DNA from: Beijerinckiaceae bacterium
GTDB taxonomy: Bacteria > Pseudomonadota > Alphaproteobacteria > Rhizobiales > Beijerinckiaceae
Direction: 5' to 3'
Assembly: GCA_027533425.1 (NCBI GenBank)
Contig: JAPZUD010000001.1
Span: 62,001 to 126,000 of the forward strand
DNA length: 64,000 nt
In this document: piece by piece, positions 1 through 64,000 of the stretch
How positions within the stretch are numbered: position 1 is the first letter of the stretch
Layout of the letters: the number at the start of each line of letters is the position of its first letter
Translations under genes and position numbers: made by a program
Notes under the pieces: generated by a model
The model's input: the letters and a program-made list of their open reading frames with translations, nothing else
Databases searched by the model: none
What the model was told of the DNA's origin: nothing

Positions 1-290
1 TTCGCCCGGTTGAACCAGCCATATCTCGAACCAAGCAGGGCCATGACCTGAAGTGCTTCCGCACCGTGATAGAGCTGGTCGCCGAACTGGATGACCATGC
101 CTTCGTCAAGGTCGAGCCGTTCGGCATTGATCCGTTGGATCAGGGGATGCTCCTTGTCGACACGCGCATCCACTAGATGAAGCTGCCCGACGTGCTCACG
201 GATCCGGAGCGCATGGGCCGCGTAGGTGCAGATCGGGCATTCGCCATCATAGGCGAACCAGATTTCACCCGTTTCCTGTCCGGTCAGCAT
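1..290 (-). CDS. DCC-family (DUF393) thiol-disulfide protein, C-terminus cut by window edge
   Basis: The reading frame starts at an ATG at 290 and is still open at base 1, so only about 96 N-terminal codons are visible. Residues 13-22 read FAYDGECPIC, the signature of the DCC/DUF393 family, whose CxxC pair is thought to act in thiol-disulfide chemistry; substrates are unknown. No signal peptide is seen, so a cytoplasmic or membrane-associated protein is likely. It lies 36 bases downstream of the DUF2269 gene on the same strand and is probably co-transcribed with it. Family assignment is firm; function is not known. Confidence 0.8.
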   Translation of the reverse strand, partial: MLTGQETGEIWFAYDGECPICTYAAHALRIREHVGQLHLVDARVDKEHPLIQRINAERLDLDEGMVIQFGDQLYHGAEALQVMALLGSRYGWFNRA

Positions 291-326
291 ATCAGCCCGC
301 TCCCGATCATCTCGTTGCCCAGCGCC

Positions 327-791
327 TCAGAACGGTTTCGCGATCATCAGCCACAGGATCGCCATCGTGAAGCCGAAGCCTGGAATTCCGAAAGCGAACC
401 AGATGCGGAAATAGCGATGATACGCATCTGGCAGGGGTGTGCCGGTCTCGGCGGCCAACGTTGCCAAATCGCGCAATTTCATTTGGATCCAGACCACGGG
501 CAACCAGAAAACCCCTGCTCCGATATAGAGGGCGAGCGAAGCGAGAATCCAGGGTTCCGCGAGCGAGCGCCCTGTTGCAAGAACCAGCAAATACCCTGTC
601 ACAGGCTGGAGAATAGCTGCCGTAGCCGTGAAGATCGCATCCGCCATCACGACGACACGGGCCGTCCGGGCAATGAAGGCGGGCTCGGCCGTGCGATGCG
701 CGATCAGCATAAAGAACGCGATTCCCGTTCCGGTGCCGAGCAGGACGACGGCACCCAGCACATGGACGAATTTTAGCAACGGATAATCCAC
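327..791 (-). CDS. DUF2269 integral membrane protein
   Basis: This 154-residue protein has four predicted membrane helices (about 5-28, 45-72, 80-103 and 130-151) and begins KFVHVLGAVVLLGTG, typical of the DUF2269 family. It has no assigned biochemical role. The start is a GTG at 791 preceded by AGGTCGATC; no better start lies upstream in frame. The DCC-family gene follows closely on the same strand, so the two probably form an operon, and a pairing of a small membrane protein with a thiol protein suggests an envelope redox role, which is inference only. Confidence 0.75.
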   Translation of the reverse strand: MDYPLLKFVHVLGAVVLLGTGTGIAFFMLIAHRTAEPAFIARTARVVVMADAIFTATAAILQPVTGYLLVLATGRSLAEPWILASLALYIGAGVFWLPVVWIQMKLRDLATLAAETGTPLPDAYHRYFRIWFAFGIPGFGFTMAILWLMIAKPF

Positions 792-1012
792 GATCGACCT
801 GCCTCGGTGCAGACGGTCTATCCTGAGGCGATGCTCGCGTCATCCCATGATCGAGCGCACGATGAACCGGGTCGCGGCAGCCGGCGAGCTTGTCCGCTTT
901 TGGTATTCGCCTTGCGCGGCGTGAGTGACCGCCATGGCAGCGCACAGAGCGGCCTGGGTCGGGAGGCGTCAAAATCAAGCGTGGAGATCGGGTTGAGGAC
1001 CCATGCCGCATG

Positions 1013-1119
1013 TTTTCCTCTGACAGCGCCTCACGGATCGCCTTGCTTCAAACGGCGCGGCCTGCTCCAGGCCGGGCCAAGGCAGATTCCGAGGCTTTTT
1101 GGGCTCGTCTGAAAGCACC
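1013..1119. mobile_element. Two facing end fragments of a decayed IS6-family element
   Basis: Read on the minus strand, 1030-1006 gives GGCGCTGTCAGAGGAAAA, matching the left end seen at 59064 and 14443. At 1100-1119 the plus strand reads GGCTCGTCTGAAAGCACC, matching the right end seen at 3035-3054. The intervening text (CTGCTCCAGGCCGGGC..) matches the sub-terminal right-end block found in the other copies. No transposase coding remains. The rest of this 416-base gap (792-1012 and 1120-1207) shows no gene I can support. Confidence 0.6.
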
Positions 1120-1207
1120 CTTGTTTCCTGCCCCGGTTTTCCGGGCCCATTGAACGCCTGGTTTCGATCTCTTGGCACTCACAGCAGGACGTCAGCCAGC
1201 CGCGTCC

Positions 1208-2440
1208 TCAAAAGTGCAGGGCCGCTGCGGCATCGTCGAACGCCGCAGCCGTTGCAGCAAGATCCTCGTCGCTGTGCGCGAAGGACAGGAACACGCGTCC
1301 CCAGCCCCCGGGAATCGTCACGACGCCCCGGCGGCGCAGTTCCAGATGCAGCCGGGCCGACAGATCGGGTCGAAGGGCAGCCTTGGCTTCGTCATAGGTG
1401 GTTGGCGGCCTTTCGCTGAACCATAGGCTGAAGACGCTTCCATAGCCTGACGTGCAGGCTGGTCCGATCTTCCTCATGGCAGCCTCGATCGCGCGACGCA
1501 GCGTCGCGCCGCGCGTCAGGAATGCCGGGTAGTCCATCGTTTGCAGGGTGTCGATCGTCGCCTTTACTGCCGCTGTGACCAGCGGGTTGCCGTGATAGGT
1601 GCCGGCGCGCGGCGCCCGGCCATCCTCGACCACGGCGAACGCCTCCGACGTGCCGAGAACGGCTGCAACCGGGAGGCCGCTGCCAATCGCCTTGCCGAGC
1701 GTCACGAGATCGGGCTCCAGCCCGACGCTGTAGCAGCTGACACCGCAGCCCAGTCGCAAGCCCATCAGGACCTCGTCCGCGATGACCATCGCACCGTTCT
1801 TTCGAGCAATGCGTTGCAGCTCTTTGAAATAGTCCGGGTCAGGCTGGAGCGATCCCGCATTGGCAAGCATGGGTTCGACGATCACCGCCGCAATATCGTT
1901 CCGTTCGCCGAAAAGGGCCTCGACATCCGCCAGATCATTGAAACGCAGCAGGGTCATATCGCGGATAACCGGCCGTCGGCCGGAAAGATCCGCCTCCGGG
2001 CTGCCGCTCCATCCGATGGCCAAGTCATCGTACCAGCCGTCGAACCCGCCTGCGATCTTGGCGATCACGGGCCGCCCTGTGGAGCGGCGCGCGATCCGGC
2101 AGGCGAGATGAACCGCTTCGCTTCCGGTGGTCAGGAACGTTGCGCGGGTCAGGGCAGGCGCCAGGCTCGTGAGAGCCTCTGCGGCCAGCATTTCGCCATC
2201 GTGCGAGAAACCGGGCATCGAGCCGTTCCTCAGTGCCCTGATGCAGGCCTCGACGACCGGCGGTGACGCGTGGCCCAGGATTGTGGCCCCCATGGCCATG
2301 GCGTAGTCGATATAGATTGAGCCAAACGTGTCCGTCAGATGCGCTCCGGACGCATTGGCGACCTTGAAGGGTTTCCCGTCCAGATCGGGCAATCGCCGGA
2401 TCAGGCTGGAAATGCCTCCGGGCAAAGCGGACATCGGCAA
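1208..2440 (-). CDS. Class III (PLP) aminotransferase, glutamate-1-semialdehyde-aminomutase-like
   Basis: This 410-residue protein belongs to the fold-type I, class III aminotransferases. The PLP-binding lysine is K250 in DLVTLGKAIGSGLPVAAV, and the upstream VIADEVLMGLR supplies the aspartate that contacts the PLP pyridine nitrogen. The overall pattern (YHGNPLVTAAV, TGSEAVHLACRIAR) is closest to glutamate-1-semialdehyde 2,1-aminomutase and its catabolic relatives. It stands alone between IS relics with no heme genes around, so a catabolic or secondary-metabolic amine substrate is more likely than a HemL housekeeping role. An ATG two codons in (2434) is an alternative start. Confidence 0.75.
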   Translation of the reverse strand: MPMSALPGGISSLIRRLPDLDGKPFKVANASGAHLTDTFGSIYIDYAMAMGATILGHASPPVVEACIRALRNGSMPGFSHDGEMLAAEALTSLAPALTRATFLTTGSEAVHLACRIARRSTGRPVIAKIAGGFDGWYDDLAIGWSGSPEADLSGRRPVIRDMTLLRFNDLADVEALFGERNDIAAVIVEPMLANAGSLQPDPDYFKELQRIARKNGAMVIADEVLMGLRLGCGVSCYSVGLEPDLVTLGKAIGSGLPVAAVLGTSEAFAVVEDGRAPRAGTYHGNPLVTAAVKATIDTLQTMDYPAFLTRGATLRRAIEAAMRKIGPACTSGYGSVFSLWFSERPPTTYDEAKAALRPDLSARLHLELRRRGVVTIPGGWGRVFLSFAHSDEDLAATAAAFDDAAAALHF

Positions 2441-2487
2441 TGCTCCTGCCTCATGGTCTTGACCGATGCAGCTTCGGATGACCGCTC

Positions 2488-3054
2488 GGCACTGTCAAAG
2501 GAAAGTCATCGTCCGGCAGGTTCGGTTACCGCCAGTCTTTGTGCCGCGCGCAACGCCGGATTCTTCCGTTCCGTCAAACCCTCGCCTGAGATCATCCGCC
2601 TGGCGGTGAGAACGGGTATGCGCAACCCGCTTTCGTTGCGGAATGTCGAGGACCTGCTCCACGAGGGCGAGGTGCTCGAGAGCTTCGACACGCAGCGCCG
2701 AGACAAGAAAGCAGCGTTGAGCCGCTGGTCCGCGCAGCGCAATTCCTCAGGAAATCGCTTTGCAGGCACGGTTTGGTCGCAACGATCGTCACGGATCGAT
2801 TGGCCTCATTTGGCGGCGCGCTCTGGAATTTGGGCGCTATCGACACGCGCGAGGTCGGCCGCTGGCTGAACAAGCGCGTCCGGAATTCCCGACATGGACA
2901 TCCGGTTCAACCCGGAACGACATCTTTCATCCGGGCCAGCATTCAAGGAACGCCACGCCGCCGCTCTCCAGGAACATGGCGTCAACTTTGCTGAGCCTGA
3001 TCCATGCCGGGGCAGGGTGCCTGCCGAGACCCTTTTGGTTTGTCTGACAGCATC
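2488..3054 (+). mobile_element. Decayed IS6-family element with both ends, transposase destroyed
   Basis: The left end GGCACTGTCAAAGGAAA is at 2488 and the right end TGTCTGACAGCATC finishes at 3054. Between them lie translated scraps of an IS6-family DDE transposase: EIIRLAV and SLRNVEDLLHE near 2590-2680, and EVGRWLNKRVRNS near 2845-2895, which corresponds to the family's GRWLNNRAENS region near the catalytic glutamate. The pieces are in different frames and the element is about 565 bases, shorter than the roughly 800 bases usual for IS6 elements, so it carries deletions and frameshifts. It fills the gap between the aminotransferase and dedA. Confidence 0.75.
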
Positions 3055-3057
3055 GTT

Positions 3058-3723
3058 TTAGGAGGAACGCAGGGCGCGTGTGCTCGGCCGGCGCGTGGAA
3101 CCCTCTACCCGCCCCAGGATTCGCGATCCGAGATAGGTCGCGCCGAGCGTGACAACAGCAACCAGCAAGCCGATACCCAGCAGATGTGCTTCGGTGATCT
3201 GCTCGACCGAGCCCAAGCTTTTCGCGGCAAAATAGCCGGGAGCAAACATCAGAGGAACCCAAAGCAGTGCCGATGTGACATTGGCGAGCTGAAAGCGACG
3301 ATGTTGCATATCCATGACACCCGCAACGAGAGGGATCGTTGAGCGCAGGGGCCCCAGAAAGCGTCCGACAAAAATCGACATGAACCCGTAATGCCGGAAA
3401 AAGAGCCTCGCTCGCGCAACGCTGGTGCGATGCCTGTTGAGCGGCCAGCGCCGATAAATCGACGGCCCGATCGATCGCCCCAGGGCATAGGAGACCCAAT
3501 CGCCCAGAACGGCACCTGCGACGCCACAGGCAATCACCGGCAGCGGATCAATCACACCGGAGCCAATCAGGCCGCCAACGGCAATCATCAGGGCTGTCGC
3601 CGGGATCAGTAGCCCCACGACGGCAAGGGACTCTCCGAAGGCGAGAATGCCAATGACGGGCCCTGCCCATGCCCCGTATTCCGTGACGAACGTAGTTGCA
3701 CTCCTGACCAGCTCTTCCATCAT
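3058..3723 (-). CDS. DedA family membrane protein
   Basis: This 221-residue protein carries the DedA/VTT (SNARE-associated) domain, with the diagnostic FVGRFLGPLRSTIPLVAG block at about 114-131 and the segment E30-S31 followed by IPATALMIAVGG. DedA proteins are polytopic inner-membrane proteins needed for membrane homeostasis; some members flip undecaprenyl phosphate or phospholipids. A basic tail (TRRPSTRALRSS) closes the protein. MM at the N-terminus gives starts at 3723 or 3720. It stops four bases from the IS relic, so the relic's right end may supply its termination region. Confidence 0.85.
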   Translation of the reverse strand: MMEELVRSATTFVTEYGAWAGPVIGILAFGESLAVVGLLIPATALMIAVGGLIGSGVIDPLPVIACGVAGAVLGDWVSYALGRSIGPSIYRRWPLNRHRTSVARARLFFRHYGFMSIFVGRFLGPLRSTIPLVAGVMDMQHRRFQLANVTSALLWVPLMFAPGYFAAKSLGSVEQITEAHLLGIGLLVAVVTLGATYLGSRILGRVEGSTRRPSTRALRSS

Positions 3724-3863
3724 GGACCTCTATCGAACAGGCTTTCCCATTTTGCAACGAAACGGCACAGGCTCGTGGCCGCAACGGGGCACGCATGCTG
3801 GATTGATGCCAAGTCAGGCTTTCTTGAGGCTCCAGCCGGAATTGCTGTCGCGCTCACCGTCCA

Positions 3864-5177
3864 TCACGGGCCTGATCCGGTCTCCGGGGGCGATCCCCGG
3901 GAAGCGATCAGCTTGTCGATCCGGCGACCGTCCATGTCGACGATCTCGAACGTCCAGTTGCGATACGCGAATGTTTCGCCGGTTCGCGGAATCCGTCCCA
4001 GTGCGGAAAGCGCGAAGCCCGCGACCGTCTCGTATTCGCGTGTGCGCGCCAGCCCCAACGAGAGCCGTTCCGAGGCCTCGTCGATTGGCATCCAACCTGA
4101 TACGAGAAAAGAGCCATCCTCCCGCTCCAAAATCGCGGGCTCGGTTTCGATCTCGTCCTTGAAGGCACCGGCAATCGCCTCGAGGACATCGCCCGAGGTG
4201 ACGACGCCTTCAAAATGTCCGTGTTCGTCGACCACGAGAGCCATATGCATGTTGGACGACCGGATGAATCGGACAACATCCAGCGCCTTCGTCCCGTCAA
4301 GCACTACGGGAACAGACTGGATATGGGGGCGAAGGTCGGCATTTGGGTCAGCCGACATGGTTTCGATGAGATCCTTGACATAGGCGACCCCGACAATGTC
4401 ATCGGCCTCGCCGTCCTGGATCGGCACGCGTGACCGGCGGGTTGAACGCAAATGGCGGCGGATTTCCTCACGATCATCGGCCAGGTCGACAATCTCCACT
4501 TCGCGCCGGGGCGTCATCAACGCGCGTGCAGTACGATCGGAAAGGCGCATCACACCGGAGATCATGGCTTTCTCGTCGCTTTCGAGGATGCCGGCACTTT
4601 CCGCCTCCGCGATGATCGTCTTGATCTCCTCTTCCGTCATTTTCTCCTCGGTCTCGCCCTTCTGGCCCAGAACTCCGAGAACAAACTTGCCCGATCCATC
4701 GAGCAGCCAGACCAGGGGCGCAGCAAGACGAGACAGGAGCTTCATCGCCGGGGCGACTTTCGCGGCCACCTTTTCGGGATCGCGAAGCGCAACCTGCTTG
4801 GGCACCAACTCACCGAGGATCAGCGAGAGGTAGGTGATGCCGATGACGACGAAGCCGACACCGATCGCGTCAGCGACACCGTTTGAGATGCCTTGCGCCT
4901 CCAGCCAGGCTGTAAGCCTTGCGCCCAAAGTGGCCCCGGAAAACGCTCCTGACAGGACGCCGACCAGCGTGATGCCGATCTGAACCGTCGACAAAAAGCG
5001 GCCGGGTTGTTCCGAGAGTTCGCGGGCAATGCCGGCACCGCGGCTTCCCTGTTCCTCGAGAACCTTCAAGCGAGCTGGCCGTGACGACACCACCGCCAGT
5101 TCCGACATCGCCAGCAGACCATTGATGATGGTCAGGGCGACTACAATCGAGATCTCAAGTAACAAGATGGCTCCCAT
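3864..5177 (-). CDS. CNNM/CorC-HlyC family membrane protein with CBS pair
   Basis: The chosen start (ATG at 5177, MGAILLLEIS) gives 437 residues; the frame is open to 5243 but the upstream part lacks family similarity. Domain order is a DUF21/CNNM membrane domain (about 1-190, with the conserved LILGELVPKQVAL), a CBS pair (about 215-330, starting at ALMTPRREVEIVDL) and a C-terminal CorC_HlyC transporter-associated domain. Such proteins (PaeA, CorC and YfjD relatives) are inner-membrane proteins implicated in Mg2+ or polyamine efflux, despite the older 'hemolysin' label. It is transcribed in the same direction as dedA but with 140 bases between them. Confidence 0.85.
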   Translation of the reverse strand: MGAILLLEISIVVALTIINGLLAMSELAVVSSRPARLKVLEEQGSRGAGIARELSEQPGRFLSTVQIGITLVGVLSGAFSGATLGARLTAWLEAQGISNGVADAIGVGFVVIGITYLSLILGELVPKQVALRDPEKVAAKVAPAMKLLSRLAAPLVWLLDGSGKFVLGVLGQKGETEEKMTEEEIKTIIAEAESAGILESDEKAMISGVMRLSDRTARALMTPRREVEIVDLADDREEIRRHLRSTRRSRVPIQDGEADDIVGVAYVKDLIETMSADPNADLRPHIQSVPVVLDGTKALDVVRFIRSSNMHMALVVDEHGHFEGVVTSGDVLEAIAGAFKDEIETEPAILEREDGSFLVSGWMPIDEASERLSLGLARTREYETVAGFALSALGRIPRTGETFAYRNWTFEIVDMDGRRIDKLIASRGSPPETGSGP

Positions 5178-5306
5178 CAATACCGCGCCCGGTCCGGCTT
5201 TGGGGCGGCTTCCGATGGTTTCACTAGCGGGATATCCCGGCAAAAGCCATCTGGGCCTGCCCGGATTTCCGTGCCGTACAACTGATCGTCGCTGGCGTCA
5301 TCGTGG

Positions 5307-6569
5307 CTAGAACGCGCCGGTTCGGCGGACGATATCGACAGCCAGCAGGGCACTGCTGGTCGCGACGCCGGCGAAAGGCACCCAGATGGGGCAAAGGAAC
5401 ACATCCAGTGGCGGGCTTTTCTCGCGCCATTTGATCACGATCAGCGCGAGGTTCACGAGCACGAAGATGAGGAGGGTACCGATGGAGGCGAGATCGGCCA
5501 GCCCGGCAAGCGGCACCGCCAGCGCCAGCAGAAGGATCGCAGTCACGGCCAGCAGGGTCGCCCGCACCGGCGCGCGCGTTTCGAGGTCGACCTGAGCCAA
5601 TCCTTTTGGCAACTGCCCACGATCCGCCAGGCCATAGAGCACCCGTGCGATAATGATCATGTTCACAAGGATGCCGTTCAGCGTGGCGGCTACCGCAATG
5701 CCGCTCATCACGCCCAGAGGCCAGCCGGTGAGCCGCTCGAAGACCAGAGCGAGCGGCGCAGATGATCCCGCGAGTTCGGCCGGCGGGACAGCGGCGACCG
5801 CGATCAGCACGACAAGTGCATAGATCACGCCGGTCAGCCCGAGCGTGATGAACAAGGCCCGCGGCAAGGTGCGGCGCTGGTCCTTCATCTCCTCCGAGAT
5901 GTTCACGAGATGCTCAAACCCGATGAAAGCGAAAACGGCGAGCAAGGCCGCAGATGCCACGCCCGGCCAGGCCGAGGCATCGGCCAGGCCCGGGGCCATG
6001 GCGCGGATAGGGGCCCCGAGATCGAGCACCCACAGACCGGCTGCGATGATGATCGCAAGGCCGGCAATCTCGATCAGGGTCATCAGCCCTGCGATACTCA
6101 CGGCCTGAAGCGTGGCGCGCGTGGCAATCGCGCCGAGAATCAGGACGATCCCGGTAACCAGCACTGGCTTCGGCAGAGGCAGGAACACACTGACATAGCC
6201 TGCTGCCCCGACGGCAATCGTGGCAGCGGAAATCGCCGAGGTGACGACAGCCAGTAACCCGACCGCCAATGCCGCCCGTTGTCGTCGGAACGCCGCGTCG
6301 ACATAGGCGGCCTCGCTCGCCGCAACAGGCATGCGTGTGCCAAGTTCGGCGAAGGTCGCAGCAGAGAAGGCCATCACCGTTGCGGCCATCAGGAAGGCCA
6401 GTGGTGCATGAATGCCGGCGCGTCCGGCGGCCAGCCCTACGAGAACATAAATCCCCGCGCCGATGGTGATCCCCAGCCCGTAGAGCACGGCATGGGTCAA
6501 CCCGAGCGACCGGGCAAGGCCAGGTGCCGCCGCGAGACCGCCCGGCCCCCTGTTCTCCACCCGCGTCAT
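5307..6569 (-). CDS. APC-superfamily amino acid permease
   Basis: This is a 420-residue inner-membrane transporter with about twelve hydrophobic helices. The N-terminal GLGITIGAGIYVLVGLAAG is the helix-1 glycine-rich substrate motif of APC (PF13520) amino acid transporters, and SEAAYVDAAF with the later FAFIGFEHLVNISEEMKD (helix 6 region) are also typical. It starts three bases after the LysE stop codon, so the exporter and this permease are co-transcribed and probably translationally coupled. The exact amino acid or amine transported cannot be read from sequence. Confidence 0.85.
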   Translation of the reverse strand: MTRVENRGPGGLAAAPGLARSLGLTHAVLYGLGITIGAGIYVLVGLAAGRAGIHAPLAFLMAATVMAFSAATFAELGTRMPVAASEAAYVDAAFRRQRAALAVGLLAVVTSAISAATIAVGAAGYVSVFLPLPKPVLVTGIVLILGAIATRATLQAVSIAGLMTLIEIAGLAIIIAAGLWVLDLGAPIRAMAPGLADASAWPGVASAALLAVFAFIGFEHLVNISEEMKDQRRTLPRALFITLGLTGVIYALVVLIAVAAVPPAELAGSSAPLALVFERLTGWPLGVMSGIAVAATLNGILVNMIIIARVLYGLADRGQLPKGLAQVDLETRAPVRATLLAVTAILLLALAVPLAGLADLASIGTLLIFVLVNLALIVIKWREKSPPLDVFLCPIWVPFAGVATSSALLAVDIVRRTGAF

Positions 6570-6572
6570 CGC

Positions 6573-7166
6573 TCACAACCCTGCAAGGGCGGAACGGGCG
6601 AGCAGCACGGCGAATCCGGTCAGGACCAGTGCCGAGAAGCGCGGCACAATCGTTTGCGTCGTGCGAGGGCTGGCTTTCCTCGCGCCGAGATGGCCCGCGA
6701 GAAACCAAAGGCCGCCGACAACCGGAACCGTCACAGCTAGCAGTGCGAGATGTGCGAAGGCCAAGGAGGCCTGCCCATTCCAGCCGGCCGGCATCAGGCC
6801 GAAGGCAATGATCAGTGTCTTCGGATTGAGCATTGTCGTGGTCGCAATCATCCGAGGGGTTACCGGAGCGGCCGTCGAGGCCGCAAGCGAGAGCGGCCGG
6901 TGCCACATCCGCCAGGCGGCATGTAGCAGGTACAAGGCTGCCAGCAATTGCAGACCCAGGGTGAAGCCGGGTTCAGCTGCCAGCACCGGCTGCAAGGCAA
7001 ACCCGAGCAGCGTGACGGCCAATAGATAGGCCAGCGATTCGGCTCCGAGAAGGCATGGCGCTAAACGCATTGCGCCGGACGCGCCAGCCACGAACAGCAG
7101 CGTGTTGGTCGGCCCCGGTGTCGCCAGCAGCGCGATGAGACCCGCAAGAAAGGCTGTGGAGACCAT
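6573..7166 (-). CDS. LysE/RhtB family amino acid exporter
   Basis: The 197-residue protein starts at ATG 7166 (MVSTAFLAGLIALLATPGPTN); the family's ATPGPTN motif sits at about 14-20 and five to six membrane helices follow. LysE/RhtB proteins export amino acids and related metabolites. The ribosome-binding site is weak. The same frame is open well upstream, but that part has no family similarity and crosses a hairpin, so the shorter start is preferred. It is followed directly by the APC permease, forming an export/import pair. Confidence 0.85.
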   Translation of the reverse strand: MVSTAFLAGLIALLATPGPTNTLLFVAGASGAMRLAPCLLGAESLAYLLAVTLLGFALQPVLAAEPGFTLGLQLLAALYLLHAAWRMWHRPLSLAASTAAPVTPRMIATTTMLNPKTLIIAFGLMPAGWNGQASLAFAHLALLAVTVPVVGGLWFLAGHLGARKASPRTTQTIVPRFSALVLTGFAVLLARSALAGL

Positions 7167-7210
7167 GGAACCCCGATACCGGCAATCGATTTCCGGTGAA
7201 AAATGGCGAA

Positions 7211-7233
7211 GGCAGCTGCGGTTTGCAGCTGCC
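7211..7233 (-). terminator. Perfect 9-bp hairpin after the UspA-like ORF
   Basis: GGCAGCTGC, loop GGTTT, GCAGCTGCC forms a perfect 9-bp stem. On the minus strand it lies 13 bases past the stop of the small ORF and is followed ten bases later by a run of five T, so it is a plausible terminator or attenuator between that ORF and lysE. Confidence 0.5.
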
Positions 7234-7246
7234 TCAACATCGTTCG

Positions 7247-7423
7247 TCAGTTCGCCATCAGCAGCGGCCGGCAGGCCATTTGTCTGAGATCGACCGTGAC
7301 GCCCAGATAGGCTCCGGATGTGTTGGCGAGACCGGCTGCAAGCGGCAGGGCTGCCGATCGGGCTTCCTCCGAAACCTGGATGATGCAACTGACGGAAGAT
7401 AGAGAGCGCATTCGCGCGGTCAT
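7247..7423 (-). CDS. 58-residue ORF with UspA-like N-terminus and strong Shine-Dalgarno
   Basis: An ATG at 7423 is preceded by AAGGAGGTTGAAG, one of the best ribosome-binding sites in the window. The 58 codons end at a TGA (7247-7249), followed by a hairpin. Residues 8-43 contain IIQVSEEARSA and LAAGLANTSGAYLGVTV, resembling the first strand-helix-strand of universal stress proteins, which are normally about 140-280 residues. It could be the surviving start of a truncated UspA-family gene whose expression signals persist, or a genuine small protein. The 200 bases upstream (7424-7623) hold nothing else I can support. Confidence 0.45.
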   Translation of the reverse strand: MTARMRSLSSVSCIIQVSEEARSAALPLAAGLANTSGAYLGVTVDLRQMACRPLLMAN

Positions 7424-7623
7424 TCTTCAACCTCCTTCGTTGAGGAGGCAAATGTGCAAGAATGGCCGGCTTCCATCTATGATCTGCCTCAAAGGCCGGG
7501 GAGGCGGGCATCCTGACACGCAGAAGACCTGCCAAGAGCCGGAGCGGCCGGCTTCGGGGCAGAGTCATGTTTTACGCAAGGTCTCCAAGGGCGGCACGAA
7601 GCGGCCCAAACGATCCAGCGCAG

Positions 7624-8379
7624 TCACTCCCCTGTGGCCAGTTGCATGCTGCGGATTTCAATGCGGTCACCCGTCAACCGCTCCGTCATGAACCTGACTT
7701 GAAACACATCGCGCATGGTCCGGGAGCCAAGAACATCGGCGCTTTCGCCCATCGCCATGAGGCGACCGTGCTGAAGCAGGGCAATCCTGTCTGCCAGACG
7801 CGCAGCCATCGGTAGATCATGCAGCACGAGGATGGTCGTCAGCCGCATCTCCCGCGTAAGCCGCGCGAGCAGTTCAGCCACTTCGAGCTGATGCCGGATA
7901 TCGAGCGCGCTGAAAGGCTCGTCGAGCAGCAGAACGCGTGGGGCACTCGCCAGGGCCTGCGCGAGAAACACGAGCTGCCGCTGCCCGCCGGAGAGCGCCG
8001 CGAGATCCCGCATCGCGAGATGCGCGATACCAATCTCGTGGAGCACACGTTCGGCTGAAGCAAGATCCTCATCGGTGACGCGTAATCCGAGCCGTCCCAG
8101 CCGGCCGAGCAGCACGGTTTCGAGCACGGTCAACGCCGCACGGCTCTGGTTATCCTGCGGCATGTAGCCGATCACGGATGGCCGCTCGAGAGCGCCATCG
8201 AACCGCACCGCGCCGCGATGTGGAAGAATGCCTGCGATCGCCTTCACCAGCGAGGATTTACCCGAGCCATTCGGACCGAGCACGCCGAGGATCTCGCCAG
8301 GCATCGCCGCAAGGCTCACGCCAGCCACCGCGATCTGCCGGCCATAGCGGATGTCCAGAGCCTCGACCTCCACCTTCAC
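7624..8379 (-). CDS. FecE/FhuC-type ABC transporter ATPase
   Basis: The GTG start at 8379 overlaps the permease stop (GTGA), giving 251 residues; the long in-frame extension upstream lies inside the permease gene and has no homology. Walker A is GPNGSGKSS, the ABC signature is LSGGQRQLVFLAQALA and Walker B is VLLLDEPFSALD, followed by an H-loop LHDLPMAARLADR. This is the cytoplasmic ATPase of a FecBCD-type importer for ferric siderophores, heme or corrinoids. It is the third gene of the binding protein-permease-ATPase operon. Confidence 0.9.
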   Translation of the reverse strand: MKVEVEALDIRYGRQIAVAGVSLAAMPGEILGVLGPNGSGKSSLVKAIAGILPHRGAVRFDGALERPSVIGYMPQDNQSRAALTVLETVLLGRLGRLGLRVTDEDLASAERVLHEIGIAHLAMRDLAALSGGQRQLVFLAQALASAPRVLLLDEPFSALDIRHQLEVAELLARLTREMRLTTILVLHDLPMAARLADRIALLQHGRLMAMGESADVLGSRTMRDVFQVRFMTERLTGDRIEIRSMQLATGE

Positions 8380-9431
8380 CAGAAGGCCCTCCGGTTCGCG
8401 AGGATGAGCCAGACAAAGAAGGGCACCCCGATCAAGGCCGTCACGATACCGATGGGAAAAATCGCTCCGGGCATGATCATCTTGCTCGCGACCGATGCGA
8501 GCGACAGCGTGAGCGCGCCAAACAGGGCCGAGCCCGGCAGCAAGGCGCGCTGGTCCTCGCCCAGGAAGATGCGCGCGATATGCGGCGCGACGAGCCCGAT
8601 GAAACCGATGGTGCCGACGAACGCCACCGCCACGCCCGTGAGGATCGAGATCACCACGAAGGCCCTCAGGCGAAAGGAGCCCACCCGCACGCCGAGCCCC
8701 GCCGCGCGCTCGTCGCCAAGCTTCAGGGCGGTGAGCTTCCAGAGATCCTGCATCATCACAGGGATGGTCCCGGCGAGCACGATCGCGATGATCGCAGTCT
8801 TGGCCCAAGTCGCCTTTTGCAGGCTGCCGAACAACCAGAAGACGATGGATTGAAGGGCTTCAGGCGAGGCCATGAATTGCAGAAGCGCCAGGAGCGCCTG
8901 AAAGAGAAAAAGCATCGCAATGCCCGCGAGGACGAGCATTTCCGGCGTCGCTCCGCGCGCCTTCCCGATGAAATAGACGCCAGCGCAGGCGATGCCGGCG
9001 AAGAGAAAGGCATTCAGCGGAATGGCATAGGCCTCTGGCAATGGGATCGCCGAGCCCATGAGGATCACGAGGCCCGCACCAAAGCCTGCCCCCGCCGAAA
9101 CGCCCAGCGTATAGGACGATGCCAGCGGATTGTTGAGGATCGTTTGCATGATAACGCCCGAGAGCCCGAGGCAGGCCCCCACAAGAGCCGCGATGACCGC
9201 CACGGGCAGGCGGATGTTCCAGACGATCGCATCGATCGTGGTATCCTCCGCCAGCCGGAAGACCGAGGCCGCGACCTGACCCAGCGGCAATCGCGCCGGG
9301 CCGGTTGCAACATCCAGCAGGAAGCTCAGCAGCAGGCTCGCCGCGGCCAGTGCCAGCACCACTAGGCGCCGATTGACGAGGGCACGATAGCGGATGGCAA
9401 GCGCAGGGACGGGCTCCGCGGCGAGGCTCAT
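8376..9431 (-). CDS. FecCD-family ABC importer permease
   Basis: The 351-residue permease has about ten membrane helices and the FecCD signatures SGVIMQTILNNPLASSYTLG (about 91-110) and VAFVGTIGFIGLVAPHIAR (about 268-286), the latter contacting the ATPase. Its ATG overlaps the stop of the binding-protein gene by four bases and its own stop overlaps the ATPase start. It is the homodimeric channel of an iron-chelate or corrinoid importer. The substrate class cannot be fixed because no TonB receptor or biosynthetic gene lies next to it. Confidence 0.9.
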   Translation of the reverse strand: MSLAAEPVPALAIRYRALVNRRLVVLALAAASLLLSFLLDVATGPARLPLGQVAASVFRLAEDTTIDAIVWNIRLPVAVIAALVGACLGLSGVIMQTILNNPLASSYTLGVSAGAGFGAGLVILMGSAIPLPEAYAIPLNAFLFAGIACAGVYFIGKARGATPEMLVLAGIAMLFLFQALLALLQFMASPEALQSIVFWLFGSLQKATWAKTAIIAIVLAGTIPVMMQDLWKLTALKLGDERAAGLGVRVGSFRLRAFVVISILTGVAVAFVGTIGFIGLVAPHIARIFLGEDQRALLPGSALFGALTLSLASVASKMIMPGAIFPIGIVTALIGVPFFVWLILANRRAFW

Positions 9432-10534
9432 TTTGTCTCCCCGATCGTCAGGAACCAGGTGCCTGAGAATGCGACAGGCAGGTATTTCGCGTGGATCTCG
9501 CGGAAGGTCTTTTCCGGATCGAGATCTGCCAGAGCCTCGGGATAGAGGCGCTTGGCAATGAATTGCATCGCCACGATGTCAAACAAGGTGCGGCTCAGAC
9601 CATGCTCCACGGCATTGACATTGCCGCTGCGCACTGCCTTCAGGTTCTTCCAGCCTGGCCGGTCGAGATAAGGCATAAGGGTTGCGCGCGTCAGCGCGGC
9701 ATCAACGCCATAGCCGGTCTTCACCGCCTTCGGGCGGGTCATCCAGGAAGATGACGCAAGGAAGATCGCATCCGGATTTTCCGCAATCACGGTCTCCGCA
9801 TTGAGCGGCCCCCAGGCGCCGGGAATGCGTCCGTCGGCAAGATTCTTTGCCCCCAATACGGTCAGAATCCGCCCCCACATCGCCTTGTTGTAGGAATTAC
9901 CCACGGTTTCGGCCCCTTCGCGGCCGAATTCGATATAGGCCTTGGGTTTCGGCTTTCCGGCCTGGGCCACAGGGATGCGCGCAAGAAGGCCCTTATACTC
10001 GCGTTCGTAGAAGCGCGCGAGTTCTTCCGCGCGCGCTTCGGTCCCGAACAGGCGACCCAAAGCGCGCGTGGAAGCGAGGTGCTTCTCCAGATCCTGCGCG
10101 TGGTAATCAAGCACCACCACTGGAATGCCGGCCTGCTGGATCCGCTCGACTTGCGCCTTTGCGGTCTCGAACCCCCAGTTCGAGAGCACGAGCACATCGG
10201 GCCGAACGGCGATCACCTTCTCAGCGGCGAAGCTCTGGTCTTCGATATCGCCGGTATCCGGAATGGAGGCGAGAGCCGGGATGGCCTTTAGGTATTCCGC
10301 ATAGATCGCCGGTCGCCAGCTTTCCCATGGCGCGCGCGACATCGCGACCACCTTCTTCCAGCCCTCCGCGCCGGCCACAGCGGTGATTTCCTCATAATGA
10401 AGTGTCACCACAAGGCGCTTGGGACGCATTGGCAGTTCGATCACCCGGCCGAGGGCATCGGTGATGCGAACGGGCTCCGCAAGGGCAGGAACAATCCATC
10501 CGATGAGGACAATGAAAAAGGCGATGAGACGCAT
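9428..10534 (-). CDS. FecB/BtuF-type periplasmic binding protein
   Basis: Starting at ATG 10534 (GAGGTGG upstream), the 368-residue product begins with a signal peptide, MRLIAFFIVLIGWIVPALA. The mature part opens VRITDALGRVIELPMRPKRLVV, the standard start of periplasmic-binding-protein-2 fold (PF01497) proteins for siderophores, heme or B12, with the two lobes joined by a long helix. It is the first gene of the three-gene importer. A broken paralogue of its last 58 residues lies just upstream (10717-10893), so there was once a tandem pair. Confidence 0.88.
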   Translation of the reverse strand: MRLIAFFIVLIGWIVPALAEPVRITDALGRVIELPMRPKRLVVTLHYEEITAVAGAEGWKKVVAMSRAPWESWRPAIYAEYLKAIPALASIPDTGDIEDQSFAAEKVIAVRPDVLVLSNWGFETAKAQVERIQQAGIPVVVLDYHAQDLEKHLASTRALGRLFGTEARAEELARFYEREYKGLLARIPVAQAGKPKPKAYIEFGREGAETVGNSYNKAMWGRILTVLGAKNLADGRIPGAWGPLNAETVIAENPDAIFLASSSWMTRPKAVKTGYGVDAALTRATLMPYLDRPGWKNLKAVRSGNVNAVEHGLSRTLFDIVAMQFIAKRLYPEALADLDPEKTFREIHAKYLPVAFSGTWFLTIGETK

Positions 10535-10563
10535 GGGACCACCTCGGGTTGCAGATCGTAAAG

Positions 10564-10579
10564 TGTAACGTTGTAACAT
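10564..10579. promoter_or_regulatory. Tandem 8-bp repeat upstream of the importer operon
   Basis: TGTAACGT TGTAACAT is a near-exact tandem 8-mer 30-45 bases upstream of the binding-protein start. Its spacing and AT content relative to the surroundings suggest an operator, possibly for a metal-responsive repressor of the Fur/Zur type. The match is not close enough to name the regulator. Confidence 0.3.
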
Positions 10580-10716
10580 ATCAGTTAGGTCAGGTGATCT
10601 TGTCGAGTCAATCCGGGCAAAAGCCCCGGATCTTTGCCATCCACGGCCAAGGGCAAGGAGCGGAGGCCAAAACCTTCGCTTCCGGCCATGCGCCGAGCCA
10701 CATCCTTTGTGCAGAT

Positions 10717-10893
10717 TCACGGCTTCAGCGGCAGGAACCGCTGACCGGAACAGGCAACCGGCAGGTATCCGGCGTGGTCATCGCGGAAGCTCTCCTCGGG
10801 GTCCGCATCGGCAAAGGCATCCGGGTGGAGGCACTTGGCGATGTCGTGCATGGCCTTGAATTCGAAGGGCCTCTGGCAGAGGCCGTGCTCCAT
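10717..10893 (-). pseudogene. C-terminal fragment of a second FecB-like binding protein
   Basis: The minus-strand frame reads MEHGLCQRPF..AMHDIAKCLHPDAFAD..YLPVACSG and ends at a TGA at 10717. By eye it aligns with the last part of the intact neighbour (VEHGLSRTLF..AMQFIAKRLYPEALAD..YLPVAFSG), with about 30 identities in 54 positions. Everything N-terminal to this block is gone: the IS6 relic begins two bases beyond it. It is the tail of a tandem paralogue cut off by the insertion and has no ribosome-binding site. Confidence 0.75.
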
Positions 10894-10894
10894 G

Positions 10895-11126
10895 GGGACT
10901 GTCAGAACAAGGGGCTCACGGACGATCGGGTCGGAGCTGTACCTTTTGATCGCCTGGTCACCAGCGTTTTGCCCCTTCGGAGGGGCTCAAAGCGCGGCAC
11001 GTTCTGCCCGACCGACAGCGTTGGGGGCGGCGAGGCGTGAGCCGCAAATGTTCCGATGACAGGGCCGCCAAGTCCATGCCGGAATAGGGGACGTGCCGAG
11101 ACCTTTCTGGTGAGTTGGACAGCACC
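10895..11126. mobile_element. Internally deleted IS6-family relic, about 232 bp
   Basis: The left end is GGGACTGTCAGAACAAGG (10895) and the right end is GAGTTGGACAGCACC (to 11126). The sub-terminal right-end block AAGTCCATGCCGGAATAGGGG..CCGAGACC matches the other copies (for example 3000-3040 and 14836-14875). No transposase reading survives. Its left end abuts the truncated binding-protein paralogue, which it probably interrupted. Confidence 0.65.
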
Positions 11127-11133
11127 GGCCCGC

Positions 11134-12048
11134 CTATGCAGACTTCAGATAGTCTTCCGATCGTTCTCGGAGCATGGCCAGAACGGCATCGCGCGCCGGG
11201 TTGCGAACATTCCGAAGATAAGCGACCGACAGCGGAAGGCTTTTCAGAACCGCACCTTCCACAAGCACGATCGGCTTGAACGCGACGCCGGTTGCACCAA
11301 GCTGCGATGTCCAGCGCGGCACAATTGCGACTCCCAGACAACCCGCGACGAGATTGATGATGGTCTGCTTCTCGTTTGCCATCTGGCCGATTTGCGGGGT
11401 GACGCCGGAATCCGAGAAGAGACGCATCGTCAGATCATAGCTATGCGGCCGCGTGCGCCGATCAGGGACAATCAGCGATGCGCCTGAAAGATCGGCAATG
11501 CTGATCATGGCGTGACTGGCGAGCGGGTGCTGGGCTGGCATCGCGACAACCGCTGTTTCGTAGACGAGATGGTCAAACTGCAAAGCGGCGTTGCGCTGAT
11601 CAGGGGGGCGGACGAAAGCCAGATCAATTCGGCCTGAAAGCAGTCGTGGCAGGAGACGGATACTGCGATCCTCGACAATCTGGACTGCAACTCCCGGGAG
11701 ACTTTGGCGAATATCGTGGAGCAGGCGCGGCAATAACCCCGCGGCAGCACTATCGATCGCACCGATCCGGAGCAGAGCCGATTTTTGCCTGCCATGGCTG
11801 CGGAGCCGTGTCTCGATCGCATCTGCCTGCGCAAGGAAGGTTCGCACCTCATCCAGCAACTCAAAACCCTCGGGGGTCAATTCCACATTGCGGGTCGTCC
11901 GATGAAAAAGCGGCACTCCGACATCTTCCTCCAGCAGGCGAATATGTCGACCGAGCGAGGCCGGTAGCAGGCCGATGGACTGGGCAGCGCGCCCGAAATG
12001 CAATTCCTCCGCGACAGCCACAAAGCATCGGAGTCGTTCCAGATCCAT
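11134..12048 (-). CDS. LysR-type transcriptional regulator
   Basis: The 304-residue protein starts at ATG 12048 (MDLERLRCFVAVAEELHFGR). The N-terminal winged helix-turn-helix spans about 1-60, with AAQSIGLLPASLGRHIRLLEEDVGVPLF as recognition region, and a two-lobed effector domain fills about 90-295. It is transcribed divergently from the Bug/tartrate dehydrogenase pair and very probably controls it, with the organic acid or a derivative as inducer. The assignment of target is inferred from position only. Confidence 0.88.
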   Translation of the reverse strand: MDLERLRCFVAVAEELHFGRAAQSIGLLPASLGRHIRLLEEDVGVPLFHRTTRNVELTPEGFELLDEVRTFLAQADAIETRLRSHGRQKSALLRIGAIDSAAAGLLPRLLHDIRQSLPGVAVQIVEDRSIRLLPRLLSGRIDLAFVRPPDQRNAALQFDHLVYETAVVAMPAQHPLASHAMISIADLSGASLIVPDRRTRPHSYDLTMRLFSDSGVTPQIGQMANEKQTIINLVAGCLGVAIVPRWTSQLGATGVAFKPIVLVEGAVLKSLPLSVAYLRNVRNPARDAVLAMLRERSEDYLKSA

Positions 12049-12092
12049 ACTGATCGCTCGTCTTGTCACCGGAGGGCGCGAGGTCCTCGAGA

Positions 12093-12107
12093 ATTATTTC
12101 AATAAAT
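12093..12107. promoter_or_regulatory. Candidate LysR operator
   Basis: ATTATTTCAATAAAT is an imperfect dyad with a T-N11-A core, the LysR-box layout. It sits in an AT-rich patch 46-60 bases before the LysR start codon and about 135 bases before the Bug gene, within the only divergent intergenic space of this module. Confidence 0.4.
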
Positions 12108-12239
12108 TATATAATCAAGGTGAAGTTGTGCGCCAAACCGGCGAGTGGCTAGCGTGAACAGCGCCAATGAAAAGCCCTGTTCAGGGCTGCTGCCAATCCA
12201 GAACGGACCACGAAGGTCGGTCGCCATCAGGAGGAACTC

Positions 12240-13220
12240 ATGACGATTCAACGCCGGACGCTTCTTGCTGCAGCTTGTGTCTTCGCGCTTGCCTCTGGCG
12301 CCGGTGCAGCTCTCGCGCAATCCTTTCCAGCAAAGCCGATCACGCTGATCGTGCCGGCGGCCGCCGGTGGCCCGACCGATACGGTTGCCCGTCTCGTTGC
12401 GGAATCGATGAGCAAGACGCTGGGCCAGACGGTCCTTGTCGAGAACCTCGGCGGTGCAGGCGGCACCATAGGCATGAGACGCCTGGCCAAGGCAGCTCCG
12501 GACGGCTATACCGTGGGAGTGTGGCACATTGCGCATGCAACAGCGCCCTCGCTCTACAACAAACTTCCCTACAATGTCGTCGAGGATTTCGACCATATCG
12601 GTCGCATCACCGATGTTCCGATGACGCTGGTTTCACGTGCTGATCTTCCTGTCGGCAAGGTTGAGGATCTCATCAACTGGATGCGCCGGGAAAAGGACAA
12701 GATCAGTTACGGGCACGCCGGCACCGGCTCGGCATCGCATTTGTGCATGGTGATGTTGACCCACCAGCTTGGAATTCAACTCACTGGCATTCCGTATCGC
12801 GGCACTGGTCCTGCGATGAACGACCTGCTGAGTGGCAAGTTCGATATCATGTGCGACCAGACCACCAACACCACGAACCAGATTGCCAACCAAAAGATCA
12901 AGGGCTTTGCAGTCACGACAAAGGCACGGGTTTCCTCGCTGCCTGACCTGCCGACGCTCGATTCCGCTGGAATCAAAGGCTTCGATGTTTCAGCCTGGCA
13001 CGCCATGTGGGCGCCGAAGGGTCTGCCTGCCGACGTGGCGACAAAGCTCAACGCAGCGCTTCTCGTTGCGTTGAAGGATGCCAAGGTTGTTGAGCGCTTC
13101 GCGGCGCTCGGTACTGCACCGGTTTCGGCAGAAACTGCAAGGCCCGAGGCTCTGAGGACGCATCTCGCCGCGGAAGTGAAGGCGTGGGGTGCAGCACTCA
13201 AGGGCATCGCGGCCAATTGA
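12240..13220 (+). CDS. Bug/TctC-family tricarboxylate-type periplasmic binding protein
   Basis: The 326-residue product has a signal peptide (MTIQRRTLLAAACVFALASGAGAALA) and the Bug-family hallmark FPAKPITLIVPAAAGGPTDTVARL directly after it, then GAGGTIGMRRLAKAAPDGYT. Bug proteins bind carboxylates or small organics for TTT transporters or signal to membrane partners. A good site (AGGAGGAACTC) precedes the ATG. No TctA/TctB membrane subunits are present, so it must serve a transporter elsewhere or act as a sensor. It lies 58 bases before a tartrate dehydrogenase gene, suggesting tartrate or malate as ligand. Confidence 0.9.
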   Translation: MTIQRRTLLAAACVFALASGAGAALAQSFPAKPITLIVPAAAGGPTDTVARLVAESMSKTLGQTVLVENLGGAGGTIGMRRLAKAAPDGYTVGVWHIAHATAPSLYNKLPYNVVEDFDHIGRITDVPMTLVSRADLPVGKVEDLINWMRREKDKISYGHAGTGSASHLCMVMLTHQLGIQLTGIPYRGTGPAMNDLLSGKFDIMCDQTTNTTNQIANQKIKGFAVTTKARVSSLPDLPTLDSAGIKGFDVSAWHAMWAPKGLPADVATKLNAALLVALKDAKVVERFAALGTAPVSAETARPEALRTHLAAEVKAWGAALKGIAAN

Positions 13221-13278
13221 TGCTAAAAGGCCCGGCACCGCTTGTCGCCGGGCCCCGTTCAAAATCCGGAGAGTCACC

Positions 13279-14355
13279 ATGAAGACCTATCGTATCGCCG
13301 CCATCCCCGGCGACGGCATTGGCACGGAAGTTGTTGATGCAGGCGTCGAGGTGCTGAAGGCGTTGGCGCAGCGCGCGGGCAGTTTCGATTTTCAGTTCGA
13401 CCATTTCGATTGGGGCGGCGAATACTACCAGAAGCATGGCCGCATGATGCCGGAAGATGGGCGCGACCAGATCAGGAACCACCATGCGATCCTGTTCGGC
13501 TCTGCGGGGCATCCGGATATCCCGGATCATATCACGCTCTGGGGCCTCCGGCTCGCCATTTGCCAACCTTTCGATCAATACGCGAATGTGCGTCCGACGC
13601 GCGTTCTACCCGGGATCACCTCGCCGCTGCGCCACGTCAGCGGACCGGAACTGGATTGGGTGATCGTGCGCGAGAACTCGGAAGGGGAGTATTCCGGCGT
13701 CGGCGGGCGCGTGCACCAGGGCCACGCGATCGAGGCGGCGACCGATGTATCGATAATGACGCGCGCCGGCGTCACCCGCATCATGCGCTTCGCGTTCCAA
13801 CTGGCGCAGGGTCGTCCGCGCAAGCTCCTCACAGTTGTTACCAAGTCGAACGCCCAGCGCTATGCCATGGTGATGTGGGATGAAGTGGCCGCCGAAGTGG
13901 CCAAGGAATTCCCGGATGTGACGTGGGACAAGGCCATCGTCGATGCCATGACCATGAGGATGACACTCAAACCCTGGAGCATCGACACGGTGGTGGCGAC
14001 AAACCTCCACGCTGATATCCTCTCCGACCTCGCAGCGGCACTGGCCGGTTCGCTCGGGATCGCGCCGACCGCGAACCTGAACCCGGAAGGACTTTTCCCC
14101 TCGATGTTTGAGCCGATCCACGGCTCGGCCTTCGACATTATGGGCAAGGGGATCGCCAACCCGATCGGCACCTTCTGGTCCGCCGTGATGATGCTCGAAC
14201 ATCTCGGTGAGAAACCGGCAGCTGACCGGCTGATGCGGGCAATCGAGCGCGTCACCGCCAACCCTGACCTGCATACGCCGGATCTCGGCGGCAAGGCCAG
14301 TACACGGCAGGTGACGGACGCGGTGATTGGCGCCATCGCCGCAGACAATACCTGA
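13279..14355 (+). CDS. ttuC: Tartrate dehydrogenase/decarboxylase (D-malate dehydrogenase family)
   Basis: This 358-residue enzyme belongs to the isocitrate/isopropylmalate dehydrogenase family. The N-terminal IAAIPGDGIGTEVV binds NAD, YANVRPTRVLPGITSPLR (about 114-131) is characteristic of TtuC-type tartrate dehydrogenases, and DAMTMRMTLKPWSIDTVVATNLHADILSDLAA carries the metal- and substrate-binding residues. The family oxidises tartrate, D-malate or isopropylmalate with NAD+ and Mn2+, often with decarboxylation. The start is ATG 13279; the open frame before it overlaps the end of the Bug gene and lacks homology. With Bug and LysR it makes a carboxylate-utilisation module. Confidence 0.82.
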   Translation: MKTYRIAAIPGDGIGTEVVDAGVEVLKALAQRAGSFDFQFDHFDWGGEYYQKHGRMMPEDGRDQIRNHHAILFGSAGHPDIPDHITLWGLRLAICQPFDQYANVRPTRVLPGITSPLRHVSGPELDWVIVRENSEGEYSGVGGRVHQGHAIEAATDVSIMTRAGVTRIMRFAFQLAQGRPRKLLTVVTKSNAQRYAMVMWDEVAAEVAKEFPDVTWDKAIVDAMTMRMTLKPWSIDTVVATNLHADILSDLAAALAGSLGIAPTANLNPEGLFPSMFEPIHGSAFDIMGKGIANPIGTFWSAVMMLEHLGEKPAADRLMRAIERVTANPDLHTPDLGGKASTRQVTDAVIGAIAADNT

Positions 14356-14442
14356 GCAGGTCCGGTCCCGTGCTGCGCGCGGGAATGACCGCGCTGGCAG
14401 CCAGAGCTACCGGACAGGTGGTGTTCGATGGAGCTGTCGCAA

Positions 14443-14893
14443 GAACCCTGTCAGAGGGAAATCGGCCTGCCGCGAGCGGGAGCGCGGCTGGCCGGACCGG
14501 AGGAGCGACGCCCGCATTTTCTGCCATTTCAAGACCCGTCCTGTGATCATCCGCCAGGCGGGAATATGGTTGTCCGCTGACCGCCAGCGCTCGGGAGCGT
14601 CGAGGACCTGTTGCACAAGCCAGACATCGACATCACGCACGAGACGGCGCGGTTCCGATGGAACCGGTTCAGCGCGACTTTTGCGTCCGAGATCCGTCGC
14701 AGCCGGGCCCGGGCGATCCGGTTCTTCCCGCATCTGCGCTGGTATCTCAACGAGGTCGTCGTGAAGATCAACGGGATGAAATATCAGCTCCGGCGCGCCG
14801 CCGCCCTCAATGAAGGGGGTCAACCTTGCGCGGCCTGATCCATGGCGGGGTGGGGGACTTTCCGAGACTTTTTCGGTTGGTTCGACAGCAACC
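14443..14893 (+). mobile_element. Decayed IS6-family element with recognisable transposase scraps
   Basis: The left end CCCTGTCAGAGGGAAATCGG starts at 14443 and the right end GGTTCGACAGCAACC ends at 14893. Between them the plus strand codes out-of-order pieces of an IS6-family transposase: IDITHETARFRWNRF (about 14620-14665) and RFFPHLRWYLNEVVVKINGMKYQ (about 14720-14790), the region holding the first two catalytic aspartates in intact members. In-frame stops and deletions make it non-functional. It separates ttuC from the TetR gene, and 14356-14442 holds nothing else. Confidence 0.8.
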
Positions 14894-14914
14894 CCAAAAG
14901 GATGTCTCTGCATA

Positions 14915-14943
14915 TTGAAAGTGAGCGCTCACTGATATATATA
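14915..14943 (+). promoter_or_regulatory. Promoter with palindromic TetR operator in its spacer
   Basis: TTGAAA (14915-14920) and TATATA (14938-14943) are separated by 17 bases, a strong sigma-70-type layout. The spacer holds a perfect 14-bp palindrome, AGTGAGCGCTCACT (14920-14933). A TetR dimer bound there would block polymerase. The expected transcription start falls at or within a few bases of the TetR ATG at 14950, so the messenger may be leaderless. Confidence 0.7.
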
Positions 14944-14949
14944 TGCTGC

Positions 14950-15567
14950 ATGAATGATCCTGTCCGCTCCCGCCCTGGCCGTCCCGTTGACCATTCCGCA
15001 CGCGCTGCGAGGCGCCAGCAGATCATGGACGGCGCCCGCAGCTGTTTCCACCAGCATGGTTTCCATGCTGCGGGAACGGCAGAGATTGCGGCTGCTGCAA
15101 AAGTCAGCGTAGCCAACCTCTACCAGTATTTTCCGAGCAAGGACGAATTGGTCATTGCGATCGCCGAGGAAGATCTGAACGCCGACCTCGCGCTCCTCGC
15201 GATGATCAAGTCTGCGGGCTCCATCGAGAAGGCGATGGAGCTCGCAGTTGACGCCATCACCCACGAGGCGAGGGACCCTTCCGTATCGCGCTTGCGCCTG
15301 GAAGTCTCGACCGAGGCAACGCGCAACCCCGGCGTGGCCAAAGTTGTGCGTCGTGCCGAGCAGATGCAACGCGCGGCGCTGGAGGATTGGATCCGGCAAA
15401 GCCAGGCGCGCGGCGAAATGTCCGCCGACATCGACCCGGAAACGTCCGCTTTCGCCCTGCTCTGTCTGATCGACGGCGCCTTCGCACGCGTCGCGACGGG
15501 GGTCTTGCCACCAGATTCCGCAGCCCGGGAACTCATGCGCGCCATTCGTGCCATGTTTCGCATCTGA
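14950..15567 (+). CDS. TetR-family repressor of the exporter operon
   Basis: The 205-residue protein has an N-terminal TetR helix-turn-helix: GFHAAGTAEIAAAAKVSVAN followed by LYQYFPSKDELV at about 45-70. A helical ligand domain follows, probably of the C-terminal TetR_C_33 type. The start at ATG 14950 is chosen because the frame upstream runs through the promoter and IS relic. No Shine-Dalgarno sequence precedes it, consistent with leaderless translation. The exporter genes begin 37 bases downstream, so autoregulation and control of the exporter from the same operator are likely. Confidence 0.9.
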   Translation: MNDPVRSRPGRPVDHSARAARRQQIMDGARSCFHQHGFHAAGTAEIAAAAKVSVANLYQYFPSKDELVIAIAEEDLNADLALLAMIKSAGSIEKAMELAVDAITHEARDPSVSRLRLEVSTEATRNPGVAKVVRRAEQMQRAALEDWIRQSQARGEMSADIDPETSAFALLCLIDGAFARVATGVLPPDSAARELMRAIRAMFRI

Positions 15568-15604
15568 GTGATGACGCTGTGTCCAACAAAGGCTCGCTTT
15601 TTCT

Positions 15605-17929
15605 ATGAATAAGTCATCGCTTATAAAAAAGAAGGCAGCGTTCTGGTCCTCGGTCGCTACGGCTGCCGGCTCTACTGTCGTCAGCGGCATCCTCACCATG
15701 GCGGTGACATGGTCCCTGCTGTCGGGCGGTGTGAGTGCCGCCCATGCGGGCTTCGCAGCGGCTTGCCTCGCGCTGCCGGTCTCGATCGGCATGTTTGTGG
15801 GCGGACGGTTGGTCGACCGCTTCGGAGCAAGGCTGGTTCTGCTGATCTCGAACCTGCTGACGCTGGGCGTGGCCTTGGCGGCGATGGTGCTGATTGCAAC
15901 GCAGCCTGGCGCCCTTGTCGCCATCGTGGCACTTCTGGCGGTTTCTAACGGGCTCGGCGCGCCGGGCCTGGTCGCCCAGGATGCGCGCCTGCCTCAGCTG
16001 GCAAAGCTCTCGGGCCTGAGACTCGAACGGGCAAACGGCCTGCGTGACCTCGCGAACCAGATCGGCATGATTGGCGGCCCGGCAATCGGCGTGCTGGCTG
16101 TCGAGTTCGCGGGCTTGGCGGGCGCGCTGGTCATTGCCGTCGCTTTGCTGGCCATCATCGCCATCCTCGATGCCTTGTTCTTCCCGCGCTTCCGTGAAGG
16201 TCGGCAATCGGTAGCCACGTCATCAGCTGGAGCCAATCCGTTCAGGCGGATCCTGGCGGATCGTACGCTGAGTGCAGTGGTCCTTCTCGCCTTGCCGCTT
16301 GTGGCGATTTTCACGTCACTCGACGAGATTCTCGCGCCAACCCTCGCCCTTTCGGCAGGTTGGGGCGGGACGGCGCTGACAATTTTCCTGGCGCTGACCG
16401 GCCTTGCAGCGTTCACCTCGGCGGCGGCCTTTGCCAAGGCCGGCCACAGGATCTCAAAACGAAAGCTTGTGATCTGCGGCGTGGCCATCTCGGCCATGGG
16501 CTTCCTTGTGCTCGCCGCTGTGCCCGCGCGCGAGGCTTTCTTTATCGCACCGGTGCTGATCGGTTGCGGTGTCGGCCCGTTGTGGCCGGTGCTGCTCACT
16601 GCAATCCAGTCCCGCGTGCCGCGCGCCGAGCTTGGTGGCGTCATCGGCGCTCTGTCCGCAGTGGCGTTGTTGGCTCAACCGGCTTCGTCTCTGGTGACCG
16701 GGCCGGCAGTCGCGGCGTTCGGAGCCGAGGCCATCGCGGGGGTGATCGCGGTGATGGCCGGCGGCCTGGCTGTGCTCGCGCCGTTCCTCGGTGGCCTGCG
16801 TGAACTCGATCCGCTGTCGGCAAGGGCCAACACGTTGACCATTGTCGCTGGCGACCGGCTCTCGTTCATCGCAGGCACGCTGCTGGCTGCCGGTGCTCTC
16901 TTTGTCGGGTATCAGCACCTTACCGGCACCAATGTCCGGAATGCGGATCCTTCCCTCATCGCAACCGCGCAGGCGGCTCCGCCAGTCATGGGTGTCGGTG
17001 CGCTCGGTCGCATTGAACCGGCATCGCGGATCCTCCGGATCAGTGCCCCATTCGGCGCCGAGCCGCCACGTATCGAACGGATCCTTGTCCGCGCCGGCGA
17101 CACTGTCCCGGCCGGGCAGGTTCTGGCGGTGATGGCTGATCATGGTGTTCGAACCGCTGTCGTCGCAAGCGCGGAGGCGCAGGTCAGGATCGCAGAGACC
17201 GAACTTGCTCGGATCCGCGCCGGTGCGCGGCCATCGGAGCTGGCTGCACAACGGGCGCGGATTGACGCCCTTGCGGTTCAGGTCCAGTTCGCCCGCACAA
17301 CGCTCGATCGGCGAGGAGCGCTCATGCGGTCGGACGCCGCCTCCGCCGCACAGTTCGACGATGCGAAGGCCACGCTCGCGCGCCTGATGGCAGAGCTGGC
17401 CGCCGCCGAAGCGGTCTACGAGACCTTGGCGCATGCCAGGGCCGAGGACATCGCGGTGTCTGAGGCTGCGCTCAACCGGGCGCGTGCCGACCTTGCACAG
17501 CGGCGTGCCGAGCTCGAACTGAGCCAGATCCGCGCGCCGATCGACGGTACGGTTCTGGCGGTAAATGCCCGCGAGGGCGAGCGGGCGGGCGCGGACGGTT
17601 TGCTCTCGCTTGCAGACCTCCGTTCAATGGACGTCGTCGCCGAGATCTATGAGAGCGACGCACTCCGCGTCCGGATCGGTCTGCCGGCCGAGATACGGCT
17701 GCCGGGAATCGACGCGCCGCTCCCGGCTCATGTCAGCGAGATCGGCTGGCTTGTGCGCCGCAACGATGCGATCGGGACGGACCCCGTCGCCCGTATCGAT
17801 GCGCGCGTCATCGAGGTGCGCCTTCGCCTCGAACCAGAGGCGAGCCATCGCGTCACGCGGCTTTCCAACATGCAGGTGGCGGTGCGCATCCATGCCGAAG
17901 AGATGCCCGCAGCCTCGGGTGCCCGATAA
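15605..17929 (+). CDS. Fusion of an MFS transporter with a DevB/HlyD-type periplasmic adaptor
   Basis: A single uninterrupted frame of 774 residues joins two proteins. Residues about 1-400 are a major facilitator with roughly twelve helices and the loop motif GGRLVDRFGARLV (66-78). Residues 418-438 are another membrane helix, and about 455-770 are a HlyD/DevB membrane-fusion domain: barrel-sandwich hybrid (LVRAGDTVPAGQVLAVM and the returning RAPIDGTVLAVNAREGE) around a coiled coil (about 520-640). The stop overlaps the next start (TAATG), and the next two genes are DevC and DevA homologues, so the adaptor half belongs to a DevBCA-type exporter. Why it carries an MFS half is unknown. Confidence 0.85.
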   Translation: MNKSSLIKKKAAFWSSVATAAGSTVVSGILTMAVTWSLLSGGVSAAHAGFAAACLALPVSIGMFVGGRLVDRFGARLVLLISNLLTLGVALAAMVLIATQPGALVAIVALLAVSNGLGAPGLVAQDARLPQLAKLSGLRLERANGLRDLANQIGMIGGPAIGVLAVEFAGLAGALVIAVALLAIIAILDALFFPRFREGRQSVATSSAGANPFRRILADRTLSAVVLLALPLVAIFTSLDEILAPTLALSAGWGGTALTIFLALTGLAAFTSAAAFAKAGHRISKRKLVICGVAISAMGFLVLAAVPAREAFFIAPVLIGCGVGPLWPVLLTAIQSRVPRAELGGVIGALSAVALLAQPASSLVTGPAVAAFGAEAIAGVIAVMAGGLAVLAPFLGGLRELDPLSARANTLTIVAGDRLSFIAGTLLAAGALFVGYQHLTGTNVRNADPSLIATAQAAPPVMGVGALGRIEPASRILRISAPFGAEPPRIERILVRAGDTVPAGQVLAVMADHGVRTAVVASAEAQVRIAETELARIRAGARPSELAAQRARIDALAVQVQFARTTLDRRGALMRSDAASAAQFDDAKATLARLMAELAAAEAVYETLAHARAEDIAVSEAALNRARADLAQRRAELELSQIRAPIDGTVLAVNAREGERAGADGLLSLADLRSMDVVAEIYESDALRVRIGLPAEIRLPGIDAPLPAHVSEIGWLVRRNDAIGTDPVARIDARVIEVRLRLEPEASHRVTRLSNMQVAVRIHAEEMPAASGAR

Positions 17930-19089
17930 TGCGCCCTGTCTGGCTCGCATCCCGCCTTGCCTGGCGACAACTGACCCACCAGCCGACGCGGCTTGCGAGC
18001 GCTGTCGCCGGTGTTGTCTTCGCAAGCCTCCTCGTTTTCATGCAGCTGGGCTTCCATGATGCGCTGTTCGACAGCGCGACCTCGACGGCCCGGGCGATCC
18101 GCGGCGACATCATCGTGTTCAGCCGCCAGTCGGAAACGACCTCGCGAACTTCCGGCTTGCCTCGCGCGCGGCTGATGCAGGCGCTTGCCGATCCCGATGT
18201 CACGAATGTCACGCCGGTCTATCTCGGCCAGGTCATCTGGAAGAACCCGGAGACGGCTGTGCGCCGCTCCATCATGGTTCTCGGAGCAGACCCTGATTCA
18301 GGGGTGTTCGCGCTCGACGGTGTCAGCGTGGCTGCCGAGCGGCTGCGCCAGCGCGACACGCTGCTCTTCGATATCCAGTCCCGGCCCGAATACGGTCCGA
18401 TCGGGGAGCGAGTGGCCCGCGGCGCAACGACGGTTGAGGTCGCCAACCGCACCACGGAAGTGGTCGGCCTGTTCCGCCTCGGAGCCTCCTTCGCAGCCGA
18501 TGGCAACCTGCTTACCAGCGACGTCAATTTTCATCGCCTTGTACGCGATCGGACGCCGGACATGCTGGACGTCGGGGCTGTGTTCCTGAAGGCTGGCGCG
18601 AACATCGGCCAGGTGCAGGCGCGGCTTCAGCAGCTTCTTCCTGATGATGTCCGGGTGATGACGCGTGACGAGTTCATTGCGAGCGAGCGTGCTTACTGGG
18701 CGAATTCGGCCGCCATCGGGTTCATCTTTCTCTTCGGCGTCGGCATGGGCCTCATCGTCGGCTTTGTGATTGTCTACCAGATCCTTTTCACGGATGTCGC
18801 CAACCACCTGTCCGAATACGCGACGCTGAAGGCGATGGGCTATACTGACCAGTATCTCCTCGCGGTGGTCTTCAGCGAGGCGCTGATGCTCGCTGTGCTC
18901 GGTTTCCTGCCAGGACTTGCCTTCTCCTGGTGGCTGTTCGGAGTCTCGGCCGAGGCCACGTTCTTGCCGATGCTGCTGCGGCCCGACATGGCTGCCTTCG
19001 TCTTTGCACTGATCTTTGCCATGTGCGCCGCATCCGGGGCGGTTGCCGTTCGCAAGCTGCGCGATGCCAACCCTGCCGACATGTTCTGA
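17929..19089 (+). CDS. DevC-type ABC exporter permease (FtsX-like)
   Basis: This 386-residue permease has an N-terminal helix (SAVAGVVFASLLVFMQLGF), a large periplasmic domain (about 45-265) and three C-terminal helices in a FtsX/MacB-like domain, ending AVRKLRDANPADMF. That arrangement, including the N-terminal LAWRQLTHQPTRL, is typical of DevC, which with DevA and the adaptor DevB exports glycolipids or other amphiphiles through TolC in cyanobacteria. Here it overlaps the MFS-adaptor fusion gene by one base. Partner subunits follow immediately. Confidence 0.88.
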   Translation: MRPVWLASRLAWRQLTHQPTRLASAVAGVVFASLLVFMQLGFHDALFDSATSTARAIRGDIIVFSRQSETTSRTSGLPRARLMQALADPDVTNVTPVYLGQVIWKNPETAVRRSIMVLGADPDSGVFALDGVSVAAERLRQRDTLLFDIQSRPEYGPIGERVARGATTVEVANRTTEVVGLFRLGASFAADGNLLTSDVNFHRLVRDRTPDMLDVGAVFLKAGANIGQVQARLQQLLPDDVRVMTRDEFIASERAYWANSAAIGFIFLFGVGMGLIVGFVIVYQILFTDVANHLSEYATLKAMGYTDQYLLAVVFSEALMLAVLGFLPGLAFSWWLFGVSAEATFLPMLLRPDMAAFVFALIFAMCAASGAVAVRKLRDANPADMF

Positions 19090-19099
19090 GGGCTGCGCC

Positions 19100-19795
19100 A
19101 TGATGCCTGCTATCAAGATCAAAGGCCTGGGACATTGGTTCGGCAACGGCGATCTCCGGCGACAGATCCTGTTCGACCTCGATCTCGCGATCGCGCCGGG
19201 GGAGATCGTCATCCTCACCGGCCCGTCCGGCTCCGGGAAGACAACCCTGCTGACGCTGATCGGCGCCCTTCGCGCCGTGGAGCAGGGAAGCCTCCGCCTG
19301 TTCGGGCGTGAACTGCACGGTGCCAGTGATGACGACCGCATCGCATTGCGGCGCCGCATCGGCTTCATCTTTCAGCAGCACAATCTCCTCGGTTTTCTTT
19401 CTGCCCGCCAGAATGTCGAGATGGCCCTCGAACTCGATCCGGCACTCCAGGCCAGTGAACGGCGCGACCTGGCGACCGTTATGCTGGCCAAGGTCGGGTT
19501 GGGGGAGCGGCTTGATCACCTGCCATCGAAGCTGTCCGGGGGGCAGAAGCAGCGCGTGGCCGTCGCACGGGCACTGGTCGGCAATCCCGACCTCGTGCTG
19601 GCCGACGAGCCGACCGCCTCGCTCGACAAGGTCACCGGGCACGAGGTGGCGACGCTGATCGAGCGCCTCGCCCGGGAACGTGGTGCTTCGATCCTGCTTG
19701 TGACGCATGATCCGCGGATTCTCGGTATCGCGGACCGTATCGTCGCCATGGAAGACGGCCGCATCGTGGATGCAGCCGAAAACCGGCAGGATTGA
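19100..19795 (+). CDS. DevA-type ABC exporter ATPase
   Basis: The 231-residue ATPase starts at ATG 19100 (GAGGG upstream). Walker A is GPSGSGKTT, the signature is LSGGQKQRVAVARALV and Walker B is [12 protein letters not shown], with the loop RRRIGFIFQQHNLLGFLSA typical of the MacB/LolD/DevA group. It powers the mechanotransmission exporter made with the preceding permease and adaptor. The gene lies ten bases behind devC and closes the TetR-controlled operon. The following 236 bases (19796-20031) contain no supportable gene. Confidence 0.9.
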   Translation: MMPAIKIKGLGHWFGNGDLRRQILFDLDLAIAPGEIVILTGPSGSGKTTLLTLIGALRAVEQGSLRLFGRELHGASDDDRIALRRRIGFIFQQHNLLGFLSARQNVEMALELDPALQASERRDLATVMLAKVGLGERLDHLPSKLSGGQKQRVAVARALVGNPDLVLADEPTASLDKVTGHEVATLIERLARERGASILLVTHDPRILGIADRIVAMEDGRIVDAAENRQD

Positions 19796-20031
19796 AATTG
19801 CGAGCTCAGGTTCCGAAAATGATCGTCGCAGAACCGACATTGCCCTTTTGCGCGGACCGTCATTTGCCGGAAGCCGTCGCGTTCTCTGGATGCTTTTTAT
19901 GGGCTAGGCGGGCCGCCCCGTTGAACGCGAGCGAATGACAGCCTTCGGGTAATGTCGTCAAAGCCCCGATTGACCGCAAGGAGCGCGAGACTGGCAACTC
20001 CCCAGAACATTCATCAAGGCCGACGGATCGC

Positions 20032-20991
20032 TCACGCTCTGGCGAGGCTGTCGCCCGCGACCTTGCGGAAGCGCCGCAGCGCATCAAGGGCCCAGCGCCC
20101 GGAGAGCAGGAAGCGCAGCGGCGAGGCTGGCTCGAAATGAGCGGCGACCCAACGCCCCTGTCCTTCGCCCCAGGCCGGAACCGCCGCGCCTTCTTTCCGC
20201 TTGCGGAAGACAATGGTCGTGCCGTCATTCCGGTAGCGCGGATCGGGCTCCAGCCCTGCAACGAGGCCAGCCCAGACCAGCGCCTGCGGTGTGAAATTGT
20301 AGACATGCGCGAAATGGAAATGCTGGAAGCTGTGCCGGCGCTTTCCCAGAGCATTTGGCACGGACACGAACAGGACTCCGTCTTCGGCCAACCACTCGGC
20401 CATGCGCTTCAGCGCGCTGACCGGTTCTCGCAGATGCTCCAGCACGTGGTTGGACGTGATGATATCAAAGCTACCCGGCGCGAATGCCACCTGCTGCCAC
20501 ACCGCGCTTTGCACGTTCACGCCATATTCCTCGCGCGCGAAGGTTGCAAAACTCTCGCCTGGCTCGATGCCCTGAACCTCGTGCCCGGCCTTGGCCGCGA
20601 GCGCGAGAAACTCACCGGAGCCTGAGCCGAAATCGAGCAGCCGCTTCGGCCCTGACAGCGCGGGTTCGAGCAGCGCGAGCCGCCTCTCGGCATCGCGCTG
20701 GCTGCGTGTGATGTGGAAGCGCGGCGGCTTCTTCGAGAACGCGAACTGGTAATCCAGCCGATATTCACCCGCATAATAGGCGTCGAGCTCGGCTTCCGTG
20801 GGCATGGGGTCGGTGCGGATCAGCCCGCATTGCTCGCAAGCCACGGTTTTCAAGGTCTTCAGCCGCCGATCCGTCTGGCCAATTGTGAGCTTGTGATGCG
20901 AGCCGCAGAGATTGCACGCCACGTCCTCGCCGCGATAGGCGTAAGGCGTAAGCGGGATCTGGTTTCGGATGGTGGCGAGAAGCTTCGGCAT
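20032..20991 (-). CDS. Class I SAM-dependent methyltransferase with N-terminal zinc-ribbon-like CxxC pairs
   Basis: The 319-residue protein begins with CNLCG (26-30) and CEQCG (52-56), a likely zinc-binding pair. It then has a Rossmann methyltransferase core with motif I LLDFGSGSGEFLALAAKAGH (about 118-137) and DIITSNHVLEHLREP. This architecture is common in methyltransferases acting on nucleotide sugars or lipopolysaccharide and capsule components. There are no glycosyltransferase genes around it, so the substrate is open. It is divergent from the response regulator, with 63 bases between them. Confidence 0.8.
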   Translation of the reverse strand: MPKLLATIRNQIPLTPYAYRGEDVACNLCGSHHKLTIGQTDRRLKTLKTVACEQCGLIRTDPMPTEAELDAYYAGEYRLDYQFAFSKKPPRFHITRSQRDAERRLALLEPALSGPKRLLDFGSGSGEFLALAAKAGHEVQGIEPGESFATFAREEYGVNVQSAVWQQVAFAPGSFDIITSNHVLEHLREPVSALKRMAEWLAEDGVLFVSVPNALGKRRHSFQHFHFAHVYNFTPQALVWAGLVAGLEPDPRYRNDGTTIVFRKRKEGAAVPAWGEGQGRWVAAHFEPASPLRFLLSGRWALDALRRFRKVAGDSLARA

Positions 20992-21054
20992 CGACTTGAC
21001 CTCGCGAGGATGAGCGCCGAGCTATAGGGGCCGAGCCTGACGGGAACCTGATGG

Positions 21055-21735
21055 ATGAAACTGCTGCTGATCGAGGATGTGCCGCCTTTGGCCCAGCTCA
21101 CCCGGGAGGCTCTGGAGGCCGAAGGTTTCACGGTTGACCATGCACCCGATCTGGAAGCCGCGCGCGCCATCCTTTCTGTTGCCCCACCGGATGTGATCGT
21201 TCTCGATCTCGGGCTGCCGGATGGCGACGGCCTCGACCTGCTCCATGGCCTGCGGAATGCCGGCAATGGCATTCCCGTGCTCGTCGTCACCGCGCGAGCA
21301 GGCCTCAATGACCGGATCGACGGCCTCGATCGTGGTGCCGATGATTACATCGTGAAGCCTGCAGCTCCGGCCGAGATTGCCGCACGTTGCAGGGCGCTTC
21401 TGCGCCGCCCCGGAGGCGTGTTGGGGCGGAAGCTGCAACTCGGCAATCTCGCGTTCGACACGGCATCACGAAGCGTGACGGCTGCTGGACGACCGGTTGC
21501 GCTCGCGCGCCGCGAAATCGACGTGCTGGAGGTACTCCTGCGCAAGCTGGGGCAATCCGTCCCGCGGCGGGTGATCGAAGATGCGATCTACACGCTGGAC
21601 GAAGCGCCCGGCCCCAATGCTCTGGAAGCGTCCGTGTCGCGCCTTCGGCGGCAACTGGCCGAAGCCGGGGCAAATGTGGAAATCCATACCATCCGGGGCA
21701 TCGGCTATCTCATCACCGAGGCGGGGGGAGCATGA
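21055..21735 (+). CDS. OmpR/PhoB-family response regulator
   Basis: The 226-residue protein has a receiver domain with phosphoacceptor D51 (VIVLDLGLPDGDG), acidic residues E7-D8 and K101 in DDYIVKPAAP. A C-terminal OmpR-type winged helix covers about 127-222 (SVSRLRRQLAEAG, IHTIRGIGYLI). It overlaps the kinase gene by four bases (ATGA). It resembles the TctD/QseB branch, whose members often control organic acid uptake; targets cannot be read here. Confidence 0.9.
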   Translation: MKLLLIEDVPPLAQLTREALEAEGFTVDHAPDLEAARAILSVAPPDVIVLDLGLPDGDGLDLLHGLRNAGNGIPVLVVTARAGLNDRIDGLDRGADDYIVKPAAPAEIAARCRALLRRPGGVLGRKLQLGNLAFDTASRSVTAAGRPVALARREIDVLEVLLRKLGQSVPRRVIEDAIYTLDEAPGPNALEASVSRLRRQLAEAGANVEIHTIRGIGYLITEAGGA

Positions 21736-23087
21736 GCCGGTCCCTGGTCACCACGCTCATTCGCCGGCTCCTGCTGGCCGGCGGGTTGCTCACCCTGCTC
21801 AACATCGTGTTTGTCACGGCCTATTACAGCTCCGATCCGGAGGGTTTGCGCCGCGAGAAGGTGAGCCACCAGATTGACCGACTGGCAGCTGCCCTGAAGG
21901 CGGGGCCGGATGGCCGTCTTGCCTTCATGCCCTCGGAGCGGTTGGCTGGCACCTTCACGCGCTACCCGGATGCCTATGCCTTCCGCATCGAGGATCATGC
22001 AGGTGCTGTTCTGGGCGAGGCAAATGCATCTCTCGTGCCGGCAGACCGCTGGAGCGTAGCCAATGGCCCGGATGCCTGGTGGAGCGATGTCCAGGTCAAT
22101 GGTCGATCCGTTCTCGTGGGTTCACGTCGGGCGAATATTGCAGGCGAGCCTGTCCGCATTGCCTTCGCGGCAGCGGGAGACCCCTCGAACCTGCTGCTCT
22201 TCGTTTATTTCGACGAGCTTTTCGTGCATGTCATCGTGTCGCTGTTGCCCTTCGCGATCTGTCTGATGATCGTGAATGCAGTGACCGTGCGTCAATCGTT
22301 GCGCTCGCTGGTTCATGCCGCGGATGCCGCGCGGAAAGCCGGCCCCAGCCATGGCATTGCTGCCCTGCCCACGCGCGGGCTCCCGACCGAAGTGCTGATC
22401 CTCGTCGAGGCCATCAACGACGCACTTCGCCGGTTGGGCGAGGCGCTTGAAGCCGAGCGTGCCTTTACCGCGGAAGCCGCGCATGCCTTGCGCACGCCAT
22501 TGGCGGTGCTGTCCGCACGTATCGAAACGCTGCCGAAAAGCGCTGAAATCAATGCCGTTCGCGCGGATATCACAGCACTTCGCCGCTTGGTGAATCAGCT
22601 TCTTTCGGCTGCGCAGGCCGATACGCTGGTCGTGGATCCAGCGCGTCAATGCGATCTCGTGGCTGTGGCCGGAGGTGTTGTCAGCGCGATGGCGCCGCTG
22701 GCAATCCGCGAGGGGCGGGGACTCGCGCTCGAGGGCGGTGCGCCGATCATGGTTCGTGGCGATGCCGACGGTATCGCACATGCCCTGCGCAATCTCATCG
22801 AGAACGCCCTGCGCTTCTCTCCGCCCGGCGAGGAGGTTCTCGTGCGCGTCGCCGAGCCGGGTGTTCTCATGGTGCTCGATCGCGGGCCAGGAATTCCCGA
22901 TGAGCAGAAGCCTTTGGTCACGAAGCGGTTCTGGCGCGCCAGTGCATCCGATCTGGGCGGCACGGGACTTGGTCTTGCGATTGTCCAGCGGATTGCCGAA
23001 GCGCATGGAGCTACGCTGGAGATACGGGACCGGCACGATGGTGGTGCCGTGATCGTGCTTCAGTTCTTGCCGGCTTCAGCCGGATGA
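21732..23087 (+). CDS. Membrane histidine kinase paired with the preceding regulator
   Basis: This 451-residue kinase has two membrane helices (about 8-31 and 165-187) enclosing a periplasmic sensor of about 130 residues. A linker follows, then the dimerisation helix with phospho-acceptor H251 (AEAAHALRTPLAVL) and an ATPase domain with NLIENALRFSP, DRGPGIP and GGTGLGLAIV. The layout is that of TctE/QseC kinases. The start at 21732 overlaps the regulator stop; a longer frame upstream is an artefact inside the regulator gene. The 137 bases after it hold no gene. Confidence 0.9.
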   Translation: MSRSLVTTLIRRLLLAGGLLTLLNIVFVTAYYSSDPEGLRREKVSHQIDRLAAALKAGPDGRLAFMPSERLAGTFTRYPDAYAFRIEDHAGAVLGEANASLVPADRWSVANGPDAWWSDVQVNGRSVLVGSRRANIAGEPVRIAFAAAGDPSNLLLFVYFDELFVHVIVSLLPFAICLMIVNAVTVRQSLRSLVHAADAARKAGPSHGIAALPTRGLPTEVLILVEAINDALRRLGEALEAERAFTAEAAHALRTPLAVLSARIETLPKSAEINAVRADITALRRLVNQLLSAAQADTLVVDPARQCDLVAVAGGVVSAMAPLAIREGRGLALEGGAPIMVRGDADGIAHALRNLIENALRFSPPGEEVLVRVAEPGVLMVLDRGPGIPDEQKPLVTKRFWRASASDLGGTGLGLAIVQRIAEAHGATLEIRDRHDGGAVIVLQFLPASAG

Positions 23088-23224
23088 ATTCACCCCGGCC
23101 AAAGCCTGCGATCTGAAAGCGCGAAGGCCAGCGTCGACGCTCCCGATCAATGTGCGAGCGCCAAGGGCAGGGCGTCAGTCTGCAAAGCGGGCGCTCGTCT
23201 CCTCACCGGGTTGGCGACAAGGCG

Positions 23225-25459
23225 CTATGCAGCGAGCGATTTCAGGAAGTCATCGACCTCCCGGTTCAGGCTGTCGATGACCGATTGAAGATGATCGGCC
23301 TGGGTCAGCATCGCCTGCGAGGCCTGTTCGGTTTCCTGTGTCGCGGCACTGACCTGGGTAATGGTCTGGGCAACTTCGTGGGTGCCGGAAGCCGTCTGCT
23401 GGGTATTTCTGGCGATCTCGCCGGTTGCGTTGCGCTGCTGCTCGACAGCCGCTGCAACACCGGTCGAGAGGTTGGAAATACTCTTGACGATGGCATTGAT
23501 CCGGTCGATCGCCGTGACGGCCTCGCCGGTCTTGGACTGGATTCCGGCGACCTGTGTCACGACTTCCTCGGCAGCACTGGCTGTCTGGTTGGCAAGGGCT
23601 TTCACCTCGCTGGCAACCACGGCGAAACCACGACCGGCTTCTCCCGCGCGCGCCGCCTCGATTGTCGCATTGAGCGCAAGCAGATTGGTCTGGCTGGCAA
23701 TGCTGCCGATAAGCTGGACCACCACGCCGATCCGGGTTGCAGCCTCCTGGAGGTCGCGGACAACATCGACCATCAGTCGGGATTGCTCCGCAGCTTCCCG
23801 GGAGATCTCGGTTGACTGCCCGATCTGGTTGGCGATTTCCTCGACAGATGCCGCGAGTTGTTCGGCGGCAGACGCCACTGTTGTCACAGATGCGGAATTC
23901 TCTTCCGATGAGCGGGCGACCCCTTCGGCCCGGACGAGCGTTGCGGCGGCTGACTGCCGGACCGACTCGGCATGGCTGCGCAACTCTCCTGACATGCGCT
24001 TGACCGACTCGACCACCCCTTTGACCGTGCTTTCGAACCGGGTCGCGAGATTCTGCTGACCGGAAATGTCTTCCCAAGCCACCATCGCTCCAAGCCTGCT
24101 GCCATCCGGCGAGAGGATGCTTGCCGCGGTAAGCGTGAACACGCGCCCTCCGTGCTTGAATGTCGTCCGGACACCTTCGGCGGGCAGGGTCTGAAGGCGA
24201 TGGTCATCAAGGCCGGCCGAGCCGATGAGATCCGATGCCTTGACGCCGGCAATCTCGCTGTTCATGCCGCTGGTGGACAGAAGCCCCGCAAGTGCAGGGT
24301 TGAGGTAGTCGATCCGCCAGTCATTGCTGCCATCAATCGTCATCACGCCGATCGGCATGCCGCTGACTGTCTGGCGCAGCTTGAAGGAATTGAGCACGTC
24401 CTGCCGCAAGGCGGAAAATGCGCGCGCCATGTCGCCGATTTCGTCCCTTTTGGCCTCGTATTCGACGAGCGTGCTGCTTTCTCCGCGGGCAAGATCCTTC
24501 AGCGCACTGGATGTCCTGACCAGGGGGCGGGCCATGAAGCGGCCGATGGCCAGCCCGAGCAGAAGGGCAAGCGGCAGGCAGATCAGGGCATAGATCCAGA
24601 GCTGATTGAGGAATTCCTCGCTTCTGCCCTTGAAGAGCCGGTCTGGCCTCAGGGTAGCAATCACAATTCCTTCCGCGCCGGTAATCGACGGCAGATGCTG
24701 GAGATGGGCGAGATAGCTCTCGCCGGCAATGTCCACCGCGCGCAGTGCATGCGTGCTCGCGATCGCCGCCTTCAGGCCGTCGCTGTCGATGCTGACCGCT
24801 TTGCCGGCACCGAGGGTGGAAACGGTCATTTTTCCACCGAAGAACAGCGCAATATCCGCCCCCGTCTTCTCCTTGATCTCCTGGAGAAGGGCATCGCTGG
24901 CCCGGGCGCCGATCTTCAGGGTTCCGACCAGCCCCCGGTTTGTATGCACCGGTGCCACGCCATCGAGAGCAGCCTGCCCGGATGTCGGGGAAACCGCGAG
25001 CCCTTGCGTGGCTTTGCCGTTGAGAGCATCCCGGATTTCCCTGGCCTGGGACTTGTTGTCTCCGCGCTGACCCGGATTGTGCCCGCGCATCACAACGATG
25101 CCGTTCGCATCCGTCAGTTCGAAGGTCGAGACAACCTTGTCGACCCGCTTAAGCGCCTCGAACTCACTTGTGGCGAGGGAGGTCAGCTGGGCCTCGTTTG
25201 CGATCTGCAAGGTCACGCCGACATTCGGCTTCCGGGCGATGATCTCGGTATAGGCCAGAATGCGCTGGTTGACTCCCCGCAGGGATTCCCGGACCTGCGC
25301 GGCGGCGGCCGCGACATCCGCCTGCTGCGCGTCCGTATTGATCCGTTGAACCGAGTTGAACGACAGCGCGGCGCAAATCCCGAATGCGACGGCGAAGATC
25401 GCCGTCGACCCTGCTGCATATTTAGGCGCCAGCCCCGTCACGGCAGCACTCTTGATCAT
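23225..25459 (-). CDS. Methyl-accepting chemotaxis protein (cache-HAMP-PAS-MA)
   Basis: From ATG 25459 (GGGGTG upstream) the product is 744 residues. A first helix (about 15-33) is followed by a periplasmic cache-type sensor ([20 protein letters not shown] and [17 protein letters not shown]). A second helix (about 290-310), HAMP, a PAS domain around 370-480 and the signalling domain follow, with the hairpin tip [33 protein letters not shown]. There is no C-terminal CheR-tether pentapeptide. It lies 92 bases downstream of the cytochrome c gene on the same strand and could be part of that sigma-54 transcript. A paralogue with the same order is at 50924-53167. Confidence 0.88.
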
Positions 25460-25551
25460 CAGAACACCCCGCTTACCGTTTGAAACATGGTGCATGATGA
25501 TCATAAGTTATTGAAATTAAGTGAATAATCGGCGGAGATCGCCACCGCTCG

Positions 25552-25938
25552 TCATTTGATGGGAATGCTGGCGGCCTTCGCCGGTTCGAGCGTTCCGGAG
25601 GCGGGGATCGCCCCGTGATTGGACAGCATGAAAGCGACAACCGAGAGCTTTTCCTCGTCGGTCAACTGAGCCGGGTTGTTGAACGGCATAAGCTGCATGT
25701 AGTCGAGCAACCCCTGCGCGTTGCCAAACTTCGAGGCAATCAGCGAACCTTCGCCCCAGATCGGCGTCTGGAACCCCTGACCGCGTTTCCCATCGGCACC
25801 ATGGCACAGGACGCAGGCCTGCTCATAGAGAGCCTTGCCTTCGAGAACCTGTTTGGAGGGGCCGGTCGCGCGGCTTGCGGTGCCATAAGCGGTTATTGCA
25901 AGGGCAACCAGTGCAACGATGCTGAGTGATTTTTTCAT
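25552..25938 (-). CDS. Periplasmic monoheme cytochrome c, partner of the SoxC-like enzyme
   Basis: The 128-residue precursor has a signal peptide (about 1-24). A single c-type heme site is C42-V-L-C45-H46, with M84 in YMQLMPF as probable axial ligand. It resembles the N-terminal cytochrome of SoxD and the small cytochromes of SorAB-type sulfite dehydrogenases, far shorter than full SoxD. It follows the molybdoenzyme gene by 74 bases that include a strong hairpin, and would take electrons from the molybdenum centre to the respiratory chain. Confidence 0.85.
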   Translation of the reverse strand: MKKSLSIVALVALAITAYGTASRATGPSKQVLEGKALYEQACVLCHGADGKRGQGFQTPIWGEGSLIASKFGNAQGLLDYMQLMPFNNPAQLTDEEKLSVVAFMLSNHGAIPASGTLEPAKAASIPIK

Positions 25939-25971
25939 GGGCTTTTGACACGTCGAAGAGGGTGGAAAGGC

Positions 25972-25996
25972 GGGCGCATCCGGCGAGGATGCGCCC
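25972..25996 (-). other. Perfect 10-bp intercistronic hairpin between soxC-like and cytochrome genes
   Basis: GGGCGCATCC, loop GGCGA, GGATGCGCCC is a perfect stem. It is not followed by a T-run on the minus strand, so it looks like an mRNA-stabilising or processing element that sets the enzyme:cytochrome ratio rather than a terminator. Confidence 0.5.
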
Positions 25997-26012
25997 TAGG
26001 CAGGTAACAGGG

Positions 26013-27395
26013 TCAGACGATCTCGATCTTGAATTTCGGGATCGACCAGTTGGCCATGCCAAGCGTGTTGAGCGGCACCTTCTCAGGTTGTGACGTACCG
26101 GCGTTGTCCGTCGTGCGTGTTTCGATCACGTGCTGGCCAGCCTTGGCATCCCATGGGAAGTCGAACCGCACCCAGGTATACTTGCCGAGATTGGGCGGCC
26201 GGATCGTCGCCATCTGCCAGGCCCCGCCATCGATCCGGTACTCGACATGTTTCACACCATGCTGGGGCGCCCAGGCGTAACCGCGCATGACATGCTGGCC
26301 TGCCGTCATCCGGGGCACTTCGCCCTTCTTCAGCGGATAATTCGCGGGAATGGAGGGCGATTGTTCAAGAACGAGGGGAACCGTGATCAGGGATTTCGGC
26401 GGCATCCAGGTGACCATCGGCCCCTTGATATCGGCAGCGGTAATGCCGGCGAGGAATTCGTCATTTGCCGCATCGAATTCCGGCGCCTGGTAATCCGGCC
26501 CGAGATAAACCTCGCCTTTGGTGTTGAGGCGGGTCCAGATCCGCTTGTCGGAAACCCTGATTTCGGTCACCCACTTGATCGATGCCGTGCCACCCCATCC
26601 GGGGACGACCACACGGACGGGCGCGCCATGATCCGGCGTAAGCGGATTGCCGTTCATGGCAAAGCAGATGCCCATATCGTGCTGCTGGGCTGCAACATCG
26701 GCATAAGGCATCGGCCGGCCCATATCGTTGCCGTCGACGCCGGACCAGAAAAGAACAGTCCTGGCGTTCGGCTTGATCCCGCAGCGGGAGAAGATCTCCG
26801 CCATCGAGACATACTGCCATTCGGCCTGGCCGACTGCGCCCATGACCCAGTTGCCACCGCCAACCTGCTGGCCGGTAAAGCCGCCCTGTTCCCAGAAAAG
26901 GGTGCGGCCATTGCCATGGCATTCCATGGTGGCGATGATCGTCTTCGACGGCATCTTGAGGAGATCCTCGTAGGAGATCTCCATCGGCCTCTCGACGGAG
27001 GATCCGTGAATCTTGAGCTTCCAGTTTGCCCGTTCCAGAACCGGCTTCTGCTCGGCGGTCGGGGTCGGGTAATGGTTGCGAACGTAGAATTCCTCCACCG
27101 GGGTCATGAAGGTTGAGAAGTTCCAGTAATTGCCGGAACGGACGGTGGCCCCGATATTCAGGACGCGGCTGTCATCCTTGATCAGGATCCGGCGAGGGGG
27201 AGCGGCAGGCGCTGCCGCCGGCGCCGGTGCGGCAGGGGCGGGGGCCTGCTGTGCTGCCGCTTCGGAGCCCACCATCGCGGCCGCGCCAAAGGCGCTTGCG
27301 GCCACGAACAGGCTGCGGCGATCCATATTGGTCCCGTTCTTGAGAACGTCGTTCACTAGCGCCTCGGCTTGGGCGCGCTGGCGTGTCTCGGACAT
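26013..27395 (-). CDS. SoxC/SorA-like sulfite-oxidase-family molybdoenzyme, Tat-exported
   Basis: From ATG 27395 (GGGAGGAAACCG upstream) the protein has 460 residues. A twin-arginine signal (MDRRSLFVAASAF, about 24-36) is preceded by a long n-region and followed by an Ala/Pro linker (about 50-66). The molybdopterin domain includes C159 in MECHGNGRT, the expected molybdenum ligand, and a Mo-co dimerisation domain forms the C-terminal third (YAWAPQHGVKHVEYRIDGG). By family it oxidises sulfite or a protein-bound sulfur intermediate in the periplasm. No soxXYZAB genes are present. It sits behind a sigma-54 promoter and an aioXSR-like regulatory trio, so the true substrate may be another oxyanion. 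Confidence 0.85.
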   Translation of the reverse strand: MSETRQRAQAEALVNDVLKNGTNMDRRSLFVAASAFGAAAMVGSEAAAQQAPAPAAPAPAAAPAAPPRRILIKDDSRVLNIGATVRSGNYWNFSTFMTPVEEFYVRNHYPTPTAEQKPVLERANWKLKIHGSSVERPMEISYEDLLKMPSKTIIATMECHGNGRTLFWEQGGFTGQQVGGGNWVMGAVGQAEWQYVSMAEIFSRCGIKPNARTVLFWSGVDGNDMGRPMPYADVAAQQHDMGICFAMNGNPLTPDHGAPVRVVVPGWGGTASIKWVTEIRVSDKRIWTRLNTKGEVYLGPDYQAPEFDAANDEFLAGITAADIKGPMVTWMPPKSLITVPLVLEQSPSIPANYPLKKGEVPRMTAGQHVMRGYAWAPQHGVKHVEYRIDGGAWQMATIRPPNLGKYTWVRFDFPWDAKAGQHVIETRTTDNAGTSQPEKVPLNTLGMANWSIPKFKIEIV

Positions 27396-27453
27396 CGGTT
27401 TCCTCCCGGTCTTTTCGTGAAGCGTTCCATCGAGACGCTCCAGACCGTGTGGA

Positions 27454-27469
27454 TGCAGTGGCCATGCCA
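27454..27469 (-). promoter_or_regulatory. Sigma-54 (-24/-12) promoter of the SoxC-like operon
   Basis: On the minus strand the sequence is TGGCATGGCCACTGCA, which fits TGGCACG-N4-TTGC with the invariant GG and GC at exact spacing and two mismatches. Transcription would start near 27443, about 48 bases before the ATG at 27395. The neighbouring gene encodes an NtrC-type activator with an intact GAFTGA loop, the form of regulator such a promoter requires. Confidence 0.8.
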
Positions 27470-27530
27470 TGCTGCATTGCGAGAAAACGTCGAATTATCT
27501 CAATTATATCAACAAGCGGCGCGGAGCCCT

Positions 27531-27577
27531 GTCCGAAAGGCCGGAATTCCCCTTCGGCGCGGTCCGGAATTCCGGAC
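27531..27577. promoter_or_regulatory. Pair of palindromic upstream activator sites
   Basis: GTCCGGAATTCCGGAC (27562-27577) is a perfect 16-bp palindrome. GTCCGAAAGGCCGGAA (27531-27546) shares GTCCG-N6-CGGA. Their centres are 31 bp apart, about three helical turns, and lie roughly 95 and 126 bases upstream of the predicted transcription start. This is where NtrC-family activators bind as paired dimers. They fall between the regulator's stop codon and the sigma-54 promoter. Confidence 0.65.
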
Positions 27578-27581
27578 TGCG

Positions 27582-28943
27582 TTATTCGCCGGACCTGATC
27601 TCGAGCTTCCTGATTTTCTCGAACAGGGTTGATCGAGAGATGTCGAGGCGCTGGGCGGCGAGCGTGACGTCACCGCCCGTTGCCGCCAGCGCAGCCTGGA
27701 TGGCTCGGCGTTCGGCCGAATCCCGGCTGTGCTGGAGCGAGACCGGTGGCTCGACACCAGCCCTGCGTTGCATGCGCTCGGGGAAAAGATCCGCCGGCTG
27801 GATCAGCTCGTCGTCAGAGAGGGCCACGGCACGCTCGACCCGGTTCCGCAATTCACGGATATTGCCCGGATAATCATGTGCGAGCAGGGCATCCTCGGCG
27901 AGCGAGGTGAATGTCTTCGGGCCCGTCCCGAAGCTCATCGTGAATTCGCCCAGAAACCGGTTCGCCAGCATGAGAATGTCGTCGCCGCGGGCGCTCAGCG
28001 GGGGAACGTTCACAATGATGACGGCCAGTCGGTAATAGAGATCCTCCCGGAAGCGACCGTCCTTTACGCGTTGGGTAAGGTCGGCATTGGTGGCAGCAAC
28101 GATGCGGGCACGGGATGCAATCTGCCGATCGCCACCGACACGCATGAAGGTTCGATCCTGGAGCAGGCGAAGCAGCTTGGCCTGCATGGGCAGGGGCATT
28201 TCCGCGATCTCATCGAGAAACAGGATGCCGTTGCCGGCCTGCTCGACAAAACCGATCCGTCGATTTGCCGCGCCGGTAAAGGCACCTTTCTCATGGCCAA
28301 AGAACTCGCTTTCCAGAAGTTCCGGCGGGATGGCTGCGCAATTCAGCGCAACGAAGGGTTCATGGCTGCGATCGCCCCTGGCATGGAGAAGACGGGCAGC
28401 CACTTCCTTGCCGGCACCACTCGGGCCCGTCAGAAGCACGGTCGAATGGATTCCGGAAAGGCGCCGCAATTGCCCCTCCACCATGGCGATCGCCGGCGAT
28501 CGGCCGAGTTCCGAACCGTCGGTCAGGGCCCAGCGGGGCGCGAGAAGTTTCTCGATCCGGGCCAGCAAGGCATCGATCTCGAACGGTTTGGTCATGTAGT
28601 CGGCTGCACCGGCCTTCATGAGCCGAACGGCCTGATCGATATCGCCGAAACCGGTAATGAAAAGGATCGGCGTCCCGTAGATTGCCGGTGCGATCGCCCG
28701 GTAGATCTCCTCGCCAGACATGTCCGGCAAGCGAATGTCGCAAAGGATGGCATCAGGCTGGATATGCCCGAGTTCCCGAATGGCATCGCGCCCTGTCCGG
28801 AACCAATGGGTCCTGAACCCTTCCACGCCGAACCATTCCACCAGTGACTCGCCCATGACCGGATCATCCTCGATCAGGGCGATGAGCGGTGCAGGAATCC
28901 CGCCCGGAAACCTAGGCGGCGCGTTGAAGACCTGGCTCAGCAT
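27582..28943 (-). CDS. NtrC-family sigma-54-dependent response regulator (AioR-like)
   Basis: The 453-residue protein has a receiver domain with D69 (AILCDIRLPDMSG) and a lysine in YMTKPF. An AAA+ domain follows, with Walker A GPSGAGKEV, the sigma-54 contact loop GAFTGA, Walker B GILFLDEIAEM and an R-finger region. A Fis-type helix-turn-helix closes it (GGDVTLAAQRLDISRSTLFEKI). It overlaps the kinase gene by 32 bases. It should activate the sigma-54 promoter directly downstream when phosphorylated. Gene order makes it the AioR analogue of a three-component system. Confidence 0.9.
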   Translation of the reverse strand: MLSQVFNAPPRFPGGIPAPLIALIEDDPVMGESLVEWFGVEGFRTHWFRTGRDAIRELGHIQPDAILCDIRLPDMSGEEIYRAIAPAIYGTPILFITGFGDIDQAVRLMKAGAADYMTKPFEIDALLARIEKLLAPRWALTDGSELGRSPAIAMVEGQLRRLSGIHSTVLLTGPSGAGKEVAARLLHARGDRSHEPFVALNCAAIPPELLESEFFGHEKGAFTGAANRRIGFVEQAGNGILFLDEIAEMPLPMQAKLLRLLQDRTFMRVGGDRQIASRARIVAATNADLTQRVKDGRFREDLYYRLAVIIVNVPPLSARGDDILMLANRFLGEFTMSFGTGPKTFTSLAEDALLAHDYPGNIRELRNRVERAVALSDDELIQPADLFPERMQRRAGVEPPVSLQHSRDSAERRAIQAALAATGGDVTLAAQRLDISRSTLFEKIRKLEIRSGE

Positions 28944-30345
28944 GCGGAATCCTGATGGTTATGGCGGTCCCTGGCGGACCGTGGATGGCAAGGGTGGCGG
29001 ATTGTTCCTCGAGGATCCTGGAGACAATCCAAAGCCCCAGTCCGGTTGTGGCGCGCTCGTCCCGAATCCCAGGCGTCTGCAGCGATGCCCGGGCTTCATC
29101 GGGGAGTCCGGGTCCCTGATCCGAAACGGAAAGGAGCACCGCCGCCTCGTCCGACCGGACATCGAACACAACCTGGGTGCCGGGCGGCGATGCCGCGCAG
29201 GCATTCAGGGCAAGGTTGAGGGCAAGCTGGCGGAAGGCCTGCGCCGGAACGCGGACACCTTCGCCAAGCGCGTTGTTCCAGACGAGCGCCAGCTCCCGTC
29301 GATGGGCTTCGCTCTCGATCAGGAAGCGGAGGTCATCGATGTCGGCCGATGTCAGATTCCGGTCATCGCTGTCGCCCCTCCAGACAACCAGCGAAGCCCG
29401 GACGATGTTCCGGATTCCGGTCAGTCCTCGCTCGAGGAGGGTTGCCGCGCGCTCTCGCCGCTCGGGGTCATCGCCATGCCGCTGGATCATTCTGACCGCG
29501 TTGAACAGACCACCCAGCGGATTGTTGACCTCATGAGCGATGGCCGATGCATAGCGCCCGAGCAGCGCACGCCGCTCCTGGTCGGCGAGACGGTGAAGCA
29601 ACGCTTCGCGCTCGCTAATGGCAAGGGCAGCGGCATTGTAGCGGCGATAGGCCTTCCCGGCCTCTGTATCCGGCGGTGGCAGCTTGCGCTCCGGAATGGG
29701 TTCGAGCCGCCCATCGCCGGCGCGGGCCAGATAGGACGACAACCGAAGGAGCGGGCGCAATGTGCGGTGGACAACCAGCCAGCCCAGCCCGGCAAAGAGG
29801 AGCGTCAGCGCGCCATTCACCCCGAGAAGGGTCCAGAATGTTTCCTGTCGCACCTGCTGGATGTTTGAAATGTCGATCTCCGCCGCGATCCGCCCGATCT
29901 GCTTGCCACCCTCGCGAAGCATGCGATGCACCCATACCCGTCCGCCGGGATCGGCAAGATCCGGATCGCCGCGGTTATCGTGCGCCTTGTCTGGCGCCTT
30001 GACGCCCACCGGATAGGTCGCCGGATCCAGGGCAGCCAGGATCGTGTCATTCGGGAGGATGACGAGCACGATCCTCGGGTTCACGCCGGAATACTTGTGG
30101 CGCGCGCGGTCGAGGACATCGAAAGCCTCCCAGGGCTCCTGGCGGATGACCGGCGAGTGGAGCGCGGTGGAAAGGCCATCGAGATATGCGCCCGTCAATT
30201 GCCGGAAGCTCTGGGCCTGATCCCGCGCAAGGCGATCAAGAACCACCTTCGACATGGCCGCAGCAATGCCGATCATCAGCAGGGCCACTATCAGCGGTGC
30301 CCGGATGGCCAATGGCCATCTTTGGGGATGGAAAACAGCAGTCAT
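28912..30345 (-). CDS. Membrane histidine kinase (AioS-like) of the three-component system
   Basis: Starting at ATG 30345, whose codon overlaps the binding-protein stop (ATGA), the product is 477 residues. It has a helix at about 16-34, a periplasmic sensor of roughly 130 residues, a second helix (about 172-193), HAMP, and the phospho-acceptor H271 in YASAIAHEVNNPLGG. The catalytic domain has LNLALNACAASPP, SDQGPGLP and TGLGLWIV. The HEVNNPLGG box and the pairing with an NtrC-type regulator are typical of NtrB/DctB-like kinases. It probably reads the exported binding protein encoded just before it. Confidence 0.9.
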   Translation of the reverse strand: MTAVFHPQRWPLAIRAPLIVALLMIGIAAAMSKVVLDRLARDQAQSFRQLTGAYLDGLSTALHSPVIRQEPWEAFDVLDRARHKYSGVNPRIVLVILPNDTILAALDPATYPVGVKAPDKAHDNRGDPDLADPGGRVWVHRMLREGGKQIGRIAAEIDISNIQQVRQETFWTLLGVNGALTLLFAGLGWLVVHRTLRPLLRLSSYLARAGDGRLEPIPERKLPPPDTEAGKAYRRYNAAALAISEREALLHRLADQERRALLGRYASAIAHEVNNPLGGLFNAVRMIQRHGDDPERRERAATLLERGLTGIRNIVRASLVVWRGDSDDRNLTSADIDDLRFLIESEAHRRELALVWNNALGEGVRVPAQAFRQLALNLALNACAASPPGTQVVFDVRSDEAAVLLSVSDQGPGLPDEARASLQTPGIRDERATTGLGLWIVSRILEEQSATLAIHGPPGTAITIRIPHAEPGLQRAA

Positions 30346-31220
30346 CCGAATTCCTGCGCGCGCTTCCAATGTTCAGCGATGCCATCGAACAGGCTTGAGT
30401 CCCCGGCAACAAACCCGTCGAGCCTCAGCATGCCAAGGATCATCCTTCCGTTCGGGTCGTTGGGCATGCCGACCAGCGCGTCTCTGATGGCGGTTCGCAG
30501 GGCCGGGTCTACGCCGCGGGCTGCCGCGATCGGGGGGAAGCCCATAGGCTCCGAAACATGCTGGATTCTCGTCCCGGAAACGAGGGCGGGCTCGATCTCG
30601 CGCATGACATCCCAGACATAACCGTCAACCGAGCCCGAATGGGCGAGACCGGAGGCCACGGCACGGATGACATTGCGATGTCCGAAAGTAAAAAATGTCC
30701 GGGAAAAGAAGGTCGCCGGGCTTTCGCGCAGGCCCGCCAGCAGGGATCGGGTTGCCAGAAAGCCTGAATTGCTGTCCGGATCCGAAAAGGCGTGAATATC
30801 GCCGCGCAAGGCAGCGATGCTGTCGCTGTCCCGTCCGGCCCGGGTGACGATGTAGGCCCGGTACAGGGGGGCCTGCTTGTAGAGTGGAACGGCAACAAGC
30901 CTGAGTTGCTCGCGGTTCTGGACAAAGGGGAAGCCGCAGATCCATGCGGCATCAAGCTGGTTTGCCACCAGAAGAGACGTGATCTCCTGATAGGTTCTTC
31001 GCTTGACCAGTTGGACCGGCCGCCCGATCTGCCTCGACAGATAGCGCTCGAGATCGGCGATCAGCTGGATATCCGAATCGAGGAAGACAGGCGTCAGGCC
31101 GAACAGAACGGGTCGCGCTGCTTGCACGAGGTTCGGTGTCGCCAAGGCGGCCGTCGCAAGTCCTGCGGCGAGCACATGGCGGCGGGATACAGTCTTCGGC
31201 CGGGGCTTTGCTGAACGCAT
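30342..31220 (-). CDS. PhnD-like exported binding protein (AioX-like sensor)
   Basis: From ATG 31220 (GGGGAGG upstream) the precursor has 292 residues with a Tat-like leader (VSRRHVLAAGLATAALA). The mature protein is a PhnD-type (PF12974) phosphate/phosphonate-binding fold: LFGLTPVFLDSD, LDAAWICGFPFV, DPDSNSGFLATR. The only cysteine is C95. In arsenite-sensing AioX a single conserved cysteine is important (Cys106 in Agrobacterium numbering, from memory); whether C95 is equivalent needs an alignment. No permease or ATPase is adjacent. Instead a kinase and regulator follow in overlapping frames, so it is a sensor subunit rather than a transporter component. Confidence 0.82.
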   Translation of the reverse strand: MRSAKPRPKTVSRRHVLAAGLATAALATPNLVQAARPVLFGLTPVFLDSDIQLIADLERYLSRQIGRPVQLVKRRTYQEITSLLVANQLDAAWICGFPFVQNREQLRLVAVPLYKQAPLYRAYIVTRAGRDSDSIAALRGDIHAFSDPDSNSGFLATRSLLAGLRESPATFFSRTFFTFGHRNVIRAVASGLAHSGSVDGYVWDVMREIEPALVSGTRIQHVSEPMGFPPIAAARGVDPALRTAIRDALVGMPNDPNGRMILGMLRLDGFVAGDSSLFDGIAEHWKRAQEFG

Positions 31221-31315
31221 GGAAGCCTCCCCTGATGCCCCGTCTTCCGCGTGGCTTTCTCCAGAGTGATCGAGAATGCACCGGCGATCAAGCGGTCCCA
31301 TTCCTGACCGGTAGT

Positions 31316-32194
31316 TCACGCAACGTCCTGTCCAAGGGCCAAGGCTGTTGCCCCCTCGAGCCGCCCGATCTGGGCAAGCTCGGACCTCAGCGTCTCCGGG
31401 CCCATCTGGTCGATCGGGAGGTTGACGAACGCTGCGACACGGGCACTCAACTGTCGGTAGGCGATGCGAAAGGCCTCTCGCCGTTCGGCATTGCTTGTCC
31501 CTGCTTCCAGCGGATCGGCAATGCCCCAATGGACAACAAGGGGATGTCCTGGCCAGTTCGGGCATTTCTCTCCGGCAGCGTTGTCACAGACGGTGATGAC
31601 GAAATCCATGCCGGGGGCCCCGGCTTCGGCAAAGGCTTGCCACGTCTTGGATTGCAGGCCGTCGGTCTCATAGCCAAGGCCGGACAGAAGACGGAGCACT
31701 TCGGGATCAACAACACCTCTGGGACGTGATCCGGCCGAATAGGCCCGGATTCGACCCTGGCCCTCGCGGTTGATCAGGGCTTCGGCCATGATGGAGCGTG
31801 CCGAATTATGGGTGCACAGGACGAGGACCGAGTAACGGGGCCTTCCTTCTTCCTGTTCCCTGAGTGCGGGGATCGCCATTGACGGCCGGTCCATGTCGAC
31901 CGGATCGAGGCATCGGCCCAGCGTTGCAAGCATGCTGTCCGTTGCTGCGCGATCGACTGCATAGACAACGCGGCGTCCCTCCTTTCGTGATCGAACGAGG
32001 CCGGCACTCTCGAGCTGGGCCAGGTGGGTCGAGAGGGTGTTGTGCGGAACCGCGATCAGCCGGGCGATATCTCCGGCGCCGAGGCCAAAGGGCTGGTGGC
32101 GTGCAAGAAGCCGAAGGACGGCGAACCGAGACGATTGGGCAACAGCCTGAAGCTGTTCAACAAGCGTTTCGGGGTTGAACGGTGCCGATGCCAT
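31316..32194 (-). CDS. ArsR-ArsC fusion: arsenic repressor joined to arsenate reductase
   Basis: One 292-residue protein carries an ArsR-family winged helix (about 1-90; [33 protein letters not shown]) followed by a low-molecular-weight-phosphatase-type arsenate reductase (about 120-265). The reductase P-loop is C127-THNSA-R133, and C203 and C211 in [11 protein letters not shown] match the cysteine relay of thioredoxin-coupled ArsC. The ArsR half lacks the classic metal-binding ELCVCDL motif. Only C95 lies in the linker, so arsenic sensing may use other thiols. It is divergent from gapdh-arsJ and upstream of the sensor trio on the same strand (95-base gap). Confidence 0.88.
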
Positions 32195-32282
32195 GCCTTC
32201 AGCTATCTCCCCTCGCAGCCAGAGCGGTCAACCCTGCACGGGCAGGAAATGAAAGCACCGGCCCGTGTCACCCGGTCTCTAT

Positions 32283-32312
32283 TATTTCGATGCTCGTCGA
32301 CAAATCGAAATA
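32283..32312. promoter_or_regulatory. Candidate ArsR operator
   Basis: TATTTCGAT (32283-32291) and ATCGAAATA (32304-32312) form a perfect 9-bp inverted repeat with a 12-base spacer, in the divergent gap between arsR-arsC and gapdh. Dyads of this AT-rich type are usual for ArsR-family repressors. Binding here could control both directions. Confidence 0.65.
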
Positions 32313-32422
32313 TCTCATTTAGAGGCGGAAGAGCAAGGCGCGCCGCGCAAAGGAACCGGCTGATCCGGTGGCCTCCTGGCGGGCAAGCAGAGAGACATTC
32401 GGAGGCAGGGAAAGGGCGTTCG

Positions 32423-33466
32423 ATGAGGGTAGGCATCAATGGCATGGGACGCATTGGCCGGCTGGCTTTCCGGGCGGCGTTCGGAAGCGCCCGCAGGCCG
32501 GCGGATGATCCGCGCCGGGCCAATCGGCTGGAGGTCGTTCATGTCAACGAGATCAAGGGAGGCGCAGCGGCAACGGCTCATCTCCTTGAGTTCGATTCGA
32601 TGCAGGGCCGCTGGCATGCCGCCATTGCCGCGGATGGCGAGGGGGCATTGCGCATCGACGACCGGATCGTCCGGTTCACCGAATGCAAGACTTCGGCAGA
32701 GATTCCTTGGGCTGATCTCGGTGTGGACCTCGTGCTGGAATGCACCGGCAAGTTTCTTGACCGCAAGACCATCGAAGGCCATCTCCGGCGCGGGGCCAAG
32801 CGGGTGATCGTGGCCGCGCCGGTCAAGGTGGACGGCGTCCTCAACATTGTCGTGGGCGTGAACGAACATCTCTATGATCCCGCCAGCCACGACATTGTAA
32901 CCGCGGCTTCCTGCACCACGAATTGCCTCGCGCCAGTGGTGAAGGTGCTGCATGGCGAGATTGGCATCCGGCACGGGCAGATCACGACGATTCATGATCC
33001 CACAAACACCAATGTTGTTGTGGATGCGCCGCACAAGGACCTCCGGCGGGCCCGCTCGGCCATGCTGTCGCTCCAGCCCACCACAACCGGCAGCGCGACG
33101 GCGATCGGCCTGATCTACCCCGAGCTCAAGGGCAAGCTGGATGGACACGCCGTCCGGGCGCCCGTTCTCAATGCCTCACTGACGGACTGCGTGTTCGAAA
33201 TGGCGCACCCGGTCACGGCCGAAGATGTCAATGCGCTGTTCCGCGCCGCCGCCGCCGGGCCGCTGGCCGGGATTCTGGGGTTCGAAGGCCGGCCGCTCGT
33301 CTCCATCGACTACCAGGGAGATACCCGGTCCGCGATTGTCGACGGTCTTTCGACGCTGGTCACCAATGGCACCATGCTCAAGGTCTATGCCTGGTACGAT
33401 AACGAGATGGGCTATGCCTGCCGCATGGTTGATCTCGCCTGCCATCTCGAAGCCACCGGGCTCTGA
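32423..33466 (+). CDS. gapdh: Glyceraldehyde-3-phosphate dehydrogenase of the arsenate-efflux pair
   Basis: From ATG 32423 the enzyme has 347 residues: NAD-binding [17 protein letters not shown], catalytic C164 in [11 protein letters not shown], and the C-terminal [16 protein letters not shown]. In arsenic operons this GAPDH adds arsenate in place of phosphate, giving 1-arseno-3-phosphoglycerate, which the adjacent ArsJ exports. The N-terminal insertion around [21 protein letters not shown] is typical of the type found in ars operons. It starts behind a candidate ArsR operator and ends two bases before arsJ. A housekeeping role is unlikely in this context. Confidence 0.9.
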
Positions 33467-33467
33467 G

Positions 33468-34724
33468 ATGCAATCGCCAGCCAACACCCCGAGATCCGGC
33501 GGGCTGCGCAACTATGCCATCGTCACGGCTGCCTATTGGGGCTTCACGCTGACCGACGGCGCCCTGCGGATGCTGGTGCTGTTCACCTTTTTCAAGCTCG
33601 GCTATTCGCCGTTCACGCTGGCCTTCCTGTTCCTGCTCTATGAGGCGGCTGGCATTCTTGCGAACATGATCGGCGGCTGGCTGGCCGCGCGATACGGTAT
33701 AAGGCGGATGCTGATCGTCGGGCTGGCAACCCAGATCCTTGGATTTCTGACACTCTCCGCCATGCAGCCGGGCTGGCCATCTGCGTTCCTCGTGACCTGG
33801 GTCGTGCTTGCACAGGGCATTTGCGGGATCGCGAAGGACCTGACCAAGACAGCCTCCAAATCCGCGATCAAGCTCACCGCTGCGGAGGCCAGAGGCCATG
33901 GCGAGGGGCGTCTCTTCAAATGGGTGGCCTGGTTCACCGGATCGAAGAACGCGATGAAGGGCTTCGGCTTCTTTCTTGGCGGCGTGCTGCTCGAGGCCTT
34001 TGGCTTTTCGCCGGCACTCTGGCTGATGGCGGGTACGTTGAGCCTGATCCTGGCCGGCGTTGTGTTTTCGCTCCCGCCGCTGCAGGGCAAGGCGAAAGCG
34101 AGCAGGAGCGCCCGCGAATTGTTCGGCAAGAGCCGGGGCGTCAACCTGCTCGCTCTGGCCAGGATCGGCCTGTTCGGTGCCCGCGATGTCTGGTTCGTCG
34201 TCGGTGTGCCGGTCTTCCTTTACGCCAATGGTTGGACCTTTCCCATGGTCGGTGCGTTCCTCGCGCTCTGGACCATCGGCTATGGCGTGGTTCAGGCGGC
34301 AGCGCCTGCCGTTGTCAAGCGCAGCGAGGACGGGCTTTCCAGCGAGGTTCCCGCCGCGCGGTTATGGTCTCTCCTGCTGCTGCTGGTCCCCGCAGGCCTT
34401 ACCGGCATTCTCGCGCTGGATCTTGCCCGCCCTGACTTTGTCCTCGTTGCGGGGCTCTGCCTGTTTGGCATAATCTTCGCCGTGAACTCCTCGGTGCATT
34501 CCTACCTTATCCTGGCCTATGCCGGCTCGGAGAAGGCGGCGGAGGATGTCGGGTTCTACTACGCCGCCAATGCTCTGGGGCGCTTTCTCGGAACCTTGCT
34601 ATCGGGACTGCTTTTCCAGCTTGGTGGCCTTCCTGCCTGCCTCATCGGCTCGGCGGTCATGCTGGCAACCTGCTGGCTCGCAACCCAGGCGCTGCCAAAC
34701 GGGGCCGGTCAGGCTCGTCAATAG
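33468..34724 (+). CDS. arsJ: ArsJ organoarsenical efflux permease
   Basis: The 418-residue MFS protein starts at ATG 33468, one base after the GAPDH stop codon. The N-terminal block NYAIVTAAYWGFTLTDGALRML and the internal GICGIAKDLTKTASKSAIK and GFYYAANALGRFLGTLLSG are distinctive for ArsJ rather than other MFS members. ArsJ exports 1-arseno-3-phosphoglycerate, which breaks down outside to arsenate, giving net arsenate extrusion without reduction. Together with ArsC the cell has both a reductive and a non-reductive arsenate route, though no arsenite pump (ArsB/Acr3) lies in this window. Confidence 0.92.
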   Translation: MQSPANTPRSGGLRNYAIVTAAYWGFTLTDGALRMLVLFTFFKLGYSPFTLAFLFLLYEAAGILANMIGGWLAARYGIRRMLIVGLATQILGFLTLSAMQPGWPSAFLVTWVVLAQGICGIAKDLTKTASKSAIKLTAAEARGHGEGRLFKWVAWFTGSKNAMKGFGFFLGGVLLEAFGFSPALWLMAGTLSLILAGVVFSLPPLQGKAKASRSARELFGKSRGVNLLALARIGLFGARDVWFVVGVPVFLYANGWTFPMVGAFLALWTIGYGVVQAAAPAVVKRSEDGLSSEVPAARLWSLLLLLVPAGLTGILALDLARPDFVLVAGLCLFGIIFAVNSSVHSYLILAYAGSEKAAEDVGFYYAANALGRFLGTLLSGLLFQLGGLPACLIGSAVMLATCWLATQALPNGAGQARQ

Positions 34725-34725
34725 C

Positions 34726-34745
34726 GCCTGCCGGGACAGGCAGGC
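34726..34745 (+). terminator. Hairpin after arsJ
   Basis: GCCTGCC, loop GGGACA, GGCAGGC directly follows the arsJ stop. There is no T-run, so it would be a weak or Rho-assisted terminator. It divides the ArsR-controlled unit from the Pho-box unit. Confidence 0.4.
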
Positions 34746-34781
34746 ATCGTGTCGCAGCGCGAAAGGCCCGGGCCGCCCGTC

Positions 34782-34799
34782 CTGTCACGGAACTGTCAT
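34782..34799 (+). promoter_or_regulatory. Pho box (PhoB site) upstream of the phn importer
   Basis: CTGTCACGGAACTGTCAT is a near-perfect PhoB box: two 7-mers (CTGTCAC, CTGTCAT) separated by four bases, 51 bases before the ATG at 34850. A weaker third 11-base unit (CGTGTGATAAC) follows. It predicts induction of the downstream phnDCEE operon under phosphate starvation. Confidence 0.85.
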
Positions 34800-34849
34800 C
34801 TTGCGTGTGATAACCGAACCACTCCCGCATTTTCGCATGGAGCGTTGGC

Positions 34850-35806
34850 ATGAACACTTCGATCAAGGTGACTGCACTGTCTTTCGCGTTGTCCGTGGCG
34901 CTGAGTGCATCGGTGATGGCGCTCGACAGCCGCTTCAAGGATGCTGATGGCGACCTGCTCGCGGACATCCCGACCAATCCGGCCGAACAGATCGATCCAC
35001 CGGTCCTGATCTTTGCCTATACCCCTGTCGAAGATCCGGCGGTCTACGCGAAGGTCTGGGATGGCTTCCTGCGCCATATGGAAAAGGTGACGGGCAAGAA
35101 GGTCCAGTTCTTCCCGGTCCAGTCGAATGCTGCTCAGATCGAAGCGATGCGTGCGGGCCGCCTGCACGTTGCTGCGTTCAACACGGGTTCCAACCCGATC
35201 GCGGTGAACTGCGCCGGCTTCCGCCCCTTCGCCATGATGGCCTCGAAGAAGGACGAGTTCGGCTACAAGATGGAGTTCATCACTCATCCCGGGTCCGGGA
35301 TCGAGAAGATCGAGGACATCAAGGGCAAGAAGATGGCCTTCACGGCCGAAACCTCGAATTCTGGTTTCAAGGCTCCGTCGGCCCTGATGCGCGACCAGTT
35401 CAAGATGGAAGCCAAGCGCGACTTTGAACCCGTTTTCTCCGGCAAGCACGACAATTCGATCCTTGGCGTTGCCAACAAGGATTACCCGGCAGCGGCTATC
35501 GCGTCTTCCGTCAAGGACCGCATGATCGCCCGCGGTGTCGTCAAGGCTGATCAGCTGAAGGTGATCTATGCCTCGCAATCGTTCCCGACCTCGGGTTATG
35601 GCACGGTCTACAATCTGAAGCCGGAATTGCAGGAAAAGATCAAGCAAGCCTTCTTCAGCTTCAATTGGGAAGGCTCCGATCTCCTGAAGGAGTTCGAGAA
35701 GTCGGAACCGCCGCAGGAAAAGTTCATGCCGATCTCCTACAAGGACAAGTGGCAGGTGGTCCGCCAGATCGATCAGGCTATGGACATCAAATATACCTGC
35801 AAGTGA
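34850..35806 (+). CDS. phnD: PhnD-type phosphate/phosphite/phosphonate binding protein
   Basis: The 318-residue precursor has a signal peptide (about 1-25) and a PhnD fold: ILIFAYTPVEDPAVYAKVWDGF-type opening, FFPVQSNAAQIEAMRAGRLHVAAFNTGSN and TAETSNSGFKAPSALM, the SNSG-type turn contacting the oxyanion. The ligand may be phosphonate, phosphite, phosphate or, given the location, arsenate or an organo-oxyanion. It is the first gene of a four-gene importer behind a Pho box and directly follows arsJ. Confidence 0.85.
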   Translation: MNTSIKVTALSFALSVALSASVMALDSRFKDADGDLLADIPTNPAEQIDPPVLIFAYTPVEDPAVYAKVWDGFLRHMEKVTGKKVQFFPVQSNAAQIEAMRAGRLHVAAFNTGSNPIAVNCAGFRPFAMMASKKDEFGYKMEFITHPGSGIEKIEDIKGKKMAFTAETSNSGFKAPSALMRDQFKMEAKRDFEPVFSGKHDNSILGVANKDYPAAAIASSVKDRMIARGVVKADQLKVIYASQSFPTSGYGTVYNLKPELQEKIKQAFFSFNWEGSDLLKEFEKSEPPQEKFMPISYKDKWQVVRQIDQAMDIKYTCK

Positions 35807-35836
35807 TCGGCGGCGGTTAGTTGGAGTTCCATATCG

Positions 35837-35862
35837 GATCGCCCGGTGAAGACCGGGCGATC
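35837..35862 (+). terminator. Attenuating hairpin between phnD and phnC
   Basis: GATCGCCCGGT, loop GAAG, ACCGGGCGATC is a perfect 11-bp stem with a tetraloop, followed by TTTGCTT. It probably lets most transcripts stop after the binding-protein gene, giving excess binding protein over membrane subunits. Confidence 0.65.
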
Positions 35863-35915
35863 TTTGCTTGACATAGCCGCGTCAGCGTGCGGCTTTTGGC
35901 ACTGAGGATATCCCG

Positions 35916-36752
35916 TTGCTGACGATCACCAATCTCGAAAAGCGCTACAAGGCGGGCGACCGGGCCCTCAAGGGCGTTTCGATGACGTTGGCGCCCGGTG
36001 ATATTGTTGGCCTGATCGGGCCTTCTGGTGCCGGAAAATCGACGCTGATCCGTTGCGTGAACCGGCTGGTCGATCCGACAGCGGGTTCGATCCGTCTGGG
36101 CAACATCGACCTTACCACACTTGACGGCCCGGCCCTGCGCAAGGCCCGTCGCCGGATCGGCATGATCTTTCAGGAATATGCCCTCGTCGAGCGCCTGACC
36201 GTCATGGAAAATGTCCTTTCCGGCCGGCTTGGTTATGTCGGCTTCTGGCAGAGTTGGTTCCGGCGTTTCCCGGAAGCCGATGTCCAGCGTGCATTCTCCC
36301 TGCTCGAGCGCGTCGGGCTGATCGACCATGTCGACAAGCGGGCCGATGCCCTGTCGGGCGGGCAGCGCCAGCGCGTTGGCATTGCCCGGGCGCTTGCCCA
36401 GGATCCGGAACTCCTTCTGATCGACGAACCGACAGCCAGCCTCGATCCGAAAACGTCACGTCAGGTGATGCGGCTGATCCTTGAGCTCTGCACCGAGCGG
36501 AAGCTTGCCGCCATCGTCAACATCCATGATGTTGCCCTGGCCCAGATGTTTCTCCCGAGGATTGTCGGGCTTCGCGCCGGCGAGATCGTCTATGATGGCC
36601 CGGCCAGCGGCCTGAATGCCGAGGTGCTCACACGCATCTATGGCGAGGAAGACTGGACAAAGACATCAAACAGTCAATCCGATGAACTGGATGATGACCC
36701 GCCGGCATCGTTGGTGTTGCCGGAATCCCGAGCTGTGGCAGCAGCCAGATGA
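35916..36752 (+). CDS. phnC: PhnC-type ABC importer ATPase
   Basis: The 278-residue ATPase starts at a TTG (35916) preceded by GAGGATATCCCG. Walker A is GPSGAGKST, the signature [17 protein letters not shown] and Walker [13 protein letters not shown]. The PhnC-specific Q-loop stretch [27 protein letters not shown] is present. A Pro/Ser/Asp-rich tail of about 35 residues (after DWTKTSNSQ) extends beyond the usual length. It overlaps the first permease gene by four bases. Confidence 0.88.
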
Positions 36753-37555
36753 CCGCGACCGCTGGCCCCGCGCGCATCTGGAAGCGCCCGCGCCTCGTGG
36801 AACAGACCTGGCTGCGCTGGGCCATCAGCCTCTCTGTGCTGCTTTATCTCGGGCTGGCTTTCGGCAGCATCGATGTGAACTGGACCCGCGTGTCCGAGGG
36901 GCTCGTGCGTGCCGCGCGGCTGTTCTCGGGATTTCTGCAGCCGGATTTCAAATCTCGATGGGGGGATATCCAGCAGGGTCTTATCGAGAGCCTGACGATG
37001 ACAGTCTGCGCCACGGTATTCGGGCTGATCCTTGCACTTCCCATCGGCCTCGGGGCCGCTCGCAATGTCGCGCCTTTCTGGCTGTACGGAATATGCCGCG
37101 CCATCATCGCCCTGGCGCGTGCTTTCCAGGAGATTATCGTTGCGATCCTCTTTGTCGCGATGTTCGGTTTCGGCACGTTCGCCGGGTTTCTCACGCTCTC
37201 CGTGTCCACGATCGGTTTCCTGTCCAAGCTGATTGCCGACGACATCGAGGAGATCGATCCGGCGCAGGTCGAGGCCATCCGGGCCACCGGCGGTGGATTC
37301 TGGCAGGTGATGGATTACGCCGTTGCATCGCAGGTCATGCCGCGCTTTGTCGGCCTGACAGCCTACAAGGTCGATATCAATTTCCGCGAAAGCTCGGTGA
37401 TCGGCATCGTGGGTGCCGGCGGGATCGGCGCCACCCTGAACACGGCGCTCGATCGGTATGAATTCGACAGCGCCGCCGCCATATTGCTGATCATCATCGG
37501 CATCGTGATGCTCTGCGAGTATGCGTCGGGCTGGATCAGGAAGGCGATGGCGTAA
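36749..37555 (+). CDS. phnE: PhnE-type ABC importer permease, first copy
   Basis: This 268-residue inner-membrane permease has about six helices. It carries the PhnE motif block [22 protein letters not shown] (the EAA-type coupling loop) and [20 protein letters not shown] near the C-terminus. It overlaps phnC at ATGA and the second permease at TAATG, so translation of the three is coupled. It forms a heterodimeric channel with the next product. Confidence 0.88.
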
Positions 37556-38373
37556 TGGCGATCCTGATCAACCCGGACGGTGCTCGCCATTGGCGCCTTC
37601 TGACCCCCGGGCAGCAGCGCTGGCGCTGGATGGCATGGCTGGCCCTTGTCGCGCTGACCGTCTTCTGCTGGCGCATCATGACAGCCGATACGATCTGGGC
37701 CTTCGTGTCCGACGCGCCGCGACAGGCGCAGGACATTTTCGGGCGGATGCTCCCGCCGCGCTGGGTTTATATCAACCAGCTGTGGAAGGCGATCTGGGAT
37801 ACGATCAACATCGCAACCCTCGGTACGCTGATCGCGATCGTGCTGGCGACGCCGCTGGCGTTTCTGGCCGCACGCAACACGACGCCGAGCGCGCTCTTCA
37901 TTCGCCCGGTCGCGCTGTTCATCATCGTCGCATCCCGCTCGATCAATGCGCTGATCTGGGGGTTGCTGCTGGTTGCCGTGCTGGGCCCCGGCGTTCTCGC
38001 CGGCATCATCGCGATCGCCCTGCGCTCGATCGGCTTCATCGGCAAGCTGCTCTATGAGGCCATCGAGGAAATCGACGAGACGCAGGTTGAAGCGATCCGC
38101 GCCACCGGCGCCGGGCAGGCGCAGGTGATGAGTTATGGCATCTGGCCGCAGATCCTGCCGGCCTTCGCCACGATCAGCGTATTCCGCTGGGACATCAATA
38201 TCCGGGAATCGACTGTCCTCGGTCTCGTCGGTGCAGGCGGTCTCGGACTCGCCCTCGAAGGATCGCTGAACACGCTGGCCTGGCCGCAAGTCTCGCTGAT
38301 CCTGCTGATCATTCTCGTCACTGTCGTCATCAGCGAGTGGATCACGGCAAAAGTGCGGAAGATCATCATCTGA
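37555..38373 (+). CDS. phnE: PhnE-type ABC importer permease, second copy
   Basis: The 272-residue protein is homologous to the preceding permease, with [24 protein letters not shown] and NIRESTVLGLVGAGGLGLAL. Two distinct PhnE permeases imply a heterodimeric channel, the arrangement of PhnCDE1E2-type importers for phosphate, phosphite or phosphonates. No phosphonate-cleaving genes (phnGHIJKLM, phnX) follow, which favours simple phosphate or phosphite uptake. Confidence 0.88.
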   Translation: MAILINPDGARHWRLLTPGQQRWRWMAWLALVALTVFCWRIMTADTIWAFVSDAPRQAQDIFGRMLPPRWVYINQLWKAIWDTINIATLGTLIAIVLATPLAFLAARNTTPSALFIRPVALFIIVASRSINALIWGLLLVAVLGPGVLAGIIAIALRSIGFIGKLLYEAIEEIDETQVEAIRATGAGQAQVMSYGIWPQILPAFATISVFRWDINIRESTVLGLVGAGGLGLALEGSLNTLAWPQVSLILLIILVTVVISEWITAKVRKIII

Positions 38374-38469
38374 TGACAACTGACAGGCGTTCGGTTCCGG
38401 ACGATCTAAGCGCCCGGATCTTGTGCGCCAGCGTCATGGATCGGAAGCGTCTCATGTTTCCTGGATGCG

Positions 38470-38694
38470 GCGCTCAAGATGCCGGGCGCTGGCTGAACAT
38501 TCGTGTCGGGAATTGGCGGCGCGTGCCTTTGATCTCTTGAGGAACGACACCTGTCATCCAGCCTCGCAATCTGGGACAGACGCGCCGCCACGCTGACCGC
38601 GTTGCATCAACGCTGCGCGGCCTGATCCATGCCCGGGGTCAGGGGCTTTCCGAGATGGGTTGGCCGGTCTGGCAGCGCCGTTCTGACAGCGCCT
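38470..38694 (+). mobile_element. 3' part of a decayed IS6-family element
   Basis: The plus strand reads GGGCGCTGGCTGAACAT near 38484, matching the transposase GRWLN block of the copy at 2488-3054. The sub-terminal GCGGCCTGATCCATGCCCGGGG (about 38618) and the right end GTTCTGACAGCGCC (to 38694) follow. The left end and N-terminal coding are not recognisable; 38374-38469 shows nothing else. Confidence 0.65.
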
Positions 38695-38701
38695 CGTCGC
38701 A

Positions 38702-39490
38702 TCAGCGCATCAGCGTAAGGAGTTCCTCGGTGGCGTCGCGGAGCTTCTCGATCAGCACAGCTTTACGCGGCGGCGCCACGCGCTCGCTGATCGCGGCAAT
38801 CGAAAGTGCGGCCAGGGGCTGGACCATGGGGTCTCCAACCGCCATGCCAAGTGCGCCCATGCCGGGGAGAATGTCACCCGGGTTTTCCGCATAGCCGCAT
38901 TGGCGCGCCTCCTTCACCCGGCCCAACAGCCATTCCGGAGTATAGACCGGGTAGGCGGCGAGCAGGCGCGCATTCTTTGCCAGACTGTCCTGGACCAGGG
39001 AATCCGGCAGGGCAGCCAGCAGGGCAAGACTCCCGGCGCCGATCCCCAGGGGGCGCCGCGAGCCAACATCCAGCGTGAGCGTACGGATCGGAAACTCTCC
39101 GATGGCCCGCGCGATACAGACGGCGCTAAGCCCCTCCCGGATCGAGCAAAAAGCTGTATCGCCGGTCTGTTCGGCAAGGCGATCCAGAACCGGCTGAACC
39201 CGGAAGGCCAGCTCCTGCGTCCGGGCATGCTGTGCCATCAGGGTCAACCGAGAGCCAAGCCGGTAGCGGCGGTTCTCCGGGCTCTGGAACACAAACCCGA
39301 CTTCCACCAGTGCAGCCAGCACGCGATGTGTGGTGCCTTTGCCAAATCCGGCCTGGCGGGCGATTTCGGTCAGCATCATGCCCATGGCTTCGCCAGCGGC
39401 GAGAATGCTCAGAAGGCGGGCAGCGCGATCAATCGTCGTGATCGAGGCTTCTGACGGCGCCTCATCGTCCTGTTGCTGCGCATCGCTCAT
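38702..39490 (-). CDS. IclR-family transcriptional regulator
   Basis: The 262-residue protein has an N-terminal IclR winged helix (about 18-80; LTEIARQAGFGKGTTHRVLAALVEVGFV) and a C-terminal effector domain (about 95-255; AFCSIREGLSAVCIAR, LGIGAGSLALLAALP). IclR proteins often control aromatic or organic-acid catabolism. It is divergent from the second Bug gene and the ThDP enzyme, with a 306-base gap holding several dyads, and is their likely regulator. Confidence 0.88.
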   Translation of the reverse strand: MSDAQQQDDEAPSEASITTIDRAARLLSILAAGEAMGMMLTEIARQAGFGKGTTHRVLAALVEVGFVFQSPENRRYRLGSRLTLMAQHARTQELAFRVQPVLDRLAEQTGDTAFCSIREGLSAVCIARAIGEFPIRTLTLDVGSRRPLGIGAGSLALLAALPDSLVQDSLAKNARLLAAYPVYTPEWLLGRVKEARQCGYAENPGDILPGMGALGMAVGDPMVQPLAALSIAAISERVAPPRKAVLIEKLRDATEELLTLMR

Positions 39491-39558
39491 CGCCCCGCAT
39501 ACCTCATCTGGCTCAGCGATCCACCGTTACCCATCCCTAGCATGCCATGGCACGCCTG

Positions 39559-39620
39559 TCAGGCCTGATGCCTGACCAAGAGTTCTGTATTGCGATACAA
39601 ATAATTCTGATATACAGAAC
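39559..39620. promoter_or_regulatory. Cluster of dyads, candidate IclR operators
   Basis: Three nested symmetries lie here: TCAGGC-N5-GCCTGA (39559-39575), TGTAT-TGCG-ATACA (39586-39599) and TTCTG-N5-CAGAA (39605-39619). The outer arms GTTCTGTAT (39582) and ATACAGAAC (39612) are perfect 9-base inverted repeats. Position between divergent genes and AT-rich composition support an operator/promoter region. The remainder of the 39491-39796 gap shows no coding. Confidence 0.5.
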
Positions 39621-39796
39621 ATTCTCAAGAGGCTCATGGCTCCGCTTCGCCCAGACGACGAAAGGGGTGCTCCTCTGTGCGGTGGAGTGAAGAAGCCGCC
39701 GTGAAAGGCACCGAAGGCGGGCTTCAGGCATCGCAGTCCCTGTCGGGATTCTGGCAGGCCGCGTGACCACAACCGGAAACGAACAGGAGGAAAGAC

Positions 39797-40804
39797 ATGC
39801 GCGATCCATCGAAGGCCGGCCCAGCTCTTGACAGGCGTTCCCTGCTTGGCCTTGCGGCTGCAGCGATTGCAGGCGGAAGCTTCAATGCGCGTGGGCAGAC
39901 CGGATATCCTGCCCGCACCCTCTCCATCATCGTTCCCTTCGCCGCCGGTGGCGCCACCGATACCCTCGCGCGTCTCATGGCCCAGCAGCTTTCTTCACAA
40001 CTGGGCGTTGGCGTCATTGTCGAGAACAAGCCAGGTGCAGGCGGGTCGATTGCGGCGGGTGCGCTGAAGCAGGCCGGGGCGGACGGACATACCCTGTTTC
40101 TGGGAACGGTCAGCACGCACGGCATCAACCCGACCCTTTACAAGGCCTTGCCCTATGATGCCGTGAAAGATTTTGCGCCGATCAGCCGGATCGCCGGCGT
40201 GCCGAACGTGCTGGTGGTTTCCCCAAGACGGATCAAGGCCACCACCGTTGCCGAACTCGTTGCCGAAGGGAAGGCTCGCAAGGAGGGCCTGACATTCGCC
40301 TCTTCGGGCAACGGCACTTCGGTGCATCTCAGCGGCGAGCTGTTCCGAAGCAAGAGCGCCTTGACCATGACCCATGTGCCCTATCGCGGCTCGGGGCCCG
40401 CCATGGCGGATCTGGTCGGTGGCGCGGTTGATCTGATGTTCGACAATCTGCCATCCGCCCTTCCTCTCATCCAGTCCGGGACGCTGCGTGCCCTGGGCGT
40501 GACCTCTGACGAGCGCGCCCCGCAACTGCCGGCGGTTCCGACCCTGCGCGAGGTGGGATTCCCGGGGATGGGCGGAGAGAGCTGGTTTGCCCTGTTTGCC
40601 CTGGCCGGAACACCGCCTGCAGTTATCGAGCGCCTCGCCGGCGAGATCAACGAAGCGCTGGCCAAGCCTGCACTGAACGAACGCTTCGCCGCCATCGGGA
40701 TGACGCCGCGTCCGCTGGCAGGACCGGCGCTCGTCGCCTTTATCGCCGACGAGATCCGGCTGTGGGGCGATGTTGTCCGAGCTTCCGGCGCCTCGGTGCA
40801 ATGA
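39797..40804 (+). CDS. Second Bug/TctC-family periplasmic binding protein
   Basis: The 335-residue precursor has a twin-arginine-like leader (LDRRSLLGLAAAAIAGG) and the Bug hallmark YPARTLSIIVPFAAGGATDTLARLM, then NKPGAGGSIAAGALKQAGADGHT. A site AGGAGGAAAGAC precedes the ATG. As with the copy at 12240, no TctAB subunits are next to it. Its stop overlaps the start of the ThDP enzyme (ATGA), so ligand and enzyme substrate are probably related. Confidence 0.9.
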   Translation: MRDPSKAGPALDRRSLLGLAAAAIAGGSFNARGQTGYPARTLSIIVPFAAGGATDTLARLMAQQLSSQLGVGVIVENKPGAGGSIAAGALKQAGADGHTLFLGTVSTHGINPTLYKALPYDAVKDFAPISRIAGVPNVLVVSPRRIKATTVAELVAEGKARKEGLTFASSGNGTSVHLSGELFRSKSALTMTHVPYRGSGPAMADLVGGAVDLMFDNLPSALPLIQSGTLRALGVTSDERAPQLPAVPTLREVGFPGMGGESWFALFALAGTPPAVIERLAGEINEALAKPALNERFAAIGMTPRPLAGPALVAFIADEIRLWGDVVRASGASVQ

Positions 40805-42612
40805 ACCAGGGCCGCTCTTGCCACTCCGGGGCGCAGGCCCCCAACTTCATGGAACCCGTTGTGACTGATTTTTCTCCCACGAAAGTGAGCCGCTCCATGC
40901 AGGGCGGCCGCGCCATCGGCGAAATGCTGAAGCTGCATGAGGTTGGACCGCTCTTCGGCATGGGCGGCTTCCAGTTGCTGCCCTTCTACGAAGCATGTCG
41001 TACGCTGAAGTTGAAGCATGCGCTCATCAATGACGAGCGTTGTGGCGCCTTCGCCGCGGACGCCTATGCCCGGGTCACAAACCGTCCGGGTGTCGTGGAC
41101 GCAACCCTTGGGCCGGGCGCGACAAACCTTGTCACGGCGCTGGCGGAATCGTTCAACGCCGGAATCCCGATCATCGCGATCACCGGCAACACCAATCGCG
41201 AGCACTCCTGGAAGAACATGACCCAGGAGGCGCGGCAGGTTGATATCCTTCGCCCTGTTGTCAAGGAGGTCATCCGCGTCGAAATGGTCCAGCGCATCCC
41301 CGAGGCGGTGCGGCGCGCCTATGCGGTTGCGACATCGGGGCGACCCGGTCCGGTTCTGATCGACGTTCCGGAGGATGTGGCGCATGCCGAACACGATTTC
41401 GATGCGGCAGATTTCTGGGTGGATCCCGGCGTTCTGAAAGCACAGTCCCGCCGCTCCCTGCCAGATCCAGCGGAGCTGGAGCGAGCCGTTCAGCGCATGG
41501 CGAAGGCCAGCCGGCCGCTTCTGCTTGTCGGCGGTGGCATTCATCTCTCGGAAGCCTACGAAGCATTGCTTGCCCTTGCGGAAGGGCAGGGCATTCCGGT
41601 TGCCCATACCATGTCCGGCAAGGGCGCCATTGCGTGCACGCATCCCCTTTCTGCCGGCGTGTTCGGCCGCTATTCCCGGATTGCGAATGATCTCGTCGAA
41701 AAGAGCGATTGCCTTGTTGTTGTGGGGTGCAAGCTCGGCGAGATTGCCACGCGCCGCTTCGCATTGATTGGCGCCGGGAAGCCGGTCATTCATGTCGACA
41801 TCCTTGCCGAGGAAATCGGTCGGACCACCCGTACCGATGTGGCGCTGGTGGGCGATGCCCGCCTCACTCTCGAGGCCTTCACCGCCGCCCTTGCCGATGG
41901 CGGCCAGCGGATGCGGTCTCGCGCAGCCTATTGCGCAGAGGTTCTGGAGCGGATGGCGGCCTGGCGGCAGGGTGCTGCGGATCGCCTCGAATCCGATGAG
42001 GCACCAATCAATATCGGTCGTATCCTGGGCGAATTGAACCGTCTCATGCCGGCCGATGCTGTGCTCGTTGCCGATGGCGGCTTCGCTGCCCATTGGGGCG
42101 CTCTGCTCTTCGATACCAAGCGGGCCGGCAGGCATTTCGTGGCGGATCGCGGCTTCGCCTCCATCGGGTACGGCGTGCCCGGCGGGCTCGGCTGCCAGTT
42201 GGGTGTCGGCCATCAGCGCCGGGTTGTTTCGATGACCGGCGATGGCGGATTCAACATGACGATGGGCGATCTCGAAACCGCGAAACGATTGGGGGCCAAT
42301 TTCGTCACCATTGTCTTCAACAATGCTGCTTCCGGCTATGTGAAGGCGCTGCAGCACGCTGTCTATGGCGAGGGGAGTTATCAGTCCTCAGATCTCGTTG
42401 AAATGAACTACGCCAATATCGCCAATGCGATGGGGTGCAGGGGCATCCGTGTGGATGATCCCTCGGCGCTTGGCGCCGCCTTCATCGAGGGGCTGAACCA
42501 CACAGCCAGCCCAACCGTGATTGATGTCGTTGTCACCCGCGACCCAGCACGGATGCTGCCAGGTGTCGATAACCGCACATTACGGGTGCAGGCGGGCGAC
42601 AGGCCGATCTGA
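40801..42612 (+). CDS. ThDP-dependent enzyme, acetolactate-synthase-like
   Basis: From the overlapping ATG at 40801 the protein has 603 residues; ATG 40849 is an alternative. It has the three-domain acetolactate synthase/decarboxylase fold: an N-terminal pyrimidine-binding domain with the catalytic glutamate in NDERCGAFAADAYARVT, a central domain (SRPLLLVGGGIHLSEA), and a C-terminal PP domain with MTGDGGFNMTMGDLETAKRLGANFVTIVFNNAA, the GDG-N metal/ThDP motif. Members include acetolactate synthase, benzoylformate decarboxylase and sulfoacetaldehyde acetyltransferase; this one cannot be assigned. It is co-transcribed with a Bug protein under a probable IclR regulator, so a catabolic 2-oxoacid is likely. 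Confidence 0.85.
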   Translation: MNQGRSCHSGAQAPNFMEPVVTDFSPTKVSRSMQGGRAIGEMLKLHEVGPLFGMGGFQLLPFYEACRTLKLKHALINDERCGAFAADAYARVTNRPGVVDATLGPGATNLVTALAESFNAGIPIIAITGNTNREHSWKNMTQEARQVDILRPVVKEVIRVEMVQRIPEAVRRAYAVATSGRPGPVLIDVPEDVAHAEHDFDAADFWVDPGVLKAQSRRSLPDPAELERAVQRMAKASRPLLLVGGGIHLSEAYEALLALAEGQGIPVAHTMSGKGAIACTHPLSAGVFGRYSRIANDLVEKSDCLVVVGCKLGEIATRRFALIGAGKPVIHVDILAEEIGRTTRTDVALVGDARLTLEAFTAALADGGQRMRSRAAYCAEVLERMAAWRQGAADRLESDEAPINIGRILGELNRLMPADAVLVADGGFAAHWGALLFDTKRAGRHFVADRGFASIGYGVPGGLGCQLGVGHQRRVVSMTGDGGFNMTMGDLETAKRLGANFVTIVFNNAASGYVKALQHAVYGEGSYQSSDLVEMNYANIANAMGCRGIRVDDPSALGAAFIEGLNHTASPTVIDVVVTRDPARMLPGVDNRTLRVQAGDRPI

Positions 42613-42631
42613 AGGCGCAGGACCAGACGGA

Positions 42632-42830
42632 GATCGACTCGCCGTTGCGAGGGCGAACGGCAAGCCGGTCGGGATCAGCTCCATGCGCCTCTTCCGCAAG
42701 TGCAACACTTCGCCCGGCATCATCTGCCTCGCGGTGATCTGCATTTCCGCTCGCCGCTGTCACTGCGGAATGTGGAGGCGCTGCCACATGCCGGGGGCCG
42801 TTGGCAGATTTTCTGGAACCGGTCGTTTCC
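42632..42830 (+). mobile_element. 5' part of a decayed IS6-family element
   Basis: The plus strand carries CGGCAAGCCGGTCGGGATCAG, a decayed MRLFRKCNTSPGIICLAV, then TCACTGCGGAATGTGGAGGC and TTTTCTGGAACCGGTCG. Block for block these match the N-terminal half of the copy at 59064 (MSNARIFRYFKTSTEIIRLAV, LRNVEVLLHE, FWWNRF), with frameshifts. Neither terminus is clear. The rest of the 313-base gap before 42926 holds nothing supportable. Confidence 0.6.
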
Positions 42831-42925
42831 CGTGAGAAAGCAGCCTGGCGTGCCAATGCCGAGTTGCGGGTGGAGTTGTTCGGCTGAATAGTGGCCCATC
42901 GCCAGTCTGCAACGGTGCCCATGTT

Positions 42926-44362
42926 ATGATCTGGTTTGTCAATCGGTTCGGATCCCTTCTGTTGGGTGTCCTGGTGCTCATCTCGCAGATCAGTCCCGGG
43001 GTGGCGGAAGGGAAAACGCACGCCCCGGCTGACCTCGCCAGCGGCGCGAACCGGGCATGGCGTGGTGATTTCGATGGCATGGTCAAGCGCAGAACGGTGC
43101 GTATTCTTGTGCCGTACAGCAAGACCCTGTTCTTCCTTGATCGTGGCCGTCAACTTGGGGTCGTTGCGGAATTCGGGCAGGCCTTCGAGGCATGGCTGAA
43201 CAAGCGTCATGCCCGCGGGCATTTACGCATCCATGTCGCCTTTATCCCCACGCCCCGCGATGAATTGCTGACTGCGCTTCGCGATGGCCTTGGCGATATC
43301 GTCGCGGCCAACCTGACGATCACGCCCGAGCGACAATTGCTGGTCGATTTCGCGGATCCCTGGCTACGCAATGTGCAGGAGCTCGTCGTGACGGGGCCCA
43401 AGGCCCGTCCGCTTGCTTCCCTCGATGACCTTGCAGGACAGGACATCCGGGTTCGGATGAGCAGCAGCTATGCCACGCATCTCGCTTCTCTGAGCCGCAC
43501 TCTGGTCGAGCGCGGAAAGTCTGCGATCCGCATCCTGCCGGCAGACGAGGATCTTGAGGACGAGGACTTGCTCGAGATGGTCAATGCGGGCCTCTTGCCC
43601 TTGGCTGTCGTCGATGGCCACAAGGCAAACGCCTGGCAGCCCGTGTTTCCGGCGTTGACCATTCGCCGGGACCTTGTTGTTCATGCCGGTGGCGACATTG
43701 CCTGGGCAATCCGCAAGGATTCGCCGCAATTGAAAGACGTCATCAATGCCTTCCTGGCCGAACATGCGAGCGGAACAAGCTTCGGCAACACAATCCGGCG
43801 GCGCTATTTCGGCGGACAGCGCGCAACCCGCGGCGCACTGGACGACAATGAGCTCACAAGGTTCAATGGACTCTGGGACTCCTTCAAGAGCCATGGTCAG
43901 CTTCATCGCTTCGATGCCTTGATGCTGGCAGCGCAAGGCTATCAGGAATCCCAACTGGTCCAATCCCGCCGGTCACCACGCGGCGCTGTCGGCGTCATGC
44001 AATTGCTGCCTCGGACCGCAGCGGCGCCGCCGGTGAGTCTGCGCGATGTGGCCTCGAGCGCAGACATCAATATCCTCGCAGGGGCCCGTTACATGCGCCA
44101 CCTGATGGACACCTATGTCAATGATCCGGTGCTGGACGAGCGCAATCGCCTGCTCATGACCCTTGCGGCCTATAATGCAGGCCCCGGAAATTTGCGGAAA
44201 TTCCGGCGAGAAGCCCAGAAGATGGGGCTGGATCCGAATCGATGGTTCAACCACACGGAACAGGCTGCGGCCAAGATCATCGGCCGGGAAACCGTGCAGT
44301 ACGTTTCGAACATCTACAAATACTACGTGGCCTATTCGCTGCTCGACAAGCTCGCTGACTGA
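42926..44362 (+). CDS. MltF-like lytic transglycosylase with solute-binding domain
   Basis: The 478-residue product has a signal peptide (about 1-27), a periplasmic family-3 solute-binding-like domain (about 55-290) and a C-terminal SLT lysozyme-like domain. Catalytic E341 lies in GYQESQLVQSRRSPRGAVGVMQLLP, and later YNAGPGN is present. This is the MltF architecture: a peptidoglycan glycosidase releasing anhydromuropeptides, with an amino-acid- or muropeptide-sensing regulatory domain. No lipobox cysteine is visible, so it may be soluble or anchored through the uncleaved leader. Confidence 0.85.
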   Translation: MIWFVNRFGSLLLGVLVLISQISPGVAEGKTHAPADLASGANRAWRGDFDGMVKRRTVRILVPYSKTLFFLDRGRQLGVVAEFGQAFEAWLNKRHARGHLRIHVAFIPTPRDELLTALRDGLGDIVAANLTITPERQLLVDFADPWLRNVQELVVTGPKARPLASLDDLAGQDIRVRMSSSYATHLASLSRTLVERGKSAIRILPADEDLEDEDLLEMVNAGLLPLAVVDGHKANAWQPVFPALTIRRDLVVHAGGDIAWAIRKDSPQLKDVINAFLAEHASGTSFGNTIRRRYFGGQRATRGALDDNELTRFNGLWDSFKSHGQLHRFDALMLAAQGYQESQLVQSRRSPRGAVGVMQLLPRTAAAPPVSLRDVASSADINILAGARYMRHLMDTYVNDPVLDERNRLLMTLAAYNAGPGNLRKFRREAQKMGLDPNRWFNHTEQAAAKIIGRETVQYVSNIYKYYVAYSLLDKLAD

Positions 44363-44427
44363 TGCGGGCAAGGCTGCGGGAGCAAACCCGGCAATTTGTG
44401 AGTTTGCCCCCGCCGGGCTGAACCGGG

Positions 44428-44970
44428 TCAGTATGTGTAGACGTAGCGGATGCTCGGATGATTCCACCGGGGGTGCTGGTGGCACCGGATGCTGGAATGA
44501 AAGGTCATACCGGCGACGCGATACCGGTGCACGTGACACCAGCTCAGATCCCTCGCGATGGCGGCACTGACAACTCCGGCATAGATCCGATAGCGCAAAC
44601 CCGGCCGCCATGGGCGCCAGATCGGCGGACGGGCAACAGGGCGAGGCGGCCGCCAGCCCGGTGGGCGAACGCCCGGCGGCCGCCATGCCGGCGGCCGGTT
44701 TCCAATACCCGGGCGGTTTCCAATACCCGGGCGGTTGCCAATACCCGGGCGGTTTCCGATACCCGGGCGGTTGCCAATACCCGGGCGGTTTCCGATACCT
44801 GGCCTGCCGGCCAAGCCAGGGCGAGGACGTGGGCGCATCTGCGCGAGCTGGATGGTTGCTTCATTCCTCGCCCGTTCAGAATTCGGGCTTGCTTCCCATG
44901 GGGCAGCCGATGCTGGCAAGCCGGCCAGCAACCCCAGACCGATCGAGACCGCCGCAATCCATGTTTTCAT
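44428..44970 (-). CDS. Secreted Pro/Arg/Trp-rich protein with RPGIGN hexapeptide repeats
   Basis: From ATG 44970 the precursor is 180 residues with a signal peptide (MKTWIAAVSIGLGLLAGLPASA). About six tandem RPGIGN units occupy about 56-91, followed by a Pro-Arg-Trp-rich segment (PPAWRPPGVRPPGWRPPRP) and a C-terminal domain with two cysteines and many aromatic and histidine residues, ending in YVYTY. I do not recognise a named family. Comparable low-complexity exported proteins occur in Hyphomicrobiales and may coat the envelope. It is convergent with the MltF-like gene. Confidence 0.6.
   Translation of the reverse strand: MKTWIAAVSIGLGLLAGLPASAAPWEASPNSERARNEATIQLAQMRPRPRPGLAGRPGIGNRPGIGNRPGIGNRPGIGNRPGIGNRPGIGNRPPAWRPPGVRPPGWRPPRPVARPPIWRPWRPGLRYRIYAGVVSAAIARDLSWCHVHRYRVAGMTFHSSIRCHQHPRWNHPSIRYVYTY
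44704..44793. repeat. Five tandem 18-bp repeats encoding RPGIGN
   Basis: The 18-base unit AATACCCGGGCGGTTTCC (third-last base T or G, first base A or G) is repeated five times without gaps, with partial units on both sides. On the minus strand it encodes the hexapeptide repeats of the secreted protein. Near identity at the DNA level points to recent slippage or unequal exchange, so copy number may vary between strains. Confidence 0.85.
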
Positions 44971-45004
44971 GCACTCATCCTCCCGCAACAGCTGCTCCGC
45001 TGCG

Positions 45005-46498
45005 TCAATATTTCACGACCAGGTTGGCGAATGCGCCGGTCCAACCCTTGATGCGGCCGGGTGAAAGGGCCTTCTGGCCGGCGCCGGGTTCCGAATAGCC
45101 AACGCCGAGGGTCAGGAACGCGTTCTGGGTCAGGACGCGGGTATACTCCACGAGGAAGTCATCGGAGAGATGGGCCTTGCTGACGCCTGCGACCAAGCCC
45201 GGCGCCCCTCCGACAACCGTCAGGCGCGTGCCTTGTCCGAACTGGATCGGACTGTTGAGCTCGTTGGCTCGGACATGAGCATAACGGAGGGTCAGGATAT
45301 CGCGCTGGGTCAGATACATCGCCAAGGTCACGCGGTGGGCGTTGACGTTGGAGTTGATGAAGACGAACGAGCCATTATAGCCGGTCGCCCAGCCTGTCGG
45401 GCTGCCATCATAGAAAAGCGGATCGAACCGTTCGAGGCGGGCCGTATTCGGGTTGTCGCCCGAGAACGTCTGGAAGGTGTAGGACAGGGTCGGCGCGAAG
45501 GGCAGCGTGGTGAATGCGTAGCCGATCTCGGCGCGCGCGGCCCAGGCGCGCTGGTTGATCCGGTCATTCCACTGATAGGCAAAGTCACCGGCTACCCAGA
45601 GGCCAGCAAGAGATGGAACCGGGTTCCATCGGCCGTAGCCATGCAGGAAGGACAGGTCCTTCCGGGCCCCCGTGAGCACGGTCGGCACGCCAACCCCTCC
45701 GGGTGCCGCTTTCGGATAGGGCGCAAGCGAATCCAGAACCTTGCCATAGGTCAGGCCCAGCATCCGGCCCGGGGCGGGCGCGTAGAGCAGGTTCACCCCG
45801 GCCAGCTCTGTTTTCATGTTGTTGGACGCATATTCGTTCGCATCGAGATAGAAGGCTTCGGCCGAGAAGGCCCCGTGGCCGACCTTCGCGATTCCTGTCA
45901 TTGACCAGGCCTGTCGCGGTCCGAAGATAAGGCCGCCCCGTTCAAAGCCATCCTGTGCTCCGTCAGCAATGAGCATGCCGCTGCCGATCCGGTAGGGCTG
46001 GGGCCCGGCAGAGAGGTCGGCGAAGAAACCAGTCCCCGGCTGCCCGAAGCGCAGGCCCAGAAAGCCATTCTCGAGAAGAATGCGCCCCCGGTTGTTGATG
46101 TCGAAAATGTCGGAGCCGAGCGTTCGCGCACCAACCGTGCTGAGGCCGCCATAAAGTCTGACCTGCTGTCCGATCTGGCGTTCAAAGCTGAGGCTGGGCT
46201 TGAGATAGGCCTCGCCCCATCCGAAGGTTGTCTTGAAATTCGAGGTCGGGGCAAAGACTTTCGACAGCTCCCAGAAGGCCCGGTTTTCCCCGACGACCTG
46301 GATGCCAGCCTCGATCCCCAGCTTGATATGCCCGTCAGGAAACTCGTACCGCAACGGGTCCTTGGGCGGCGTCTGCGCCATCGCATTTCCCAGTGCCAGG
46401 AGCATGTTCCCCAGTGCCAGGAGCATGGCGATGGAGGCAAGGACGCTGCGGGTCAAAAGAGTGAGGCGCGTGCGGGGCGATGTTCTCGATGTCTGCAT
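45005..46498 (-). CDS. Outer-membrane beta-barrel, alginate-export-like
   Basis: The 497-residue precursor has a signal peptide with cleavage after NAMA (about 41) and alternating amphipathic strands through to a terminal VVKY, the aromatic C-terminal signature of BAM substrates. Segments such as RILLENGFLGLRFGQPGTGFFADLSAG and FVFINSNVNAHRVTLAMYLTQRDILTLRY resemble AlgE/alginate-export family porins (PF13372). It lies seven bases from the next barrel gene and downstream of the sulfatase, so it may pass sulfated glycans or their products. That link is positional inference. Confidence 0.65.
   Translation of the reverse strand: MQTSRTSPRTRLTLLTRSVLASIAMLLALGNMLLALGNAMAQTPPKDPLRYEFPDGHIKLGIEAGIQVVGENRAFWELSKVFAPTSNFKTTFGWGEAYLKPSLSFERQIGQQVRLYGGLSTVGARTLGSDIFDINNRGRILLENGFLGLRFGQPGTGFFADLSAGPQPYRIGSGMLIADGAQDGFERGGLIFGPRQAWSMTGIAKVGHGAFSAEAFYLDANEYASNNMKTELAGVNLLYAPAPGRMLGLTYGKVLDSLAPYPKAAPGGVGVPTVLTGARKDLSFLHGYGRWNPVPSLAGLWVAGDFAYQWNDRINQRAWAARAEIGYAFTTLPFAPTLSYTFQTFSGDNPNTARLERFDPLFYDGSPTGWATGYNGSFVFINSNVNAHRVTLAMYLTQRDILTLRYAHVRANELNSPIQFGQGTRLTVVGGAPGLVAGVSKAHLSDDFLVEYTRVLTQNAFLTLGVGYSEPGAGQKALSPGRIKGWTGAFANLVVKY
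46387..46428. repeat. 21-bp tandem duplication inside a signal peptide
   Basis: Two consecutive 21-base units (46387-46407 and 46408-46428) encode MLLALGN-MLLALGN in the signal peptide of the barrel protein. The duplication lengthens the hydrophobic core by seven residues without changing frame, and looks recent because the copies differ at only two or three bases. Confidence 0.75.
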
Positions 46499-46505
46499 GA
46501 TGCCC

Positions 46506-47288
46506 TCAGAAGAACCGTTTGACAGCCGCTGTCACGGAGCCGCGATCCTCGCGGTCACCCCATTTCCGTCCGTAGCCCACCGAGGCGGCGGTCCGGGCGT
46601 CGAGCATCATGCCGAATTCGATCTGGCCCTCGACCCAGGTGTCGCGCCGGTTGATTGTCTCCCAGGTGTACTTGGCGTCGAGGGTGAAAAACATGCCGCG
46701 CGGAAGGATAAACGCCTGGACGATCCGCGCGCTTTGCTCCTGAACGCCCCGCCGCCCGTTGAGTTCATGAACCGAATGGGCGCTCTTCACCACGAAGGCG
46801 GTGATCAGGCTCGCATTCCAGGCCTGAACCAACAGGGCGCTCGCATTGAACTGGTACGTGCCGCTTCCCAAAGTGCGTTCCGTCGCGGTCGGCAGCACAG
46901 TCTCCACGGCGCCGCCGACCGAGGTCTGGCCGATCGGGCTGGCCCCGAGGCTGGCGACATAGCGCAGGCGCAGGAAGATATCGCCGATCCCGGTATCGTT
47001 CAGCCCCGGCACACCCGCCGCCGTGGATGATTGCCGGAAATGACCGAGAACCGGCATCTCGATGTTGAACCCGGCTTCCTGCGAAAGCCGGTAGTCGAAC
47101 TTCAGAGTGGTTGTGAAAATTCCGGACGAGCGGGTCAGCCAGTTGTATTTGAGGATCACATCCGCACGGGTGTCATTCTCGGCCGGATTGACGCCGCGCG
47201 CCTTGATCTCTTCCGCCTCGGCCAGCCCCGCCGCAGCGAGGGCAAGCAAGACCGCCGCGAGGCCGGTATTTCTTGTGCTTCTTTTCAT
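46506..47288 (-). CDS. Outer-membrane transporter-like beta-barrel, function unknown
   Basis: The 260-residue precursor has a signal peptide (about 1-25) and a small barrel pattern with the segment GLNDTGIGDIFLRLRYVASLG and a terminal AVKRFF. This type is usually annotated 'transporter' (PF13557-like, MetA-pathway phenol degradation). It starts 62 bases after the winged-helix regulator and ends seven bases before the larger barrel gene, so the two barrels are probably co-transcribed with the sulfatase cluster. The ligand is unknown. Confidence 0.6.
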   Translation of the reverse strand: MKRSTRNTGLAAVLLALAAAGLAEAEEIKARGVNPAENDTRADVILKYNWLTRSSGIFTTTLKFDYRLSQEAGFNIEMPVLGHFRQSSTAAGVPGLNDTGIGDIFLRLRYVASLGASPIGQTSVGGAVETVLPTATERTLGSGTYQFNASALLVQAWNASLITAFVVKSAHSVHELNGRRGVQEQSARIVQAFILPRGMFFTLDAKYTWETINRRDTWVEGQIEFGMMLDARTAASVGYGRKWGDREDRGSVTAAVKRFF

Positions 47289-47350
47289 TCCTGCCCCACT
47301 CCCTGCACAAGCCGGATGGCCGTTGCCGTTTCCGCGGCCTGACTCGTCTT

Positions 47351-47821
47351 TTATCTGTTGTTGCGGACCCCCAGGATCCGGTTCAGGTCGTCCTGCAATC
47401 GCGTTGCACGGGCGAGGCCGCGATTTGAAAGCTCGAGGAGATCACGTCCGGCCTGCGTGTCATCCGGCGGGCCGGCCAGGCTCCAGGAGGCGTCATCTCG
47501 CTGCTCGACCCAGCCCTGCTTTTCCAGATCCTGAAGCTTCCGCCGGACGGTCTGCCGCGACATCTCCGTGACATCGGCGATGCGCGAGGCGGTCATCCGG
47601 AGGCACTGACTTCGGGTATCTCCATCGGTTTCGCCAGTCATCAGGACCTTGAGATGGTTCTGGCCAAGAATGGCCAGAACCAGCATCGCATCGAGATCGC
47701 CATTGAAGACTCTGCGGCAATCCACCAGATGCTCCGTGAGCATGTGGACGAAGGCGTATTGGGTCCTCAGGAACTGATCGTCAGTCTCGTCTTTTGGTTG
47801 GATTTTTCCTTCCGACACCAC
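47351..47821 (-). CDS. Winged helix-turn-helix regulator
   Basis: The 156-residue protein begins at GTG 47821, six bases after the sulfatase stop. A helical N-terminal part (about 15-75) is followed by a winged helix (about 75-115; MTASRIADVTEMSRQTVRRKLQDLEKQGWVEQRDD), resembling MarR or Crp C-terminal DNA-binding domains but without a clear effector domain. It is likely to regulate the sulfatase/barrel cluster in which it is embedded. I cannot assign it to a named subfamily. Confidence 0.7.
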   Translation of the reverse strand: MVSEGKIQPKDETDDQFLRTQYAFVHMLTEHLVDCRRVFNGDLDAMLVLAILGQNHLKVLMTGETDGDTRSQCLRMTASRIADVTEMSRQTVRRKLQDLEKQGWVEQRDDASWSLAGPPDDTQAGRDLLELSNRGLARATRLQDDLNRILGVRNNR

Positions 47822-47827
47822 GCGCTC

Positions 47828-49348
47828 CTACCGCGGCCGGAGATCGCCGCCCTTCTGTCGGGGCGGGAATTGCTCGAGCGACAGATAATGCTCTCCGAGA
47901 ATGTCGCGGATCATGCCCCCCAGGAAAGCCTTCCGCATCGCGACAAGGTTCGAGCGATGACCGTCGCGCTGTTCGAAGGGATCCATGCGGAGATTGAAGA
48001 TCAGCGAGCTGTCAACGAACGGGTCAAAGAACCCGTTGCGCGTCTTGAAATGCGATTTCCAGGGGCCGAACCGCAGCGCAGTGAGCTGTTGTTCGTTGTA
48101 CATGATGAAATGATCGCGGCTGGAAGGAGCCTCGCCACGCCAATGGGCGAGATTGTCGAGCCCGTCGATCCTGACCTTGTGGCTCTCCAGAAGTTCCTTG
48201 CGCACATCGGCCACGCCGGCGGCCTTTGCCAGCGTTGTGAACAGGTCCATGTGACTCTGGATCCCGTTGGAGACCGAGCCCGGCTTGATGGCTGCCGGCC
48301 AGCGGATCAGCATCGGCGCACGGACCCCGCCTTCCCAGGTCGTCGCTTTCTCCGACCGGAAGGGCGTCGTCCCGCCATCCGGCCACCACGCGGCCATGGC
48401 GCCGTTATCCGAGGTGAAGAGAACGATCGTGTTCTCGCGTTGACCGGTATCGTCCAGCTTCTTGAGAATGGCCGCGACCTGCCGATCGAGCTCGATCATT
48501 CCCGAGCCATAGATATCATCGGCGGAAGAATAGGGCAGTGCGAGCAGCCGGCTCTCGGGACGGAGATAGGTGTAGATGTGCATGCGGGAGGGCGCATGCC
48601 AGATGAAGAACGGCTCCTTCGCCTTGGCCGCATCGTCGATGAAGGCCAGCGTCCGAGCGAGGAACTCGTCATCGACCGTCTCCATGCGCTTGCGCGTCAG
48701 CGGGCCCGTATCGGTGCAGCGTTGCTTGCCCCATGCGCCAAAGCGCGCATCCGCCGGAGCGGGATTATCCTGTGCCGTTGCCACGCAGTCCAGAACCCCG
48801 CGCGGGCGGTATCGATCATTGAAGCCCTTGTCCTTGGGCCAATCCGGATCCTCCGGCTCATCCTCCGAGTTGAGATGGTAGAGGTTGCCGAAGAACTGGT
48901 CGAACCCATGGACGGTCGGGAGATGCTCGTTGCGATCGCCCAGATGGTTCTTCCCGAACTGCCCAGTGCGATACCCGACGCGCTTCAGCACGGTCGCCAG
49001 GGTGGGATCACGCTTGTCCAGCCCCACGGGAGAGCCCGGCAAGCCAACTGTCGTCAGCCCTGTCCGGATTGGCATCTGTCCGGTGATAAAGGCTGCGCGG
49101 CCCGGCGTGCAGGTGGGTTCGGCATAATGATCCGTGAACAGCATGCCTTCCTTGGCAAGCCGGTCGATGTTCGGCGTTGGCACCATCATGCCGTGGGAAT
49201 AGGCACCGACATTCGTGATGCCGACATCATCCGGCATGATCATGATGATGTTTGGCCGTTGGCTCTGCTGGGCCAAAGCTGGCTGTGCAGCAAGCCCCAG
49301 CATGGCTGTGCCGGCCAGTGCCAGCATCCCTGGAAGTCTGTAGCCCAT
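47828..49348 (-). CDS. Periplasmic type I (Cys-type) arylsulfatase
   Basis: The 506-residue precursor has a signal peptide (cleavage after ALA, about 26) and the sulfatase core: metal-binding PDDVG (39-43), and the activation motif C80-T-P-G-R84 in EPTCTPGRAAFITG, whose cysteine is oxidised to formylglycine. Later come KNHLGD and TSDNGA. Type I sulfatases hydrolyse sulfate esters of aryl compounds, lipids or glycans. The gene for a formylglycine-generating enzyme lies 45 bases upstream on the same strand, which fits the Cys-type motif. Confidence 0.9.
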   Translation of the reverse strand: MGYRLPGMLALAGTAMLGLAAQPALAQQSQRPNIIMIMPDDVGITNVGAYSHGMMVPTPNIDRLAKEGMLFTDHYAEPTCTPGRAAFITGQMPIRTGLTTVGLPGSPVGLDKRDPTLATVLKRVGYRTGQFGKNHLGDRNEHLPTVHGFDQFFGNLYHLNSEDEPEDPDWPKDKGFNDRYRPRGVLDCVATAQDNPAPADARFGAWGKQRCTDTGPLTRKRMETVDDEFLARTLAFIDDAAKAKEPFFIWHAPSRMHIYTYLRPESRLLALPYSSADDIYGSGMIELDRQVAAILKKLDDTGQRENTIVLFTSDNGAMAAWWPDGGTTPFRSEKATTWEGGVRAPMLIRWPAAIKPGSVSNGIQSHMDLFTTLAKAAGVADVRKELLESHKVRIDGLDNLAHWRGEAPSSRDHFIMYNEQQLTALRFGPWKSHFKTRNGFFDPFVDSSLIFNLRMDPFEQRDGHRSNLVAMRKAFLGGMIRDILGEHYLSLEQFPPRQKGGDLRPR

Positions 49349-49393
49349 CTGTCGCCTCCCTTTGTTGTTACGTTTCGGCCAATCCCGCAGTGG

Positions 49394-50479
49394 TCAACCG
49401 CCCTCGCGGATCACGGTGCGGAACCCGATATGCGCTGTGCCCGAATCCAGGGCTGCCGGCTGCCGCGCGCTCGGGCGATACCGGAAACAGTAATTGTCCG
49501 AACACAGATGCGAGCCCCCCTTGACCACGGCCATGCCGGCCTGCGGGCCGCGGAGATCGCGGTAATCGTCCTTGGTCAACTCCCAGACATTGCCGGCCAC
49601 GTCACTGAGGCCGAAGCCATTCTGGTCAAAGCATCCGACCGGCGCTGTCCCCGCGAAGCCGTCGAGCATCTGGTTGGAAACCGGAAAGCGTCCCTGCCAG
49701 ACATTGGCCTGCCATTGACCGGATGGCGTCTTTTCCTCGCCCCAGACATAGTCCTTGCCCTCGAGGCCACCGCGTGCGGCAAACTCCCATTCGGCCTCGG
49801 TCGGCAGGTCCCGGCCGAGCCAGCGCGCATAGGCCAATGCGTCGTCCCGCGTGACATGGACAACCGGATGGTTCATCCGGTCCACGATGCTGCTGCCCGG
49901 CCCTTCCGGCTGCCGCCACGAAGCACCCGGCCGGTAACGCCACCATGCGCGGAAATCGGCAGGTGATACCGGCCCTTCGGGCTGATGGAAGACAAATCCG
50001 CCGGGTTGCAGCAGTTCGGGCGGTGCCCCGGGATAGCGCGACGCATCGACAGGCTGTTCGGCAATTGTGACGTAGCCGGTGGCATCGACAAAGCGCTTGA
50101 ACTGGGCGTTGGTCACTTCATGGCGGTCGATCCAGAAGGGGCCGACTTCCATCGATCGGGCGGGTCGCTCCTCAGGGAAATGCCGGTCGGATCCCATCAG
50201 GAACCGGCCGCCACCGATCTTGAGCATGCCGGTGCGGCTCGACGGGCCAAATCCCTGCGGAAGCCCGGCGTAAGCGCTGCAACGGCCTTCGCCGAAGGCC
50301 GTCGACTCGCGTGGCCAAAGGGTTGCCATCAGAGCGCCAGCAGCCACAAGGCTGCAAAGAGTCAGAAAGCCTAGAGCGCTCGTTCTGGTTCGTGATCTGG
50401 TTGGGCAGGTCAATGAACGTCTCCAGAAGGGCGATACCTGCTGCGCTTCAATGAGTATCAGGCCGGGGCGACATCTCAA
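49394..50479 (-). CDS. Formylglycine-generating enzyme (sulfatase activator) with N-terminal membrane anchor
   Basis: The 361-residue frame is an FGE-sulfatase domain (PF03781): MVLI-like GGGRFLMGSD, VTNAQFKRFVDATGYVT, PVVHVTRDDALAYARWLGRDLPTEAEWEFAARGG, and the copper-binding C326 and C331 in GGSHLCSDNYCFRYRPSARQ. These two cysteines mark a true oxygen-dependent FGE rather than a paralogue. A hydrophobic segment (about 35-55) would export or anchor it. The start is uncertain: TTG 50479 gives this length, while TTG 50413 with GGAGACG upstream gives 339 residues. It activates the adjacent sulfatase. Confidence 0.85.
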   Translation of the reverse strand: MRCRPGLILIEAQQVSPFWRRSLTCPTRSRTRTSALGFLTLCSLVAAGALMATLWPRESTAFGEGRCSAYAGLPQGFGPSSRTGMLKIGGGRFLMGSDRHFPEERPARSMEVGPFWIDRHEVTNAQFKRFVDATGYVTIAEQPVDASRYPGAPPELLQPGGFVFHQPEGPVSPADFRAWWRYRPGASWRQPEGPGSSIVDRMNHPVVHVTRDDALAYARWLGRDLPTEAEWEFAARGGLEGKDYVWGEEKTPSGQWQANVWQGRFPVSNQMLDGFAGTAPVGCFDQNGFGLSDVAGNVWELTKDDYRDLRGPQAGMAVVKGGSHLCSDNYCFRYRPSARQPAALDSGTAHIGFRTVIREGG

Positions 50480-50799
50480 TCTCCGATCTGCTCAAAATGA
50501 GCGCCATGCGCCTCCATCGGCGATCGTCTTCATGGTTGAACGCACCGTCAAGGTACAGTCAGACCGAAAGTCGGCTCGTGGATCATCGGATCAGGGCTGT
50601 ATGTTTTGTGTTCCGGATCGCCAGCGCTTTGCCATCTTCTGAAGGGTTTACCCTCGAGGCGCGGTATTCTGTCCGAATTGATTGCGCTGGGCGCCGCAAG
50701 CCGTGGATCGCGTGCTTTCCTCCGGCAATGCCCCCCTGGCGGCAAGGATGGCTGTCCGGTATCCACTGCTGCAACGGAACAACACTCGTGTCCGGACCG

Positions 50800-50913
50800 G
50801 CATTCTTGAGACGTCGCGTTGCCGCACTCACCGAGTGGCGCCAGCCTTGAACGGCCTGTTCCAAGCCGGGGCAGGGGTCTTTCCGCGCCGATTTGGGTTA
50901 GTCTGACAACACC
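50800..50913 (+). mobile_element. 3' end of a decayed IS6-family element
   Basis: The plus strand codes RRRVAALTEWRQP and stops, equivalent to the family's C-terminal NRAAALAEWRQL. It is followed by the sub-terminal CGGCCTGTTCCAAGCCGGGGCAGG-type block and the right end GTTAGTCTGACAACACC (to 50913). Upstream, 50480-50799 has no gene I can support and may be further eroded element. Confidence 0.65.
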
Positions 50914-50923
50914 TTGGCCCTGT

Positions 50924-53167
50924 TCAGGCCGCGAGCGATTTCAGAAAGCCGTTCACTTCCTGACGCAACCGGGCAATGTCCGCCGTCAGCAAGTCGGCTT
51001 GAGCGAGCATGCTCTCGGTCGCATGTTCGGTCCTGCTTGTGGCAACAGAAACCTCGGTCATGCTGGTTGCCACTTCGTTTGTGCTGGCCGCTGTCTGCTG
51101 GGCACTTGCGGCAATGTCCTCGGTCGCGGATCGCTGTTGCTCGACCGCGGCCGAAACGCCGCTCGCATTGCCGCCAATTGCCTCGATCGTTGACGCCACG
51201 GATTGGAGAGCGTTGACCACTTCACCTGTCTTTTGCTGGATTGAACCGATCTGCGCGACGACCTGATCGGCGGCTTGCGTGGTCTGGCTGGCGAGCGCTT
51301 TCACCTCCGAGGCGACAACAGCAAAACCACGCCCGGCTTCGCCTGCACGGGCGGCCTCAATCGTGGCGTTGAGTGCCAGCAGATTGGTCTGGCTTGCGAT
51401 CGACCCAATGACCTGCACGATGGCCCCGATCTTTTCGGATGCGGCAGACAAATCGCGGACTACGCCGACAAGGCGCTGCGAATCCTGCGTCGCCTGACTG
51501 GCAATCGCAGAGGAAGCTTCGATATGGTGGCCGATATCGCCGATTGATGTACGCAATTGTTCGGCAGCCGAAGCCACCGTGGTGACGGAGGCCGAACTTT
51601 CTTCCGAGGCCCTTGCGACCGCTTCCGCCTGCATCTGCGTGGCGGTGGCACTCGCGCGAACTTCATCAATGCGCTCGCGCAGGGTGACCGCGGCGACTTC
51701 GACGGAGCCGGCGAGGGACAGGACCGCTGACTCAAAGTTCGCCGCCAGTTCCTGCCGATCCGTCATGTTCTCCCACGCCACCATGACGCCAACCTTTTCG
51801 CCCTGTTTTGAACGAATATTGGCCAGCGTGAGCAGGAAGGTCAGATGGCCGAAGCGGGCGCGATGCCGCAAGCCGTCCTCAGGCAAAGCCTCGAGGCTCG
51901 CAGTTGTCAGGCCGACGCCGCCGAAGAGGACATCTGCCTTCATCCCTTCCAGTTGATCGGGCGCTGCAGGCAGGAGATTTCCGACCTCGCCAAGAACCCC
52001 GATGAGGGCCGGATTGATGTAGTCGATCACCCAGCCCGTGCCGCGATGAATGGTCATAAGCCCCGTCGGCATGCCGGCAACAGTCTGGTGCAGCCGGACT
52101 GCATTCTCGACCTCGATGGCCAGCATTCCGAACGACCGGGCAATATCGCCAACTTCGTCACCGCGTCGCGCAAGAGACGTAAGCGTGGCATCCTGCCCTG
52201 CTGTCAGGCGGTCCATGGCGCCAGCGGTTTTCACCAGCGGGCGCGCAAACCAACGCCCTGTCAGGAAGCCGAGGAAAATGACAATGGGCAAAGCCATGAG
52301 CCCGTAGAGCACCATGGACTGCCGGAACTCCGCAATCCGGGCAGCGAAAGGAGCGCCATCGACAAAAACGGCCAGCACCAGCCCTTCACCGAGATCGCTC
52401 GGCAGATGATGCAGGCGCGACAGATACATCCGATCGTTAATCTGGATCGCAACCGGGTCGGTTTCACCATCCAGGGAACGGGCGTAATCCGACTCGGCAA
52501 TGACGGGCACTTCCTTTTCCTCAAAGGTCGAGGCTGTAGCTTTTCGCTTGTAGTACAAGGCGATGTCCGCACCCGTCCGCGCCTTGACCTCGGCAACGAT
52601 TGCGCGTGTCGGGCGCGAGCCCACGCGTAACGTGCCGATCACGCCAGATCCGGTCTTCACGGGTGCGACAGCGCCAATTGTCGCATCGCCCGATGTCGGC
52701 GAAACAACCAGACCCGAAACCAGCTTCCCGTCGGTGGCGGCCTGGATGTCCTTGAGCTTGCCCTTGTCGTCGCCCTTCACGCCCGGGTTGTGGCCCCGTC
52801 CGAGAATGATCCCGGCCGCATTGGTCACCTCGAATGTCGAGACGGCGGGATCTCGCTTTTTCAGCTCCTCGTATTCCATGATGATGGCATTGAGCCGCTC
52901 GTTGTCCTCGCCCTTTTGCATCAGAAGGGCGAAATCCCGCTTCCGGGAAATCAGATCCGCGTAGATCGCGGATCGCGCCTGGACCGCCTCCATCGCCCGC
53001 AGGGCTTCGCGTGCCGCAGCAATCGCTTGCGCTGCATGCTCCGATCGCACTGAACTGTCGACTACGGTGGTGGAAACGGTGGTCGCGACCGCGAAACCGA
53101 CCACGAACACGAACGCTGCTGCTGCTGCATATTGGATTTTCAGGCTTTGGATCCGAAACGCGCGCAT
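50924..53167 (-). CDS. Methyl-accepting chemotaxis protein, paralogue of 23225-25459
   Basis: From ATG 53167 (AGGGAAT upstream) the protein has 747 residues. It has a first helix (about 12-32), a cache-type periplasmic sensor ([36 protein letters not shown]), a second helix (about 292-312), HAMP and a PAS domain ([20 protein letters not shown]). The signalling tip [33 protein letters not shown] is the same as in the other copy. The domain order and many sensor motifs are shared with it, so they arose by duplication; ligand specificity may have diverged. Confidence 0.88.
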
Positions 53168-53286
53168 ATTCCCTACCCCGGTGTCGTGCAACCTTGCGGC
53201 CACCTGTTCAACCATGCCTAGAATGTTGCGTTTAATAACTGACTAAAAAATAGGCAGTTTGCATTCAAAATGCAGAATATTTTGAG

Positions 53287-53519
53287 GCGTGCTTTCAGAG
53301 GAAGGATGGCTCGCCGTTCGCGGGGAGGGCGGCTGGCCGGACTGGATGCGCAACGCCCGCATCGTCCGCTGCTTCAGGACGAGCCCCGTCAACTTCCGCC
53401 TGGCGGCAACGAAGAGACGCCGCCTTGCCGCGCCCACCGGGTGGCATCAGCTTTGAACGGTCTGATCCATGCCGGGGCAGGAGGCTTTCCAAGCCGATTT
53501 GGGTTGGACTGACAGCATC
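53287..53519. mobile_element. Internally deleted IS6-family relic, about 233 bp with both ends
   Basis: The left end CGTGCTTTCAGAGGAAGGATGGC begins at 53287 and the right end GGACTGACAGCATCC closes at 53519. The interior keeps the left-end block GGCGGCTGGCCGGACTGGATGCG and the right-end block TCTGATCCATGCCGGGGCAGG, with only a scrap of transposase between. Size and retained ends are those of a deletion derivative. It separates the chemoreceptor from the ROK gene, with 53168-53286 otherwise empty. Confidence 0.65.
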
Positions 53520-53542
53520 CGCCCTTGCTGCCATGGGTGCGA

Positions 53543-54757
53543 TTACAATGTGCGGTCGATCTCCGCCAGCACGCTGAGCACGATTCCGCGCGTCAGCATC
53601 TCGGCCCGAAAGGCGCGTGCGCTGATCGTCACATCCCGCGACAATCCGGGGATGGCATATCGCTTGAGACCTTCCAGAAGTCCGCGCTCGAGATGTGGCC
53701 AGGCGCGCATGCCCGGGCCACAGAAGACAACCGCGCGCGGCTGGAACAGATGGATCAGCGTGGCAACGCCCTGCGAAAGCACCCGGCCGGCATTCTGCAG
53801 GAGCCCGAGAATGGCGCGGTCGCCTTCATCAGCGCGCGACGCCAGGGCCTGCATCTCGCTCTCGCCCGGGTAGAGCCGCCGGATCGGGTCGGCGAAGGCA
53901 GAGATCGCCATGGCATCACGCAACAGCGCATAGTCAGCGAGGTAACTCTCGACGCAGCCGCGCGCGCCGCAACGGCATTGCGGGCCATCGGGATCAAGCG
54001 GAATATGCCCGAATTCGATCCCGCCACCGCGCCGACCGCCCAAGGGCTCGCCGTCGATGAAGACGCCGAGGCCAACGCCATCGCCGATCATCACGCAGGC
54101 GGTTACACCCGCACGCAACTCCTTTTCTTCGACCAGGATCGCATGCGCCATGGCGCTGGCATCGTTATCAATGACGACCATCAGGCCTGTTGCCTGCTCC
54201 AGCGATCGTGCCAGAGGCAGGTCGGCATGCGGGGTCACCGGGCTCCAGGTCACGATGCCCTGTCCGCGATCCACGAAGCCCTGGAATGCAACCGCGATGG
54301 CCAGCACCCGTCCCGCCGGGGCATGAATCTGCCGGAAGGACTCAATTCGTTCGGCCAGGGCGGCCACAAGCGCCGCGGGTTCGAGGCGCGATATTGCGAT
54401 GGCCTCATGGGCCAGCGCCAATGTATTCCCGGCAAAATCAGCCAGGTGCAGCGCAATCCGATCCAACCCCACCCAGAGGCCGATGATCTGCCCGCGTGCC
54501 GGATTGAAGCCGATCAGAGCACCCGGTCGCCCCGGTCCTGATTGGAGGTCTGCGGTATCGGTGCCGATATCCGCAAGCAGCCCTTCTTCGATCAGTTTGC
54601 TGGTCAGCCCCGAGATGGAAGAGGGGCTCATGCCCAGCATGCGGCCGATCGTGGCCCGGCTCTGCGATCCATTGCGCCGCAAGGCTTCGAGAAGACGGGC
54701 GCGCGCGTCGTCGCGTCTGCCGGATCGATTGTCGCGGGTCGCCGATGATATGTTCAT
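53543..54757 (-). CDS. xylR: ROK-family transcriptional regulator of the xylose operon
   Basis: From ATG 54757 the protein has 404 residues. A winged helix-turn-helix (about 20-75; RATIGRMLGMSPSSISGLTSKLIEEGLL) is joined to a ROK sugar-kinase-like domain with CRCGARGCVESYLADYAL, the zinc motif CxCGxxGCxE. ROK repressors of this architecture (XylR, NagC) bind sugars and release DNA. It is divergent from xylFHG-xylose dehydrogenase, and a copy of a repeated candidate operator overlaps its start codon. The xylose link comes from the neighbouring genes. Confidence 0.85.
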   Translation of the reverse strand: MNISSATRDNRSGRRDDARARLLEALRRNGSQSRATIGRMLGMSPSSISGLTSKLIEEGLLADIGTDTADLQSGPGRPGALIGFNPARGQIIGLWVGLDRIALHLADFAGNTLALAHEAIAISRLEPAALVAALAERIESFRQIHAPAGRVLAIAVAFQGFVDRGQGIVTWSPVTPHADLPLARSLEQATGLMVVIDNDASAMAHAILVEEKELRAGVTACVMIGDGVGLGVFIDGEPLGGRRGGGIEFGHIPLDPDGPQCRCGARGCVESYLADYALLRDAMAISAFADPIRRLYPGESEMQALASRADEGDRAILGLLQNAGRVLSQGVATLIHLFQPRAVVFCGPGMRAWPHLERGLLEGLKRYAIPGLSRDVTISARAFRAEMLTRGIVLSVLAEIDRTL

Positions 54758-54907
54758 AAATCGAAATAATATGCCGACGAAGCCAAGCCCGCAAGGCCAG
54801 GAGAGAGGGCATAATCGGCAATTATGGAGAGAAAATCGAGGGTATGAAAATTTTTGCACATGCGAAGGAGCTTCCGGGAGAATAATTTTTTCGATGAATA
54901 AACTTAT
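54748..54907. promoter_or_regulatory. Divergent xylR-xylF control region with two inverted copies of a 22-bp motif
   Basis: A motif with core TCGAT flanked by T-rich and AT-rich arms occurs at 54748-54769 (minus orientation, over the xylR start codon) and at 54886-54907 (plus orientation, about 110 bases before xylF). By eye 17 of 22 positions agree. This arrangement fits two operators for the ROK repressor, one per promoter. The sequence between (54770-54885) shows no coding. Confidence 0.55.
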
Positions 54908-55017
54908 TCCAGTTGACTCTCGGCGATTGTCGCTGTGTTCTGATGCCCAGCATCCGGGAAAGGCATGGAAGTGGACAGGTCTCTTGTCCCCGCCCGGACG
55001 CGGTTCGGGAGGATGAT

Positions 55018-56061
55018 ATGAACAAGTTGCTTGGCGCGGCCGCTCTGGCCGCTTTTGTAGCCTTTTCGCCCGCAGCGTTTGCACAGGCCAAGGGGCCGGT
55101 GATCGGCGTCAGTTGGTCGAATTTCCAGGAAGAGCGTTGGAAGACCGATGAGGCCGCCATCAAGGCTGCCATTGAGAAGGCCGGTGGAACCTATCTGTCC
55201 GCGGATGCACAGTCTTCGCCCGCGAAGCAGCTGACGGATGTCGAGAGCCTCATTGCGCGCGGCGCCAAGGCACTGATCGTTCTCGCGCAAGATGCGAATG
55301 CGATCCGTCCTGCCATCGAAAAGGCCTTGAACGAGGGCGTTTCCGTAGTCGGATATGACCGGCTGATCGAAAATCCCAAGGCTTTTTACCTCACCTTCGA
55401 CAACGTCGAGGTGGGCCGCATGATGGCCCGCGAGATCCAGAAGACGAAGCCGGAGGGCAATTACGTTTTCATCAAGGGCTCGGGCGCGGATCCCAATGCC
55501 GCTTTCCTGTTCAAGGGCTCCATGGAAGTGCTGAAGCCGGCTATTGATGCAGGCAAGATCAAGAATGTCGGGGAGGCATTCACCGACGGCTGGCTTCCCG
55601 CCAATGCCCAGCGAAACATGGAGCAGTTCCTGACCCGGAACAACAACAAGGTTGATGCAGTCGTGGCTGCCAATGATGGCACGGCTGGCGGTGCGATCGC
55701 CGCCCTGGCCGCCCAGGGTCTGGCCGGCTCGGTGCTGGTTTCCGGCCAGGATGCTGACCGCGCGGCGCTGAACCGTGTCGCGCTCGGAACCCAGACCATG
55801 ACGGTCTGGAAGGATGCGCGTGAGCTTGGCAAGACAGCGGCCGAAATCGCCATCCAGCTTGCCGGGGGCAAAAAAGTCGATGAAGTGGCCGGGGCGGTGA
55901 AGTGGAACGAGGGTCCCACCAAGGCCCAGATGAACGCCATCTTCCTCAAGCCGGTCGCCATCACCAAAGACAATCTCAATGTCGTGATTGACGCCGGTTG
56001 GGCGCCGAAATCGGCCGTGTGTCAGGGCGTTCCGGCCGGCAAGGTCGCAGCCTGCAACTGA
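55018..56061 (+). CDS. xylF: D-xylose ABC importer, periplasmic binding protein
   Basis: From ATG 55018 (GGGAGGATGAT upstream) the 347-residue precursor has a signal peptide (about 1-22). It is a type I periplasmic sugar-binding protein: [46 protein letters not shown] and [19 protein letters not shown] are XylF signatures, with W and D residues that stack on and hydrogen-bond the pentose. Two cysteines near the C-terminus ([12 protein letters not shown]) may form a disulfide. It is first in the operon. Confidence 0.9.
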
Positions 56062-56182
56062 TCCCGCATGAACGCATCCCCGGATGACCTGCGGCGCGCG
56101 TGGCGTCGCTGGTCATCCAGATGCAGGTTCCGGGTCTTATGCCCCTCCATTCAGTCATGGACCATACCTTCGGGAGAGTGCC

Positions 56183-57433
56183 ATGGAGCTTTTGCGCAAG
56201 CTCGAGATCGATGCTCGTCTGATCGGCATGCTCTCGGCCCTGGCTGTCATCTGGCTGGGTTTCCACATCCTCTCGCAGGGCGCATTCCTCACCCCGCGCA
56301 ACCTGTGGAACCTGTCAGTCCAGACCTCTGCCATTGCTGTGATGGCTTGCGGCATGGTGCTGGTGATCGTGACGCGCAACATCGATCTGTCCGTCGGGTC
56401 GGTGCTGGGCTTTGTCGGCATGGCCATCGGCGTCTTCCAGGCGCGCTGGCTTCCTGAACTCTGGGGCCTCGAAAACCCGCTCACTGCACCGACGACGCTG
56501 GTCTTCGCTATGCTCTGCGGCGGCATCATCGGCCTCTTTCATGGCGTGCTGATCGCCTATCTCGCCATCCCGTCCTTCATTGTCACGCTGGGTGGGTTGC
56601 TTGTCTGGCGCGGCGCAGCCTGGTGGGTCACCACAGGACAGACAGTCGCGCCCATGGACGGGCGTTTCCGCGCGATCGGGGGGGGCATCGAGGGTGCGAT
56701 CGGCTCGACGGCCAGCTGGGTGATCGCTGCCAGCGCCATTCTCGCCATTGTGATGTCCATGCTCGCGCGGCGGCGGCGGCGCGCCGAATTCGGATTCAGC
56801 CTGCGTCCGGCCTGGGCCGAAGCGCTGGTGATCATCCTCGCGGCGGCAAGCGTGGTTGCGGTAACCCTGGTGGTGAACGCCTATCCGCTTCCGCCTGGCA
56901 TTGCGCGGCGCCTCATCGAGGCGCAGGGCCTCGCCTGGCCGCAAGGGGGCGTGCATATCGCGCACGGATTTGCTGTTCCCGTGCTGATTGCCGTGCTGGT
57001 CGGCGTGGTGATGACCTTCGTGACCAAACGCCTGCGCTTTGGACGCTATGTCTTCTCGATCGGCGGCAATCCGGACGCTGCTTCGCTCTCCGGCATCAAG
57101 ACCAGGGCCGTGACCATGCAGGTCTTTGGCCTGATGGGCATGCTGACAGGCCTTGCCGCCTGTATCACCACAGCGCGCCTCAATGCCGCGACGAACTCAG
57201 CCGGCACGCTCGATGAGCTGTATGTCATTGCCGCAGCGGTTATCGGGGGCACGAGCCTTGCGGGTGGGGTGGGCACGATTGTCGGCGCCATGCTGGGCGC
57301 GCTTATCATGCAGTCGCTGCAATCCGGCATGGTGCTGCTGGGTTTGGATACGCCGCTCCAGAACATCGTGGTGGGCATCGTGTTGGTAGCGGCGATCTGG
57401 CTCGACGGCCTCTACCGCCGCCGAATCCGCTGA
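56183..57433 (+). CDS. xylH: D-xylose ABC importer, permease
   Basis: The 416-residue permease starts at ATG 56183 (GGGAGAGTGCC upstream) and has about ten to eleven helices. RNIDLSVGSVLGFVGM, IPSFIVTLGGLLVWRGAAW and AAAVIGGTSLAGGVGTIVGAMLGAL are characteristic of the BPD_transp_2 sugar permease family, and its length fits XylH. It lies 121 bases after xylF and 12 before xylG. Confidence 0.9.
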   Translation: MELLRKLEIDARLIGMLSALAVIWLGFHILSQGAFLTPRNLWNLSVQTSAIAVMACGMVLVIVTRNIDLSVGSVLGFVGMAIGVFQARWLPELWGLENPLTAPTTLVFAMLCGGIIGLFHGVLIAYLAIPSFIVTLGGLLVWRGAAWWVTTGQTVAPMDGRFRAIGGGIEGAIGSTASWVIAASAILAIVMSMLARRRRRAEFGFSLRPAWAEALVIILAAASVVAVTLVVNAYPLPPGIARRLIEAQGLAWPQGGVHIAHGFAVPVLIAVLVGVVMTFVTKRLRFGRYVFSIGGNPDAASLSGIKTRAVTMQVFGLMGMLTGLAACITTARLNAATNSAGTLDELYVIAAAVIGGTSLAGGVGTIVGAMLGALIMQSLQSGMVLLGLDTPLQNIVVGIVLVAAIWLDGLYRRRIR

Positions 57434-57445
57434 GGGGAGGGAGAA

Positions 57446-58225
57446 ATGGCCGAAACCCGGACACCACTCGTCGAGATGCGCTCTATCTCCATCGCCTTCG
57501 GCGGCATCAAGGCCGTGGAAGAGGCGAGCGTCGATCTTTATCCCGGCGAGGTCGTTGGCCTGCTTGGCCACAATGGCGCAGGCAAATCAACCCTGATCAA
57601 GATCCTTTCCGGGGCCTATCGGGCGGATTCCGGAGAGATCCATGTTGATGGCCAGAAGGCCGAAATCAACTCGCCGCGCGACGCGAAGGCGCTGGGCATC
57701 GAGACAATCTACCAGACGCTGGCGCTCGCGGATAACGTCGATGCCGCAGCGAACATTTTCCTTGGCCGCGAGAAGCTCACGCGCTGGGGGACGCTCGATG
57801 ATGCCGCAATGGAAAGCGAAACCCGAAAGGTGATGGCGCGCCTGAACCCGCATTTCCGCCGCTTCAACGAGCCGGTCAGTGCGCTTTCGGGCGGGCAGCG
57901 CCAATCCGTCGCGATTGGCCGCGCCATCCATTTCAACGCGCGCGTGCTCATCATGGACGAACCCACCGCGGCACTTGGCCCGGCCGAGACCGCGCAGGTA
58001 GGTGAACTGACCAAGCAGCTCAAGGCCGAGGGGATCGGCATCTTTCTCATCAGTCATGATCTGCATGATGTGTTCGATCTCGCAGATCGCATCGCCGTCA
58101 TGAAGAACGGAAAGGTGGTGGGCACGGCGCCTATCGGCGCCGTGACGCGCGATGAGGTGCTCGGCATGATCATCGGTGGCAAATGCCCGCCCGGCGCCAT
58201 TCCCGGCCCTGGCGCAAGCCTGTGA
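57446..58225 (+). CDS. xylG: D-xylose ABC importer, ATPase (single-domain)
   Basis: The 259-residue protein has one nucleotide-binding domain: Walker [10 protein letters not shown], signature [15 protein letters not shown], Walker [16 protein letters not shown]. Escherichia coli XylG is a double-domain protein of about 500 residues; the single-domain, FrcA-like form is the alternative seen in alphaproteobacterial sugar importers and would act as a homodimer. It starts 12 bases after xylH and ends seven bases before the dehydrogenase gene. Confidence 0.88.
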
Positions 58226-58232
58226 GGACGAC

Positions 58233-58979
58233 ATGACGCGATTTTCCGATCTTCAGGGCAAGGCTGTTCTTGTCACCGGCGGAGCGACCGGCATTGGCGA
58301 AGCGCTGGTGCGCGCGTTCCATCGTGAGGGGGCGCATGTCGGTTTCCTCGATCTCGACCGTGCGAATGGCGAGCGTCTTGCGGCCGAACTTGGAGCCCGT
58401 GCGGCCTTCGAGACCGCAGACCTGCGTGATCTCGATGCCCTCCCTCAGGCCATCAGCCGTCTGCGTGAAAAGACCGGCCCGTTCGGCGTGCTCGTCAACA
58501 ACGCCGCGCGCGATGATCGCCACACCATCGACGAGGTGACCCCTGCCTATTGGCGCGAGCGTTTCGCAACGAATATCGACCACCAGTTCTTTGCGGCGCA
58601 GGCGGTCTACAAGGACATGATCAGCCTTGGCGGCGGGGCCATGATCTGCATGGGCTCGACGAGCTACATGCAATCCAAGGATTCCTTTGCCGCTTACAAA
58701 ACCGCGAAAAGCGCAGTGGTCGGCCTCACGCGGGCCCTTGCGCGCGAACTGGGGGAACACAGGATCCGCGTCAATTGCGTGATCCCCGGCTGGATCATGA
58801 CCGAGCGACAGGTGCACCTGTGGCTTACGCCCGAAAGTGAGGAAGAGCTGCTTCGCCAGCAATGCATCAAGCGACGCCTTGTACCGGAGGACATTGCCGG
58901 GCCGGCTTTGTTCCTCGCCTCGGATCTCAGCGCGGCCATAACCGCCCAAACGATGATTGTCGATGGCGGCTGGGTGTAA
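58233..58979 (+). CDS. xylB: D-xylose 1-dehydrogenase (SDR), Caulobacter XylB-type
   Basis: This 248-residue short-chain dehydrogenase has [10 protein letters not shown] for NAD binding, [22 protein letters not shown], and the catalytic S142, Y155 and K159 ([10 protein letters not shown]). The stretches [12 protein letters not shown] and GWIMTERQ closely resemble Caulobacter XylB, which oxidises D-xylose to xylonolactone in the Weimberg pathway. Position at the end of the xylFHG operon supports this. The remaining pathway genes (xylonate dehydratase and following) are not in the window. Confidence 0.85.
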
Positions 58980-58991
58980 TGCGGGATGATA

Positions 58992-59019
58992 CGCGCGGTC
59001 CGCCTTCCTGGTCCGCGCG
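58992..59019 (+). terminator. Hairpin after the xylose operon
   Basis: CGCGCGG and CCGCGCG form a 7-bp stem 13 bases past the dehydrogenase stop, with a 14-base loop that can pair further. No T-run follows, so termination may be Rho-dependent. Confidence 0.35.
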
Positions 59020-59063
59020 ACAGTGACAGTGGAAAATCGGGGTCCCGCCGGAACGCGCGCGGC

Positions 59064-59340
59064 GGCACTGTCAGAGGAAAATCGGCTTGCCGCTGATGGG
59101 TGTGGCGGCTAGCCGGTCCGGATGAGCAACGCCCGCATTTTTCGGTATTTCAAAACGAGCACCGAGATCATCCGTCTCGCGGTCATGATGGTTGTTCGCT
59201 AACCGCTTTTTCTGCGGAACGTCGAGGTCCTGCTCCACGAGCGGGCGATCGACATTGCCCATGAGACGGTGCGGTTCTGGTGGAACCGGTTCGGGGTGAT
59301 TTTCGCGGCGGAGATCGGGCGTAATCTGGCCTGCGGCGAA
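59064..59340 (+). mobile_element. 5' half of an IS6-family element, best-preserved transposase N-terminus
   Basis: The left end GGCACTGTCAGAGGAAAATCGG begins at 59064. The plus strand then codes MSNARIFRYFKTSTEIIRLAV (from 59122), an in-frame TAA, LFLRNVEVLLHERAIDIAHE and TVRFWWNRFGVIFAAEIGR, the N-terminal third of an IS6-family transposase with its helix-turn-helix. The element ends abruptly near 59340, just before the ugpC stop, and has no right end. This copy is the clearest reference for the decayed family. Confidence 0.85.
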
Positions 59341-59353
59341 CCGGGGTCGCCTG

Positions 59354-60466
59354 TCACGCGGCGGCCGAGGCAAGCGTGCCGATTGTCGCGCCGGCACGGA
59401 TCAGCCGCGATCCAGTCCTGGCATCGAAAAGGTGGATCACGTTTTCCGGCAGGTTGATATGGAGGGTGCTCTGCGCCTCGATCTGCGCGGTGGGCTGGAG
59501 GACGGTGAATTCCATGCCGCCCAGCCGGGTATGAATGAGGCGGCTCGATCCCATATCCTCGGTGAATTCGACCTCCAGCGCATGGGCACCCTCGCTCCCT
59601 GGCCAGACGATCATGACATCCTCGGGCCGGATACCGATTTCCACAGCCTGTCCGATCTCGACAACGAAGCGGCCCGGATCAAGGGCTATCTCGGTCCCGT
59701 CCGCCATGCGGGCCCGATCCTTGGCCACGATGGTTGCGGGCAGCAGGTTCATGGCCGGCGCGCCAAGGAAGGAGGCCACGAACCGCGTGGCGGGCTCGGC
59801 ATAGAGCTGGCGGGGAGGGCCTGCCTGCTCGATCCGCCCCTGATTCATCACGACGATCCTGTCCGCCAGCGACATGGCTTCGATCTGGTCATGGGTCACA
59901 AAGACCGAGGTCGCTTTCAGTCGCTGATGGAGGCGCCGGATCTCGAGGCGCATCTGGACACGCAACTTGGCATCGAGGTTCGACAGCGGCTCATCGAACA
60001 GGAAGACTTTGGGCTCGCGGATCATGGCGCGGCCCATGGCGACGCGCTGGCGCTGCCCACCGGACAATTCACTGGGCCGCCGCGCGAGAAAAGCCTCCAG
60101 CCCGACAATCTGCGCGATCTCGGCCACGCGGCGCTCGCGCTCGACCTTGGGAAGGCCCGCGACCTTGAGCGCGTAGCCGATATTCTCCCCGACCGTCATG
60201 TGCGGATACAGCGCATAGTTCTGGAACACCATGGCGCAGCCCCGCTCGCGCGGCTCGAGGGCATTGACGACGCGCCCGCCAATGGCGATCTCGCCCCGGG
60301 TTATGCCTTCCAGCCCTGCGATCATCCGTAACAATGTGGATTTTCCGCAACCCGAAGGCCCGAGGATGACAAGGAATTCACCATCGATGATCTCAAGGTT
60401 GATTCCATGCAGGACAGCAGTCTTGCTGTAGGATTTCTCGACATTCCGGATCGCGATATCGGCCAT
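59354..60466 (-). CDS. ugpC: sn-Glycerol-3-phosphate ABC importer, ATPase
   Basis: The 370-residue MalK/UgpC-type ATPase has Walker [10 protein letters not shown], signature [15 protein letters not shown], Walker [13 protein letters not shown] and C-terminal TOBE/OB-fold regulatory domains (about 245-360). It is last in the ugpBAEC order, 20 bases after ugpE. By sequence alone it could serve other carbohydrate importers; the preceding genes fix the assignment. Confidence 0.85.
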
Positions 60467-60486
60467 GGTCAGCCTCCAGTTCGGGT

Positions 60487-61395
60487 TTACTTGTCAGTGG
60501 CGACGAGGCCGCGCACGAACGCGCCTTGCATGAAGATGACAACGAGAAGCGGGGGCACCATCACGAGCAGCGTGGCAGCCATGGCCTCGTTCCAGACCGG
60601 CGGCTGCCCGAAAAGCGGGCCGGGCACAATCTTCTGCAACTGCATCGTCGCGGTGGCCATTCGGGCATCGGTCGTGATCAGCAGGGGCCAGAGATACTGG
60701 TTCCAGGCATAGACGAACATGATCGTCGCGAGGGCAGCCATGTTGTTGCGCGAGAGCGGGATGAGATGTTCCCGGAAGAACCGCAATGGCCCGGCGCCAT
60801 CCATGCGGGCAGCTTCCACCAGCGTATCGGGGATCGTCAGGAAGAACTGGCGGTACAGGAAGGTGCCGGTTGCCGTGGCGACCAGCGGAAGGATCAGGCC
60901 GGTATAGGTGTTCAGCAGGTTGATCGGGGCGATGCCAAGTTCGAACCCGAACAGCCAGACCAGCCAGCGCAGCGGCTCTGCCACATCGGCGGCAACCGCA
61001 TAGGTCGGGACAATGCGCACTTCCAGCGGCAGCATGAGCGTAATGAAGATCGCCCAGAAGATCAGCATCCGCGCGCGGTAGCGGAAGAAGACGATGGAGA
61101 AGGCGGTCAGCGCGGCGAGCGTGATCTTGCCGATCGTCACACCGGTTGCAACGATCAGCGAGTTGATCATCTTGGCGCCGAAATCGGACTTGTTCCACAC
61201 GGTCGTGTAATTCTGGACGAGATGATCGCCCGGCCACAGCGGCATGGGGACCCGGTTCACCGTCGGCAGGTCATGCGTCGAGGCAATGAAGACCACATAG
61301 ATCGGAAAGGCCGCGATCAGCAGCCCGGCAATCATCAGCACATGCGTGATGGCGTTAAGGACAGGCGCGCGTTCAATCAGGCCGGCATCACGCAT
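60487..61395 (-). CDS. ugpE: sn-Glycerol-3-phosphate ABC importer, permease UgpE
   Basis: The 302-residue permease has six helices and the coupling loop [25 protein letters not shown] (about 208-232), plus [34 protein letters not shown] at the N-terminus, which is UgpE-like. Its start overlaps the ugpA stop by eight bases. With UgpA it forms the heterodimeric inner-membrane channel. Confidence 0.87.
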
Positions 61396-62272
61396 AATGC
61401 ACCCGTTTCTCGATGTAGCGGAACTGGACGAAGGTAAGGCCGATCACGAGGAGCATCAGCACGATCGATTGGGCTGCGGCCATCGAGTAATCGAGGCCCT
61501 TGAACCCGTCGGAATAGATCTTGAAGACCATAAGGTCCGTTGCTCGGGCCGGGCCGCCGCCGGTGGTAATGTCGACAATGCCGAAGCTGTCGACAAAGCT
61601 TTCGGTGACGTTGATGACCAGCAGGAAGAACAGGGTCGGCGCGAGCAGCGGGATCTGGATATCGCGCGCGCGGCGAAGCACGCCGGAGCCATCCATCGCG
61701 GCCGCTTCGATGAGGCCCCTCGGGATGCTTTGCAATGCGGCGAGGAAGAAGATGAAATTGTAGGCCATCATCTTCCAGGAATTCGCGATCACGATCAGGA
61801 TCATCGCATCCCAGCCCTTGAGGGCGGGATTCCACAGGTTCGGCGCCAGCTGGTTGATGGCCGAGACGAAGCCGGCATCCGGTGCGAAGATGAATCGGAA
61901 GGCGAGGCCCACGGCTGGCGCTGCGATGGCATAAGGCCAGAAATAGACGAAACGGTAGGCCTTGTGCCCCGCGAGCTGCCTGTCGATCATCAGCGCCAGA
62001 AGCAGCGCCATACCGATAGACAGGGCCGTCGAAAGGATCGCGAAGATGATCGAAACCCGGACGGAGTTCCAGTAGACGGCATCGGCGAAGATCTGCTGGA
62101 AATTCTGCCAGCCCACCCATTGATTGGTTCCGCCGAAGGGCGGCTGTGTCGAGAACGCCCAGTACAGCGCCTGCAGCGTCGGCCAGTAGAAGAACACGAC
62201 AACCAGCAGGATCTGCGGCGCCACGAGCGCGCCGGCGAGCCAGAGATTGCTGAAGGTGGCGCGCCTGTCCAT
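61388..62272 (-). CDS. ugpA: sn-Glycerol-3-phosphate ABC importer, permease UgpA
   Basis: The 294-residue permease has six helices, an N-terminal VVFFYWPTLQALYWAF and the loop EAAAMDGSGVLRRARDIQIPLLAPTLFF. The stretch QPPFGGTNQWVGWQNFQQIFADAVYWNS is typical of UgpA. It lies 66 bases after ugpB and overlaps ugpE by eight bases. Confidence 0.87.
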   Translation of the reverse strand: MDRRATFSNLWLAGALVAPQILLVVVFFYWPTLQALYWAFSTQPPFGGTNQWVGWQNFQQIFADAVYWNSVRVSIIFAILSTALSIGMALLLALMIDRQLAGHKAYRFVYFWPYAIAAPAVGLAFRFIFAPDAGFVSAINQLAPNLWNPALKGWDAMILIVIANSWKMMAYNFIFFLAALQSIPRGLIEAAAMDGSGVLRRARDIQIPLLAPTLFFLLVINVTESFVDSFGIVDITTGGGPARATDLMVFKIYSDGFKGLDYSMAAAQSIVLMLLVIGLTFVQFRYIEKRVHYA

Positions 62273-62338
62273 GTGGCTTCCCCGAAACGAGATGTCCCGG
62301 GCCGGCCGGCCCGGGACGATGATGGATGTGTATGGCGA

Positions 62339-63679
62339 TCAGGGCAGCTGCTTGCCCTTGAAGGTCTGCTCGAACCGGCGGAGGATCTGGTTCGACCGCT
62401 GGGCGGCATCATCCAGCGCGGTCTGCACATCCTTCTTGCCGGTAAAGGCAGCTTCGAGCTCCGAGCGGATCTCGGCGCGGATCTGGGTGAAGTTGCCCAG
62501 GCGGATGCCTCGCGAGACGGCGGTCGGCGGCGTGAAGGTCAGGGATTCAATGGCGATCTCGCGGCCCTGGCGCTTCGGATCGGCATAGAAGCCAGCATCC
62601 ACCATCGCCTTGTAGCCCGCCTGCGTGACCGGGATATAGCCGGTCACATCGGCAAACCACTGCTCTTCCTTCGGCTGGAGCAGGAACTGGATATAGGCGG
62701 CCGCGGCTTCGTATTCCGGCTTCGACTTGCCCTGGAGCACCCAGAGCGAGGCCCCGCCGACAAGGCTGTTATGACGCTTGAAATCCTTGTAGACCGGCAG
62801 CTTGGCAACGCCCCAGTTAAGGCCTGGCTTGGCGGTCGAACCAACGACGCCATGGTTGGCGACAGAGCTCAGCATCGAAGCGCACGAGCCGTCGGTGAAG
62901 GCCTGGAGGATGGTCTTGCCGGTCTGCGCGGTCTGGATCCGCGCGACACCTTCGTCGAGCAGCTTCTTCCAGTCCTTCATGTAATCGGCGAACTTGGTCT
63001 TGTTGAACATGACTTCGGCGTCGAGGCCGTCATAGCCGTTGTTCTTGGTCGCGATCGGAAGGTTGTGGATCGCCGAGAACTGTTCCAGCGGCATCCAGGT
63101 GTCATAGTCGAAGGCGAAGCCGCACTCGATGCCGGCCTTCTTCATGGCGCGGATATCGTCCCACCATTCCTCGATCGTCTCCGGCGCCTTCGTCTTGCCG
63201 ATTTTCGCCCAGGCATCCTTGTTCCAGTAGAGCAGGGCGGTCGAGGAGTTGTACGGGAAGGACCACATCTGGCCCTTCGATGTGGCGTAATAGTTCGAGA
63301 TACCGGGAAAATAGCCCGACCAGTCGATCTTCATGTTGAAGTCGCGGGCAAGATCCGGCGCATTGTAGGTCGCGCCGGAGAGCATGAAATTCACGGTGCC
63401 GGCATCATAGATCTGGACGAGCGTCGGGTGCTGCTTCGAGCGGAAGGCGGCGATCGTGTTCTGCTCGGCCTTGTCATAGCCACCCTGGCCAACGCACTTG
63501 GCTTCGTACTTGGTCTGGCTGTCATTGAAGCGCTTGCAGTGCTCTTCCATGATTTCGCCGAGGCGACCGGTCAGACCATACCAGAACTCGAACTGGATGC
63601 GCTGCTGGGCCTGGGCCGGACCGGCGAGGCCTAGGGAGGTGACCGCAAGCGCTGCGGCGGCAAGAATGCGTCTGGACAT
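62339..63679 (-). CDS. ugpB: sn-Glycerol-3-phosphate ABC importer, binding protein UgpB
   Basis: From ATG 63679 (GGGGAAGCCG upstream) the 446-residue precursor has a signal peptide (MSRRILAAAALAVTSLGLAGPAQA). The mature start is IQFEFWYGLTGRLGEIMEEHCKRFN, a UgpB hallmark, followed by QGGYDKAEQNTIAAFRSKQHPTLVQIYDAGT. It binds sn-glycerol-3-phosphate or its diesters in the periplasm. It is first in ugpBAEC; a weak Pho-box-like element lies about 100 bases upstream. Confidence 0.9.
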   Translation of the reverse strand: MSRRILAAAALAVTSLGLAGPAQAQQRIQFEFWYGLTGRLGEIMEEHCKRFNDSQTKYEAKCVGQGGYDKAEQNTIAAFRSKQHPTLVQIYDAGTVNFMLSGATYNAPDLARDFNMKIDWSGYFPGISNYYATSKGQMWSFPYNSSTALLYWNKDAWAKIGKTKAPETIEEWWDDIRAMKKAGIECGFAFDYDTWMPLEQFSAIHNLPIATKNNGYDGLDAEVMFNKTKFADYMKDWKKLLDEGVARIQTAQTGKTILQAFTDGSCASMLSSVANHGVVGSTAKPGLNWGVAKLPVYKDFKRHNSLVGGASLWVLQGKSKPEYEAAAAYIQFLLQPKEEQWFADVTGYIPVTQAGYKAMVDAGFYADPKRQGREIAIESLTFTPPTAVSRGIRLGNFTQIRAEIRSELEAAFTGKKDVQTALDDAAQRSNQILRRFEQTFKGKQLP

Positions 63680-63766
63680 CGGCTTCCCCGTGATGTGACC
63701 GCGTCGGGCGCGGCTGCTGCCGGTCATCGCCTTGATGCCGGCTCGGGAACCCCCTATCGGGTTGCG

Positions 63767-63784
63767 ATGACATGCCGGTGATGG
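63767..63784 (-). promoter_or_regulatory. Weak Pho-box-like element upstream of ugpB
   Basis: On the minus strand CCATCAC-CGGC-ATGTCAT matches the PhoB pattern CTGTCAY-N4-CTGTCAY at 11 of 14 defined positions, about 88-105 bases before the ugpB ATG. Ugp is a PhoB-regulated system in several bacteria, which makes a site here plausible but not proven. Confidence 0.4.
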
Positions 63785-63829
63785 CCTGATGTCACTTTGT
63801 CGTCGTGCCGGCTAAGGCCCGATGCGCGG

Positions 63830-64000
63830 TCAGAGCAGTCGCTTGCGGATGCGGTTCGAGACCTGCTCGACCAGTACGACCAGCAGGAACACCGCGATGA
63901 TGATCGTTGCAGCGGTGTCATAGTCGAAGAGGTCGAACGCCACCTTCAGCTCGACGCCGATGCCGCCGGCCCCGACGAGCCCGAGGATCACCGAGCCTCG
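63830..64000 (-). CDS. phnE: PhnE-type phosphonate/phosphate importer permease, C-terminus only
   Basis: The last 56 codons of a minus-strand gene enter from the right edge: GSVILGLVGAGGIGVELK, then FDYDTAATIIIAVFLLVVLVEQ as final helix and a basic tail SNRIRKRLL. The GLVGAGGIG block is the PhnE C-terminal signature, also present in both PhnE proteins at 36749-38373. It ends 151 bases before the ugpB start. A second phn importer therefore lies beyond the window, next to ugp, consistent with a phosphate-uptake neighbourhood. Confidence 0.8.
   Translation of the reverse strand, partial: RGSVILGLVGAGGIGVELKVAFDLFDYDTAATIIIAVFLLVVLVEQVSNRIRKRLL

Follow-up and report, generated by a model that had tools for sequence, protein, structure and literature searches.

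The window, by which we mean the whole 64-kb stretch of DNA analyzed here, contains a locus that we consider likely to encode an arsenic oxidase belonging to the sulfite-oxidase family and controlled by AioXSR. Its substrate is most likely inorganic arsenite, oxidized in the place of AioBA, a function proposed on the basis of its regulation and of displacement of AioBA. The original prediction held that an aioXSR layout here drives a sulfite-oxidase-family molybdoenzyme (hereafter, the enzyme) instead of AioBA, a claim left stronger than when it was made by the AioX pocket, an AioR-type operator, and recurrence of the pairing in 19/24 relatives. Two substrates had been envisaged, and an arsenic-linked substrate is favored over retargeting to sulfite, with neither proven. 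We found no description of AioXSR paired with a sulfite-oxidase-family enzyme among the PMC listings consulted.

The predicted minus-strand order of arsRC, binding protein, kinase, NtrC-type regulator, molybdoenzyme, cytochrome c, and chemoreceptor was confirmed together with its coordinates (Table 1), as was the 95-base gap between the binding-protein gene and arsRC. The ArsR–ArsC fusion scored above the cut-off of NF033788 and under the cut-offs of the arsC models; the GAPDH and ArsJ genes, on the plus strand, adjoin it. The chemoreceptor gene lies 92 bases behind the cytochrome gene, and a chemoreceptor is also found 3′ in one relative (L017, 84% identity).

Table 1. Features of the locus, with window coordinates, strand, and basis of assignment
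Feature	Position	Strand	Basis
Methyl-accepting chemotaxis protein	23225-25459 (open frame from 25504)	-	MCPsignal, HAMP
Small exported c-type cytochrome, single CxxCH	25552-25938	-	PF13442/PF00034
Sulfite-oxidase-family molybdoenzyme	26013-27395	-	PF00174 + PF03404
Candidate sigma-54 -24/-12 promoter TGGCATGGCCACTGCA	27454-27469	-	Sequence; 59-74 bases 5′ of enzyme ATG
Candidate AioR-type operator GTCCGGAATTCCGGAC	27562-27577	.	Perfect palindrome, likeness to footprint
AioR, receiver + sigma-54 activator + Fis HTH	27582-28943	-	Pfam
AioS, sensor histidine kinase	28912-30345	-	HATPase_c, HisKA (Pfam)
AioX, periplasmic arsenite-binding sensor	30342-31220	-	PF12974 + PDB AioX matches + conserved pocket
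ArsR-type repressor fused to LMWP-type arsenate reductase domain (ArsR-ArsC)	31316-32194	-	Pfam HTH_20/HTH_5 + LMWPc
ArsJ-associated GAPDH	32426-33466	+	NF033735 above cut-off
ArsJ organoarsenical efflux MFS transporter	33468-34724	+	NF033734 above cut-off; start codon from frame

The binding protein, which has a PF12974 domain, had been called PhnD-like, but this is too general, as the protein is AioX by sequence, with NT-26 AioX as its best PDB match (6esv and 6eu7, E 6.6e-82; 6esk, E 2.8e-81). The pocket residues Y88, C106, Y131, S161, S163, H192, and D210 and the loop V56-F57-L58 (NT-26 numbering) are all conserved, and these ten residues are identical in 18/18 enzyme-linked copies recovered. 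Such a pocket is not retained by default, because the homologues L157, L158, and L159 carry Ser at the Cys106 position and a changed loop. Two Burkholderiales homologues (L160 and L164) keep Cys106 with no molybdoenzyme detected nearby, and thus Cys106 alone is no proof of an arsenic enzyme; one row of this comparison (L146/L125) was mis-extracted and left uncounted. AioX, with its full arsenite pocket, is the predicted sensor of the locus, and adjoins AioS and an NtrC/AtoC-type AioR that are 34–46% and 42–55% identical, respectively, to their counterparts from AioBA loci. It is highly improbable that this module senses another oxyanion, such as phosphite or sulfite, with its arsenic neighbors being incidental: AioX homologues, some with altered pockets, do occur in other contexts in Burkholderiales, but every enzyme-linked AioX recovered keeps Cys106 and the V-F-L loop, and among ten oxyanions tested (sulfite being outside the AioX panel), AioX and ArxX bound arsenite only (PMC5908839).

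A candidate AioR operator and a candidate sigma-54 promoter lie upstream of the structural genes. The predicted sigma-54 site is present but is weak by itself, with 34 sites of this type with two or fewer mismatches found in the window versus 32 expected by chance; of the 12 alphaproteobacterial loci that have XSR, 9 carry such a site 65–78 bases ahead of the enzyme start. The window palindrome matches the footprinted AioR sequence GTTCGGATTTCCGAAC (PMC5335332) at 13 of 16 positions and is the sole window site with three or fewer mismatches to it, although 19 of 100 shuffles held equally many matches somewhere; exact GTYCGGANNTCCGRAC occurs once in the whole genome, at this operator. A 14-letter AioR consensus for the relatives was drawn up after the window site had been seen, and the footprint-mismatch scan is therefore the fairer test for the window. 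The published degenerate AioR motif reaches at least 14/16 in 37 of 255 window tiles and is of little use, so we based the analysis on the footprinted sequence together with palindromes. Across the 12 alphaproteobacterial loci, matches to the strict footprint ranged from 10 to 14 of 16, with at least 12 in five loci (the window, L021, L022, L035, and L039), 11 in four (L019, L020, L023, and L081), and 10, no better than background, in three close relatives (L016–L018); at least 12/16 was reached by 17 of 1020 overlapping window tiles, the window site included. In betaproteobacterial loci, GTnAC-N6-GTnAC palindromes occur solely before the enzyme gene (6/8 XSR loci). Neither the operator palindrome nor the promoter feature was found in loci without a visible XSR (0/4).

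The genome search for the conserved order, which had been proposed as a check, showed AioS and AioR, with AioX where the contig reaches, beside the enzyme in the 19 relatives mentioned above. XSR is missing in three relatives whose contigs do extend upstream of the enzyme (L025, L031, and L032), and in L025 no arsenic gene was seen near the enzyme. The proposed link to arsenic genes holds in part: arsRC, arsJ, and gapdh are present at the window, but genes resembling arsR or arsC, acr3, arsJ, or gapdh lie near the enzyme in only 9/24 relatives, a count that leaves out L024, whose aquaporin Pfam did not confirm despite its likeness to the L031 MIP protein.

In the AioX tree, enzyme-linked sensors occupy three places among AioBA-linked sensors; three label changes are forced by well-supported branches, and a single clade is rejected (p-AU 7e-50). 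An earlier tree without Burkholderiales AioBA rows gave four label changes, two of them forced, and is superseded by this fuller tree. Grouping of the regulatory proteins with sulfite- or taurine-responsive systems had been named as counterevidence; in the binding-protein tree, which includes no sulfite or taurine systems, the window protein groups with AioBA-linked AioX. The enzyme and its relatives form one clade of their own, and its plasmid-borne relatives all fall below 60% identity.

Neither the window's own genome nor any of the 26 enzyme-bearing genomes yielded an AioA over the TIGR02693 cut-off (359 bits), and all 26 gave sub-cut-off matches (best, 164.5 bits); by comparison, 16/385 genomes of the class have a match over the cut-off. 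A search for an Arx-like subunit at E 1e-60 found none in 26/26 enzyme-bearing genomes and recovered 4/4 positive controls. Because 23/24 relatives are MAG records, the failure to find aioA carries less weight than it might seem to; in the exception, Bosea sp. Tri-44 (L019; genome G041), the enzyme is present and no AioA scored over the cut-off. We lean toward the view that the enzyme represents a separate, sulfite-oxidase-fold class of arsenite oxidase, unrelated to the DMSO-reductase-family Aio, Arx, and Arr enzymes, missed by aioA surveys. In at least three alpha- and betaproteobacterial lineages, it would have been swapped with AioBA (in either direction) while the arsenite sensor stayed the same.

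Sulfite-oxidase-family enzymes hold a single pyranopterin with a Cys-ligated metal. The window enzyme has the molybdopterin domain with its Cys ligand and the dimerization domain of this family, a twin-arginine leader (RR 26–27), and the predicted ECHGNGR motif, in which Cys159 is the Mo ligand. The fold had been described as SoxC/SorA; the sulfite-oxidase family stands, but NCBIfam cut-offs place the enzyme in neither SoxC nor SorA. We rejected membership in SoxC, SorA, or SorT, as scores were far under all three curated cut-offs: 155.9 bits against SoxC model TIGR04555 (cut-off 420), 154.1 against SorT model NF052247 (cut-off 570), and 141.2 against SorA model NF052245 (cut-off 600). In alignments, the enzyme retains Arg106, His108, Arg164, and Tyr302 of sulfite oxidases and has a clade-specific insertion of 6–7 residues (about 292–298) ahead of Tyr302; we considered and rejected replacement of the catalytic Tyr by Thr, since the alignment shows this insertion and a conserved Tyr302. 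The AlphaFold model (mean pLDDT 62) is poor around the active site, a large part of which scores below 50.

Sulfite may still be a substrate, because the enzyme keeps the Arg/His/Arg positions common to sulfite oxidases. That it is a true sulfite dehydrogenase under arsenite control, clearing, for example, sulfite or thiol-derived sulfur species under arsenic stress, is nevertheless improbable. Its fold, conserved Arg, His, and Tyr residues, and cytochrome partner fit this possibility, as SorAB and SorTU are sulfite dehydrogenases with a cytochrome partner, but the enzyme scores under the SoxC/SorT/SorA cut-offs, replaces AioBA rather than accompanying it, and occurs in a genome that carries a separate SoxC above the cut-off. 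A SoxC above the cut-off is likewise present in all 17 genus members searched, 5 of which carry the enzyme; SorA was not found over its cut-off in 25 genomes searched. A similarly improbable alternative is an arsenite-controlled enzyme that oxidizes other trivalent or sulfur-bearing arsenic species (methylarsenite, thioarsenite, or thioarsenate) rather than inorganic arsenite. This alternative shares all of the regulatory evidence, arsJ-gapdh and arsRC are neighbors of the operon in the window, and the insertion beside the conserved Tyr means that the pocket may differ from those of known sulfite oxidases. Against it, at three places in the sensor tree the enzyme occupies AioBA's position and shares its sensor, and the same reaction is therefore simplest.

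The small c-type cytochrome is presumed to be the electron acceptor of the enzyme, and its family also occurs 3′ of the enzyme in relatives. A tblastn search for it at E 1e-4 found nothing in ten AioBA-type loci (L084–L093), and the NT-26 cytochrome is absent among the PDB matches listed for it. A shared aioC-type cytochrome was rejected: clustering had joined two AioBA-locus cytochromes with this family, a grouping that the alignment and missing tblastn matches do not support.

For oxidation of inorganic arsenite, we envisage that AioX would sense arsenite and AioS and AioR would pass on the signal, with AioR acting through the palindrome on the sigma-54 promoter, steps for which there is sequence support. 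The enzyme would be exported by Tat with its Mo-pyranopterin cofactor held by Cys159, the As(III) lone pair would attack Mo=O, yielding As(V), electrons would pass singly to the co-encoded cytochrome c, and arsenate might then be handled by ArsC, GAPDH, and ArsJ. A published account describes how reduced human sulfite oxidase forms, at its Mo site, an arsenate complex closely resembling the one in arsenite oxidase (PMC5432002).

Like the AioXSR–AioBA loci of NT-26 and A. tumefaciens GW4, the locus has this sensor, kinase, regulator, operator type, and sigma-54 promoter, with the same gene order in Alphaproteobacteria and divergent order in Betaproteobacteria; AioB (Rieske) and AioA (DMSO-reductase family) are encoded there, whereas a sulfite-oxidase-family enzyme and a different cytochrome c are encoded here. 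SorT, SorA, and SoxC share its fold family, Mo-ligand Cys, conserved Arg/His, Tat-type leader, and cytochrome c partner, but the window enzyme is AioXSR-linked, has CHGN after the ligand Cys in addition to the insertion, and in the alignment is without the WNPxG C-terminal motif of most non-SoxC reference rows. In ArxXSR and ArrXSR modules, XSR also controls an arsenic molybdoenzyme (PMC5908839), so XSR is able to change its enzyme, although ArxA and ArrA are both DMSO-reductase-family proteins. In Thioalkalivibrio, a SoeABC-like gene, also a sulfur-enzyme relative, was proposed as an alternative arsenite oxidase; SoeABC is cytoplasmic and of DMSO-reductase type, and the relevant portion of that paper mentions no XSR link (PMC6620896).

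The enzyme is probably a previously unrecognized type of arsenite oxidase in some soil and water bacteria. If so, another molybdenum center would have been recruited convergently to arsenic chemistry, a sulfite-oxidase-fold arsenite oxidase would break the rule stated by Badilla et al., and aioA/arxA surveys would undercount arsenite oxidizers.

The DNA reads as an arsenite-controlled operon in which a sulfite-oxidase-family enzyme would take the place of the arsenite oxidase AioBA. On the minus strand, from 32194 to 23225, a fused arsR-arsC gene is followed by aioX, aioS, aioR, the sulfite-oxidase-family gene, a small c-type cytochrome gene and a chemoreceptor gene, the order given in the original prediction. 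The regulator genes are tightly packed: the aioX stop codon is overlapped by the aioS ATG, and aioS is overlapped by aioR. On the plus strand, divergent from arsRC, lie the genes for an ArsJ-associated GAPDH and for ArsJ, each of which exceeds its NCBIfam cut-off. The transporter genes behind arsJ resemble the phn1 operons described from arsenic islands (PMC3834237, excerpt); NCBIfam was applied to the binding protein alone, which exceeded the TIGR01098 cut-off. The chemoreceptor gene lies directly behind the cytochrome gene, as it also does in one related locus (L017; L-numbers denote loci and G-numbers genomes). In strain GW4 an arsenite chemoreceptor is under AioR control (PMC5335332, excerpt), and by analogy the product of the present gene may be an arsenite chemoreceptor belonging to the same operon.

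Features of the arsenic island and its flanks
Feature	Coordinates	Strand
Frames for a putative response regulator and sensor kinase of two-component type, adjoining the island	21055-23087	+
Chemoreceptor	23225-25459	-
Small c-type cytochrome	25552-25938	-
Sulfite-oxidase-family enzyme	26013-27395	-
Putative AioR operator	27562-27577	
AioR regulator	27582-28943	-
AioS kinase	28912-30345	-
AioX sensor	30342-31220	-
Fused arsR-arsC	31316-32194	-
phnD-phnC-phnE-phnE-type (phosphonate/phosphate-type) ABC transporter, after arsJ	34850-38373	+

Judged by its matches, the binding protein is AioX: the top PDB entries were NT-26 AioX (6esv, E 6.6e-82; 6esk, 2.8e-81), then ArrX (4.5e-41), with HtxB, PtxB and a phosphonate-binding protein more distant (6e-9 to 6e-8). 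The NT-26 AioX pocket consists of Tyr88, Cys106, Tyr131, Ser161, Ser163, His192 and Asp210; arsenite is bonded by Cys106, and a loop of Val56, Phe57 and Leu58 closes over it (PMC5908839, excerpt). All ten residues are identical in the window's AioX and in 17/17 further enzyme-adjacent AioX proteins recovered. Of ten oxyanions tested, a set without sulfite, arsenite alone was bound by AioX and ArxX (PMC5908839). Conservation of the pocket is not automatic: of five Burkholderiales AioX loci where no molybdoenzyme was found (L157, L158, L159, L160 and L164), three (L157, L158 and L159) have Ser at the Cys106 position and an altered loop. L164 keeps Cys106 with other positions altered, and L160 keeps all ten positions. 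In L157 and L159 the aioXSR genes (XSR) adjoin genes whose translations, read by eye, show several CxxCH haem motifs; the L157, L158 and L159 modules may respond to some ligand that is not arsenite and may regulate extracellular electron transfer. Five other loci (L147, L155, L161, L162 and L163), with XSR adjoining DMSO-reductase-family subunits, have another AioX signature (A-F-L in the loop, Cys-Asp where the pocket Cys lies and, in 4/5, Ser163 replaced by Thr), and possibly sense another oxyanion; the part of the L161 subunit tested was ArrA-like, below cut-off.

AioR of A. tumefaciens GW4 gives the DNase footprint GTTCGGATTTCCGAAC (PMC5335332, excerpt). The putative operator in the window, GTCCGGAATTCCGGAC, is identical to it at 13/16 positions and is the sole place in the 64 kb with three or fewer mismatches, which counts as two matches over both strands. 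Because 0.67 such matches were expected and 19/100 shuffles held at least two, the telling point is the operator's position rather than its mere presence. This operator is the single exact occurrence of GTYCGGANNTCCGRAC in the window's genome, and G012 likewise has a single one; none was found in G004, G005 or G008. For 12 alphaproteobacterial loci with XSR and upstream sequence (the window, L016-L023, L035, L039 and L081), the best operator box matched 11 to 14 of 14 positions, 122-183 bases before the start, against a consensus written after the window's site had been seen. Shuffles equalled this box in at most 1/200 cases for 10/12 loci, with weaker results for L019 (6/200) and L023 (22/200); with the strict footprint sequence, L016-L018 (3/12) did not stand out. 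A sigma-54 site lies 65-78 bases before the start in 9/12 loci; by the same rule, no site was seen at that distance in L019, L022 or L023. Among eight betaproteobacterial XSR loci (L026-L030, L033, L034 and L037), a GTnAC-N6-GTnAC palindrome precedes the enzyme gene in six, and nowhere else in those loci's DNA searched; it was not found in L027 or L030, and is also present in L036. With a looser pattern, seven of the eight have a sigma-54-like site within 400 bases upstream. In four loci XSR is not visible (L024, L025, L031 and L032), and neither element was found in them. Sequence comparison supports the proposed arsenite-sensing, signal-relay and promoter steps.

The enzyme carries Oxidored_molyb and Mo-co_dimer Pfam domains, and its nearest solved structures are 4pw3 (E 4.8e-34), 2xts (6.5e-30) and 2blf (1.1e-26), which we take to be SorT, SoxC and SorA, respectively. 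These domains bear out the family part of the originally proposed SoxC/SorA-type identity; the scores for SoxC (155.9 bits, NCBIfam cut-off 420) and SorA (141.2, cut-off 600) do not bear out either name, and SorT was rejected likewise (154.1, cut-off 570). In the alignment, CHGN stands at the Mo ligand in 25/25 clade members and 0/32 reference rows. All 25 also share R-L-N-T-[KR]-G-E within an insertion of 6-7 residues that immediately precedes the conserved Tyr; the quality of the AlphaFold model is too low to position this insertion. Arg106, His108, Arg164 and Tyr302, which line the active site in sulfite oxidases, are invariant in 22/22, as are twin arginines 26-27. The 24 members used in the tree group together as a single clade (SH-aLRT 100, stem 1.94), with a long-branch warning from the program. 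Three loci (L020, L022 and L081) have a downstream cytochrome frame about twice as long (248-276 aa), seemingly with a second cytochrome c domain by eye.

The enzyme would oxidise arsenite. This fits the chemistry: when human sulfite oxidase is reduced, arsenate binds at its Mo site, and the Mo-As distance in that complex is 3.20 Å, close to the 3.25 Å of arsenite oxidase (PMC5432002, excerpt). Another arsenic species may be the substrate instead, which we consider less likely. The presence of a separate SoxC in the window's genome speaks against a plain role in sulfite oxidation; all 17 genus members searched also have SoxC, and five of them carry the enzyme.

Scanning 84,980 species genomes gave 24 loci with relatives at 63-97% identity, a lower bound because the scan needs near-exact peptides. 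The enzyme is rare: it was present in 2/385 genomes of the class sample, including the window's own, and in 3/300 of the Burkholderiales sample, including its centre. The association with the regulators recurs, with AioS and AioR beside the enzyme in 19/24 relatives (AioR only a partial match in L023) and AioX wherever the contig reaches. In the remaining five, the contig end truncates L024 and L038, the upstream sequence of L032 spans only 1.8 kb, and L025 and L031 have upstream sequence in which XSR was not found. Co-occurrence with arsenic genes is common but not the rule: counting only arsR/arsC-like genes, acr3, arsJ and gapdh in the DNA searched, 9/24 relatives have such a neighbour (L016, L019, L020, L027, L030, L031, L032, L035 and L038). 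In L031, L032 and L038 the neighbours are arsR/arsC-like genes, acr3 or arsJ, with arsC-like proteins that score below arsC cut-offs, and none of the counted genes was found in the L025 DNA searched. As originally supposed, no description of AioXSR driving a sulfite-oxidase-family enzyme was found in PMC titles and abstract openings among the matches listed, a scope outside which preprints and many subscription papers fall. The nearest described system, a SoeABC-like proposal in Thioalkalivibrio (PMC6620896, excerpt), concerns a different enzyme family.

AioA exceeded its cut-off in none of 26 enzyme-bearing genome handles, representing 25 genomes (G057 repeats G012); sub-cut-off matches occurred in all those searched (best 164.5 bits, cut-off 359). 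An Arx-like subunit was likewise found in 0/26, with 4/4 positive controls recovered, one being the query source. MAG records account for 23/24 relatives, but completeness reaches 99% or more in G000, G004, G008, G012 and G096, the last of which was in the Arx search and not the AioA search. Bosea sp. WAO uses aioBA, according to the excerpt available, whereas two other Bosea records (L019 and L022) carry the present enzyme. In the class sample, AioX occurred in 11/385 genomes and AioA exceeded 1000 bits in 9/385 (16/385 over cut-off), eight of these nine having AioX. In the Burkholderiales sample, AioX occurred in 34/300 genomes, at 41 places; among these 34 and G046, AioA exceeded 1000 bits in nine, with other over-cut-off matches in two. 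Outside those nine lie 28 AioX places that are not enzyme-adjacent, of which 20 were examined and 15 have a DMSO-reductase-family subunit beside XSR; NCBIfam named none above a cut-off among the subunits of four of these loci (one partial) and of L082. G089 has two equally good AioX matches (L084 and L085), and AioA was found only beside L085.

The arrangement of the enzyme gene parallels that of aioBA. In Alphaproteobacteria, XSR and the enzyme gene run in one direction, as do XSR and aioBA in loci examined with both; in Betaproteobacteria, aioX and the enzyme gene are divergent, as are aioX and aioA in 8/9 Burkholderiales genomes with AioA (in G485, 44 kb separate the two). In a 48-row AioX tree with 19 enzyme-linked rows (L143 repeats L029), enzyme-linked sensors fall among AioBA-linked ones, and confining them to one clade was rejected (p-AU 7e-50). 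Well-supported branches force three label changes, each of which may represent a gain or a loss.
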